A DNA stretch of 64,000 nucleotides from Protonemura montana. Its lineage: Eukaryota > Arthropoda > Insecta > Plecoptera > Nemouridae. Positions 1 to 64,000 of the stretch are shown piece by piece. The notes beneath the pieces are model-generated. The model searched no databases. It had not been told where the DNA came from and was given only the letters and a program-made list of their open reading frames with translations. The stretch spans positions 26,193,076 to 26,257,075 of the forward strand of contig OX387604.1 in assembly GCA_947568835.1 (NCBI GenBank), given 5' to 3'. Position numbers and translations under genes: made by a program. Each line of letters starts with the position of its first letter. Position 1 is the first letter of the stretch.

Positions 1-246
1 TGAAAAGTCTCAAAAGCGAGTTAGCCTACGAGAAATATCGAAATTAAAATTCATACGACAGTGGCTCCACCTAACGTTATGTTCCGGTACTCTGCATTTT
101 TGTCGGTTAGGTAGTCATTTGGCGGCCATCTTTCACACAGAGACTGTAACATTGACGTTGAAACTCTACCTAGAACCTGCACTCAACGGTCTCACAAAAG
201 TGTAACAACATTGACATTATCAAGAACATAAGAGTGCGTGAGTTAC
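1..246. other. Liprin-beta intron, with one stray copy of the 47-bp repeat unit
   Basis: This is the intron after the SAM2 exon, whose donor lies at 243-246 on the minus strand. Positions 148-190 match the 47 bp unit of the array at 44.3-45.8 kb at about 38 of 43 positions, with a 2 nt gap. No exon is visible. Confidence 0.6.
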
Positions 247-3051
247 CTGAATTCCTCTACGTAAGCTGGCCACGTGTAGGTGCGAAGTAACATGAAGAGT
301 TGCCAAATCATCCATCGTAAGTCGGTGTAGCACTCGTCCATCGATTCTTGCCGAAAGAAACGCATCTTTGTGTTGGGGTAGACCAGTGTCATCCAACCAC
401 CTGCAAAGTCATCTTTTAGCAACATCGTTGTACTGGGGCAATTGTTCTTACCAAGTCTCAATTATCTGCCTCATGGTATAGCTTTCTACCACCCACAAAT
501 CCAAGTCAAGCATATAAAAGCATAAGAGTTAATTTAAAATGAACAATGGGCAGCCAAAACATAGCGCAACACTATCATCTGTCTCAAATCAGCAATTGCT
601 ATCTCCATGAGCTGTTTCCTTCTTTCCTTTTATTATTATTATTTGTGGTGTTTAACGACGCACTGTTTTGACATCTGGCCATGCAACACTAGTCTAATGG
701 CGTCGGTGAATGAGTGGATGATGATGAGGATGATGAAAAACCTAACCTAGCTTAAAAGGGAGGAGGGAAAACCCGGTGCCGGCACATAGCCTACTCCTGT
801 CGAAGACAAAGGGGACCACCGGCTTAACTTCCTTTCCGAAGGACGGTACAACGCGAACAGCAGGATTCCTCCACAAATCCATGCTGTCGAGAGGTTGATA
901 AGCAAGGCGAGTGAAGTTGCTGTACTAACTTTCATCCCTCCAACCTCTCTCCTGAACATATGGTCAACATATGGTATGATGGTCACCCATTCAATACCTG
1001 ACTCAGCGCAGTGTTGCTTAACTTCGGTGATCTAACGAGAACCGGTGTTTCCAACACGCCAAACCGTTCGGTCCCTTCTTTCCTCTCCTCCAATATCATA
1101 AATCTTGCACCCACCTTAGCACCCACGCTGTATCTAGGCGGGAAGCCTGCGCCAGGAAGGGGTCGGTGGTCGCTGAATCAGGCTGCCGGGAGAGTAGCGC
1201 AAGATGCAGTTTCTTGCGATGAAGTGAATGCTTGATCCCGAGCTCCTTGTCTACTCTATGTGGCGGCATCTCTAACAGCTGGGCTCCAGTGAGGTGTTTA
1301 TCTCGAGCTGAGAGATCCAGGCCCAGACTTTGCAACCAAGATGCGACGGCTACTGCATCCCACTGAGCAAACGGGGCGCCGGCTTCAGGCTGGGACCACC
1401 CCAAGCGCGGGCCAGCAGTAGCTCGAAGACCTCCTCTTCGCAGCTCACTGGCCTCAGCTACGGAGACAATCACGATAAGCGTTGCTTTATGTATTGTTCG
1501 TGGTTGTTCAAGCTAAACATTAGTCTTATTTGACAATTTTCTACAAGATAAATATACCATGGAATGACTTTAGAAGAACTGGGCCAGAGTTCACAATAAA
1601 AGGTCAGAAATTCACAAAATTTTTAATTTGACTGATTGATTTGTGAAGGGAGAAGCAGGCACCCAGTGCATAATTTCCCTTCCGAAGGACGGTACAACGC
1701 GAACAACAGGATTCCTCTACAGATGCTGTCGAGAGGTTGAAAAAAAAGGTGAATAAAGTTGCTGTACTAAATTTCATCCCTTCAACCTCTCTCCCGAACA
1801 GAACTGGTCATGTGTATGATATAAATCTAGAGCTGTCATTGCTTATTGTTAGTTCCAGTTCTGATATTGTGAGAATTTAATAGAGACAAAAAGACTTGTG
1901 TGAGTCTTGGCCCTGTCTTTGAGATAAAAGTTGTATGATAGCTTAGATAGCTTTACCCAAGTTGGGAGTTGAACAGCTGGTATCGACAGAGTCATCAGCA
2001 GCGTAGCCCGACAAAGAGATGCCTCTTCTGACGTGAGGTGTATCAGAACTCTGTCGTGGCAAGCTTGCAAACCGTGTGCTGCTCAGACGAGGGCTCGTAA
2101 GTCGAGGACTCGTAAGGCAAGGACTTGCAAGCTGAAGTTTCAAGTCCGACATTACAGAAAGCAACTCCATGCGCTGAGCCTCTAGATTTGACCGGCTATG
2201 CATCTCCTAAACAAAAATTTCCATAATTTTCAGTTACCTTTCAGGAAAACAATATTTACGTTGTTAAATCATGTATTATAACTTGTCTCTTGTACAAACT
2301 TACCCTCTGCAACATATCTTCCATCTCCACTAACTGCCTGTTTCTTTCATCGAGCAAACCTTCTTGGTCTGCCATTTTATCTGATTGGGCATCCACTTGT
2401 TCCACGAGGACGGACACTTGCAGTTGCAGCTGCTCTTTTTCAGCTTCCAATCGATGGATGCGTTCACCAAGAGTGTCTCTGGACATTGTCTGTGTAAGAA
2501 AAGCGTAAAAAAAATCACAACGTTTCTTATACCAAGGGATTGAAGGATGTGCCGGTTATTCCAAATTTAACCGCCAAACTGTGAACACTTGTCGGATCTT
2601 GTTATAACTGGCATCTTTTAATTCCTTGTAAAATTTTGAGCACCAGGGAGTGACAACCAATTTAATGGGTAGTGAAGCTTACTTGTGAGCCAACCCAACG
2701 GCGCAAGACAGCGGCCGACTCATCGGCAGCTATCGGCCATGGTGCAGGTGTATTGCACAATGCAGTTACTAGCTGTACGGCAGCGTCTTCTACTGAAGTG
2801 TTTTGGGTGCATTGCTCACCCACACCGGAGGAAGTACCTGGAATAAACACACTCGGATTATGTTGTAAAGGCGTTAAACGGTAGTTAAATTGTAGGCAAT
2901 TAGAGAATCATTGAAAATGTGCAAAGCCATTCATACCAGATATGATTCCATCCATCTGCTGCAAAGCCGCCTCTAGCATATGACTAGCTCCTGAATGGGA
3001 TGAGGCATGGGGTGCATGTCTATCACCCGCTCGTTGCTCAACTTTGCCCAT
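247..3051 (-). CDS. PPFIBP: Liprin-beta, 5' portion (six exons, 3' end off window)
   Basis: Liprin-beta is a cytoplasmic scaffold that partners liprin-alpha and LAR-type phosphatases at synapses and adhesion sites. Exons on the minus strand are 2937-3051, 2683-2837, 2304-2489, 1957-2206, 1115-1457 and 247-400, and all splice phases agree. The start ATG (3051) has an in-frame TAG 12 nt upstream. About 401 residues are present. The N-terminus (about 24-38) matches the family 'MLxAALxQMDGII' motif. A coiled coil (about 92-180) carries 'RDTLGERIHRLEAEKE'. SAM1 (about 264-330) has 'KELGIKHSLHRKKL', preceded by 'RATAGPRLGW'. SAM2 (from about 346) has 'WVLRWLDDTGLPQHKDAF', with its codon split across the 1115/400 junction. 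SAM3 must lie left of the window. The spacer between coiled coil and SAM1 is far shorter than in vertebrate liprin-beta. I see no exon in 1-246. Confidence 0.9.
629..1073 (-). mobile_element. 5S-derived SINE, full length with target-site duplication
   Basis: Read on the minus strand, the head has the 5S rRNA core 'GATCACCGAAGTTAAGCA' and then 'GGTGACCATC'. A roughly 320 bp body follows, ending in an AATAAT tail. An 11 bp direct repeat, CCTTCTTTCCT, flanks it at 618-628 and 1074-1084, which shows insertion by target-primed reverse transcription. It lies in the liprin-beta intron between SAM1 and SAM2. Its 5' end sits about 30 bp from the donor of the SAM1 exon. Confidence 0.93.
1672..1823 (-). 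mobile_element. 5S-derived SINE, internal relic
   Basis: About 150 bp of the SINE body ('GTCGAGAGGTTG', 'CTTCCGAAGGACGG') and part of the head survive. The tail and the 5' end are missing and the copy is diverged. It lies in the liprin-beta intron between exons 1957-2206 and 1115-1457. Confidence 0.8.
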
Positions 3052-4325
3052 CTCCAAGCACTAAAGAGTGCTTTGAAGGTATGTTGGTTTCCTGCAGTAT
3101 AATAAGCTGATTTTAGGATACGCCCATATCCACTACCTTCAATGAAATAAAAAGACTACACTATAAGACTTAAAAAAAAAAAAACTTGCCTCTTATCAAG
3201 TAACCGTAATTAAAATCTTGTTCCTCGCACACAACTTTGCGGCTTTAAAAAGCTAATTAAATCCCATTTACATAAGCCAGATGCCAAACATGAAAAATAC
3301 GGCTCTTTTCTCGTTCTTGTGTGATTGTTTACCAGCAGGTGCGCCGGGACTGCATTCTGGTAGCTAATGTGCAAACTAAAGTAGCTGTAAAAAGGCGGAA
3401 AATTGAAAGAAGTCTAATAAAAACACACTGGAACGAGTCTGCGGAAAATGTTTGGTTTGCTTTTGAAACATGAAAAATCACTGAAAGTATTTATGTCTCT
3501 CACCCAACACCATAAAACCGAGATGTTTTCGGTTGGTGTGAGAAAACTCTCATTTTCCGAGGGCCCCTTTCGAAGCATATTTCAGTGAACATTCAAAGAG
3601 TTGCTGCTCAATAATGTATTTTACACTTTTAACGACATTAAAGATAATTAATTGTAAATGGGAACGCTGTACCGACAGTTTTTATCATTATTTTTAATGT
3701 GTGTTACTTTTAACAGATATCAATTAATACAAAAAAAAAAAATAATAATATCTATGGTTTTCGCCGCGGACCTCGCTAAGAGCTGGTTTAGGTCTCCATT
3801 TGGGTCCTGATAGCCATAGTAACACTCAGAAAAGGTTGATATTCATGAATACATATGTCCACCAACGATATTATCACCGAAAAAAGTGTGTTAAAGCTCT
3901 TTATTAAATCCGCCACATCTGAATACGTTTCAATATAGTAATTTCAAAATAGGAACAACCAAAAAAATGGCCGGCACACAGCCTTTGATCAATGTAGGCA
4001 TAAAGGCTGTGTGTCGGCCATATTTATTGTTGAAATTTTATAGATCTTGTAAAAAATGATAGTTAAAAACCGAAAAGAGTCATTGGTTAATGGTTACGGT
4101 TAAGAAAATGAACAGTAGAAGTTCGCAGAGTGCACTGCGATGGTTATATGCATTGAGTTTTTCCGACCAATAAATATAAGGAATCGTTTGACGGAGAATG
4201 ATCTTAGAGCTAAGCACACTATATGCTACAGAATATGACGTCAACACCTAAACACTGCTCAGCTGCTGTGCAAGTGCCAGAAGAGCAAGTGGTGTGAACT
4301 CTGAACAGAGCTGTGGTGCGGGTGT
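3052..4325. other. Divergent intergenic region, liprin-beta / WDR26
   Basis: About 1.3 kb separates the liprin-beta start (minus) from the WDR26 5' region (plus), so promoters for both genes should lie here. It is AT-rich. I found no convincing TATA box and no further ORF. A strong hairpin lies at 3967-4021. The first liprin-beta exon may carry a 5'UTR upstream of 3051. Confidence 0.5.
3967..4021. repeat. 20-bp inverted repeat (hairpin)
   Basis: The left arm (3967-3986) and right arm (4002-4021) are inverted copies of ATGGCCGGCACACAGCCTTT with one mismatch (G:U in RNA), around a 15 nt loop. The transcript would fold into a near-perfect 20 bp stem. It stands alone between two divergent genes. 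It could be a miniature palindromic element or a structured RNA, and nothing in the sequence decides which. Confidence 0.7.
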
Positions 4326-4493
4326 GTGGTTGATGTGATAGGTACTGGAGGCTGCTGTGAATCCTGGACACTTGTGTGCCAAACAAAATTTCATCACGGC
4401 GACTCGTTAGCAAGCCTGGCCTCGAGCGAAGAGTCGGATGACGGTGGACTTGCTCCTCCACCGTTTAAAAAAGCACGCACTTTGGCCGATACA

Positions 4494-7400
4494 ATGGCTG
4501 CAGCTGCAAATGGCTGTACGCAGCGGAATGGTGTGTCTGATGAGTATCAAGCTACTTCCAGTCAATCCAACGGTGACGAAGGACTCAATTCGATGCTGAG
4601 AAACCAAGGAGGGGGTGACGCACATGATCACGGTGAAAATCCTCCTAAGATAATTGACGAGATGAACCAAGACATTGTTCGTCTAATAGGACAACATCTG
4701 AGAATTGTTGGCCTGGAGTAAGTGTCACCTTTGTCTCTCACTGCTTTGTCTAGTCATGCCAATTTTACTACTTCACATAATTTCATAACAATGAACCTGA
4801 AACCCCAAAATAAATTGTGTGAGATTGCTAAGACTCCTGATTTAAAACGATGAACGTTTCATGAACACAAATGCTCGGCCTGCCCTAATGACCTATTTTT
4901 TTTTAAACTTGTCAGCCGCACAGCGGACTTACTGATGCAGGAGTCGGGATGTCGGCTGGATCATCCTGCAGCAGCCAAGTTCCGAAATCATGTAATGGAT
5001 GGAGAGTGGATCAAGGCTGACCATGATTTATCTGAATTAAAATCTTTGCTGGAAGGCTCATCTGAAAGTCTTCTGGTAAGCAGCCATGATTACTGATCTA
5101 GCAATAAGTAATCTTGGGGAAATTGTTGTGCCCAGGAATTAAAGGTTATTATTTATTTGCAGCAAATGAAATTTCTTCTCCTTGAACAAAAGTATTTGGA
5201 GTATTTGGAAGACAGTCGAGTGTTAGATGCCCTTCACGTGTTGCGAAATGAGTTGACACCTTTGTCGCACAATACCAACCGGGTACATGAGCTAAGTAGC
5301 TACATGATGTGTAGTAGCCGTGAAGAGCTCCAGATCCGGGCATCGTGGCTGGGGAAAGGCTTCAAGTCTCGAAGCTCATTAATGGACAAACTCCAAAGCT
5401 TCCTTCCACCTACCATTATGTTGCCTCCTCGCCGTCTTCATAGCCTGCTGTGCCAAGCAGTAGAACATCAAAAACACCAATGCCCTTATCATAATACCAA
5501 AAACGAAGATGTATTAGAGGATATATCACTTCTTGTTGATCATCATTGCTCAAGGTGACAATGCCATTCAATACTTTGTTTCTCTCCTAGTAATTTTGTC
5601 AAATTTTCTACATTTCTTTATTCTAACCAAATGAACTACAAAAACGCATACCTGAATTTTAACCCGATTTCCAGGGACAACTTTCCTTGTGAGACGGTAC
5701 AAATCCTGAATGACCACTGTGACGAGGTTTGGTTTTGCCGCTTTTCACCAGATGGCCTCAAACTAGCTACGGGATCAAAAGACACAACAGTTGTAATTTG
5801 GGATATTGACCCGGTAAGTAGTGGTTGTCCAGACACCCGTGAATGCAAGACATCAATACAAATTCTAACCACTTAAACGATAGATGTCAAACAATGTCAG
5901 AACTGGAAATTAAATACCAGCAATAAGAGCTAACCTCACTTAACATAGATATATTTTTATTCAGGTGACACTGTATGTGAATTACCGCAAGACTTTAGAA
6001 GGACACTCTTACGGAGTAGCGTACTTGGCATGGAGCCCCGACAGCACCCATCTTATTGCTTGTGGTCCTGAAGATTGTCCCGAACTCTGGATCTGGCACA
6101 TCGAATCCGACGAGTTACGGATCAAAGTGTCTCATTCGCCGGAAGACTCGCTCACCTCGTGCTCGTGGAATCGAGACGGCACGAAGTTTGTTACTGGCGG
6201 TATTCGAGGACAGTTTTACCAATGTGTAAGTTACATGTTGATATTTCTCATGAACTGGGTGCGTTAGCACACTCACAGGGAATAAATTGCTTTCCACAAT
6301 TGAGACAAATGATCCGGTGAATTATTACCCTTGCGGCTGTAGCGCATGCCTGCAAAGTTTCCCCGAGTATTTCTCTCTGGTTTGAGCCTGGAACAAAAGT
6401 ACAAAGTACGTTAGTACTCCCAAAACGCTAATGATAAACTGTCATCGCAAAACATGGTCGTCAAATGACCACTTAACCAACAAAAATGAATGATCCTCAC
6501 CATCAATTTGTGTGTTAAGAAATTTCTTTTCGTTATCTATCCCAGTTACTCGCATCTGAGACTGTTTTACGCTCAGTCAATCTTTATAAATTCTAACCTT
6601 GACGATTTATAAACATAGATAGACATTTTGAGTTGTAACTACTAAATCGTAGATTAAAAGGACAGCCTCAAGTATTAAACAGATGTTTTATCTTCCATCA
6701 CCTTGTGTTACCGGCTCGTTTGCTCAGCAGAACGTTAAACATAAACGCTGGCCCTTTAACCATATCAAACACTCGATGTTACTAGATCATTTAAAGGCTG
6801 CTAGCTTTAAAAAGCTTGGGAAATCACTTTTCCATCTTAATATTTAATATGTAGTGTACTGATATGATTTCAGGATATAGATATTGATGTTGTCATGGTT
6901 TCAGGATATGGATATTGATGTTGTCATGGTTTCAGGATATGGATATTGATGTTGTCATGGTTTCAGGACATGATATTGATGTTGTCATGGTTTCAGGATA
7001 TGGATATTGATGTTGTCATGGTTTCAGGATATGGATATTGATGTTGTCATGGTTTCAGGATATGATATTGATGTTGTCATGGTTTCAGGATATGGATATT
7101 GATGTTGTCATGGTTTCAGGATATAGATATTGATGTTGTCATGGTTTCAGGATATAGATATTGATGTTGTCATGGTTTCAGGATATGAATATTGATGTTG
7201 TCATGGTTTCAGGATATGGATGGAAATGTTCTCGACTCCTGGGAAGGCGTCAGAGTCAACTCACTGTGGTGCCGCAGCGATGGAAAGACTGTCCTAGCCG
7301 CGGACACTCACCATCGAATCCGAGCGTATAACTTCGAAGAACTTTCAGACTTGAATCTGTAAGTTTGCTAACAACTTCTCAGACAATTAAGAACCTATGT

Positions 7401-10215
7401 TTGAATGTGTTTGCCATTAAATGTAAGTATCGCTTAAAAAGTTAAGACACATGACCAGTTCTGTTCGGGTGAGAGGTTGGAGGGATGAAAGTTAGTACAG
7501 CAACTTCATTCGCCTTGCTTATCAACCTCTCGACAGCATGGATTTGTGGAGGAATCCTATTGTTCGCGTTGCACCGTCCTTCGGAAGGGACGTTAATTAA
7601 TTAATTAATTTCTTTACTTTTTATTGTCCCTTTGATCCGAAGATATAAGACAGTCAAACAATCTCTTTGCAGTTATAAAAAAGCTTATGAGATAACATAA
7701 CAGAAGACAATCACAATGTAATGTTTTAGGATATTTTGGGATAAGCCGGTGGTCCCCTTGGTGCTCTTCGACAGGAGTAGCCTACATACCGGCACCAGGT
7801 TTCCCCTTCTCTCTTCTAGGCTGGGTTAGGTTCATCATCATCCTCATCATCATCCACTCATTCACCGACGCCATTAGACCAGTGCCGCATGACCAGATGT
7901 CAAAACAGTGCGTCGATAAACACCACAAAATAATAATAATAATAAAAAATTAAGTTATGAAAAATAGAGTGGTTTTATGTACACAAAGTCAAAGAAATCT
8001 CCTGCTGTTTGACGTAAGAAAATGATTTGAAAGCCAACATGCAAGAAATTTGTTATCAAAGTTGAATTATTACTCAAAATTACAAATAATTTCACAATTT
8101 TTCCTTTTTCTAAGTAAGGTTTGGTACTAGATTTGAAATAAGTGGTTGGTAACTTCAACTTTGAGGTGAGGTTTAGATTTGTTGTGATCAGTTTATTATG
8201 AGTTATTATTATTTGTGGTGTTTAACTACGCACTGTTTTGACATCTGGCCATGCGGCACTGGTCTAATGGCGTTGGTGAATGAGTGGATGATGATGAGTA
8301 TGATGATGAACCTAACCTAGCCTAGAAGGGAGGGAAAACCCGGTGCCGGCACGTAGCCTACTCCTGGCGAAGACCAAAGGGACCACCGGCTTAACGTCCC
8401 TTCCGAAGGACGGTACAACGCGAACAACAGGATTCCTCCACAAATCCATGCTGTCGAGAGGTTGATAAGCAAAGCGATGAAGTTACTGTACTAACTTTCA
8501 TCCCTCCAACCTCTCTCTCGAACAGAACTGGTCATGTGTATAATGGTCACCCATTCAATACCTGACTCAGCGCAGTGTTGCTTAACTTCGGTGCTCTAAC
8601 GAGAACCAGTGTTTCCAACACGCCAAACCGTTCGGTCTTTATTATAAGAGGTTTGTTTGTTTGTTTGTCAGGCTTCAAGAAGATCACCCTGTGATGGCTT
8701 TCTCCGTCAACCGATCTGATCGGCTCGCATTGCTCAACGTCGCCACTCAAGGAGTTCATCTCTGGGATCTCCAAGATCGATGTCTCGTGCGCAAGTTTCA
8801 AGGAGTCACTCAGGGCCACTTCACCATTCATAGCTGCTTTGGAGGAATAAACCACGACTTTGTGGCCAGCGGCAGTGAAGGTAGGTCGATGATCACTCGA
8901 AATATTCTGCTTACTTTCTCTGATATTGATTTATTAGTTACAATAAAGCATTTTAACAAAATTTTGACAGGATATAGCGCCCATAATTGATCATATGTAC
9001 AATAAAATCACAACTAATTATTTTTAGTCAATATTATCTATGCTTGTTACAAGCCACAAAATAATGTTTAAATGTCGACAAAGAAATATGGTTTCTTGTA
9101 TTTGGGTTTTGCTAATCATCACCCTTCCAAAGTTTGCATTTGTTCTACTGTAATTCTAAACACTTTAAATGCCTCTTCAAAGCAAATGGGCAGCTACTCA
9201 CATGGTCACTTTAAAACCATAACACTCTAAAAAAAAGAAATAGTTCAGCAACACAAATTTATGGCACAAAAATACATCATATTGTGTGCTGAACACGTAA
9301 AAAAGTGAAAAAAGAACCAAGTTATTCCACAATACCATAATGTGATGCGCTAAAAATTATGTTAAAACTTATAGTTATGTTTACTGATAGCATTGAGTGC
9401 TAATAGTGGTTACTTTTAGTGCAAATAGCGCAAGGTACAATCCTGGACTGCAGAGCTGCGTTAGATGCGTTTTTATGACATGTATAGTTACCATATATCG
9501 GCTTTTTTAGCGAAGACAGTTGAATATGAACGCTGAGACTCTAACTTAACCTGTTTGTTTGTATGGTTTTATTTAGCTTTTTTAGCTATTTAAAGAACAA
9601 TTTTACATTACATCATCGTACATCATCTTTGTCCTCTTTAAATTTCTCGTACAATTTATTTATTTACAGTTTTTATATTCCTGATTTCCTTTGACAATTT
9701 ATTATAATCACTAATTCCTTTAGTTAATACTGTATTTAATTTAGAAGACTTAACAAATATATTATTCCTATTCCTAGTATTATGATTATGGATGCTATAT
9801 ACCAACTTTATCTTCTCACTTAAATAATGAGGTGCTAACCCTAACATAATTTTATGGATAAAAACAAAAACGTTTAACTCTATTTTTCTTGAAATATCTA
9901 CAAACTTTAACTTCTTTTTCATCTCTTTAAACCCAATTGTTCTACAATATTTTCAATCGCCTAAAGAAAAATGTCTTAGTGTTTGTCCTCTACTTGTTTG
10001 CAGATAACAAGGTTTATGTTTGGCACATTAAACGTGAACTGCCAATTGCTACCCTGGTGGGACATACTAGAACTGTAAACTGTGTCAGTTGGAATCCAGT
10101 CCACCATCAAATGCTGGCTTCTGTGTCAGATGATTGCACAATCCGCATCTGGGGACCTGCAACAAACAGCCAGCACAAATCAAAACTTGGTAAAGAAGAG
10201 TCAGGTGATGCATGA
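4494..10215 (+). CDS. WDR26: WDR26/GID7, LisH-CTLH-WD40 subunit of the CTLH E3 ligase
   Basis: WDR26 (yeast Gid7) is a WD40 scaffold of the CTLH/GID ubiquitin ligase. Exons are 4494-4717, 4916-5075, 5163-5554, 5675-5813, 5965-6225, 7213-7358, 8672-8880 and 10004-10215; joined they give 580 residues. The LisH motif ('[13 protein letters not shown]', about 63-89) spans the first junction. CTLH follows ('[16 protein letters not shown]', then '[12 protein letters not shown]'). Seven WD repeats run from '[20 protein letters not shown]' to '[16 protein letters not shown]' near the C-terminus. The start is uncertain: ATG 4494 is the first in frame, but the frame stays open back to 4305 and reads an acidic/basic coding-like stretch (SEESDDGG, FKKARTL), so an upstream exon may supply the true start. 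Introns 5 to 7 carry a splice-site minisatellite, two SINEs and a LINE relic. The gene is otherwise intact. Confidence 0.95.
6866..7212 (+). repeat. 31-bp minisatellite of the WDR26 exon 6 acceptor
   Basis: About 12 head-to-tail units of 30-31 bp make up the 3' end of WDR26 intron 5. Each contains 'TTTCAGGATATGGAT', which matches the real acceptor and the start of exon 6 (TTTCAG, then GATATGGAT from 7213). The last unit merges into the functional splice site. Units differ by a few substitutions and one-base deletions. Confidence 0.93.
7448..7945 (+). mobile_element. 5S-derived SINE, 5'-truncated, split by a LINE 3' end
   Basis: The SINE starts inside the head at 'ACACATGACCAGTTCTG' and runs to an AATAAT tail near 7945. 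It is interrupted at 'GACGTTAA' by an insert (about 7597-7744). After the insert the SINE body resumes at 'GCCGGTGG'. It lies in WDR26 intron 6. Confidence 0.9.
7597..7744 (-). mobile_element. LINE 3'-end fragment nested in the SINE
   Basis: Read on the minus strand this is about 150 bp ending in 'GACTGTCTTATATC', 'GGGACAATAAAA' and an AATT-type simple tail. The same 3' end occurs at 58681-58860. It is a 5'-truncated non-LTR retrotransposon copy, inserted after the SINE it splits, so it is younger than that SINE. Confidence 0.6.
8203..8637 (-). mobile_element. 5S-derived SINE, full length
   Basis: A complete minus-strand copy with 5S head, body and tail. TTTATTAT flanks it at 8192-8199 and 8638-8645, a short target-site duplication. 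It sits in WDR26 intron 6 and ends about 34 bp before the acceptor of exon 7. Confidence 0.92.
9590..9930 (-). mobile_element. CR1/L2-like LINE, reverse-transcriptase C-terminus relic
   Basis: The minus strand reads '[20 protein letters not shown]', then '[10 protein letters not shown]' and, after a gap, '[17 protein letters not shown]'. This is the usual end of CR1/L2/Jockey ORF2: 'LAPxYLxE', a basic 'HNxRxR' stretch, 'WNxLPxxIR', then a basic tail. A stop near 9640-9655 is followed by a shifted frame that continues '[12 protein letters not shown]', so the copy is broken. It lies in WDR26 intron 7. Confidence 0.75.
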
Positions 10216-10927
10216 GTTACAACATAGACAGCCTAAAGTAAATCAACACCAAACTGTGCCCACAGGTTCACGTTAAACTTAAGACAATTTTGGGTTGTGC
10301 GAATTTTTATTATTATTTTCTTTTATATTCCTTCCGTCATGTGTTTGGAATGTGCTTTACTTTTGTATTTATTTGCGTTGAAATTTCTAGATTTTTTTTC
10401 GCTGTTTCGATGTTTAAAACAACAAAAAATCGCCTTTTTAGGGCTGGAAATCATACCGCTGTATCCCATCGTAGGTCAACAGCAAGTAAATTCAGGGTCC
10501 ATTTTTTTTATATTTTACACGGGTGAAATTTTGCTAGAAATGCGTATTTAATGTTAACTGTAGAAGTGAACCGCGATGAAAATAGCTACGTATTAAAAGC
10601 TAAACGATTGTTGGGTTACGACAGTTTCATATCGACATTAAGCTAGAAATAATCCCCAAAGCAAACAAAACGGAAATACACGTCGTGGCATTTCTTTTCA
10701 TGCGGTGATAATTATTAATTAATTAAAATTATTTAAAAGACGCACTTCCAATCTTATGATGTTAAACTTTATGTTGTATTTTATGCACTCCGACCCTTGC
10801 ACTATCTCTCTAAATTGTCTCTTATTTCTCTTGTCTTACCTCTGTAATTGTTTCTGATCGTATCAGCCTATGCTAGTAATCTTATCGTATAGATTTATTA
10901 CTACAACTTGATTGAAATTTAAAAACA

Positions 10928-10933
10928 AATAAA
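10928..10933 (+). terminator. Polyadenylation signal of WDR26
   Basis: AATAAA lies about 710 bp after the WDR26 stop codon and is followed by a T-rich run at 10960-10985. This implies a 3'UTR of about 0.73 kb without obvious repeats. Confidence 0.6.
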
Positions 10934-13900
10934 GCATTGCTGGTTAGTGATCAACCATTTTTTGTTTGTTTTTTTTTTTTTTTTTATGGCTGCACATTGC
11001 CTTTGTTAAATATTTGTGAATGCAACAGAAAAAAAAATTTTTGTAATAACAACTTTCACATTTCTTCATAATTGCATGCAATTGGGCATTGACAAGAACG
11101 TGAGCACATTTCGCTTTATTGGTACGTGTCAAAAAAAGTCTAGCATTTGAGTTTCTAACTGGGTTTTGCCTTCTATAGGCTTGACCACGAGAAATCCAGC
11201 CAGTACCTCTAACGGTGGCACCTGGCACTCGAATACCACGAACACATATTAACTCTGCAACTCCACCACTGGTTCATTACTTCACGCATAGCCGCCAACC
11301 TTTCTTTCAAAAAGTATCGTTGGATCGGAAACGGCGTTAAGTGCCTGACGCAAATATTTCAATTTTTCTTTGTTGATATATGCTCAAAGTCAAATGTAAA
11401 CAGATTATTACGATTAAGTGAGCGAAAGCAATTGCCTTTTGTGCCAAAAGGGAGTGAATTATGGGTGATTTTGTCGAAGGCAGAGAATTGGAGCGTTTCT
11501 GAAACTGATTTCAAGTATGTTTCATCGTCGGCAAGATCTGCAAGTAGCAATTAGTGCCTACCTAATGACCAGCCAAGAATCTGTGTGTACTGAGTACATC
11601 CACACTTGGCATGAGATGACAGGCTTGCAATTGAATTTTCAAAATGTGTAGCTTTATTGCTAGGTTTACAATTTTTAGTCTTTGTGAACAGGATCGAAAC
11701 TTCACATTTCAAAGTAGTTGACTTTATAAAAATTACAGTGTTAATCGTGATGCATTTCTTGGTTCCGATGATCTCTTTTGATGGAAATATTTCGGTCTTG
11801 ATGCATGGCATGGGTAGACTGGCACGTGAATTATCTTTGATTACCTTGGTACACGAGCAAATGTGAGAAGTAACCGCAGAAAACATATCGAAGCAAAAAA
11901 GCGTTAAATATTTCGTTGCTAGCTTTCGTTCGAGAACCACAAAATCTCACTTGTGCCTGTGGGTATAAAATTAACAGCCTCTTATGCTGCCCACTTCTGT
12001 CACAACTTGAACTCCTTCCCAAATAATGTCATTTCGGGCAGACATATATTAACTTGTACTTCACAAAGTTGTACAACAATAGTACAACTATGTTGGTGCA
12101 TACAATGTGGTCCATGACACTTTTTTAATGAGCTTTATTAAATATTATCCAGAGAACAATTTTTTTAACGGTTAAACTCTCATTCTCGAAATAAAAACTG
12201 AAAGTTGCAGCTAGCACAAGCATCCATTTAAGATACTGCATACAAATACTGCATACAAAAAAAGTTTACAAAAGAAATTCAATATTACGTAGCCTAACAC
12301 ACATACACCTTTGAACACGAGCCGATTTGTATTCCTTTTGTAGCAAAATAAATGTGGCTCAGCAATATATTGATGGATATAAAGCTAAGTGAGTGTAGCA
12401 TCTCTACCTTCATACTAGCTTTGATCACTGTCTGCTTGGGTCGTAGTATTTTGTATCCACTCCCAAAATCGTCCCTGTCTGGCTACCAATTACCAGATAT
12501 TACGATTGAACTCACCTCTTTCTGAACGTAGAGTGCTTGTTTTTTGTTATGGAAATCAATACAAGCCGATGTGCCTAATAGTCAATTGGTAACTTTTACT
12601 AATTGCTCCGGTGTTTTTGTTGGCTAGAATCAACCTAGCTCCCAAGAAGCAATATTGTTCCTGGCATGGGTCGGTTTAAGTGCACTGAAAACCTGCAATC
12701 GAGGGAATGGCATTCAATCTCATGTTCGTTCAGTACATATGCTTTAATATTATGTGAGTACTGACAAAAGCTTTATAAATGGGTTATTTGTTCTTGTGGT
12801 GTAACCAGAATTGCAAGCTTGAAGGGAAATCAGGGAACTATATTTGTAATACTAGTATTTTTTTTATCCGTCCTAATGGACTTTGCAGTACAATACCTAT
12901 TATTTCATGACTTGTGAGGAAAGATGGGAGTCTTTACTCCCAACAACAAACAAACTTGAGGTTAAGGGGTTGCCTCTAAGAAAAATTTGAATCAAGTTCA
13001 TATTTTGGAGTAAATCTATGCATATCGAGCAAACATTTTAAACTCTATGAAGCTTTCTCGGGCCCATTAATCAAGAATGTTTAACGATTAAGTAATTTTA
13101 AACATGAAATTTCATTGTTTGCTTGAAACACTACATATTTCATTGTAAGGTTCTTGCAAGAAAAGTTTGGGGTCTACTGGGCTAAGTACATCTGCAGATT
13201 TCCATTCTTCTGCCAAGGTTTCAAGTCTTAATTAACTTTCCAAACATATGATATAATAGGTGGTACTTGCACTTTTTCCTGCACTGAAAGCAAACATAGT
13301 ATCCCCTGTTCAACATACTCTTCCCTTCCTTCTGGTTACACCACTAACTTTATCCCACTGACTAATGTTATTCTTCTCATTTCTAGTAAAGAACAATTAG
13401 ATTATTGTTGAGTGTATACATGTTATGTTCTGTTATTTTGCCATGTATTTCTGAAATTGTTTATGCTTTTTAGATCTGGATGAACCTGAAACTTTGCATA
13501 TGTATTCTTTGAGTGCATTATTGTTAATAATCTAAAAATATTCAGGAACATATTCTCTTTCGAGAAATGTGAGAAATGAAAGAAATCCTAAAATGCATGA
13601 ACAATGCATGATGCATGGAAAGAATATTTGAAAGTTCACTGCTTTATAATGCCTGTGATCTTCTAGGTCACTGCATGTACTATAATTTAGTTTCAAGAGT
13701 TGTGATTAACATATGTCATCTCCCATTTGTGAATGTTTGTAAAAACAATAAATTTGTGGATGGATAACAAAATGTTTTAAAGAATTCTTAGGTTTGTAAG
13801 TTGCATCAAGCTCTGCTCATTAGCATCAAAACTTGATTTCCTTACAGCTGCGACGCCAAGAAATCAAAGCTGATTCACCCATGGTATCTGATACAATTAC

Positions 13901-16900
13901 AAGTGTGGTGTTTTTAATGCAAATGACATTTAAAGATTCAGCTAAAAGTGTGTACCACGGGTGAACTGGGTAAAAGTTATCTTTATCGGCCAATTGATTG
14001 TTCGTGTAGATGAACAACTAGACTTATGTTCTGGTTCATTTTTTTTGAAAATGTCTTGTGGAAAGTGTGAGATAAATATTTAACTGTTTGGATAGCCTTA
14101 ACTATTTTAGATATATTTTGTCATTCTTATGGAACGGATTTGTCGTATCTTCAGGTTAAAATAAATGAATAACAGCCATTCAGCAACAATGTTTGAAGAA
14201 CAATGATATTACAAAATATATACAGTCATATGCTGGTACATTTATTTCCAAATATAACCCTAGCAGCATAAAATTAGGATAGGAATAAGGATCCTTGTTC
14301 TATGCTAGCACCCATTATCAACCCTCCCATTCGTTCCCAGCCACTAGGTCCCACTTCTCTGATCCCATCACCATATGAAACAGGTGTAATTTCAACTAAT
14401 AACTATTCTAAACGGATTGTTGAGTACACTCCAGTGGATACGCTTCTATGGGCTGACCCCAGCAACTGATAGACTCAAATTATTTAATTATGTTATTCTT
14501 CTTGGGTTCTCCTACATGTGAGCAACTTTGCAGTCAAGTTTGAAGTATGTTTCCACTGCAAGGTATTCGCACAGCCACGCTCGTCAGCCCGAGACCGTAT
14601 TTTCGAGGCTTAGGTCAATGGCCTTGAATTCCCCGGTATTTCTTGATAGGATAGCTAGATTCATCCTACCAGTCCATGGCATCGCATGAAACCTGAAAGT
14701 GATCAAGTAGAAGCGTTTCAAACGGTTTCGCGACGACTACGACAATATAAAAGCAATGATAATGATTGTCATGTATAATCTCTTAATAATACTGCTTTGT
14801 CTCAAGTGAACACATTTCAGTGTCTAAATGAATAATAAAAATCACTACACGATGTAAATGACTAAAAACTTCGTATCTCCAGTTTGAACCCGCATGTGCA
14901 CAATCTTTTACATCTAGTAAAGCCTTACAGGGAATTTGAAAACTACCTCCATAGACCGCAGTGATAAAGTCAATGACGTTAGTTTATATTTACATAATTA
15001 CATAATGGTATAATTTGGCATATTTTGGTAACACGTATTACCAAAATATGCGGATCGTACTGCACTTGCACACACCTAACATTCCAGATCCGCATCTTCC
15101 TTCTCACTGTTTTTGGAGTTGTAATTAATGTATCGGAATATTCTAGCTAGCATCTCTGTCAAAGCTCTCTGTAAGTGTGGTATTCACATCAAAATTTTGA
15201 ATCGCATTGTTTGAAAATTTTATCATCGTTACGTGTGTTACAAACGTTTCACCACAGAAAAGGCGTTGAACAGGTGGCAATGTGTAGTTTTCACTTAACT
15301 CAACCCCTAACTGTGAAATTGCAATGTATTTTAATTGTAAACCTTGTCATAATTGCAGATAATCTCTAATAGTTTCACGTATATTTTATTGAAACTGTGG
15401 CCAGACATGACTAAAACCGATACCCCATTTGCCTCAGACCTTGGATTTGGTGGTTCTGAGACCAAGGGGCATTACACATCCAAAATTGGTACTTCTAATT
15501 GTATGTGCCGTTTGTTTTCCTTGTCCCAGGTCGCTGTCGACGACGATCAAGTCGCTATGGTTTTCAAGGGTAGGTTATGATACAGAATAGGAGTAGCTGT
15601 CATTATAGTTTTTCGTAATTGCACTATTACAGACATCCGTTATATCATAAACTTGCGCCAAAACGTCTCCGTCATCGGCCGCATCAACAAATATCTGTGT
15701 AACCTATACTAATAAATACTGCAAGTAACAAACTTGACTTTACACTTGACGACTAGGATCGGTCCACTGTTCTGTTTGTATGCAGGATCATTAGTAGGAT
15801 TACAACAGTGTGGGGACTGCACTTTGAGTGCTCGCTATGGTAACTCCCGGAGGACACTGCTGCAGTGTGTTGCAATACCACTGACCAGGCCTTATACTGG
15901 GGTGAATTACATGCACCTGTAACCACACCACAATACACAGATGTGAAAAGTTGGTCGAAAGAATTTTGCGAGTGCGAGGAAGTAAACTGTAAGTGCACTA
16001 TGCGCATGGACACAGGAACATTTGAAATTAGGACCTATTTTTGTTAAATGGACGGTCTGGGGGTGGAGCACAATTCCATCATCGCTCATTGGCTGGTGCA
16101 GCGATTGAAGATGTACTGCTCCCTACTTTGCTCCCTACGTCCCGTGGACTGGGCGGCAGGCAGCCTTTGATGTCATGTAACCCCCTTCCCCTACTTCGCC
16201 AAACCTTTCTCCCACCACATTTCCATCAGTTGCAACATTTTATTTCTCAGTGAGGTTTGTTCGACGACAGAGGGTTTCTTGTACATGTTTCTGTCAGAAT
16301 TACTTGTACGGATAGAGACACTAAAATAACGGTATGTGAACTTAAATAATCTTATTTCTTTAAGTATCTATTGAGCTGATCTCCTAATTTGTGTCACCGA
16401 CCCGCCTGCTTTGAACTCTGCTTTGAACTTGTTTGACTTTTCTGATAAAGGCAATGTCATTTTGGATTCGCTGTCACTTGGGAGTTCTGGATGTTAATAA
16501 AATAACAGTAAAATATTCGGCAATTCAGTAGCATTTTCCAGCAAAATATAGCTCGGAGTTATGGTTGTATTTCACGAATAATTCGCGGGCCGTTTTAATA
16601 TCCAGAAGTAAGTATAGGGTATGCTTAGGAATTTCAACATGGCTGCCGATTGTTAAAGATTGTTTTTTAGTGTGACCGAGGTATTGCAATCCCATTGAGT
16701 TTTACGCAGCTTTTATACTGATTTCTGCATATTTAAAGTAATTTATTATTTGCTAACCGTGCTGTTCTCGTAGTCATTGTTAAAGCTAACTTTTTGTTAG
16801 CATTTCAACAGCTCCACATGGTAAGGCGCACTCCGGGATCTATGCCATTGCCCAAGTGTTCGTAGTTGAATGACCTTACCACAGGGACTCGAGTTCATTT

Positions 16901-16961
16901 GCGAGCAAGCACATTAAATAATTCATCCAAGATACTAATACAGATCTTGATCATTTTTCAG
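10934..16961. other. Intergenic region WDR26 - eIF4G2, including the eIF4G2 5' region
   Basis: About 6 kb of AT-rich DNA with no recognisable conserved exon. A cysteine-rich open frame at 11359-11940 (minus) is noted separately. The last 1.5 kb probably holds non-coding 5' exons of eIF4G2. Two stretches have both splice signals: 15531-15570 (CCCAG acceptor, AAGG/GTAGGT donor) and a very short one near 16813-16821. I cannot prove either is used. No SINE copy is visible here. Confidence 0.4.
11359..11940 (-). other. Unidentified cysteine-rich open frame with one internal stop
   Basis: One minus-strand frame stays open for about 194 codons apart from a single TAA at 11551-11553. It is rich in Cys, Lys and Thr (for example 'HAKCGCTQYTQILGWSLG'). 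It has no clear start and no family I recognise. The 24 bp between 'GTAGGC' and 'TTGCAG' around the stop look like splice signals but are too short for an intron. It could be a decayed gene or chance. No function is proposed. Confidence 0.15.
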
Positions 16962-16985
16962 TATCCTGCCATCAATTCTCCTCAG

Positions 16986-19900
16986 GTGAAAGTAGAGTTT
17001 TTAAACTTGGAGGTCATAAAACAAACAACAACGGACGGCCCTAGAGGACCGGGGGGTTCTTCTCGTGTCCAAGGAGGAAGGTAAGAGTGATGTCACACAC
17101 CTACCTAGCTTTTATGTACATTCACTGCACTTGTTTGGACTCTGAAGATAGCTTGTGACTGTAAAACCAACAAATAGGGATAAGAGATAACGAATACAAC
17201 ACAAACAATGAGGTTACCAAATGGTGACCAGATAAAGTAAGGTTACAGTAAGCTCAACTTCAGAGTCTTTAGATGAGCAAAAAGAGAGTGATGTGAAAAG
17301 AAAGAGACGAGTAAAACATTAATAAAAAAAATGAACTATCCTAGACACGCTAAGAATTTATTTGTGTTTCAGGGACGAATCAGAATCCCACTCCCAAAAG
17401 CGGCGCTGGATCCCTCCGTCAACTGTGCACAGAGATGCTGCCAACGAAAAGGCGCAGTATGACCTCATATTTAGAAAGGTGTGTTGGCTTGTGTCTTATT
17501 TAACAAATGTTTTAGTTTTTAGAATTGTCTATTACTTGGAACTTTTGTGGACTAACATAGCAAAGCTGCCACACCATATTCATGCATTCAATTGTTTAAT
17601 TTTAACCACATATTTAGGTGCATGGAAAGAGTTCTTTACATCCTATTCATTACTTTCTATTGTTTGAAGACTATTTGAAAAGTAAGCCTACAATAGTGAG
17701 AGATAAAAGATTGTCGTATTAACAATATAGCAGTAAGACTTAACAATTTGGCCAATACTACAAGATCTAGGGGGTTCTTATATAAATCCTTTACATTTTG
17801 ATGACAACATTACATCATGAATCAGGCAAATTAAAAGATTTTTTTTTAAATCGTATTTGTAAGTCATTTTGAGTTGCGGGTTGAGTTACTGTGAATTTTA
17901 CAATCATGATTTATGTCTGCACTGCAAGACAATTATTTTCAATGGATATTGAAACAAAAATTGCCAATAATATAATAATAATTCAATATAACAATAATAC
18001 AATAATTGCCAATAAATTGCAGTGTCAGGAAATGGGGAACTCTCCTTGAGTTTGTTCTGTACAATTGATAATATCACTAAAATATTGAATCAATTTAATT
18101 TAAGGTGTATTTGTATCCTGCCTCCTTCTTGAAGTGCTCAAAGTGTTTTATACTTTTAGGTCAGGGGCATTCTCAACAAACTTACGCCGGAAAAGTTCCA
18201 GAAGCTAAGCGATGACCTACTGCAGACGGAATTGAATTCTAGTGTGATTCTTAAGGGAGTTATATTGCTGGTAAGTACCAACTAACAGAAGTCTCCTATG
18301 TTTATTAGTCATCTATCCAGGGATTGCTATCCAAATGGAACAGAATATATACATTTTGTGAAATCAAACAAGCAATTTTTATTCTTGTGCTGATGGAAAC
18401 TGAATTTTTGTTAAATGGATTGAGTCCATTTCTGAATCGAGGGAACTGCAATCTGAATTTTGATTCAACTTAACTTCAACCAATTTCTGTAAATCATCAC
18501 AGCTGACACATCTTGCATTGTTATTGGCTTAAATATCCACTGACAGTTGACAGTTAAAAATAAGCTCTAGCAAAGCAGATATAACTGTAACTGCTTTGCA
18601 AAGTAAGCGTTGTCTCGGCTATCACTTGTTATTTCACTGGAGTATCTAGTGTTTTCCACTTAGCAGCTTTAGCCAGCTTTGCTCCTCTTTCATTACTGTA
18701 CTTGTTTCAGATCTTTGAAAAGGCTTTGGATGAACCAAAGTACAGTTCTATGTATGCACAATTGTGCAAAAGATTAAGTGATGAAGCACCCAATTACGAA
18801 GAAGATAGCACTCGTTGTACTTTCCGCATCCTCCTCCTAAACAAGTGCAGAGCCGAGTTTGAAAGCCGATCGGAAGCGAACGAAGCGTTCAACCGTAACC
18901 GCAATGGCCCACTTTCACCGGAGGATGAGGAACGCAGGCAAATTGCCAAGCGCAAAATGCTTGGCAATATCAAGGTACTGTCACAATAACAACGTCTCAT
19001 ATAAAATAAAAGAAGATGAAATTCAGAATGAAATGTCACTTGTTTTTATTGTTTCAGTTCATTGGCGAGTTGGGCAAACTGGAGATCTGTCCAGAAGCAA
19101 TCCTTCACCACTGCATCCAGCAGCTACTACAGGAGAAAAACAAACAAGCTCTTGGGGTCAACGGCCTCCGGGAAGCGACTCTCAAGGATATGGCTGAAGA
19201 CCTGGAGTGCCTCTGTCAGATAATGAGAACTTGTGGTCGCATTCTGGACCAAAAAGGACAGGTGAAGTCTCATTTTCTTACACCCTTTTCCCAATGTCCA
19301 GGTGATTTTGATGTCACTGAATATTCCATATATCTGAATTTAGAATGGAATCATTATGCAAATGCCCTAGTGTGTATACCTGCTCCTGAGTATAGCTAGG
19401 TATAACCTAAAATTAGAGAACTCAATGGGCTGGAGATGGTTTTTGTAATGCAGAACCCAGAAATTTCTATTCTATCTGATATTTTGTTCACAATACCAGT
19501 GGTAACTAGTAATTAATTTAATTAAAAATTAGCATTCACGTCGTCTTACTAGTTGCTTTTATTAAATTTATCGGTATTTTCAGAAACTGATGGACCAGTA
19601 TTTTGAGCGGATGATGAGGCATTCAGAGTGCTTCGAGCAGCTGCCGATCCGCATTCGCTTCATGCTTCGAGACGTGATTGAACTTCGTAGGGACAAGTGG
19701 GTCCCTCGTAAGGCTACGAATGTCGAGGGTCCAATGCCTATTCACCAGATCAGAGATGAAGATCCAAAGGGCCCACAAAGGTAAGCATGCATTTACTGTC
19801 TGAATCATAAATATCAGCTCTCCCTAGCTTTGGGAAAAGCCAGGACTTGACCGATCTATTTATTTTTCCAGAGGATACGGCCCACATATGAACCCTCCTC

Positions 19901-22900
19901 ATGGTGACGTATTCCCTCGTAAAACTAGGGGTGGTGGACTGGATATGTTTGCACCGGGCACCTATCAAAACATGGGTGGGAGCCCGGCAACCCTCAGCAG
20001 CAAGTTGGATGGGTACCACCAGGGATTCCGTAATCAGCGTGGGCCCAGTCAGCCACCTCTCAACTTCTACGCAAACAGAGGTGGGGGTGACGGCAATGCC
20101 AACGGGGGTCAGAACCGGGGCCAGTACCAGCAAAATCGCAGCAAGCAAAGCCACAACGACAACAATTCTCAGCTGCAGAGCTTCAATAATGGTGAGTGCT
20201 TTGATGTTCATTAAACAGTTGGTAATAGGTATACATACATATAGACGGGAACAATAAAAGAACTCTGAATGGAAATAGATACAGAGTGTTGACTATTAAA
20301 GTCCATGAAGACAATGGTTTTCGACAGATTATTGTTATGTTTCAGCTGGAGGCAACAAGGAATTGCCACCACGTTTTAAGAACAAGATCATGATGGCTCA
20401 TCAACAGGGTCCAATTAATTTGGAAGATCTGTCTCTCCGTCCACCATCTCAATCGCTTTACAAACCAGTACCGAAGATTCTGCCAACGCAAAACATGGTG
20501 GTGAGTCGTCAGGGAGAAGTGCACACACCCCAGGCTCGCCAACTGACACCGAGCCAACCACTTCTCAGCGACACGCCTATGCTGATCAAGCAGGCTTCGG
20601 TCGAAAAAAAGATTATCAGAAAAGATAAAGGGCCCAACAAAGAAGAAATCCTGAAGAAGATGGAGTCGTTAGTTGATGAATATCTCATTTCTGGGGCCGT
20701 GCAAGATGCTGTGGGAGCTTACAAGGAGCAGAAGATCCCAGAAAAGTTTATTCGATGTGTGCTTGTGTTTATCATGTCCCAACCATTGGATAAGACTGGT
20801 ATGTTATGCAGCTTACATTTTCTCATTGATATTGTGTTTTGGCTTTCTGCGTACAGTAGAATAGTAATTATTGGTAATGTTCTTTCATTTAGACAGCGAT
20901 CGTGAGCTTGTAATCAAGCTGATTGTGCAACTGAAAACAGAAAGTCACATAACACCTGTTCAATTCATGGATGCCTATCTTGAGCTAACTGTGCAATGGG
21001 CTGAAAAAGAAAAGGAGATCCCACGAGTTCTTTCACATTTGGCCGGTAAGTCACATTAAAATCTTACTGGTTGATAAGAAGATATGGACATGTTAAAATT
21101 ATTTAGTAATATATTTACTCGGATCTGGTGAGCAGTGTGTACAGCACTATTTTTTGTTTTAGGTTATGCCGCCCACGCGATTGCGGAACAAGTTTCCAGT
21201 TTGGCAGAGTTTTCTAATGAGCTTGAATTTGGAACTCATTTTCCTCTTTTTATGCTCATTCTGCAACAGCTTTCTAAAACTCAAGGAAAAGTCAAGCTGG
21301 TTGAGATCTTCAATGACAGCAAGGTGAGTGGACTTGCCCAACAAGACAAACTTCCAGAGAGGGGTATTTCAGTGGTTCCATACATATACTATACTATATA
21401 CTATACATATACTATATACTTTCTGTATTATGTATTCTCATAGAATCGGAAAAAAGTTCACAAGTATACAAGTTAGACAGGGTAAAGCGAAGAGAGGTAG
21501 ATACCGGGAACATAACATGCCCGAGAACATAAAAAAACCCTTCAAATAGCAGCAAACATTAGTATGTTGATAAATTGTTGCATATAATGCAAAAATAGCA
21601 GCAAATCTGCAGTGTCCTTGTGATACCACCAGGGTGTGCCACCAAAATGTGTCAAACTGAATAGATCTTTCACATTGCACCTAAGTAATTAGCATCGGTT
21701 ATTAACTTATCTCCCGTTCTTGTTATCGTTGACTTACCAGAACGAGTTAGCCATCAAAAAGGTCCAGAGTTGGATCAAACGACTGACTCGATTGGGAGAA
21801 AACAGAACCCATTGATAGGTAGATAATAAAGCTGAGTCAAGTAGCTGTTATCTTATAGGATTCAGCCGAATGCAAAGCTAGCTCGGGACATATATATTTT
21901 TTTATTATTGGAAAAGTAGTATAACAGGAGTTTGTTAGGCCAGTGTGGTGAACTGGAATTGTCCGGAAGTGTTCACAAACTATTTTGTAGACATCGTCGA
22001 TCCTCATTTCACTGAGCAAAGCAGCTACTGGTAGGGGAACTGGTTTATCTGAACAAGTTTCATACCCAATTAAAGCATGTCACATACCACGTACCCATTT
22101 ACCCATATTCTCTAAACTATATTCCTACTAATTAACTGTCAGCTTACTTTCGACTGGACTGTTTTCTGAGTCTAGGAGTGTACATGCGATGTTGAAATAT
22201 TGTATGACTGTTGTAGGTGAATCTTTTGAACCAACTGCCTGAAGTTGACCGCACTAAAGACCGACTGGCAGAAATACTGGAGGATCGAGGTCTCACTTTC
22301 CTGATCCCACTTCTGCGCATTCAGGCAGAGCTCTGGAAACAGCTGCAGTCCGACCCGAATCCAATGCAGTTTTATAAATGGATCAAAGAGAATTTGAATC
22401 TCGTGCATCACGCTGACAAGGAATTTATTAATGCACTTGTCACGGTGCTTGTTAAATACATAACCCAGGTACTACTAATCTAATGCCAAATGAGAATCGT
22501 TGCAAAAGGATTCTGATCAGAAAGTTCTTTGATAAATATATTGGGGTTTGAATCTTTAACTCATCCAGAGATAAATGCTTTGAGGCTAATTTTTAATTTC
22601 TCACCAATTATAGTAAGACATAGGAGCAATCGTATCACTTTTTAAATTTTGGATTGCATTTTTTTTTTACCGTGCATGAAAAAGAAACCAACTAAAGTTT
22701 GCTTTGTAAATTTGCCAGCCTATTCTTCCGAGGTATCTAATAGTTCTTCGCTGTGTGTTTTTGGTCTTCTCTCCTAATATTCAACTTTTCCTAGGAAACG
22801 ACACTTCTCGATTGGTCAGATAAGACTGCAGTCCCTGATAAAGCAATGATCGACAAAGAGCGATTCTTGCTGGACAAGTTTAAGGCTGTATTACAAGCGT

Positions 22901-23765
22901 TCCTGCACAATGAGATATTGTTGCAAGTGGTTGCAGTGTACTCCCTGCAGGTCTATTGCTTCTCTTTGCAATTCCCCAAAGGTAAGATCTTGGATGAGCA
23001 TATTAATTAATTAATGAAGACAAAGAGACAGCCACAAGAAATGTTTTAATCCAGCTCAAGTATTGGAGCAATCGGCCATCTTTAGGAAACATTTTTAGCT
23101 TAGTTCAGCTCACTCAACCCTGCAAATAAATGTTGAGAATATCGGACATTCATTGGCTTGATTGGTGCTTGAATCGCTGGAAGGTTTCATTTTGATCTTC
23201 TTGCACTTGAAGTTTGGGGCCCTTTCCACGCTAGATATTTAAGTCTAAAAATCCCACACTCTTATTCGAGGCCTGACCGTCAATAACGCTAGACTAATTG
23301 TCTGTAAGCTGGTATTAAAACTTATTGAATATAATTTATAGCTTCTATATAACTTACATATAAGCTTTTTCAGTGATCACACAAAACTTGGTTGGAGGAG
23401 CTTTAACAACATTTACTTAACCAAACACGCCCGTCTTGAGATAAAGCCGATTCATAACATTGTTGTATTAATAATATGTTCACATTCACTTGGCTAGGAA
23501 TGCTGCTACGCTGGTTTATGGTTCTCTATGATTTGGAAGTTATCGAAGAAGAAGCATTCCTCAAATGGAAAGAAGATATCAGTGATGACTATCCAGGAAA
23601 AGGGCAAGCATTGTTTCAAGTAAGTATTCTTCTTTAGAATTTGTGTGATATTGATGATAATTTTCAACGAAATAGTGTTAATTTGCTATGTTGTTAACAC
23701 AGGTGAATAATTGGCTGACATGGTTGGAGGAAGCAGAATCTGAGGAAGACGAAGAAGAAACTTAA
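16986..23765 (+). CDS. EIF4G2: eIF4G2 / DAP5 / NAT1 (p97) translation factor
   Basis: DAP5 is an eIF4G paralogue without the eIF4E- and PABP-binding N-terminus. It binds eIF4A and eIF3 and supports cap-independent translation. Exons are 16962-17080 (5' part), 17373-17478, 18160-18270, 18711-18974, 19058-19261, 19584-19780, 19872-20191, 20346-20798, 20893-21045, 21163-21323, 22217-22468, 22795-22981, 23498-23619 and 23703-23765, all in phase. Counted from GTG 16986 this is 895 residues (human 907). MIF4G spans about 55-305 ('GILNKLTPEKFQKLSDDL', 'EEPKYSSMYAQLCKRL'-like, 'KRKMLGNIKFIGELGKL'). A Gly/Asn/Gln-rich linker follows, with conserved 'LPPRFKNK' and 'EDLSLRP'. MA3 is about 528-655. The C-terminal W2 domain ends 'NNWLTWLEEAESEEDEEET'. 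No in-frame ATG precedes the MIF4G domain in the first exon, so the exact start is unknown. Confidence 0.95.
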
Positions 23766-24910
23766 TGAAATGTTTCAATAGGTCGGGGAAACGATAATGA
23801 GCAGTATTACTGAAACAAAACATGAAAGCATGGACTTTTGATGGAACTCGCATATAGGCCTGCATATTTAGATTTAAAACAGATCAATGGAAGGTTAACC
23901 ATCAGAATTCAATGTTAATTATTAGACCATCATGGAAAAATGCAAGTTCATTTCATAGAAACGTTGTGGGCAATTAGGACTGAGCTGTATCTTTGATATT
24001 ATCATTCACTTTTTTGTATGTTTTAAGGTTTTGAATCGAAATTTTAGGTGGGCTTTGTCTTTGGCCGATATGTATGAGATTATTTGAGAGATCTCTACAA
24101 TTCAGTTTGATACTAATGCATGTAGATGATTGTGCACAAAGAGTTTTAGATGTACGTTTGTATCAGTCACATTTGGAAGATACAATACGAATTTTTACTA
24201 AGAATGAATGTAATTTGTATGGCTCTGTGGTATATGCATATAGCTTTGGATTTTTGAAGTACCTATTGTGTTTCATTTTACTGGCTGCAGCTTCTTTGTT
24301 GATTACTTTTTTTGGATTGGGTAAAGTATTTTTTGGCCAAATTGTAAGCTGCTCACAAATATGCCGAAGGGCAGGTAAACGAATTCGGGAATCGAGAGAA
24401 ATGAAATGCAACTCACCAAGGTTGAAATTGATCGTTCCAACAGATGAGAGCATTTGATTTGTTAGCTGCTGTCTTACAGTGAGATGAAATCCTGCCCAAA
24501 TCATTTATCTCACATGAGCAAGGCAGCTGACAAAATAATATCCTCCTCCCATCATCTGTAAAAACCAACCATTTTTATCTTGGTAAGTTTTGTCCTTATT
24601 TCCACTTCCCCAATTCACAAATATGTACCAGAGAGATTTACTATGCTTCTCTTCTGAAGTTGGCTTAAATTATTTGTTTCTTATAAAAATGTTCAAATGC
24701 TGAACGAAGATTGCAGAATGAAACAATTATGTCAGTAATTTATTGTGATGGTATGTTAACTGTGTTTTGTTGAAGAGCATAGTTGAGCATAGAAAAGAGA
24801 TGTAGAGAGGTGAAACATGATCTGTTTAGTCGTTTACAACGTTTTTTGTTACATACGTTTTGCAATGAGTAATGGAAAAACTGATAAGAATTCTGTACAT
24901 TTAATAATCC

Positions 24911-24916
24911 AATAAA
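24911..24916 (+). terminator. Polyadenylation signal of eIF4G2
   Basis: AATAAA lies about 1.15 kb after the eIF4G2 stop codon, in an AT-rich 3'UTR (23766 to about 24935). The UTR holds no repeat I recognise. A 127-codon open frame at 24074-24457 shows no coding character. Confidence 0.55.
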
Positions 24917-24939
24917 TTTACAATAATTCATCTTGGTAA

Positions 24940-27900
24940 ATTTTATTTGGCATGCCTAGTCTAGGGGTTAATTCTGAATAGTCATAATTCTTGTTTGGTG
25001 CTGGAGAATTGTTAGGGATGATTAAATAGTTCAACAAATGAAGGCAATCTTCAGTGAGCATATTTTTCCTTGTTTGTTGTTGCTAATAATGCTAGAGTTG
25101 GACAGGAGCATCAAAACATTAGCCTTTTGCTACATTTCCAGTGAAAATACCAATTACCGCTAAAATTCAAATTAGCTAACTATGCTTTTTTGTCTAGTCA
25201 ATTGATATAAAACAAAACAGCTATTTGCCATGGACCAAACCATGTTTAGGATTTTGTATGGTTTGAACGAAGCAAACTTTTTATCCAGATATTTTAACAA
25301 GAGGTAGCGATACTGTCTCACTTTGTTTTAAAACTGCATCTTGGGAAACCAGAACCTGCTGTCTAGGTCAAACTCCAACTTCAATGGTGGCCATGTTTAA
25401 TTTGGTGTATTTCACTCTGTGTTGAAAACGTTCAAGAAGGTTCGTTTCTGTGTGTATTTACTAAATCATTCAAGCTGGATAGGCTACCTGAATATCTCCG
25501 CGACACCGTGGATTGGTTTATGGGGTAAGTTTAACTATCAAATTTAAATGTACCCCCATGTGCCAACCTGTGTAAATACTCTACGACTCATTATTTTTGT
25601 TAGGACACAATGAATAGTTATTATTGAATTGCTTGAAGATCAGCTGGATTCTGTGTTATGCATTAATACATGGGCTGTAATTAAAACGGCTTACTTGAAA
25701 TTATTTTACGCGTGTTAGTGGGACTGAAATTGATTTATGCGTTGCAATTAATGCAGGCTCTGTAGCGAGGTACTATCGCCCAAGCAACGATATAGACCTG
25801 CTGCCATGTTAATATGTTTATCAAAACCATTGATTTTTACAACTGTTTAAACGTGTGTTAGGCCTTAAAAGTGTAAAATATAAAGCATTCATTTCGAGTT
25901 AGTGGGTTTGATCTCTATACAAAACCTATGTTTCTGCTATAAAGTTGCATCTTTAAATAAGATTGGTTATACATCTCATTTGGTTGCCACTTTTCGAATG
26001 ATAGGTGCACTTACAATTTATGCTTTATCTGTTTCACTTGTTGATCAGTAATAATAACAATAATATAAATATAAGTGTATACTTATTTATTAGAATTATT
26101 TTAGTTGATAACCTGCAAAGTGAAATAAATGCATGGTTGCCAAGTGTACCTCCACACTCCTGTGTTGGTGATAGTGCATCACAATGTCATTGGGATGGTA
26201 AATATTAACTTTTTTCCCATTGTTTCTATTATGCTTCCACTTTGCTATGTCCTAAGCTAGCACTATTACCTTGGAAGTTAAAAAAGATATCTCTAAAACC
26301 AAAGAGATCTACAAAACATTGTGACATTGATTAAAAACACCAACACAGTGACATTACATAACTTGGACAGTATGGTAATAGGGGTTTGCTAGCTTGTCGA
26401 ATAAAAAGTACGTTTATATTATTTACTACCCTACCCTGCAGCTGACATGCATGTGTAAGGCATCCTTTTAGCATGTGCCCCTCTCTGTTGATAAGGCTTC
26501 TAAAGTAACCTTAAAGCCTACAGCAAAATATTAAAAGGCAAGCAGCAGTATTTATAGATGTAGTTGTGTTTTGCATTCTGGCCAGCAAAGACACGCAAAT
26601 GACAGTAGATGGTCTACCTATTGGTAAATTATGGTGTTGTAACAGGGAAACTTAAAAATGAACAAAATTGTGCAAGACAGAAGACGCAGCGCAGTTAGAG
26701 TTCGCGAAAATAACAACTGATTCCATCATCAGATCAGATGTTTACGTTTACCAGCAGAAAGGCTATTAAATTCTCTGGCATCAGCCGAAATGATCTCGTT
26801 TTGCCACTGGATGTAGAAGAAACGATAACATGCTTTTGCAGGTACAGACCACAGACCAAGTAACTCGCAATACAAACATTGATTCAATTTGTTCAACACA
26901 TTTTGTGTGGGTATATAAAAGTGGCGATCGCTTATTGTTCTAAACACTATTAGAGCCACAAAATGTCTTGAAGTGAAGCTTGCAACTAGATCGAACTATA
27001 AAATCATAAGTCGCATAAATGGTCTACTTCAACTACAACTATTTCCCCAAGCAGCGTGGCATTAGCAAAATTGTATCACATTTTCTAGCTTTTTTAATAT
27101 GGGTCACAGTCCCTTATGCGCATCCCCTTACGCTAACGCTTCCGCTAGCTTGAAGTAAGCTGAACTAAAATCTAATCTAAACGTGTCAAACGGTTTCCCC
27201 ATAATTAATTATAGAAGATTAAAATTCATAGGGCTGCATTGATGAAAGAATCTGATATGTAGCTATTCTGCATATCTAAGTGTAAACAAATATCACCCCC
27301 AAGTTGCTAAGTTGCTAAGCTGCTAGTGGAGACATGGGGTGATTGAAATCAGTGCATTAATTATATTATTAGCAGCTATGCCACCTTGACTTCACGAAGC
27401 GGTATCCGAGCTTCAATCATAAAATTACAAATCTGATCTTGAATTTGACATTTGTCGATTTTGGTGTAGGTCAGCAGAGATAAACTAATGAAACATCTGT
27501 TGTAATTGTTTGTATTGTTCATTATTTTTTCGGAGAAAGCTCTTTATCTAGCAGCGAGTGAAAAGGGTGGTTGCTTTTCGCTTGCGTGGCCGAATGAGTT
27601 TTGTCTTCATTTGCAAACTCTGCAGCAACCAAACTTTATCAGTGGCAGCAGTGAAAGGACCCGGGCGACAAACAATCGTTTTTATATAATATCGGAAAGG
27701 TGAAAGTTTCAACTTACTACGATTTGTAAATAAACTGTGAATCAAGCTAATCATCTAAGTTCTAAACAATTTAGATTTGTGACAAGAAAGTAATCTACAC
27801 CGGCTGTTTAGTTGGTGTTACTGCCTTATCATAGTTAGCGCCGTGGTTAGCCCATGGTTAGCCCACGGTTAGCCCATGGTTAGCCCATGTTTAGCCCATG

Positions 27901-28364
27901 TTTAGCCCATGTTTAGCCCACGGTTAGCCCACGGTTAGCCCGTGGTTAGCCCACGGTTAGCCAATGTTTAGCCCATGTTTAGCCCATGTTTAGCCCACGG
28001 TTAGCCCACGGTTAGCCCACGGTTAGCCCACGGTTAGCCCACGGTTAGCCCACGTTTAGCCCATGTTTAGCCCATGTTTAGCCCATGTTTAGCCCATGGT
28101 TAGCCCACGGTCAGCCGACCGAGAATTTACGATTGACAAGCCGGTTCGTGCAATGTCGTCATAATAGTTGCCATAGCACGTTATATGTCATCATACTATT
28201 ACCAGTTTGCGTTGAACCGTCGAACGTTGTTGCTCGTGATAAGCCGCGGCAGACTGTGTGGTTGCACACGTGCAACTTGGATACCGGTACTGGTACCGGT
28301 ACCGGCATGGACATCACAGTGAGGTGATTCGTTACTACGGGGTTCATTTAGGGAAGCCGAGATA
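24940..28364. other. Intergenic region eIF4G2 - MOB2
   Basis: About 3.4 kb of AT-rich DNA without a recognisable gene or SINE. A 12 bp minisatellite lies at 27838-28112, directly before the MOB2 5' region. Between the array and the MOB2 start are a CACGTG E-box near 28267 and a CCGGTAC-repeat palindrome (about 28280-28303). These are possible promoter elements. Confidence 0.4.
27838..28112 (+). repeat. 12-bp minisatellite (GTTAGCCCAYGK)
   Basis: About 23 units of 12 bp, alternating between GTTAGCCCACG, GTTAGCCCATG and TTTAGCCCATG versions. It ends about 250 bp before the MOB2 start codon, so it lies in the promoter or 5'UTR region. Confidence 0.93.
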
Positions 28365-31300
28365 ATGGAATCTCATACGATGGTGGATTTACCACCAAAT
28401 AATAAGATATCAATCTTCGACTCTTGTCATCGAAAGATGAGATTTTTGGAAGGACCAGTAGCGTTCCTTGGAGGACTTATCTCGTAAGTTTCAACTCTTA
28501 TGTATTATGTGCTATTATAAGGTTTAATCACAGATTCTAACCATCTGTGGTTTGATTAATTTCAATCTGCCATCGGCAGGGTTCGGAGGAAATGATAATG
28601 GAAATGGAAATAATGAGGAAAATAATTGTGCATTCGTTCCGAGCGAAAATCTGGCGATGACAAGAAAACGGAATTAATATTACGTGTTCAGAACAGACAC
28701 AGATTTTTTTTTTTATTAGATAACTTTGAAGTTCGGATAAATGTTAGGTTTGTAGATGAAACGTAATTGGTTACGTCGAGTGGTTTAATTGTGGATAATA
28801 TGTGTAGGTGGTGGATTGGATTCAACCACTGGATTCAACCTTTACTATCTGTGCTCATACCAACATCAAACTTGCGAATTAAAAAAGTGCAATGATACTA
28901 AATTATAATACTAATTATAATACTAAACAATACTAAACAGTAAATATGTATGCGCCGAATTGCATTTATTCCCCAGTACGCATATAAGTGTACCTCCAAA
29001 CGATTACGTAAATACGTTGATGCAGACAGTAACAAAATCTTCTTCCCCATGTCTTGCGAAAGTTTGGAATGCCCATTACAATCCAAATTTGACAGAAATG
29101 TAAGAAATGTGAAAATGCTTCACAGTTTTGCAAATAAGATATTTGTGAAATCACGCATCGAACACCAAACCTTGCTGATTTAACTTTTCATACCAGAAAT
29201 TCAATAGCAGATTGTTGTGATAGATAACGCCAACCGAACGGTTTGGCGTGTTGGAAACACCGATTCTCATGAGATCACCGAAGTTAAGCAACACTGCGCT
29301 GGGTCAGGTATTGTATGGGTGACCATCATACACATGACCAGTTCTGTTCGGGAGAGAGGTTAGAGGGATGAAATTTAGTACAGCAACTTCACTCGCCTTG
29401 CTTATCAACCTCTCGACAGCATGGATTTGTGGAGGAATCCTGTTGTTCGCGTTGTACCGTCCTTCGGAAGGGACGTGAAGCCGGTGGTCCCCTTGGTCTT
29501 CGACAGGAGTAGGCTACGTGCCGGCACCGGGTTTTCCCTCCTCCCTTCCAGGCTAGGTTAGGTTCATCATCTGGCCATTAGACCAGTGCCACATGTCCCG
29601 TCGTCTAACATTTGCGTTGTTAAACACAATATTCAATGAAAGAGCGCAATCTCGCAAGATTGTAAATTTGTTGCGAGTTACTGTTATGTAGAATCAGATT
29701 CTCACCTCCAATTATTGTCAGATTTTCTGTTGAAGCTATTATGTTGTTGCGTCGCATGGATCAATCATAGCATGCACTTTTATACTTGTTTATTGTCCAA
29801 TCATCCATCGAAATTTAAAAGACATACATATACACAGATATACAAAGATCAGATACATGTTTTGATTAATATATATATGTAGACAATTACATATACAATT
29901 ATTCCTTATTGCTAATTAATAAGTCGTCTCATTACTAATATATATTACAAACTCATCAGCGCTATAATTGATTCTAATTGGAATGTTGACTTGCATTCTA
30001 TTTGCTGTTTACCGACTGCAAGAGAAAGATTTAATATATGCACACACTACTTATACTTGCAATTGAATTTGCATCAGATTATATCCTAATAGTATCATCG
30101 ACTGTCAATTCCAGCGGCTTCATTTTCTACCTCTTCCAGGGATTAAGTTCTATTGTATTTGGGCAAAACAGAGTCTAAAAAGTACTGGTTTTTGTACTGA
30201 AGGGTTATGAATGGCAGCAAATATGATAACGTGCGGCGAGTCACGCGTTTAATTGCTTTCCACGGTTCGGTAAAACTCGAACCTGTACAATCTTGTGAAT
30301 TGTTGTGTAGGTTGATAACCTTGCTACTATTACGCTGTCCTAACGATTCCATAAAAATATGTGTGCCTAGCTAAATATTCACCTGGCGTAAATTAGTTGA
30401 TTACATTCTGAACCCGGTTTGCTGTATACAATTTTGTTATTGTTCGAAGCATTGCTTTGAATTCTTACAGCTTTTTCAAATGTTCCGTACCCAACGGTTT
30501 CGCGTGTCAGTAAAATCTATTCTCCAGAAAAAACAGAAGTTAAGCAACACTGCACTGGGTCAGGCATTAAATTGTGACCAATTCTTTTCGACCAATTCAA
30601 TGACGAAGCCAGGAATTGTGGCATAGGGAGAGGAGTGGGGGAAATCGAAAATAGGGGCACCACATTTGCACTTGTTTTCATTTGCAAAATGCAAAACAAA
30701 CGTAAACTTAGTGAACCCTAACAACAGCAAGTAACCAAGGTTACGCGTCTGTTTGAATTTTGCACATTTTTGCAACGAACTTTGCTGAGTAAATGAAATG
30801 AGATAAAGTCAAATGAGATAAGATGAGCATGTATTTTTTCCATTGTAAGTGTCAGCAAACCTTGTCTATCTCATCTAATCTCATCTAATCTCATCTAATC
30901 TCATCTCATCTCATCTCATCTCATCTTATTGCACTAGAATCAATAAACAGAATCTCACTTATGTTCTTCGAGTCAGTTACTAGGTGTCAGGTGGGCGTGC
31001 TAGCCCACTAACCATAGGTACATATGGTTACATATGGGTACATGTCGGTACATATGGGTGAATATGGGTACATATGAATACATATGGGTACATATGGGTA
31101 CATACACGAAGCACGCATCCACACGGAGTATAGAGTGGCTAACAGTGGCTAAATATGTTCTAATGCCTGTCATGGCTAGTTCTAAGAAGATCAGAATAGG
31201 AACTTTCGATTTCTGTGCCAGTTCTGAACCAGTTCTGTGCTAGTTCTGAACCAGCTCTGTACCAGTTCTATGCCAGTTCCATACCAGTTCCATACCAGTT

Positions 31301-34300
31301 CCATACCAGTTCTGTACCAGTTCCAAACCAGTTCTGTACCAGTTCCAAACCAGTTCTGTACCAGTTCTGTTTCGAGGTTTGAGGGTTTGACCTTGGTTTC
31401 GACTGCATGGATTAGTGGAGGAATCTTTAAACGCTTGATTCTCCATCCAATTTCGGGCCTAGTGGTCAAACATGTGACCTTCAGGGGGGAGGGGGGGATT
31501 AGAAAACTAGGTGGCTAACAATTTTTGCAAGATTTTGCCCAACTGACTTACAAATTTATGCATGGGGCTTAGCAAAGCTCTATTTTAGTGGTGTCGGTGG
31601 ATGATGATGATGAGGATGAGGATAAGGATGACGATGATGATGAATCTAGCCTAGCTTGGGAGAGAGGAGGGGAAACCCGGTGCCGGCACATAGCCTACTC
31701 CTGTCGAAGACCAAGGGGACCACCGGCTTAACGTCCCTTCCGAAGGACGGTACAACTCGAAAAACAGGATTCCTCCACAAATCCATGCTGTCGAGAGGTT
31801 GATAAGCAAGGCGAGTGAAGTTGCTGTACTAACTTTCATCCCTCCAACCTCTCTCCTGAACAGAACTGGTCATGTGAATGATGGTCACCCATTTAATACC
31901 TGACTCAGCGCAGTGTTGCTTAACTTTCATCCCTCTAACCTCTCTTCCGAACAGAACTGGTCATGTGTATGATGGTCACCCATCCAATACCTGACCTAGC
32001 GCAGTGTTGCTTAACTTTATAATCGTACACGTTTATAATACACAGTATAAGCAACGGCCATATTTCTTATTATTATGAACAATATAACCGTCTCAAAAAT
32101 TGATGCCCAAACAGGGACTCGAATCCCGATCTCCACCTGTCGCGGGTGTTGCTCCAACCCATTGAGCTACTTGGACGCTGGCTTTTTGAGACGATTTTAG
32201 TGTATTTGATGAGAATTACTAAGCTATAAGGAGTAGAACCAAGAGCCTGTGAATTCTCTGATTCTAGTGACGCTATATCACGTCACAACCTGTCAAACTT
32301 GAATAACTCCAATTTGATGTCGGATGCGTTGCTGTATTAGGATGAAATCTTATTTAAATTGCAAACGCTTGCAATGCACGAGGTATTTTACTATAGGTGT
32401 AGATCGGGGTTTGAGTCCCCATTTGGGCATCAATTTTTGAGACGGCTATTGTGTTCATAATAATAAAATACCCCGCGCATTGCAAGCATTTGCAATTGAA
32501 ATAAGATTTCACAGCCATATTTCTGTTCTGCGCAAATTATTAACAGATTAACTATGCACGATTCGTCACAAACACCTGCCTGAAGATCACATGCACTCTC
32601 AATTCATGGTTGAAATCATTGGAATATGCAAACGTATATTTTCTTGATATCAGACGTGAGCTTTGGTTAATCACACAAAACAGCAAACATCCTGTGGTTT
32701 AGATGCTTGTGGTTGTGGTTATGACGCACTTCCTTGGGTTTCTTTGTTTTAATAGGTAAACAATTGGAGGGTTTTATTATTTATTAATCCCATCTTGTAC
32801 GTACTTATGTGGCTACTCTTATTAATTGTGTTTTATTTTTGTTTTTGCAGAAAAGCTCGGCGGAAAGAAAAGGAACCTTCAACCCCATGTCCAGATGATC
32901 CTAAATTATATTTAGAAGAAGCAGTTTTAGAACGCAAGTTACCAGATATTGATCTTCGAGTATTGGTAGACCTGCCCGGTGGCTTAGACTACAATGAATG
33001 GCTCGCCTCTCACAGTAAGACCGATATTAAACTTATTTCACTTCATTTTACTTCATTTGTCTTCATCTCAATTTAATCGGGCGACTTTTCTTCTTCAGCG
33101 ATAGCGTTCTTCGATCACATCAACCTCGTTTACGGAACAATATCGGAATTTTGCACGATGTCCGGATGTCCTGACATGACCGGACCGGGGATGAGGTGAG
33201 TCCTTACATCTGAGTGACCTACATCTGCTTGTCCAGCTTCTCTAGCTTGCCAAGCTTGCCCAGCTTGCCCAGCTTGCCCAGCTTGCCCAGCTTCTCTAGC
33301 TTGCCTAGCTTGCCCAGCTTGCCTAGCTTGCCCAGCTTGCCCAGCTTGCCCAGCTTGCCCAGCATACCCAGCTTCTCCAGCTTGTCCAGCTTGTCCAGCT
33401 TGTCCAGCTTCTCTAGCTTGCCCAGCTTGTCCAGCTTGCCTAGCTTGACCAGCTTGCCCAGCTTGTCCAGCTTGTCCAGCTTGCCTAGCTTGCCTAGCTT
33501 GCCTAGCTTGTCCAGCTTCTCTAGCTTGCCCAGCTTCTCTAGCTTGTCCAGCTTCTCTAGCTTGCCCAGCTTGCCTAGCTTGCCCAGCTTGTCCAGCTTG
33601 CCTAGCTTGCCCAGCTTGCCCAGCTTGCCCAGCTTGCCTAGCTTGCCCAGCTTGCCTAGCTTGCCTAGCTTGCCCAGCTTGCCCAGCTTGTCTTGAACGA
33701 TGTTTTGATTCTATTACAGAACGTACATGTGGTTTGACGACAAAGGAAAGAAGAGCAGAGTAGCGGCACCTCAGTACATCGACTATGTTATGACCTACAC
33801 TCAGAAAACCATCAGCGATGAAACCATATTTCCTACCAAATACGGTAAGATTTCACTCGCTCGTAATTGACTCGTTATTATTATTTTTGGTGTTTAACGA
33901 CGCACTGTTTTGACATCTGGCCATGCGGCACTGGTCTAATGGCGTCGTTGAATGAGTGGATGATGATGAGGATGATGATGAACCTAAACCAGCCTAGAAG
34001 GGAGGAGGGGAAACCCGGTGCCGGCACGTAGCCTACTCCTGTCGAAGACCAAGGGGACCACCGGCTTAACGTCCCTTCCGAAGGACGGTACAACGTGAAC
34101 AACAGGATTCCTCCACAAATCCATGCTGTCGAGAGGTTGATAAGCAAGGCGAGTGAAGTTGCTGTACTAACTTTCATCCCTCCAACCTCTCTCCCGAACA
34201 GAATTGGTCATGTGTATGATGGTCACCCATTCAATACCTGACTCAGCGCAGTGTTGCTTAACTTTGGTGATCTAACGAGAACCGATGTTTCTAACACGAC

Positions 34301-34829
34301 AAACCGTTCGGTTTGACTCGTAATCACTCTTGAGATATGCGAAGAAGTTTGCTGTCATTGTGTTTGTTTTTTGTGCATTGCAGCCAACGAGTTTCCTACT
34401 TCTTTCGAGTCGATCGTACGGAAGATTCTCCGATTGTTATTCCACGTGATGGCGCACCTTTACCATTGCCACTTCCGTGAGGTGGTCCTTCTGAACTTGC
34501 ACGCCCATCTCAACTGCGTGTTTGCACACCTAACCTTATTTAACCACCGGTTCCAGCTGATTGAGCTTAAAGAAACCGAAATCCTACACGACTTAGTAAT
34601 CGCATTGAAAATACACTCTGACAGCTCTGAAGTTCCCGTCGAAGCGCATTGCACAGACTTGACAACGATGCCGTACTCAACGACGGAGAACGCCGAATCC
34701 AGTGAAGCGATTGTCGATGGCGAGGATTCGAACAAAAATATCGACAGTGCACCGAAATATCCGTCAAAGCCCGAGATGATAATTCATGCAGAGATCGGGA
34801 AGTGGCACGGGTTGGTAGTAAAACGCTAG
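28365..34829 (+). CDS. MOB2: MOB2, NDR-kinase co-activator of the Mob1/phocein family
   Basis: MOB2 binds the N-terminal regulatory domain of NDR/LATS-type kinases (Tricornered/NDR1-2). Exons are 28365-28483, 32851-33014, 33099-33195, 33720-33844 and 34384-34829; they join in phase to 316 residues. The first exon has a second in-frame ATG at 28380. The Mob domain covers about 70-245: 'LNEWLAS'-like 'DYNEWLASH', 'TISEFCTMSGCPDM', 'APQYIDYVM', 'FPTSFESIVRKI'. The structural zinc ligands are all present (Cys113, Cys118, His193, His198). 'FPTKY' with 'FESIVRKILRLLFHVMAHLY' places it with MOB2 rather than MOB1 or MOB4. The acidic C-terminal tail (about 250-316) is long and poorly conserved. Intron 1 (4.4 kb) holds SINEs and several microsatellites, intron 3 a 9 bp array, intron 4 a full SINE. 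Confidence 0.93.
29232..29632 (+). mobile_element. 5S-derived SINE, nearly full length
   Basis: It has the complete head ('ACCGAACGGTTTGGCGTG' onward), one 5S unit and a body shortened near the 3' end. It lies in MOB2 intron 1. Confidence 0.9.
30537..30580 (+). mobile_element. 5S-derived SINE, head fragment
   Basis: Only 'GAAGTTAAGCAACACTGC' and the following 25 bp of the 5S head remain. It is a short relic in MOB2 intron 1. Confidence 0.7.
30862..30926 (+). repeat. Short (TCTCATCTAA) tandem repeat
   Basis: A 10 bp and then 5 bp unit (TCTCATCTAA, TCTCA) repeated over about 65 bp in MOB2 intron 1. Confidence 0.85.
31018..31105 (+). repeat. Tandem repeat (GGTACATAT)n
   Basis: An approximately 10 bp unit, GGGTACATAT, repeated with variation over about 90 bp in MOB2 intron 1. 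Confidence 0.8.
31217..31372 (+). repeat. 10-bp minisatellite (CCAGTTCTGT/A)
   Basis: About 15 units of ACCAGTTCTG or ACCAGTTCCA, in MOB2 intron 1. A diverged 40 bp SINE remnant ('GCATGGATTAGTGGAGGAAT') follows at about 31400. Confidence 0.9.
31600..32025 (-). mobile_element. 5S-derived SINE with two heads
   Basis: Minus-strand copy in MOB2 intron 1. The body is followed (5' on the minus strand) by two tandem 5S-derived head units, at about 31860-31925 and 31930-32020. The 3' tail is degraded. Confidence 0.88.
32071..32507. mobile_element. tRNA-derived element, two inverted copies
   Basis: Positions 32104-32176 read on the minus strand as a tRNA-like sequence with an A box ('TAGCTCAATGG') and B box ('GATTCGAGTCC'), and D- and T-arms that pair. 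A plus-strand copy of the 3' half lies at 32395-32432. Both are followed by the same tail ('ATCAATTTTTGAGACGG'), so about 41 bp inverted arms flank the block (about 32071-32111 and 32422-32465). A related block lies at 54575-54832. It fits a tRNA-derived SINE or a non-autonomous element carrying one. Confidence 0.65.
33228..33695 (+). repeat. 9-bp minisatellite (CTTGCCYAG) in MOB2 intron 3
   Basis: About 52 units of CTTGCCCAG, CTTGCCTAG, CTTGTCCAG or CTTCTCTAG, starting about 33 bp after the donor of exon 3 and ending 24 bp before the acceptor of exon 4. Almost every unit ends in pyrimidine-rich sequence plus CAG or TAG, so each resembles a weak 3' splice site. The Ser/Leu/Pro open frame across it is a by-product of the period. 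Confidence 0.95.
33876..34312 (-). mobile_element. 5S-derived SINE, full length with target-site duplication
   Basis: A complete minus-strand copy in MOB2 intron 4. TTGACTCGT flanks it at 33867-33875 and 34313-34321. Without it the intron would be only about 100 bp long. Confidence 0.93.
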
Positions 34830-37741
34830 CGGAGTTCAGGAAATGAAAGCTGCTTCTTGTGATTGTTAAAGTTGATAAATAAGGGAAAATCAGTAAGCAT
34901 ACTGGATCACTTGATAGGTATTTTATTAGTTAAACACAGGAAATTTAAGGTTGTGAAAGAATGATTCTAAAATGAGGTGTACATACGGGAAAAGAGCGAC
35001 TTTTAGCCTCCCCCCCCCCCGCTAATCCTACGAGAATTGGGTCAGATCTCAAATCATCTCTTTGGGCTACCAACTTCAATAAGTTCTAACGTTGTAACTT
35101 ATTTATTAAGGTAGTAAAATCACCTTGGAATCTTATCAGGTGGCAAGAATTCAGCTCACAGAAGCTACTAGAGGTTGTATTTTTCGGCCAAGTCCAATGC
35201 CTTAGAGGTAATTGACCCATTCAAGAAATGATTGTAAGTGTGCTTGTATTTTTTTTTGGTTATTTAATGTAGCTTAAACAGAAATGCCGAAATATATTTT
35301 CTTTGTCCCCCGTTAGCAAAGGTAGTAAGCTAGTCTCGTGGGTAAAATAATGCCCTTTATTTCAAATAATTAATCTACGTAGTCTGGAAACCAAGATAAC
35401 TGACCAAACAAGCCAAGTAGTAAATTTAACTGTTTTTCTCTTCATTGCTGGATTAGGCAGTGCTGGTTACAAACTACTAAAATAATGAGTAATTTTAATG
35501 CTTTACACCGCCATTTTTGTGGCACCTACCTACTATTTTATTTACTTATATTTATTTTACCCGAAGTTCTTACTTGTCTATCGAAATTGTTAGGAATGTG
35601 GTGTGGTTTGTGTGTTATTCTGTGATTCTCTGTAGATTTGTTGGGTAAATCTATAGGCATCGAGACCGGTTCAGAGATTGACTTTACCCGTAATCAGTCT
35701 GTTTTTCTTATTTTTTTTTCGATATATTGCAAAATGATGTCGTCTTATGGTCGACCCCATGCCAACCATGCCCATTTCTAGGGAGAAAGAATATTGCTAG
35801 TTTTTGTTTTTAGATTTCTTTAACAATCAAATCAATCATAGCCAACTGATCTCACAAACTTGTATATCAGGCTCCCAATTTCAATTCCTTCTTATATTTC
35901 ACAAGAACAAGCATTGTTTGCCGCCGGTCGGCCAAGGTTTGAAAATCAACTTGAAATCGTGGCTGTGACGAATAAAATAAAACAATTCGTATCAGCCACG
36001 ATATCAAATCAGATATTTGTGGCATTACTCGATTTACTCAATATAATTTTAACTTGCAATTTCTGATTATCGAACAAGCAACTCTGAATTGAATAGATAT
36101 GAAATCTTGAGTCCGAAGCTCAGTTAACGCTTTAATAAATAGTGAAATCAGCTTGTACAGAAAATGGAGCCGGTTAAGAAATTATGAGGAGTTTAATTAA
36201 TCTTTGGCTCAGATATTTTTGTTATTTATCGTGGAGGTGTTACGCTCATGACAGCTCTGCAATATGAAATAATTGCAGCGATGGAATGGCGAAGTGGTTC
36301 AGAGCCGTGGGTAATGGTGGATACTTGGAATTGGTCGTGTGTTGTACAGTTTTGCTCCGTTGAGACTGACTTGAGGTCCTAATAAGTGGGCGTTTTGTCG
36401 GCGTTGTCAGGACATATTCCTGAAGGTGTCGGCGCCAACGCCTGATAAATCGTCGACTTTTCAGGACTGCAAGTAAATCTCAACATAGCAAAACCATAGA
36501 ACACACCGCCAATTCCAAGCATATTTGCTTATGAAGCAATATAAACTTTACCTTGCCTGACATTTTGATTTCAAACCTGAGCAGCACCGAATTAAAAGTT
36601 GGGTACTGGGCCTGGTAAACACATTTATGAGTCGAAAATGGATCAACAATAGGCTAGATCAGAAACCCATCAAAACAATCCAGTAATGCTTACTAATTAT
36701 CTGCCAAAATTATATTAAAGGATGTTAAGTGAATATCATATATTTATGTGTTGTCTGTCATCTATTGGTCTAATCATAAACTGCTGTACTGAACTGACAT
36801 AAGTATTAGGCAATTCAGATTTGCAGGGTTTGAAAACAGAAATTAGAAGACTTGACTCTGCTACACAGTGAATAAATAGAAAGAATTTCAGGCAATTAAA
36901 GGTTAATGGCGATCGAACGGTTATTTTAGCCAAACAGTTGGATAAGTAGTACCGATTACATAACCTACTTTATGAAGAATAACTAGCTGCATGTAAACTT
37001 TGCACTTGTCAAGAAACTAGCTGGATTGAACCAAATTGATAGACTAAGAAATAATAGCACTAAACAAGTCGTGTTATTAACTAACTTATTGAATGATTAG
37101 TACCATTGTCTGTCTATATCTTTCTTGAAATGTCCATATGTTTGTGATTTTGTTAACATTATTATAAGTAAACAGACTGAAAGTGAAAGATAATTGTAAA
37201 ACGGCTAGAATGAGAATAGCCTACTATTATTGTTATTACTAGACTTTATTATTACCTATTATTATTTTTATCATATTATGATTGTTGTGGTTATTATTTC
37301 TATGATAGGAGGCAGAATACGTGGCTGTGTTTGCCTAGAGCTTGATATGTGAGGTGTTATGCCAGGTTATATTATAAAATATCTCTACACTATGAATGTA
37401 GGTACCTGCCACAAATTAAACTACTTTGTCAAGTGGCATGACTCTGAACACTGATCAGCTGGTTAAATGCACAAAGTAGATTAACTAAATACCAGTGAAC
37501 ACTTTCGAACAATATCACTTTTCAATCACTCAAGCTTGATGCACTAGAGCGTACGATATTTGCTTTTAATTTTGATCAACCCCTAAAAATGAATTCACCT
37601 GTAAACATGCTGATAATTAAACATTTAGATGGTTAATGTTTGTACTAAGATTTATAAAGAGCAATTAGTTTATTGCTAACACAATTTTTTTTCGCAAACA
37701 CTTTTTTCCTTCAGTAATTGTTGAGTCTAAGCGACCAGGGG

Positions 37742-37856
37742 CGTGCAGTCAGGGTATGCTGGGGATGCTTGGAGAATAGAATTCAATTACGATTGGTTTA
37801 GACCAGGGTTGTAAAAATTCGAGCATATCCACGTCCTTACCCCACTGCACGCTACT
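37742..37856. repeat. Possible MITE with imperfect terminal inverted repeats
   Basis: The left end starts CAGGGGCGTGCAGTCAGGGT. The right end read in reverse starts CAGTAGCGTGCAGTGGGGTA. The arms match imperfectly over about 40 bp around a short centre. No clean target duplication is visible. Confidence 0.35.
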
Positions 37857-39712
37857 GCAAGTGACTTCTGATTCTTAGGAGTAAGTAGTAAATTGCCATC
37901 AAAACTAACATCTATCTAAAGTCTAAATACTTTCAAGACGTTATTTCTAAAAGTTATCTTAAACAACTTTCACTGATAATTTCATTTGCAAGTCTTTGAT
38001 ATAAACCCAAATGAACAAATTAAATATTTATTTATTGTCTTACATTTTAGATTTTCGTAGAAGGCTGTGGTCAATTGTGCAATACAATTGCGTAGAAAAT
38101 AATGAAATGTATAAACTAATAAAATACGCAACATAAACATGTTCTCAAATTTGAATAATAATAAGTATATGCATATTACTGCAAAGGTTGATCTGTATTG
38201 CATCATGTTGTTTGGTTTCACTATTAAAAGATGGTCCCTTGATATTTTCTGGCAGCGAGGTACCTAGCTCGTAGTAAGTTACTTCCCCAGAAGTCTTTCG
38301 TATCTTATTGTCTGTAATATTGGATTTCAATTCATCTCTCTCCTTAGGACTTGGTTGACTCTGTCTTGATTGCACGAACTGCTTATGCTTTCAATTAATT
38401 GAATCGCATAGAATTAATTGTGCAATGAATTTAAATTTGTGATTGCATCTCATGGAACCGTGCTAAACGTAGACTAAAATTGAAATTGCTAGTTTGTGAT
38501 TTGTGTTAGATCAGCTGGACAAGAAAAATGCTCCCATAAAGCTTGTTGCTACAATTTTGGGGCATACAAATGAAATATTTTTCTAGTTTTGTGTCCCATG
38601 TTGTCACATAGCAACCTGTTGAAAAGTTTATTATTACATAAAATTGGGGTGGCCTGTGCCTACAAAGATAAACAGAACTAAATACAGTCTTGACATGAGA
38701 CTGGGCCCTTACTAGTCCAGTATGTACCTAAACCAACACCCGCAAGGAAACTTAATATTAGAATGTGTAATGTCAGTCAATGAACCAGAGTCGAAGGAGG
38801 TTGCAATTCTAAATGAGTACATGTAGTACGTAATAATTAACTAGTAGGTAAACTACAAACTGTTGGTATTTAACAGCATGGTGGTCAGTAGTTGCTGTCG
38901 GCAACTCAAGCTGAGGGTAACCCAGTGTAATTGTTGTTGGCGTGTGAACTGTGGGTGCAACGGTTGAAAATAGTTGTTATAGATAGTACTGAATATTTTG
39001 TTGTCGGTTAACTACAATGTCAACTTTATGCTAGGCAAAACAAAATAAAGAAATCTGAGAAAAAGACGTTTCTTTTCATTGAGCAATGGGGTAACAGAAA
39101 TGGGGAATAGTGATACACTAAAAAAGCATGTGCTGTCCCCAAAGTGATCTGCATAGACCCCCAGGGCCCTCGTGTGATGGGGTCCAAGGATTGGAGTCCG
39201 TTTAGACGATAGGCCTGGTAACGCAACGCGAATTAAGCATGAACGAAGAACTTATGATACAGTTTAAAAAGAATCGCCAGCAGTTCTGGCTTCAAAAAGA
39301 TATTCCTGTTTCCTGCAACACTTGGGCAGCATTTTTGAAAATTTTCCACTCTTCAAAATAAGAAAACTCACAGTGAGCAACATTCAGTTCACATTTTTAT
39401 TTAAAAAGTTCTTATAGAAAATGAAAAGACCAGCAAGGATCCAACCAGGGAAAAAGTTTGGGTACCTACACACTAGATCTTTTGACACAACTGGTTCGTA
39501 AAGGGTTTACATGTGGTATATCGTCTTTCCCTAAGTAAATGGTAGGAAAGGTAACATTGTCATGCACAAGGAATTTGATCATATTTTGCCTTATCTAAGT
39601 GCTGGTGGCATGTTATCAAATTTAGTTACTATTTCCTATCTCTCACTTGTTTTAAATTGGGTAAAACAAGGTCATGGGCATGATAAAATATTCTATGATT
39701 GGTAAATTAACT

Positions 39713-39718
39713 TTTATT
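39713..39718 (-). terminator. Polyadenylation signal of lipase 1
   Basis: AATAAA on the minus strand about 60 bp after the lipase 1 stop. A second AATAAA lies only 4 bp after the stop (39768-39773). Either would give a very short 3'UTR. Confidence 0.45.
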
Positions 39719-39776
39719 TCTCATAAATAATTTGACAGATAGTTAAACCAAAATAAGTGTTAGTAAGTTTATTTCA

Positions 39777-41899
39777 TTATTCAGTAGCAAGGTAGAACAG
39801 TCCACGCATTCTGCAAGAAGAAGACAATAATTAGTTTCATGTTGCGGGAATAGTTTTGCATTTTGTTTAGGTCCTAAGTGGTTGAAGGAGCGATTCAATT
39901 ACCCAGAAGAAGCTCCTTCTCCCATGTTTCCGCTTGTGCCGGAGGCGCAGGAACCGGCATTGGCATTGCTCAGTGACGTGCAGGCATGTGCAGGGTAGCG
40001 GCCGTTGCTACGGATTGTCTCACCGAAGAATTCGTATGATCTGCCGTGGCTGCATGAACCTGTGCAATCAAACAAACATATATGAAAGCACACCTGAAAC
40101 TAGAAACAACTTGCTATGCTTTAATATATGAACAGATAGCTTCTAAAATATCCCTTGCAGTCATTTATTAAAAAAGATGATAAAAAAAAAAAAAAAAAAA
40201 AAAATGTGGGCTGTATGGTTCATGACCACCAGAGATAGTATCTAATTTTGTCGAAATTTGGGAAAGAATTAAAAAAACCGATGTGCCTATTTGAATCACT
40301 CGCTAAATATGAAGATGGCGTTGACGGCAGAGGACGCCATCTGTTTTCGTACCTGTCAAGTCAGATCCGCAACCGGGCTGAGAAGACTGTCCTCCATTGG
40401 GGTAGAAGTCAGCGTGTGCTACCGGTTCATTGAACCCAAGCCAACCGCCACAAGTGTGGATGCTGTCTACAAACGCCGCATCTCCAGAATCAAGTCTGTG
40501 CGCGTTATCCTCGTTGGGGAAGAGAGGTAGGGCGGCGTCCAGGCCAGTGACCCTGCCGACAGTTCCTCGCGCGCTGTCACCAGCGATTCCAGACACGTGT
40601 GCTCCCAGGCTGTGCCCGATTAGGTGAGTTTTGGCGTATGAGGACCCTCCATTACTGACAAGATGATCTATGAGGAGTCCGACGTACTGACCGACCGGAT
40701 AGGTATTTGCTTGAGCCTGGTTATAAAGAGGCCCTTGTGCAAGATCTCCCCAATCAACTCCGATCACGTTGTAAGAGCCAACTGCGAGGTAAGCTGAAAC
40801 GAAGATAACAATATTTCAGGTTAGGTCACAGAATGAACTGTTGGAGTGGCCGTTTGTACGATTTCAAGATATAAGGAATTAGATAATATTTCTCACCATT
40901 CTTCAAGTCCTGAATGATAGGACTGTCGATATTGTTTGTGAAGCCGTGGGTCAAGATCTTCGTGGGATTAGCAGAATTAAAGTTAGATGCTTGAAGATTA
41001 GCAACGTCTCCAACGCTAAGCCTGTATCCCGAGTTAGCATTTGATCTGGTGAGAAGAAAGCATTTAATGAGATTGTATTTCAACAACGACAAATGACAAC
41101 GACAATACTCCTCAGTCAACTTCATTTTCTCCTCCTTGGTTTTCTCAAGACCGCTTTACAGTGGGTTTTGTTTTGCTAAGGAAGTCTCCGATTTGCTGAT
41201 AAGATTTTCTTTAGAGTCAAGAACTTCATTCAAATATACCATCAATAACATCTCAAAGAGTTGCAGAGCGAATTGATCACACATATTCTGTTGGGTACCG
41301 GGGTTTGGGTACCGAGTTAAGGTCTTTAGCGACAGTATGCCCTCGGTGAAATGCCCTCGGTGGCCCAATGAAAAAATGGCAGAACCAACAGGACTACATT
41401 ACAGTTTAAACTCAAAGTTTTCACAAAGAGAGATGCATGAATAAATAAGAAAATAATCCCTTTCGAATGAGAATGAAATACCATGTGATTTACTGGTAGA
41501 AAAGCTTTGCAATGGACAAGAAATTACCATCGCATTGAGAAAATACTTACTTGGTGTAGAGCCAGAAACGAACGTCGGTGGCCAAGTCTTTGGGGCTCGT
41601 GTCAATCTTGGGTCCCTTAAGGATCGCCAATGTTGGTGTACCATCATCTTTAGTTAGCATAATCCACTCAAGATCATCGCTGTACTCTTGTCGCTGACCA
41701 TTGGACCAGTGGTAAGCACTGTTCCAGTTGACTAAAAGAAAGACATTATCGTCAGAAAGCCACCAAGATCCAGAACTCAGACTCTGAAATGATAATTCTG
41801 GTTCTTTTTTTCGAAAAAAAAAAAAAAAACCCAAAATAACTTACCCGACGCGCTAACTGCAACTAGTGCAAAAACACAAGCTAACGAAAAGCTCTTCAT
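39777..41899 (-). CDS. Secreted lipase 1 (pancreatic-lipase/PLA1 fold)
   Basis: A predicted secreted serine hydrolase for neutral lipids or phospholipids. Exons are 41845-41899, 41551-41731, 40897-41045, 40353-40793, 39903-40059 and 39777-39810; they join in phase to 338 residues. A signal peptide (MKSFSLACVFALVAVSASG) is encoded by exon 1. The nucleophile is Ser190 in '[15 protein letters not shown]', the acid Asp214 in 'GLDAALPLF', and the base His280 in 'SCSHGRSYEFF'. The loop between the lid cysteines is only about seven residues ('CGSDLTGSC'), against some 20 in pancreatic lipase, which suggests PLA1 or galactolipase-like activity. The protein ends 'GLFYLATE' with no PLAT domain. Lipases 1 and 2 share exons of 149, 157 and 34 nt, so they are close paralogues. 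Substrate is not decided by sequence. Confidence 0.93.
40182..40204 (+). repeat. Poly(A) run
   Basis: A homopolymer of about 23 A (poly-T on the coding strand) in the last-but-one intron of lipase 1. Confidence 0.9.
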
Positions 41900-41963
41900 T
41901 TCGAGTCTTGCTGGTCAAGAAGATTACAAGTTACTGGCCAGATCAACAACAAAAATCATCCCA

Positions 41964-41969
41964 TTTATA
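41964..41969 (-). promoter_or_regulatory. TATA box of lipase 1
   Basis: TATAAA on the minus strand, about 65 bp upstream of the start codon, which leaves a 5'UTR of roughly 35-40 nt. Lipase 2 has a TATA box at nearly the same distance. Confidence 0.6.
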
Positions 41970-43491
41970 CGAGAAATTGTCAAAAATATAGATTGTTTAC
42001 TTCAAGGGCGAATATTATGCGATTAATGATTTTAATTGTGATTTTTTAATCTTCCACAATAGGGTTTTGATAAGGTAATCGTTTTGCCATCGGCACATGT
42101 TATTTAAAGTGACATCAATTAGTCGATAATGAATGGTATCAGTGATTAATGGAGAAGAGACATGTTATTTGTTATTTATTTCTGTTTTCAAGTACTTATG
42201 CACTTACGTACGCATCGAAACATGACAACCCCTCCTCCCCTATGCTTGTGTCCAGAGTTTTCCACTTCTCATAAGTTCCAAGTTTTGAGAAAGAAAACCC
42301 ATTGGCGCGTATTCTTCCTATCGTATTCTTGACAAAATTATGGTCATAGAATTCCACTCATCCTTTCCGAGAAGGTTTTTACTTATACTGGTACATTCAG
42401 TATTTATTTGTGGAGGAATCCTGTTGTTCGAATGGTATTAAAAACATGCCGATTTAATGCTAACTTGGTGAGATATTGATTAAAATAAGACGCGTATTAT
42501 TCAACCCCAGCCTAGACAAGATGACGCAATCAATTCCAAGCTAAAATGTTATTTCCAACTTTTATGCAAATCACCAGTGAATTAAACTTCTATTGCAAGA
42601 TTTTCAAGCACAGAATACAGATTTTTCAGCGGCCGAATCATACTAAATTAGTTTATTATAGATTATTTTTACTAAACTTGATTTTTAGTGACATATTGCA
42701 AATAAAGCTACAATATTTTTGCATCGAGTTAAGAAGCGGCGTAACGTTGTAGACAAACTCTACGTATAAGAATGAACACAAAAATACCGAGTTTGTTTAA
42801 TTAAATCTTAAAGTTAACATTTGAAAAAATTAAAAAATTGTCAATTTATTTGTTTCTATCCAGGATATTAATGTCCAGTAAGAAAATTGTATTTCCTAGC
42901 TAAAGTGGGAGTTTCAATTGTCATGGCAACAACCAATCACAGGCATTGAAAGTCAGCTGTTTCTGACAGTTGATAAACCTTATAAACTTGTACTTATTGT
43001 ATTACACCATAATTATTATAGCTGATATGATGACATAATTTAAATATTTCTGACATAATGCCTGGTTGCAATAACATGATATTGTTTGAAAGTGAATCCA
43101 GCACTTGGGTATTCTGTTTCTCTTTTTAAACGAGTGGTGCATAGGAGGTCCTAGTCACTGAAGTCTTAAAAGCTTGAGTCTGAACTGTACCATCATCGAC
43201 ACACGGTCATTGACGTCAGTTTCTTGCTCAGAAAAGACTGAAAGCTACGTGAAAGATTCATGTCACACATGAAAAGAAAATGTCGAAAACCGTTAAACTT
43301 CACACAAAATAATTCTAAATCTAGATACCTATGTAAAACAACACAATGTTTTTCATCTTTTATTAATTCACGAGGGTGTAAAATATTTCACTCTTCCATT
43401 ACAAGATCAAAGAAAATGGCGCGGTATTTCCCGAAACAAGAAAGCTCTCCTCGTTAGTTTTTTCTTTCGTGGTGCGTGGAAATTCACGAGA
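41970..43491. other. Intergenic region lipase 1 - lipase 2
   Basis: About 1.5 kb, AT-rich. A 27 bp scrap of SINE body lies at about 42408-42434 ('TTTGTGGAGGAATCCTGTTG'). A minus-strand AATAAA at 43359-43364 is a candidate polyadenylation signal for lipase 2. Nothing else is recognised. Confidence 0.4.
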
Positions 43492-46400
43492 TTATTTCGC
43501 CACCAAATGAAACAATCCCTGCATTCTGGAAAGAAACATAGTATTTTAAAATCCTCAACCTTTAATAATCAGAGATGTACCCAATTCTGCAATGCACCTT
43601 GAAAAGTTTGGTTGGAATGCTTGTTAATTTAGAGGATTAGAGCCGAATCGGCCAGAAGTGGCACATTTTCTTTCAAGGTGTGGATTTTGACTTGTAAAAT
43701 ATCATTTTTTATTACGGGATTGCTTTAGAAACTGGGATGAAACTGAGTAAGAGGAAGAAAGCGGCAAGATTAGCTGCAATCTTCAAAGCATACAGAGGGG
43801 ACAAGGCTTGGCAGGAAATCGGAAACAGATTGGAAACAAACAACTATAAGAGTAGGAAAGACCACTGTCATAAGATTAAGAGGAAAATACTTGGAAGAAG
43901 GATTCAAAACATGGACTCATTGGTGGACAGATATACAGCTGAGTGGAATGATCGGCCTCGGAAGGCATTCGAGAATCTGAAATCATGTCGATTATTTAGA
44001 AAAAGAGTGTGAGAAATAAGTTGGACTTAAGTATTCTCAATCGTTCTGAGATATGCCACCGAAATTGTAAAAATTCAAGGCATTTAATAAAGTTTCATTC
44101 ATTCACGATTCGAGGAATTGGTAGGGCGAACTCACGAAGGGTCGGCGACTGCCCCCATATGCCCGGAAGAGACAGACGCACAGTTTCCTGTCTCAGCGTC
44201 ACTCAAAGTAGCGCACTTGTAAGCCGAGTACTTCGATGCATCGAGTACAGATGCTGCGTAAAACTCGTACGCTTTGCTGTGACTACAGGAGCCTAAGATT
44301 TGGGAGAAATAACAACACGTAAAGCATTGATTACACCGTTGAGTGTGCAGGTTCTAGGTAGAGACAGAACGTTAATGTTAAACCGTTGAGTGTGCAGGTT
44401 CTAGGTAGAGACAGAACGTTAATGTTAAACCGTTGAGTGTGCAGGTTCTAGGTAGAGACAGAACGTTAATGTTAAACCGTTGAGTGTGCAGGTTCTAGGT
44501 AGAGACAGAACGTTGATGTTAAACCGTTGAGTATGCAGGTTCTAGGTAGAGACAGAACGTTAATGTTAAACCGTTGAGTATGCAGGTTCTAGGTAGAGAC
44601 AGAACGTTAATGTTAAACCGTTGAGTGTGCAGGTTCAAACGGTTTAACATTAACGTTCTGTCTCTACCTAGAACCTGCACACTCTACGGTTTAACATTAA
44701 CGTTCTGTCTCTACCTAGAACCTGCACACTCAACGGTTTAACATTAACGTTCTGTCTCTACCTATAACCTGCACACTCAGCGGTTTAACGTTAACGTTCT
44801 GTCTACCTAGAACCAGCACACTCAACGGTTTAACATTAACGTTCTGTCTCTACCTAGAACCTGCACACTCAACGGTTTAACATTAACGCTCTGTCTCTAC
44901 CTAGAACCTACACACTCAACGGTTTAACATTAACGTCCTGCCTCTACCTAGAACCTGCACACTCAACGGTTTAACATTAACATTCTGTCTCTACCTAGAA
45001 CCTGCACACTCAACGGTTTAACATTAACGTTCTGTCTCTACCTAGAACCTGCACACTCAACGGTTTAACATTAACGTTCTGTCTCTACCTAGAACCTGCA
45101 CAATTAACGGTTTAACATTAACGTTCTGTCTCTACCTATAACCTGCACACTCAACGGTTTAACATTAACGTTCTGTCTCTACCTAGAACCTGCACACTCA
45201 ACGGTTTAACATTAACGTTCTGTCTCTACCTATAACCTACACACTCAACGGTTTAACATTAACGTTCTGTCTCTACCTAGAACCTGCACACTCAACGGTT
45301 TAACATTAACGTTCTGTCTCTGTCTCTACCTAGAACCTGCACACTCAACGGTTTAACATTAACGTTCTGTCTCTACCTAGAACCTGCATACTCAACGGTT
45401 TAACATTAACGTTCTGTCTCTACCTACAACCTGCACACTCAACGGTTTAACATTAACGTTCTGTCTCTACCTAGAACCTGCATACTCAACGGTTTAACAT
45501 TAACGTTCTGTCTCTACCTAGAACCTGCATACTCAACGGTTTAACATTAACGTTCTGTCTCTACCTACAACCTGCACACTCAACGGTTTAACATTAACGT
45601 TCTGTCTCTACCTACAACCTGCACACTCAACGGTTTAACATTAACGTTCTGTCTCTACCTAGAACCAGCACACTCAAAGGTTTAACATTAACGTTCTGTC
45701 TCTACCTAGAACCAGCACACTCAACGGTTTAACATTAACGTTCTGTCTCTACCTAGAACCTGCACACTCAACAGTTCAACATTAACGTTCTGTCTCTACC
45801 TAAACAATAGAAACCCTTGCCTCCAACATCAATGATTCCGCACCCCGGTTGGGGTGGTGTCCCTCCGTTGGGATAGAAGTCCGCTTGGCCGATCGGGTCA
45901 AGAAATCCCAAATCCCCGCCGCAAGTATGAATAACGTCAACAAAGTCTGCGTCAGTCGCGTCCAGACGCTCGCTTATCGAATTATCCCCGAAAAGGGGAA
46001 GAGCAGGATCTAGACCTGGAACACACAGCGTATAGTTTAGTCAGATAACCGAACAGTTTGGCGTGTTGGAAACACCGGTTCACGTTAGATCACCGAAGTT
46101 AAGCAACACTGCGCTGAGTCAGGTATTAGATGGGTGACCATCATACACATGACTAGTTCTGTTCGGGAGAGAGGTTAGAGGGATGAAAGTTAGTACAGCA
46201 ACTTCACTCGCCTTGCTTATCAACCTCTCGACAGCATGGATTTGTGGAGGAATCCTGTTGTTCGCGTTGTACCGTCCTTCGGAAGGGACGTTAAGCCGGT
46301 GGTCCCCGTGGTCTTCGACAGGAGTAGGCTACGTGCCGGTACCGGGTTTCCCCTCCTCCCTTCTAGGCTAGGTTAAGTTCATCATCCGCATCATCATCCA

Positions 46401-49240
46401 CTCATTCACCGACGCCATTAGACCAGTGCCGCATGACCAGATGTCAAAACAGTGCGTCGTTAAACACCACAAATAAATAAAATAGATAAAATTACGTTGA
46501 GAAATCGAGCCGCAAGCACGTGCTAAGGGCTGTGGCGGTCGTGGTTGTCGTTTTAAACAAAATCTCTAAACAGGAAATTACTAAACCTCAAAATATCGAT
46601 TCATGTAAATCATTCTTTGAGAGTAATCCCATCTCTGAACGACCAGTATTTTGGTCAGCTAAGTAGTTCTCACCTAGTTTCTTCATTCACCGGTGGATAT
46701 ATTTATGACTCTTTAAACCCCCTTGGCACATGATAGAGAAGCCAACTTACCTGTCACCCTGGAGACTCTTTCCCTGGCGTGGGCACCTGCCACCCCGACC
46801 ACATGGGCGCCCAAACTGTGTCCCATCAAATGAAAATCAGAATATTTCGCTCCTTTTTGTACGAGGAAGTTGACGAGTTGGCCCACAAAGTCGCCGACTT
46901 CTGTCACGTGTCCTTTAGCTGCATTGTACCAGGGTCCTGCAGCCAACGTACCCCAATCAACCCCAATCACGTTCACGTTTTCAAGTGGCAAATAAGCTAA
47001 AAACAAGATAATCTTTTAATAAGTAGATGAAATGTTTTATAATTAAGCGCTTCATTTTATAATTGACTGCCACTCAGGCTCAAAAACCTTATAAAATTAA
47101 TCAGAACAAGTTTTAAAAACAAGGTAAAGGATTATTTAATAACACATTGATTAATAGTATTGATGCATTTTTAGAAAAGAACGAATGTACTTGCGACGAC
47201 TGGTGTAAATATGATAGAATTTTGTGAAAGTGTATTTTAATTGTGTACTTATGTTAGTTTTTAACATGATGACAATTTTCAACCCTTGTAAAAATAACTA
47301 CTGTTTTTATTTTACTTGAGGGCATGGACCGGCATCCAATACAATGAAATTTATAAAAATAAATAAATAAATACAAAAGTTAATGCGTTTTCAGTAAAAA
47401 AATGACAGACGAACCATTTTTGATGAGCTGAATTACGTCGCTGTCGATATCATTTGAAAATCCATGAGCGATTATCTTTGTAGGACGACTTGGATCGAAC
47501 GACGATGACTCCAGTGCATTGCTATCATTTACATAAATTCTTTCAGAAAGCATCGCATTTGATCTAAAACATAGATTACATAGATAACTGTTAGATACTC
47601 TGACTCATGACTACTTAATCTAACAAAAGCAGTAGTTCTCAAAATAACCACATTCAAACTGGTTTTTTAATACAAGGTAAGCCGTGGGTAACGTTGATAT
47701 TTACAACTGAACGGTTTGGCCGGAGTTGAGCAACACTGCGCTGGGTCAGTTATTGGATGTGTGACCATCATACACATGACCAGTTCTGTTCGGGAGAGAG
47801 GATGGAGGGATGAAAGTTAAGCAACACTGCACTGGGTCAGGTATTGGATGGGTGACCATCATACACATGACCAGTTCGTGTGGGAGAGAGGTTGAAGGGA
47901 TGAAAGTTAAGCAACACTGCACTGGGTCAGGTATTGAATGGGTGACCTCATACACATGACCAGTTCTGTTCGGGAGAGAGGTTGGAGGGATGAAAGTTAG
48001 TACAGCAACTTCACTCGCCTTGCTTATCAACCTCTCGACAGCATGGATTTGTGGAGGAATCCTGTTGTTCCCGTTGTACCGTCCTTCGCAAGGGACGTTA
48101 AACCGGTGGTCCCCTTGGTCTTCGACAGGAGTAGGCTACGTGCCGGCACTGGGTTTCCCCTCCTTCCTTCTAGGCTAGGTTTATCATCATCCTCATCATC
48201 ATCCACTCATTCACCGACGCCATTAGACCAGTGTCGCATGGCCAGATGTCAAAACAGTGCGTCGTTAAACACCACAAATAAATAAATAAAAATAAAATTG
48301 ATGGTTACCTCGTGTAAAGGTGGAAGCGAACATCTGTGGGAAGGTCTACCGCCCGAGGCACTTTGTCTATTGGTTTCCCTAACAGAGCTTTTGTTGACTT
48401 GCCAGTATTGTCAGGTATGAGCAGCCGTCGGGAGCCATCAGAGATCACTAAAATCAAACAAATTAGTGTCAATAACGCTCGGACAACATGGTAACTTCAT
48501 GGTAACTTCATGGAAACTTCATGGAAACTTCATGGAAACTTCATGGCAATAGCATGGAAACTTCATGGAAACTTCATGGCAATAACATGGAAACTTCATG
48601 GAAACTTCATGGCAATAACATGATAACTTCATAGAAACTTCATGGTAACTTCACGGTAACTTCATGGTAACTTCATGGTAACTTCATGGTAATAACATGG
48701 TAATAACATGGTAATAACATGGTAACTTCATAGTAACTTCATGGTAACTTCATGATAACTTCATGGTTACTTCATGATAACTTCATGGTAACTTAATGGT
48801 TACGTCATGGTAACTTCATGGTAACTTCATGGTAACTTCATGGTAACTTATTTAATTTCATAGTTCCTTAGAATGGTGAATGAGAGGGGAGTGGGAGGAA
48901 TTGCTTGGGGGGCAAAGTATTACAATGGATCGTAAGAAAGTATTTTATTGGATAAGAATAAGTTAATTAATCAGTATTAATTAAATTATATAATTTGTGT
49001 GTTCGATTTGGCAACGAAATGCTTTGACATCCTTGGACAGTTGATTTATTGTGTTTGTAGTTCCTATAATAAGTTAAATTTCGCCGTTTTTTCACACAAA
49101 ACCAGTCATTTTTCTTATCAATTTGATAAAAAAATGAAATTCTATAAATAATTGCACAAATTGATCGGAAACTCACCTGAAGCACGAGCAGCTGATGAGA
49201 AAAACGCAAAGCTCAAGAAGATCCTGAGTCCAGATCTCAT
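43492..49240 (-). CDS. Secreted lipase 2 (pancreatic-lipase/PLA1 fold)
   Basis: Paralogue of lipase 1. Exons are 49177-49240, 48309-48447, 47415-47563, 46751-46996, 45800-46015 (or 45821-46015), 44136-44292 and 43492-43525. This gives 334 residues with the GT donor at 45799, or 327 with the GC donor at 45820. Signal peptide: [20 protein letters not shown]. Triad: Ser178 in '[15 protein letters not shown]', Asp202 in 'GLDPALPLF', and the His of '[11 protein letters not shown]' (276 or 269). The last exon reads '[10 protein letters not shown]' and then stop, matching lipase 1. Intron 2 and intron 4 contain SINEs, intron 1 a 12 bp array, and intron 5 is almost wholly a 47 bp array. The donor of intron 3 (GTTCGT) is weak. 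The exon 5 donor choice changes the lid loop by seven residues. Confidence 0.9.
43737..44012 (+). other. Unidentified basic open frame antisense in lipase 2 intron 6
   Basis: A 91-codon plus-strand frame from ATG 43737, very Lys/Arg-rich ('[20 protein letters not shown]' start). It lies wholly inside the last intron of lipase 2. No family, splice signals or promoter is recognised. It may be a fragment of an unknown mobile element or chance. Confidence 0.15.
44335..45799 (-). repeat. 47-bp minisatellite, partly inverted, in lipase 2 intron 5
   Basis: About 31 units of 47 bp. On the minus strand each contains 'TTCTAGGTAGAGACAGAACG'. Units at 44637-45799 share one orientation. About 6.5 units at 44335-44636 are inverted, with the turn at 44636/44637. 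The array starts on the exon 5 donor (TTTAG, then GTAGAGACAG), so each unit repeats a donor-like site. It leaves only about 40 bp of unique intron next to exon 6. Confidence 0.95.
46048..46490 (+). mobile_element. 5S-derived SINE, full length, one head
   Basis: A complete plus-strand copy (antisense to the gene) in lipase 2 intron 4. It starts about 30 bp from the exon 5 acceptor and ends in an AATAAATAAAATA tail. Confidence 0.93.
47709..48293 (+). mobile_element. 5S-derived SINE with three heads
   Basis: Plus-strand copy in lipase 2 intron 2. Three tandem 5S-derived head units (about 47728, 47820 and 47907 onward) precede one body. Its AATAAATAAA tail ends about 10 bp from the donor of exon 2 (48303-48308). 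Confidence 0.92.
48489..48850 (+). repeat. 12-bp minisatellite (CATGGTAACTTC)
   Basis: About 30 units of CATGGTAACTTC, CATGGAAACTTC or CATGGTAATAA, in lipase 2 intron 1, about 40 bp from the exon 2 acceptor. Confidence 0.93.
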
Positions 49241-49312
49241 GTTTAGATTGATTTCACTTCTGTTTTTCACAATAATATTGAAAATGATAAAAGATTGCGA
49301 CTGTGAAACTAG

Positions 49313-49320
49313 TTTATATA
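49313..49320 (-). promoter_or_regulatory. TATA box of lipase 2
   Basis: TATATAAA on the minus strand, about 73 bp upstream of the lipase 2 start codon, a position close to that in lipase 1. Confidence 0.6.
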
Positions 49321-49660
49321 CAAAGATTTGAGTCAGCTCTTATTTAGCGATCAAACAAACATTTAGATAATCGATGCAGATTAAATTAGCGAATCATAAT
49401 ATGATATTCATTTATCTTAATGTTCTACTTGATAAATGATTGATGTCAACAAGGAATTTCCCAACATGTCGGTATTTGATATTTTAAATCTAACAATTGC
49501 GATAGAAGGTTATTGTTGTTTTCAATTCAAAGTCAATAACAAATTAATATTAGCTGAATCACCTGAAAACCACGGACTGGTCATTTTTATAATTCAAGAC
49601 AAATATTTCTTTATTTCTAGCGGTTGCAATTTATAGAAGAAATTTAGTTTCATTTCTCGA

Positions 49661-50480
49661 TGTTTGCACTAATATTTGCACTAATATTTGCACTAATATT
49701 TGCACTAATATTTGCACTAATATTTGCACTAATATTTGCACTAATATTGCACTAATATTTGCACTAATATTTGCACTAATATTTGCACTAATATCTGCAC
49801 TAATATTTGCACCAATATTTGCACTAATATTTGCACTAATATCTGCACTAATATTTGCACTAATATTTGCACTAATATTTGCACTAATATTTGCACTAAT
49901 ATCTGCACTAATATTTGCACTAATATTGCACTAATATTTGCACTAATATTTGCACTAATATTTGCACTAATATCTGCACTAATATTTGCACTAATATTTG
50001 CACTAATATTTGCACTAATATCTGCACTAATATTTGCACCAATATTTGCACTAATATTTGCACTAATATCTGCACTAATATTTGCACTAATATTTGCACT
50101 AATATTTGCACTAATATCTGCACTAATATTTGCACCAATATTTGCACTAATATTTGCACTAATATTTGCACTAATATTTGCACTATTATTTGCACTAATA
50201 TTTGCACTAATATTTGCACTAATATTTGCACTAATATTTGCACTAATATTGCACTAATATTTGCACTAATATCTGCACTAATATTTGCACTAATATTGCA
50301 CTAATATTTGCACTAATATTGCACTAATATTTGCACTAATATTGCACTAATATTTGCACTAATAGCTGCACTAATATTTGCACTAATATTTGCACTAATA
50401 TTTGCACTAATATTTGCACTAATATTTGCACTAATATTTGCACTAATATATGCACTAATATTTGCACTAATATTTGCACT
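49661..50480 (+). repeat. 12-bp satellite (TTTGCACTAATA)
   Basis: About 68 units of TTTGCACTAATA with ATCTGCAC, TTGCACCA and 11 bp variants, ending 43 bp from the lipase 3 stop codon. Higher-order blocks recur (several units, then an ATCTGC variant). Confidence 0.96.
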
Positions 50481-50523
50481 ATAATTAGGATGTGAGAGCT
50501 GTCAGCTGTTTGATTTCTTTCCC

Positions 50524-53500
50524 TCATCCCAGAGCATACGGCGATGAGGTGCTCGTTTGTAGAAAGTAAATACCATTGGCATTTGTGCTGAAAAAAAAGA
50601 GTAAAATCCATTAAAGCCTGTAAAGTGCGTGCTTTAGTGCGTGCTTTAGTGCGTGCTTTAGTGCGTGCTTTAGTGCGTGCTTTAGTGCGTGCTTTAGTGC
50701 GTGCTTTAGTGCGTGCTTTAGTGCGTGCTTTAGTGCGTGCTTTAGTGCGTGCTTTAGTGCGTGCTTTAGTGCGTGCTTTAGTGCGTGCTTTAGTGCGTGC
50801 TTTAGTGCGTGCTGTGCTTTAGTGCGTGCTTTAGTGCGTGCTTTAGTGCGTGCTTTAGTGCGTGCTTTAGTGCGTGCTGTGCTTTAGTGCGTGCTTTAGT
50901 GCGTGCTTTAGTGCGTGCTGTGCTTTAGTGCGTGCTTTAGTGCGTGCTTTAGTGCGTGCTGTGCTTTAGTGCGTGCTTTAGTGCGTGCTGTGCTTTAGTG
51001 CGTGCTTTAGTGCGTGCTTTAGTGCGTGCTTTAGTGCGTGCTTTAGTGCGTGCTTTAGTGCGTGCTTTAGTGCGTGCTTTAGTGCGTGCTTTAGTGCGTG
51101 CTTTAGTGCGTGCTTTAGTGCGTGCTTTAGTGCGTGCTTTAGTGCGTGCTTTAGTGCGTGCTTTAGTGCGTGCTGTGCTTTAGTGCGTGCTTTAGTGCGT
51201 GCTTTAGTGCGTGCTTTAGTGCGTGCTTTAGTGCGTGCTTTAGTGCGTGCTTTAGTGAGTGCTTTAGTGCGTGCTTTAGTGCGTGCTTTAGTGCGTGCTT
51301 TAGTGCGTGCTGTGCTTTAGTGCGTGCTTTAGTGCGTGCTTTAGTGCGTGCTTTAGTGCGTGCTTTAGTGCGTGCTTTAGTGCGTGCTTTAGTGCGTGCT
51401 TTAGTGCGTGCTGTGCTTTAGTGCGTGCTTTAGTGCGTGCTTTAGTGCGTGCTTTAGTGCGTGCTTTAGTGCGTGCTTTAGTGCGTGCTTTAGTGCGTGC
51501 TTTAGTGCGTGCTTTAGTGCGTGCTTTAGTGCGTGCTTTAGTGCGTGCTTTAGTGCGTGCTTTAGTGCGTGCTTTAGTGCGTGCTTTAGTGCGTGCTTTA
51601 GTGCGTGCTGTGCTTTAGTGCGTGCTTTAGTGCGTGCTTTAGTGCGTGCTTTAGTGCGTGCTTTAGTGCGTGCTTTAGTGCGTGCTTTAGTGCGTGCTTT
51701 AGTGCGTGCTGTGCTTTAGTGCGTGCTTTAGTGCGTGCTTTAGTGCGTGCTGTGCTTTAGTGCGTGCTTTAGTGCGTGCTGTGCTTTAGTGCGTGCTTTA
51801 GTGCGTGCTTTAGTGCGTGCTTTAGTGCGTGCTTTAGTGCGTGCTTTAGTGCGTGCTTTAGTGCGTGCTGTGCTTTAGTGCGTGCTTTAGTGCGTGCTTT
51901 AGTGCGTGCTGTGCTTTAGTGCGTGCTGTGCTTTAGTGCGTGCTGTGCTTTAGTGCGTGCTTTAGTGCGTGCTTTAGTGCGTGCTTTAGTGCGTGCTTTA
52001 GTGCGTGCTTTAGTGCGTGCTTTAGTGCGTGCTGTGCTTTAGTGCGTGCTTTAGTGCGTGCTTTAGTGCGTGCTTTAGTGCGTGCTTTAGTGCGTGCTTT
52101 AGTGCGTGCTCCTATAATATCTAAGCAACGGAAACGGTTTTAACAAAAACTATTTCAACTGGGTTTTCAATGCTAAGTGAAGAACAACTAAATTTCCCAA
52201 CGTTTCGTAACTTGTACCTGTTACTTTATCAAGGGTAAGAGCAGTCCTGACAATTTTCCGATAACAAAAGAACCACACAAAATTATAACAATTACCAAGT
52301 TCAAGCTTCCTAAATGCATCTAAATAAAATAATCATGGTAAAACATTAGTTTTTTGAGTTATTAACCCTGATTATTTTATTTAGATGCATTTAGGAAGCT
52401 TGAACTTGGTAATTGTTATAATTTTGTGTGGTTCTTTTGTTATCGGAAAATTGTCAGGACTGCTCTTACCCTTGATAAAGTAACAGGTACAAGTTACAAA
52501 ACGTTGGGAAATTTAGTTGTTCTTCACTTAGCATTTAAAACCCATTTGAAATAGTTTTTGTTAAAACTAGTGCTAAGTTTACATCAAGTAGACATGAGTC
52601 TAAGAACCATGATAACGGGAACAGTTACTTGTATTTGAACGAAGTCTCGGAATCTCCCATAAAAACAGTGGCGAGCGGTTGCTTGGCACAAGTTCCACTT
52701 TGAAATTGTTTCCACGACGAACATTTGTGAGCTGCGAAGCCGCGAGACGATGTAATCGACTCAGCGAAGAGCTCGTGTGCCCTGCTATGACTGCACGCCT
52801 CTGTAAATTTATTATTATTATTATTATTATTACTTGTTGTGCTTAACATAGCACTGTTTTGACATCTGGTCATGCGGCACTGGTCTAATGGCGTCGGTGA
52901 ATGAGTGGATGATGATGAGGATGATGATGAACCTATCCTACCCTAGAAGGGAGGAGAGGAAACCCGGTGCCGGCACGTAGCCTACTCCTGTTGAAGACCA
53001 AGGGGACCACCGGCTTAACGTCCCTTCCGAAGGACGGTACAACGCGAACAACAGGATTCGTCCACAAATCCATGCTGTCGAGAGGTTGTTAAGCAAGGCG
53101 AGTGAAGTTGCTGTACTAACTTTCATACCTCCAACCTCTCTCCCGAACAGAACTGGTCATGTGTATGATGGTCGCCCACCCAATACCTGACCCAGCGCAG
53201 TGTAGCTTAACTTAAATCCCTCCAACCTCTCTCCCGAACAGAACTGGTCATTTTTATGATGGTCACCCATCCAATACCTGACTCAGCGCAGTGTTGCTTA
53301 ACTTTCATCCCTCTAACCTCTCTCCCGAACAGAACTGGGCATGTGTATGATGGTCACCCATCCAATACCTGACTCAGCGCAGTGTTGCTTAACTTCGGTG
53401 ATCTAATGTGAACCGGTGTTTCCAACACGTCAAACCATTCGGTTTCTGAAGATGAAGCAGATACAAATCTACATTATGTTGGACTTCTCTACATCGGACC

Positions 53501-56500
53501 GAATGGTTTGGCGTGCTGGAAACACCGGTTCTCGTTCGATCACCAAAGTTAAGCAACACTGCGCTGAGTCAGGTATTGGATGGGTGACCATCATACACAT
53601 GACCAGTTCTGTTCGGGAGAGAGGTTGGAGGGATGAAAGTTAAGCAACACTGCGCTGGGTCAGGTATTGGATGCGTGACAATCATACACATGACCAGTTC
53701 TGTTCGGGAGAGAGGTTGGAGGGATGAAAGTTAAGCAACACTTTGCTGAGTCAGGTATTGGATGGGTGACCATCATACACATGACCAGTTCTGTTCGGGA
53801 GAGAGGTTGGAGGGATGAAAGTTAGTTCAACAACTTCACTCGCCTTGCTTATCAACCTCTCGACAGCATGGATTTGTGGAGGAATCCTGCTGTTCGCGTT
53901 GTACCGTCCTTCGGAAGGGACGTTAAGCCGGTGGTCTCCTTGGTCTTCGACAGGAGTAGGCTACGTACCGGCACCGGGTTTCCCCTCCTTCCTTCTAGGC
54001 TAGGCTAGGTTCATCATCATCATCATCATCATCCACTCATTCACCGACGCCATTAGACCAGTGCCGCATGGCCAGATGTCAAAACAGTGCGTCGTTAAAC
54101 ACTACAAAATATAAAAGCATCTGTAGATGAATCAGGTACAAATCTACCATCTGTAAACACATACCATTAAACATTGGAAGACAGCAGCATCCTGGCTGTG
54201 CCGATATACCTCCGTTGGGGTAGAAGTCAACGTGACCGAGGGGGGCAGAGTAGCCCAAAACACCCCCACACGTGTGAATGATGTCCACGAAGTTGGCGTC
54301 CGTTTTGTCGAGGTGTCGATCCTCGGCTGTTTGTGCGAATCCTGGACTCGCAGGATCAAGTCCTGGAAATACATGGTCCATGCTTTGCTAATCAAGTACC
54401 GATAGAGGCGTGTAGGGTAATGTTTTTCAACGATAATTATAATACAAACCAGGACATTAATACCAGACTATGAAATGATCCACCTAAAAAAGCCCCAAGG
54501 GCTTTCTTTTTCATCTTAAAAAGTTATTTTCCAGCAGCATATCTTCGCATTATGTCAATTATTTATGTATTTTATTTTTATCAACACTATAACCGTCTCA
54601 AAAATTGATGTCCTAAACGGGGACTCGAACCCCGATCTCCACCTATCGCGGATGTTGCTCTAACCCATTGAGCTACTTGAACACTTGCTTTATGAGACGA
54701 CTTTAGTGATATGTGATTGGTATGAGTGTCTTTTGGCTTTAATTTTTGAGACGGTTATAGTGTTGATAATAATAAAATACCCCGCACATTGCAAGCGTTT
54801 AAATTGAAATTAGATTTCATCTCAATTATGTATTTGTTTGCTACTTGCCTGGGTATTGGATGGGTGACCATCATACACATGACCAGTTCTGTTAGGGAGA
54901 GAGGTTGGAGGGATAAAAGTTATGCAACACTGCGCTGAGTCAGGTATTGCATGGGTGACCATCATACACATGACCAGTTCTGTTCGGGAGAGAGGTTGGA
55001 GGGATGAAAGTTAAGCAACACTGCGCTGAGTCAGGTATTGGATGGGTGACCATCATACACATGACCAGTTCTGTTCGGGAGAGAGGTTGGAGGGATGAAA
55101 GTTAAGCAACACTGCGCTGGGTCAGGTATTGAATGGGTGACCATCATACACATGACCAGTTCTGTTCGGGAGAGAGGTTGGAGGGATGAAAGTTAAGCAA
55201 CACTGCGCTGAGTCAGGTATTGGATGGGTGACCATTATACACATGACCAGTTCTGTTCGGGAGAGAGGTAAGAGGGATGAAAGCTAAGCAACACTGCGCT
55301 GAGTCAGGTATTGGATGGGTGACCATTATACACATGACCAGTTCTGTTCGGGAGAGAGGTAAGAGGGATGAAAGTTAAGCAACACTGTGCTGAGTTAGGT
55401 ATTGTATGGGTGACTATCATACACATGACCAGTTCTGTTCGGGAGAGAGGTTGGAGGGATGAAAGTTAAGCAACACTGTGCTGAGTTAGGTATTGGATGG
55501 GTGACCATCATACACATGACCAGTTCTGTTCGGGAGAGAGGTTGGAGGGATGAAAGTTAGTACAGCAACTTCACTCGCCTTGCTTATCAACCTCTCGACA
55601 GCATGGATTTGTGGAGGAATCCTGTTGTTCGCGTTGTACCGTCCTTCGGAAGGGACGTTAAGCCGGTGGTCCCCTTGGTCTTCTTGGTCTGCTACGTACC
55701 GGCACCGGGTTTCCCCTCCTCCCTTCTAGGCTAGGTTAGGTTCATCGTCATCCTCATCATCATCCACTCATTCACCGACGCCATTAGACCAGAGCCGCAT
55801 GGCCAGATGTCAAAACAGTGCATCGTTAAACACCACAAATAATAATAATAATAAGCTACTTGACTGAGTACACTGAGTAAAGTACCAACCTGTTATCCTT
55901 GCTAGTTTCTTCGGAGCAAGACTTGCCCCTGCAAAGCCCGCTACATGAGCTCCCAAACTATGACCAACGATATGTATTTGATCGAGTCTTGCTTTCCCCT
56001 CCCTCACAAGTAACTGAATCATTGCGCCGATATGATTTCCAACTGGCAACGTATTTGACACCGGCCCGAGGTAGAAGACGCTGGCAGACAGCTCACCCCA
56101 ATCCACCACAATCACGTTCAAGTCCCCAGACTCCAGGTATGCTAGCGTAGACCAGAAAAAAATTGCATTACATTTCATTTAATGGATTGCCACTGGCTTC
56201 AGGTAATTATCAATATAGATGACCCCTATACTGGCAAAGATCTTTGAAGGCTTTGAGTTATCGCCTGGGTTTTCGAAGGATCAATAAGATTAAGCGATCC
56301 TGGCAGCCGACAATTCAGTAGAATACAAAAAGCATTACAAGGTATCGACTACCTGACGCCGTGTTTTGTACCACAAGTCTAATTAATTAATTTACCAATT
56401 AATATTTGTTTTCAACTCTATCAATGTATGAGTTTGGTATTAAAGCTCTAGCATTGGATGGTGGGTAAAACGGTTCTAAAACCTAGATATGGTACAGGAT

Positions 56501-57591
56501 TTTAAAGCAGGTTTCACTTTCTGTGCCAGTTTTTCTGGGAGGAAACTTACGAGTTGGCCACAAATTTAAGTTAGAAACTCAAAATCGTCATATTTTTTTA
56601 TGTCTTTCTAGATAAAGTGGGAATTAAAATGTCTTACCTGATTTAATGCTCAGCATTGCTTTGCTCATTCCGTGAGATTTCCATCCATGTACGACAAACT
56701 TGGTGCGATGTTCTGGGTTGAATTTGCTCGCTTTAAGGAGACGGCCATTGTCCGCGTGAATCGTTTCACCAGTTTCAGGATTCTGTCTTCACGAATACAC
56801 ATCAGTGTCAAAATATGCATCTCCAAGATCGTTAAATGCAACCTTAAATATCACCCTGCCAATACTGACCACAAACCCTGTCACTATAACCCTACTTCCA
56901 TCACACCGAACGGTTTGGCGTGTTGGAAACACCGGTTTTCGTGAGATCACCTAAGTTAAGTAACACTGCGCTGTGTCAGGCATTGGAAAGGTGACCACCG
57001 AACGGTTTGTCGTGTTGGAAACACCGGTCCTCGTCAGATCACCGAAGTTAAGCAACACTGCGCTGAGTCAGGTATTGGAAAGGTGACCGCCGAACGGTTT
57101 GGCGTGTTGGAAACACCGGTTCTCGTGAGATCACCGAAGTTAAGCAACACTGCGCTGAGTCAGGTATTGGAAAGGTGACCATCATACACATGACCAGTTC
57201 TGTTTGGGATATAGGTTTGGGGTTACATAAACTTCACTCGCCTTGCTTATCAACCTCTCGACAGCATGGATTTGTGGAGGAATCCTGTAATTCCCTTTGT
57301 ACCATCCTTTAGACGGGACGTTAAGCCGGTGGTCACCTTAGTGCTCTTTGAAAAACGATGAAATAATGAATTCATCTTTACTTACTTGGTGTAGAGTTGG
57401 AATGATATGTAATTCTCGTAGTTAAGTCTTGTTACTTGACCAGTTGAGTTGAGGTAGACCCTGTGTGGGATCCCCTCCCCGTCTGGGAAAAAGATCCACG
57501 AAGACCCTTCACCTGGTAGCTCCAGAGTATCACCCGAGCGAAGTAAAACCACAAAACAACCAAACAAACAACAAGCCCCCAAGTGCATCAT
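50524..57591 (-). CDS. Secreted lipase 3 (pancreatic-lipase/PLA1 fold)
   Basis: Third cluster member. Exons are 57386-57591, 56638-56786, 55890-56141, 54165-54362, 52629-52800 and 50524-50587, in phase, giving 346 residues. Signal peptide and mature N-terminus share exon 1 ([17 protein letters not shown]), whereas lipases 1, 2 and 4 split them over two exons. Triad: Ser180 in '[15 protein letters not shown]', Asp205 in 'GLDPASPGF', His273 in '[14 protein letters not shown]'. Exon 2 is 149 nt, as in lipases 1 and 2. The last exon, identified by phase and the ending '[16 protein letters not shown]', lies isolated between two 12 bp satellites. The exon 2 acceptor (56787-56788, GAAG) is weak; it was chosen for phase and the 149 nt length over the nearby CAG. 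Introns 2, 4 and 5 contain SINEs. Confidence 0.9.
50622..52110 (+). repeat. 12-bp satellite (GTGCGTGCTTTA), about 1.5 kb
   Basis: About 120 units of GTGCGTGCTTTA with scattered short units that give GTGCGTGCTGTGCTTTA, in the last intron of lipase 3. It ends 34 bp from the last exon. Long open frames across it are artefacts of a stop-free period of 12. Confidence 0.97.
52138..52566. mobile_element. Fold-back element, 198-bp inverted arms
   Basis: Arms 52138-52335 and 52369-52566 are inverted copies at about 97 percent identity around a 33 bp spacer. They contain no ORF. The ends read TTTTAACAAAAAC. It lies in the last intron of lipase 3, next to the 12 bp satellite. It is either a fold-back MITE or a recent inverted duplication. 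No target duplication was found. Confidence 0.85.
52806..53443 (-). mobile_element. 5S-derived SINE with three heads
   Basis: Minus-strand copy (sense to the gene) in lipase 3 intron 4, the intron between exons 54165-54362 and 52629-52800. Three tandem 5S-derived heads lie at about 53165-53440. Its AATAAT tail runs into the exon acceptor ('AAATTTACAG' at 52801-52810). Confidence 0.92.
53495..54112 (+). mobile_element. 5S-derived SINE with three heads
   Basis: Plus-strand copy head-to-head with the previous SINE, 50 bp apart, in the same lipase 3 intron. Heads start near 53545, 53638 and 53731, with a 93 bp period. Confidence 0.92.
54575..54832. mobile_element. tRNA-derived element, second copy
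   Basis: Positions 54610-54682 read on the minus strand as a tRNA-like sequence with A box 'TAGCTCAATGG' and a perfect 5 bp T-arm around 'TTCGAGT'. Inverted arms ('ATAACCGTCTCAAAAATT', and its inverse at about 54741-54765) flank it. Position 33 of the anticodon loop is not T, so it is unlikely to be a working tRNA gene. Confidence 0.65.
54850..55853 (+). mobile_element. 5S-derived SINE with eight heads
   Basis: Eight tandem head units of about 93 bp (the first truncated), then one body and an AATAATAATAATAA tail. It lies in lipase 3 between exons 55890-56141 and 54165-54362; its tail ends about 30 bp from the exon 3 donor. Units are over 90 percent alike. Confidence 0.95.
56901..57345 (+). 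mobile_element. 5S-derived SINE with three heads of a second junction type
   Basis: Three tandem units of about 92 bp, each starting 'CCGAACGGTTTG' and ending 'GGAAAGGTGACC', joined at that point, then a diverged and truncated body. It lies in lipase 3 intron 1, ending about 35 bp from the exon 1 donor. Confidence 0.9.
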
Positions 57592-57989
57592 TGTCCTAGG
57601 CTTGCGTAAAACAATTGGTCACTAATCTCAGTCAACACTCCGTTTTATTCCATATGAAAATGTCGACGTTTAATGAGTATCAATCTTATAAACATGTAGA
57701 TTAATTAAAAATGATAATGTGTCACCTACTTTTCCCTGTCAACCGTGCGTTTACATAAGTATAGGGTGTAGATACTCGGCAATGGGACGTTGCAAGAGGA
57801 ATATTTCTGATAAAACTCACGAAGAAATTGCAACGCGCATGTTTCTAACGAAGGTTAAATAAGTACGCTCCTAGGAATAATTTCGCTCTTTTGTTTATAT
57901 CCGTGACCAGCCTTAAAATATCTTCTATCAAGAAACAATCAGCCCAGAGAATTGCCGAATCTTGTATGTATGTTTGCAACATTTTTATT

Positions 57990-58395
57990 TAGCAGATGCT
58001 ATTTTGAAATACATTTTTTCACATTAGCTGTTGTACTCTCAAATAGGATTTTGATAATAACATAAAATTAAATTATAATCATAAACATTAAATCATACAG
58101 TTTCATTCTGCTCTTCTAAATTTTTTTCCCCCTATCTTCTATCAACATTTTCTTTAACCTTAACTGAAACATTTCTATGTCTAATTTTCTCACATCTCTT
58201 GGGAAACAATTGTAATCTTTCACTCCTTTAAATGCTATTCTACTTCTATATTTATTACCTTTAAAATATTCAACAATGATTGCTCCCCTTCTTTGAACTT
58301 CTGCTATTTTCTCTGTTACTCACATTCATATTTATTCTTTCTGACATATATTCAGGCATCACTCCTTTCTTTGTTGTGCTTGTTGTTCAATGTTG
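57990..58395 (-). mobile_element. CR1/L2-like LINE, ORF2 C-terminus relic
   Basis: The minus strand reads 'MPEYMSERINMNVSNRENSR', then in shifted frames 'IAFKGVKDYNCFPRDVRKLD' and 'MFQLRLKKMLIE'. These correspond to 'LPxYLSE', 'F..G...WN.LP..VR' and the basic tail at the end of LINE ORF2. At least one stop and one frameshift interrupt it, so it is inactive. Confidence 0.7.
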
Positions 58396-58680
58396 AGCTT
58401 GTCAAATTAATTGCACTCTGTGTATTCGACTGCTTTGGTCATGTACTTTCATGAACCCATCAGCACGTCCCGTAATTTTAGCAATTGCTTTGGCCAAACA
58501 AATCAGTCGGTTTGAAAAAGCGACGGTTGAGTTTGTGGGAAATAGCACGTGTAAGATAATACACAATGATATTGGCTTCGTATCGACGCGGCAAAACATG
58601 AATCGAGCGTTTTGTTCGTCGTTGGAAGGCTGTGAGCACGCACGAGTGCGTGTCAATACACCTTGACAAGCGCTCGCACA

Positions 58681-58860
58681 ATAATAATAATAATAATTTT
58701 ATTGTCTTTAAATTGATCAAATACATGATATTAAGACAGTCAGTGTTCTATTCTAATTTATAAATACATATAATATTAATTCAAATATACATATTTACAT
58801 AATGCTAAATGTTTAAAAACTGGTCAATGGAATAAAACATGTTTCAATTAGTTGCATTGT
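58681..58860 (-). mobile_element. LINE 3'-end fragment with ATT tail
   Basis: On the minus strand it ends 'GACTGTCTTAATATC', 'AAAGACAATAAAA' and (TTA)n, the same 3' end as the fragment nested in the SINE at 7597-7744. Confidence 0.55.
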
Positions 58861-58945
58861 TTAATCAATCAGCTGGTTTCTCCTCGCATGGGCCGCCTCA
58901 CATAGGCCCCCTCGCATGGCTCCCGCATGGGCTCTGCATGGGCCG

Positions 58946-61900
58946 CTAGCCCAGTGCATAGGGGGGCTTGTCTCCAGTTGTCACCAAGTACACCCCCAAA
59001 GTCCTGTAGAAGACGGGAAACATGATTCAAAGTCCTGTAGAAGACGGGGAACATGAGGCAAAGTCCTGTAGAAGACGGGGAACATGAGGCAAAGTCCTGT
59101 AGAAGACGGGGAACATGATTCAAAGTCCTGTAGAAGACGGGGAACATGATTCAAAGTCCTGTAGAAGACGGGGAACATGATTCAAAGTCCTGTAGAAGAC
59201 GGGGAACATGATTCAAAGTCCTGTAGAAGACGGGGAACATGAGGCAAAGTCCTGTAGAAGACGGGGAACATGATTCAAAGTCCTGTAGAAGACGGGGAAC
59301 ATGAGGCAAAGTCCTGTAGAAGACGGGGAACATGAGGCAAAGTCCTGTAGAAGACGGGGAACATGATTCAAAGTCCTGTAGAAGACGGGGAACATGAGGC
59401 AAAGTCCTGTAGAAGACGGGGAACATGATTCAAAGTCCTGTAGAAGACGGGGAACATGAGGCAAAGTCCTGTAGAAGACGGGGAACATGATTCAAAGTCC
59501 TGTAGAAGACGGGGAACATGAGGCAAAGTCCTGTAGAAGACGGGGAACATGAGGCAAAGTCCTGTAGAAGACGGGGAATATGAGGCAAAGTCCTGTAGAA
59601 GACGGGGAACATGATTCAAAGTCCTGTAGAAGACGGGGAACATGAGGCAAAGTCCTGTAGAAGACGGGGAACATGATTCAAAGTCCTGTAGAAGACGGGG
59701 AACATGAGGCAAAGTCCTGTAGAAGACGGGGAACATGATTCAAAGTCCTGTAGAAGACGGGGAACATGATTCAAAGTCCTGTAGAAGACGGGGAACATGA
59801 TTCAAAGTCCTGTAGAAGACGGGGAACATGATTCAAAGTCCTGTAGAAGACGGGGAACATGAGGCAAAGTCCTGTAGAAGACGGGGAACATGAGGCAAAG
59901 TCCTGATTTCGTGCTGTATTCTCAATTACCCTGGACTGCACTTTTCGCCCATCGGCACGCGCTGCAGTTTAGTGTTCTCATTTTCAGGGCACCAGCCAAG
60001 AACGTATTGATAGTAATTAGGACAGGAAATTCCCCAGAATCCTTTCGGTGATCCAATAGACTCAGCGAAGTAGACCGGCGCCAGTAGATGGCTGCACAGG
60101 GATGGATCTGTAACACAAACAACGTCCAATATTATGCATTTATGCATTTATGCATTTATACAAATGCATTTATGCATTTTTATTTAGCATTTATAAGATC
60201 TCGAGCCTTCACACATCCGGGATACAGCCACTTCTAGTGGCACCACGATTTCAAATTTTAGCTTTTTCCAAAATAACATCGAGTTTATTTTCCAGAGTAC
60301 ATGTTTATCTGTCACGTTGGCCCCTTCTGGATTGACACACTTGTACCGTCAGGAAGGGCAGTAAGTTTCCCGATAGATACAGAAACTGCGTGCAAAAGAT
60401 GATAAGAAATTAAGCTTCCTTACTTTTATGTCCCTTGCAACCTCTTTGAGTTGTTCCACCATTGACATAGAAATCTGCGTGGCCGGTCGACTCGACTTTG
60501 CCCAAAATGCCAACGTTCGTGTGTATGACGTCCACGAAACGAGCGTCTCCGGAATCTAGTTTCCAAGTGTCTGCCATGGTCTTGAATAGAGGGAGAGCTG
60601 GGTCCAGTCCTGGTGACAGATCACGTGCAACCTTCAAGTTTCTGGTAACTCGGCATTGGTCATTGAATTCTATCATTTATTATGCAGGCAACATAAGCTT
60701 GCGCTACATGGAGCTAGCGCTGTAATAGTTTAAATGAGTGGCAATGAAAAGATGCTCAAATTTCTGCTAAAGCTGAAACCATAGAAACGGCTACCAAGCG
60801 GTGGGAGATATTTAAAAAATTGCCTTATGACGATGTGTACCTGTGTGTGTGGGAGGACGATTTAGTTAGGTATCACTGCGCTGAGTCAGGTATTGGATGG
60901 GTGACCATCATACACATGACCAGTTCTGTTTGGGAGAGAGGTTGGAGGGATAAAAGTTAAGCAACACTGCGCTGAGTCAGGTATTGGATGTGTGACCATC
61001 ATACACATGACCAGTTCTGTTCGGGAGAGAGGTTGGAGGGATGAAAGTTAAGCAACACTGCGCTGGGGTCAGGTATTGGATGGGTGACCATCATACACAT
61101 GACCAGTTCTGTTCGGGAGAGAGGTTGGAGGGATGAAATTTAGTACAGCAACTTCACTCGCCTTGCTTATCAACCTCTCGACAGCATGGATTTGTGGAGG
61201 AATCCTGTTGTTCGCGTTGTACCGTCCTTCGGAAGGGACGTTAAGCCGGTGGTCCCTTTGGTGCTATTCCGGCTAGGTGGTCTCCTAGCCCCCTGGTCCC
61301 CTATTCCGGCTGGTCCCCGGCTAGAATAGGGCCTAGGGGGCCTAGTTGGCACCGGGTTTCCCCTCCTCCCTTCTAGGCTAGGTTAGGTTTATCATCTACT
61401 CATTCACCGACGCCATTAGATCAGTGCCGCATGGCCAGAAGTCAAGACAGTGCGTCGTTAAACACCACAAATAAATAAATAAATAAGATTGGTATATGCC
61501 GGGTCGCACCTGTGATCCTCGCCAACTTAAATCCTTTTCGAGCGTAGAGTTTCTCGCTGGTGTAGCCGGCTACGTGGGCCCCCAAACTGAATCCCACAAC
61601 ATGAGTCTCACTGGAGCGAAATGTCGGGTACTGAAACTCCATGGCATCGAGGAACTCAGCTATGCATTTGCCCACATGCCAAGTGTTAATCACGGCTACT
61701 GGATAGCAAGGAGTGTTGCTTAGAAGCGTCCAGTCCACCACGATAACGTTCACATCCCGGTCTTGCTGCTCCAAGTAAGCTGCAAATATTCTGGGGCGTT
61801 ATTTAGGCCATTTTCGATCCACGGTGGGAGCAAAAATGAGCCGGTGCGTGACTCAGTAAGTCACTCCGACGGCTCTGTGAACCACGCGGAACAAAACCAG

Positions 61901-62492
61901 AAGTAGACAATGTTTTCATAACATGCACATTCTGGAAAGTAAGTCGCTAGATAAGCTAGCAACTGTTCGTTGGTTTACTGTATAGCATGTACTGGGTAAC
62001 CATGGTGAACGTAACTCACCCGTTTTGATTTTCCCAGTCGGGTTATACATGTCAAACGCTCCTCCGTACCCGTGAACAATAATTTTCATGGGCAGCGAAG
62101 CGTGAAATCCCTCCCCAGCGTCTGGCGCAGTGACATTCAAACGGATGAACGTCTCCTTGTGCTGTCTAGTTGGTTTGAATACACAATCATTGAACAAATA
62201 ATTTAACACTTTTTCCTAATTAAGCTTTCAAATAGTCTACTTACTTGTTGTACAATTTAAATTGGATAAATTCCGAGTCACATTTGGCAAATAACTGTAA
62301 CACACATGGACCAATCGTGTTCTTTTCTTGCTGTTGAATCACGATTTGAGCACCGCCTGTCAAAAAACACACGCACAATCGCATCCGTGTAAAGATTTAC
62401 TCCAAATACATATGTCACATCACATTTCACTTATTTTTCAAACCCTGGAACTCACCTGGCGCAAAAGCTTGAAAGAAAATCAAGTACCACAT
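58946..62492 (-). CDS. Secreted lipase 4 (pancreatic-lipase/PLA1 fold, GFSLG elbow)
   Basis: Fourth cluster member. Exons are 62456-62492, 62245-62356, 62020-62165, 61510-61779, 60424-60609, 59930-60107 and 58946-59003, in phase, giving 328 residues. Signal peptide: MWYLIFFQAFA. Triad: Ser163 in '[15 protein letters not shown]', where Phe replaces the usual His of GHSLG, Asp191 in 'GLDPALPLF', and His257 in 'SLCSHLLAPVYFAES'. The C-terminus reads 'GVYLVTTGDKPPYALG'. It is the most divergent of the four, with extra cysteines in the last domain ('GISCPNYYQYVLGWCPEN'). Intron 4 carries a multi-headed SINE. The last intron is almost entirely a 31 bp array of its own acceptor. The triad is intact, so an active enzyme is likely. 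Confidence 0.9.
59004..59905 (-). repeat. 31-bp minisatellite of the lipase 4 last-exon acceptor
   Basis: About 29 units of exactly 31 bp fill the last intron of lipase 4 apart from 25 bp next to the donor. On the minus strand each reads 'GACTTTGNNTCATG' and then 'TTCCCCGTCTTCTACAG'. The final unit's CAG is the acceptor, and GACTTTG is the start of the last exon (59003). Two versions, GCCTC and GAATC, alternate irregularly. Confidence 0.96.
60868..61486 (+). mobile_element. 5S-derived SINE with three heads and a rearranged body
   Basis: Plus-strand copy in lipase 4 intron 4, with heads near 60873, 60960 and 61047. Within the body (about 61262-61345) the usual sequence is replaced by GC-rich repeats of CCGGCTAG and GGTCCCC. 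The AATAAATAAATAA tail ends about 20 bp from the exon 4 donor. Confidence 0.9.
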
Positions 62493-64000
62493 GACCGTTG
62501 CTGGTGCTCGAACGCAGAGCAAGTGCCGTTGACGGTTGCGTCGAGAGCATTGCAAGTCGGTGCTGGGTGCTGGGTGCTCGTTGTCTGGTATTAACACTAA
62601 GTATAAGCAATGGGGTCAATCGGCACAGTCTTGCACACTTTTCTCATCATATTTAGCATTGACTTACTGGACTGAAATTAATAATTCATGTCGCATACAA
62701 ACACGTCCGAGGCACGAGCCTAGTTTCCTTCCTATGTGACTTATCGTTTCAATCAACGAATGCCACTTACCAATATTTGGACTGAATTATTTGGGGAAGG
62801 TCACTTACCAATAGTTGGACTGAATTATTTGGGGAATGCCACTTACCAAAAGTTAGACTGAATTATTTGGGGAATGGCACTTACCAAAAGTTGGACTGAA
62901 TTATTTGGGTAAGGTCACTTACCAATAGTTGGACTGAATTATTTGGGGAAGGTCACTTACCAATAGTTGGACTGAATTATTTGGGGAAGACCACTTACCA
63001 GTAGTTGGACTGAATTATTTGGGTAAGGTCACTTACCAATAGTTGGACTGAATTATTTGGGGAAGGTCACTTACCAATAGTTGGACTGAATTATTTGGGG
63101 AAGACCACTTACCAGTAGTTGGACTGAATTATTTGGGGAACGTAACTTACTGAACAAAGCAAGAAATCTGTCAGATACTTCTTTGCAAATCAACGAAAAC
63201 TTAATACTTTAAACTTCCGGTAGTAGGAACGAGGCAAGTTTTGGGAAAAATATGAGATTCATGAGACTTAACATTGTGGGAGAAAAGACATGAAGTAGCA
63301 ACCTATGAACCTGCGGAACCTGCGGAACCTAGGTTTACAATCTCAATCCGGATTTGCGCTCCATCTTAAAGACTTGTTGGTGCTGTCTTATCCCGTGAGG
63401 TCGACTTGCCGCCTGTCAGATAAGATGGTCGGGTCGCCTACCTACAGGGGCAATAACTCCCATCAGCTATCCGCTATGAGTTGGAGTTGGAGTTGGGATA
63501 ATATTTTCACGGTGCCCTCGTGTTGCATTCATGCATCATCCATGAGTTAAAGTTAAACAACATGATTCTTATTTTTCTTGTCAGGTATCGAATGGAAACA
63601 ATCACTTAAGTTACCTCTACAAGGAATTTAGGTAAACAGAAACAAACGGAGTTCACTTCATTCCGCCACCATTTTATTGTAAATTTTTTCTTCGGTATAT
63701 AATAATAAAAATAAGTATTGTGAATTTAAAATGAAAACATTACGCCCAAGCTACTCTTGACAGAAACTAAAAATATCAGATCTCTAATTGATTACGTACA
63801 ACAAACATATCCAAAAATGTACCAAATTCTTACAATTCACTTGGTAAAATATAAGAAGAAAACACATTATTGGACAGCAACAATAGTTCACTTCAGTTAA
63901 ATTGAAATATGTCAGAGACTCCGTCGTGTCGGACAAATTTCCATTGATTAGTTATCCATTTTGTATGTCAAGTTGAGACATATTTCACTCTGGATTTGTC
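62493..64000. other. Region upstream of lipase 4
   Basis: This should contain the lipase 4 promoter, but no TATA box is evident. A 38 bp array occupies 62761-63145. From 63150 to the window end I recognise nothing, and the final 400 bp are AT-rich. Confidence 0.4.
62761..63145 (-). repeat. 38-bp minisatellite with a donor-like site in each unit
   Basis: Ten units of 38 bp. On the minus strand each reads 'CAGTCCAACTATTGGTAAGT' and so contains a consensus-like 5' splice site (TTG, then GTAAGTG). It lies about 270 bp upstream of the lipase 4 start codon. Confidence 0.93.

What the first reader, a model, noticed from the sequence alone, without database searches (positions are those of the whole stretch)
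59004..59929. Last intron of lipase 4 is a 29-fold tandem copy of its own 3' splice site
The 31 bp unit (pyrimidine tract, TTCTACAG, then the exon bases GACTTTG) is the junction between intron and last exon. Apart from 25 bp beside the donor, the whole 926 bp intron is this array. The spliceosome must choose among about 29 near-identical acceptors. Duplication of an intron-exon boundary into a minisatellite is rarely noted and is a possible way for an intron to grow.
Basis: partly seen in the sequence, partly recalled or inferred. Interest (0 to 1): 0.82.

Follow-up and report, generated by a model that had tools for sequence, protein, structure and literature searches.

The report
Splice acceptor copied 29 times over
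In an arthropod-type genome, the short stretch where a lipase gene's last intron meets its last exon has been copied head to tail until the intron is almost nothing but 29 near-identical splice acceptors; an unrelated gene in the same window shows the same build, so the cell must pick the right acceptor among look-alikes.

Summary
Confirmed. On the minus strand, 29 head-to-tail 31-bp units plus a 10-nt stub fill 902 of 926 bp of the last intron of a lipase gene (59004-59929), and the array runs 7 bp into the last exon. Each unit is pyrimidine tract + TTCTACAG + exon bases GACTTTG. Homology, not motif strength, fixes the junction: four tandem lipases share a phase-2 intron there (92, 610, 2041, 926 bp), and two relatives unsplit at this site run straight through. 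Only acceptor 29 of 29 gives the native C-terminus.

Added here: a second case in the window. A WDR26-like gene has 12 acceptors in an array (6864-7221, 30-31 bp units) whose standard unit carries nine coding bases (Asp-Met-Asp; Asp-Leu-Asp in the solved WDR26); only the twelfth keeps the frame.

The kind is known: amphioxus "mirages". The mitochondrial gene order here is arthropod-type; my searches found no arthropod mirage in print. Best reading: a minisatellite that grew on a 3' splice site, mostly tolerated, with the 3'-most site presumably used. No RNA was available, so acceptor choice is inferred; against it, the acceptor is of modest strength and the last unit lacks a consensus branch point.

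The parts
58997..59905 (-). 31-bp minisatellite, 29 full units + 10-nt stub; unit in gene sense CAGGACTTTG[CC/AA]TCATGTTCCCCGTCTTCTA
   Evidence: TRF, direct parse, column variation
59004..59929 (-). last intron (intron 6) of lipase 4, 926 bp, phase 2, 97.4% array
   Evidence: gene model, phase and length, fraction
59906..59929 (-). 24 nt of non-array intron beside the donor (GTAATTGAGAATACAGCACGAAAT)
58946..59003 (-). last exon of lipase 4 (58 bp, ends TAG); its first 7 bases GACTTTG are in every unit
   Evidence: tail aligned to unsplit relatives L016, L017
59930..60107 (-). exon 6 of lipase 4, ends CCAGG before donor GTAATTG
58946..62492 (-). lipase 4 gene: exons 62492-62456, 62356-62245, 62165-62020, 61779-61510, 60609-60424, 60107-59930, 59003-58946; 328 aa
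   Evidence: Pfam Lipase E 9.4e-49 over residues 43-297; the first exon was placed by reading the sequence, not by homology
39811..39902 (-). lipase 1 last intron, 92 bp, phase 2, donor GG|GTAATTGA as in lipase 4
43526..44135 (-). lipase 2 last intron, 610 bp, phase 2
50588..52628 (-). lipase 3 last intron, 2041 bp, phase 2, 73% a 12-bp array without exon bases
6864..7221 (+). second junction array: 12 TTTCAG|GA acceptors, spacing 31 (nine times) or 30 (twice); standard unit contains exon bases GATATGGAT
6226..7212 (+). intron of the WDR26-like gene, 987 bp, donor TGT|GTAAGT, 35% array
7213..7358 (+). WDR26-like exon ([12 protein letters not shown]...), starts at the residue matching WDR26 458
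   Evidence: E 6.1e-21

Best explanation
A 31-bp segment straddling the 3' end of the last intron and the first 7 bases of the last exon of a lipase gene was tandemly duplicated, then expanded and homogenised as minisatellites are, to 29 copies, so that a short intron (58 bp without the 28 extra copies) became one of 926 bp. It is a 'mirage' minisatellite, probably tolerated rather than functional. Splicing most likely joins the donor at 59929 to the 3'-most acceptor (exon start 59003), because only that copy is followed by real exon sequence, so exon definition should favour it. SHOWN: the array, its exon bases, the gene model by homology, the single acceptor compatible with the native protein, a second case of the same build. 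INFERRED: direction and mechanism of the duplication, neutrality, and which acceptor is used (I would give that last step about 0.6 on its own).
For: 29 junction copies at exact 31-bp spacing; array found only at this locus (lower bound); phase-2 last intron shared by four tandem lipases with lengths 92/610/2041/926; unsplit relatives L016 and L017 align through the junction; only acceptor 29 of 29 gives the native tail; without 28 units the intron would be 58 bp, against 79 bp for the shortest other intron of the gene; no good donor in the unit (at most 4 of 9 consensus positions), so upstream copies cannot easily become cassette exons; independent junction array in the WDR26-like gene, where only acceptor 12 of 12 keeps the frame and whose unit is also found only at its locus (lower bound); reported precedent that amphioxus mirages do not disturb regular splicing.
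Against: No transcript data. The lipase acceptor is not strong: score 4.0 (acceptor 29: 4.9) on a crude matrix from 13 acceptors of this cluster, below 12 (acceptor 29: 11) of those 13, matched by 12% of 7432 AG sites, 14th of 28 array rows. The last unit is of AA type, which lacks a YTNAY branch-point motif, so a branch point may have to come from an upstream unit with another AG in between. The last exon is short and its direct match to the lipase 3 last exon is weak (E 1.3); the Pfam match stops at residue 297, before that exon. No species comparison was possible, so 'ancestor short' rests on paralogues.
Confidence: 0.8

Rival explanations
1. Isoform bank: several of the 29 acceptors are used, giving lipases with alternative C-termini. 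Upstream acceptors replace the 19-residue native tail by other tails of 23 to 116 residues, most of them wholly repeat-encoded.
For: All acceptors have near-identical cores; the units are open in frames that give tails without an immediate stop; stops in a last exon would not be expected to trigger nonsense-mediated decay (general knowledge).
Against: 28 of 28 upstream acceptors lose the native end; 14 of the 28 give the same short 23-residue kind of tail or nearly so; in the WDR26-like case 11 of 11 upstream acceptors hit a stop, so the build itself does not look designed for isoforms.
Confidence: 0.08
2. Array first: an intronic minisatellite supplied a new acceptor, and the first bases of the last exon derive from the array.
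For: Several introns here are filled by arrays without exon bases, so arrays do arise inside introns; the residues at the lipase junction are variable among paralogues.
Against: Exon length from the junction to the conserved strand is unchanged in lipases 1, 2 and 4; in the WDR26-like gene the exon bases encode D-M-D aligned with D-L-D, with no gap at the junction.
Confidence: 0.08
3. The lipase gene is decaying and the array marks lost splicing.
For: 28 of 29 acceptors give an aberrant end; intron retention would end the protein right after CSPG (the tblastn row reads a stop there).
Against: All seven exons are open and the GFSLG, GLDPA and CSH motifs are present (motif roles recalled); the same build occurs in a conserved WDR26-like gene.
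Confidence: 0.05
4. Assembly artefact (false expansion of one unit).
For: No reads could be inspected; one amphioxus mirage was reported as aberrantly assembled in the draft.
Against: 34 contigs for 258 Mb suggests long reads, which would span 0.9 kb (inference); interspersed CC/AA units and two singletons argue against simple stutter.
Confidence: 0.03

Closest known systems
'Mirage' minisatellites of amphioxus (Adh3, globins BflGb6 and BflGb9, PGBD5, troponin C); PMC3087553 (abstract, passages, one section read), PMC3902484 (one passage read)
   Same: Tandem units spanning an intron/exon boundary, with splice signals and exon bases in the units; Adh3 units of 10-72 bp include this size; BflGb6 also duplicates a 3' boundary.
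   Different: Host here has an arthropod-type mitochondrial gene order; 29 and 12 acceptors against 3 and 6 repeat units reported for BflGb6; the lipase intron is 97% array. The original Adh3 paper was not held.
Internal tandem repeats at exon-intron boundaries in human segmental duplications (PMC2812944, passages read)
   Same: Tandem repeats located at exon-intron boundaries that can change splicing.
   Different: There repeats retained in exons of recent paralogues become alternative introns; here an existing intron is lengthened by copies of its own acceptor.
[quoted passage not shown]
   Same: Tandem duplication of a segment that carries splice signals, in an arthropod.
   Different: That route duplicates exonic AG/GY sequence and creates a new intron; here the intron position is shared with three paralogues and the unit has no good donor.
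Ordinary intronic minisatellites
   Same: Same kind of array turnover; three other introns in this window are 73-96% array.
   Different: Those arrays hold no exon bases; these two do.

Membership tests
Mirage minisatellite | Tandem array of near-identical units | tested here: met
   Lipase 29 units at 31 bp; WDR26-like 12 acceptors at 30-31 bp
Mirage minisatellite | Unit spans an intron/exon boundary and includes exon bases | tested here: met
   Lipase 7 exon bases; WDR26-like 9 exon bases in the standard unit
Mirage minisatellite | Regular splicing is not disturbed | not testable with these tools
   No RNA data; only protein homology says which acceptor is compatible with the native product
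Mirage minisatellite | Copy-number instability between alleles or cells | not testable with these tools
   One haploid assembly only; low variation between units fits recent turnover but does not show it
Intron gain by proto-splice-site duplication | Intron is at a novel position | tested here: not met
   Phase-2 last intron shared by four tandem lipases
Intron gain by proto-splice-site duplication | Duplicated unit carries both acceptor and donor (AG/GY) | tested here: not met
   No GT in either unit matches more than 4 of 9 donor consensus positions
Introner or other dispersed element | Same sequence at many loci | tested here: not met
   Each unit found only at its own locus (the tool calls its counts lower bounds)

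The most novel reading that the evidence does not exclude
In this arthropod-type lineage, minisatellites born on 3' splice sites are a common, ongoing way for introns to grow: many genes may carry banks of near-identical acceptors, and the spliceosome ignores all but the 3'-most by exon definition, which would make this genome a natural experiment in acceptor choice.
Probability: 0.3. Interest if true: 0.75.

Novelty: new member of a known kind. Interest (0 to 1): 0.6.

Why it matters
Duplicating an acceptor in a minigene is a classic way to ask how the spliceosome picks a 3' splice site (recalled). Here nature offers sets of 29 and 12 acceptors with near-identical cores in two unrelated genes, each with a simple read-out: one acceptor of the set gives the proper protein. 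It is also a concrete route by which an intron can grow, and if RNA and relatives bear it out it takes a phenomenon whose named examples I found only in lancelets to an arthropod-type genome. Gene annotation and short-read RNA mapping will tend to fail at such loci.

Tried and rejected
Rejected: a dispersed repeat (lower bounds); a coding repeat on the plus strand (longest open stretch 25 codons); a stable RNA structure (z -0.70; 5 of 20 shuffles fold at least as well); higher-order periodicity of the CC/AA map (no clear peak, no significance test made); recursive splicing through a donor in the unit (no good donor).

Led nowhere: naming the species from assembly size; the original Adh3 mirage paper (not held); a motif-strength argument (the lipase acceptor is unremarkable); searches for minisatellites and alternative splicing (passages of PMC4039745, about other repeats). 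Rfam on the window at gathering thresholds gave 8 5S-like and 2 tRNA-like hits.

Limits of the survey: 60 lipase/trypsin exon loci (200,895 bases; 61 TRF rows with period 9 or more) and 8 Cpn60_TCP1 loci. Only L066 and L076 were inspected base by base; the rest by TRF coordinates against the Pfam match, so junction arrays elsewhere in a locus could be missed. The 30 P450 and 30 kinase loci asked for were not given. Of the window, Pfam was run in three minus frames or fewer over 52001-64000 (two frames), in six frames over about 3001-12002 and 26001-35002; the rest of the window was not scanned for genes except by tblastn with the lipase protein. I claim no enrichment of arrays at junctions.

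'No arthropod mirage in print' rests, all in one open-access library, with several lists capped (33: 25 of 56 shown; 36: 20 of 476; 42: 10 of 18; 74: 12 of 59; 75: 12 of 32).

Full report
OBSERVATION. The array is real and as described. TRF gives 58997-59905, period 31, 29.3 copies. On the minus strand, 29 copies of the junction CTACAG|GACTTTG occur with all 28 spacings equal to 31. The 29 units differ at four columns only: a linked CC/AA dinucleotide (14 CC, 15 AA units) and two singletons, one of them in the last unit before the exon. The intron 59929-59004 is 926 bp, of which 902 bp are array; 24 nt at the donor are not. A DNA search of the window's own 258-Mb genome found the unit only here: 12 matches, all in this array (a lower bound by the tool's own statement).

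GENE MODEL. Seven exons on the minus strand (62492 to 58946) give a 328-aa protein that matches Pfam Lipase over residues 43-297, E 9.4e-49, and solved pancreatic-type lipases. The last exon is only 58 bp and lies beyond the Pfam match, so its identity needs care. Two lines support it. First, the three other lipase genes in the window (numbered 1 to 3 by position) have a last intron in the same phase 2 before a short last exon: 92 bp in lipase 1, 610 bp in lipase 2, 2041 bp in lipase 3, 926 bp in lipase 4. Lipases 1, 2 and 4 have the same two residues' distance from the junction codon to the G-[LV]-[FY] strand, and lipases 1 and 4 share the donor GG|GTAATTGA. Second, two relatives whose genes run across this position without an intron (L016, L017) align through the junction to the last residue. 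Weaker: a direct match to the lipase 3 last exon has E 1.3, and an ATTAAA hexamer lies 80 nt past the stop, a motif only.

WHAT THE ACCEPTORS WOULD DO. Splicing exon 6 to each of the 29 acceptors in turn, only acceptor 29 gives the native 19-residue end. The other 28 give tails of 23 to 116 residues, mostly encoded by the repeat alone; the last few run into the exon out of frame. The reason is that 31 is not a multiple of 3 and AA units carry TGA in one frame. CC units hold CTCAT with its A 20 nt before the exon; AA units have no YTNAY motif there, and the unit before acceptor 29 is of AA type. The unit has no good donor (at most 4 of 9 consensus positions). The acceptor is not strong: on a crude matrix from 13 acceptors of this lipase cluster it scores 4.0 (acceptor 29: 4.9), below 12 (acceptor 29: 11) of those 13; 12% of 7432 AG sites in the window reach 4.0, and it ranks 14th of 28 array rows. 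The case therefore rests on homology and on exon bases in the unit, not on motif strength.

A SECOND CASE IN THE WINDOW. The array 6864-7221 (period 31, 11.6 copies) has 12 TTTCAG|GA junctions on the plus strand, nine spacings of 31 and two of 30. It ends inside exon 7213-7358 of a gene whose translated exons match the solved chain 8qbn_7, WD repeat-containing protein 26 (human, recalled), in pieces from residue 141 to 635 of 645. The upstream exon ends at residue 457 and the exon after the array starts at 458, without a gap; the exon alone matches at E 6.1e-21. The donor TGT|GTAAGT lies at 6225/6226. The nine exon bases of the standard unit, GATATGGAT, encode Asp-Met-Asp, aligned with Asp-Leu-Asp; several units carry changes in them. 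Of the 12 acceptors only the twelfth keeps the frame; the other 11 run into stops. This array's acceptor has the highest score of the 28 array rows (8.7), and its unit has TTGAT with the A 18 nt before the exon. It too was found only at its own locus (4 matches, lower bound). Because this exon is conserved, the direction from exon to array is clearer here than in the lipase.

HOW COMMON IS IT? Introns packed with minisatellites that do not reach the exon are frequent nearby: lipase 2 intron 5 (96% array), lipase 3 intron 6 (73%), a MOB-like intron (89%) (MOB). In 60 lipase/trypsin exon loci (200,895 bases) there were 61 TRF rows with period 9 or more; three overlap the Pfam match, one inside an exon (L048) and two rows of one array at an exon start (L066); none was seen to hold acceptor plus exon bases. 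The L066 array ends just short of the acceptor. Among 8 Cpn60_TCP1 loci, L076 has a 31-bp x 12.9 array that stops three bases short of the AG. So arrays close to acceptors recur, strict junction arrays are two in this window and none in the sampled loci, and I claim no enrichment. More DNA could not be fetched.

ORGANISM. The 15,885-bp contig C34 is mitochondrial. Pfam identifies its reading frames; read from one strand their order is (-)ND5, (-)ND4, ND6, CYTB, (-)ND1, a gap, ND2, COX1, COX2, ATP6, COX3. ND6 scores below Pfam's cut-off, and ND2 was named by its place. I recall this as the arthropod ground pattern. The species was not identified.

COMPARISON. Arrays of this build were named mirages in amphioxus. 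PMC3087553 (abstract, passages and one section read) reports duplications of 3' or 5' boundaries in globin genes, cites Adh3 with 10-72 bp units, reports 6 and 3 repeat units in two haplotypes of BflGb6, and says RT-PCR suggests that regular splicing is not disturbed. PMC3902484 (one passage read) adds PGBD5 and cites troponin C. Human segmental duplications have tandem repeats at exon-intron boundaries (PMC2812944, passages); Drosophila has intron gain through tandem duplication of proto-splice sites (PMC2891723, passages), a different route. I file both arrays as mirages in structure: the structural features were tested and met; transcript behaviour and copy-number instability could not be tested. 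What appears new, within the limits of my searches, is the arthropod-type host, the copy number, and an intron that is 97% copies of its own acceptor.

MECHANISM. Most likely a 31-bp tandem duplication across the 3' splice site, then slippage or unequal exchange with homogenisation. Removing 28 units would leave a 58-bp intron, somewhat below the shortest other intron of the gene (79 bp). As long as the 3'-most copy works, upstream copies may cost little. Exon definition (a downstream donor in the WDR26-like gene, a terminal exon in the lipase) and exon sequence present only after the last copy would favour the last acceptor; this step is inference, and the missing branch-point consensus in the last lipase unit counts against an easy version of it.

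Noticed in passing
window 44331-45802: Lipase 2 intron 5 is 96% a 47-bp minisatellite in two opposite orientations (24.7 copies one way, 6.5 the other), a long inverted repeat in the pre-mRNA; the exon model needs a GC donor (GGAG|GCAAGG).
   Followed up: partly
window 62764-63150: 38-bp x 10.2 array upstream of the lipase 4 start codon; units carry a donor-like TTTGGTAAGTG or TATTGGTAAGTG. Could be a duplicated 5' splice site of an unseen 5' exon, or chance.
   Followed up: no
window 33227-33690: 9-bp x 51.6 array fills 89% of an intron of a MOB-like gene.
   Followed up: partly
window 49663-50481 and 50624-52110: Two different 12-bp arrays (68.8 and 117.8 copies) on either side of the last exon of lipase 3.
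   Followed up: partly
L076 2407-2804 and 3130-3852: Cpn60_TCP1 gene: 31-bp x 12.9 array ending three bases before an acceptor AG, and a 73-bp x 9.9 array starting shortly after the next donor.
   Followed up: partly
L066 1752-1809: 11-bp array forms the tract just upstream of a trypsin exon acceptor, without the AG.
   Followed up: yes
window, eight places (e.g. 46048-46168): 5S rRNA-like elements, many with tandem 90-92 bp repeats of an internal part; they look like SINE heads (recalled).
   Followed up: no
G000 contig C4 near 5.39-5.78 Mb (L009, L011): Nuclear copies of mitochondrial COX1; one has the same length and score as the mitochondrial gene.
   Followed up: no
L016, L017: Two lipase relatives whose coding match runs unsplit over the positions of several lipase 4 introns; possibly retrocopies.
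   Followed up: no
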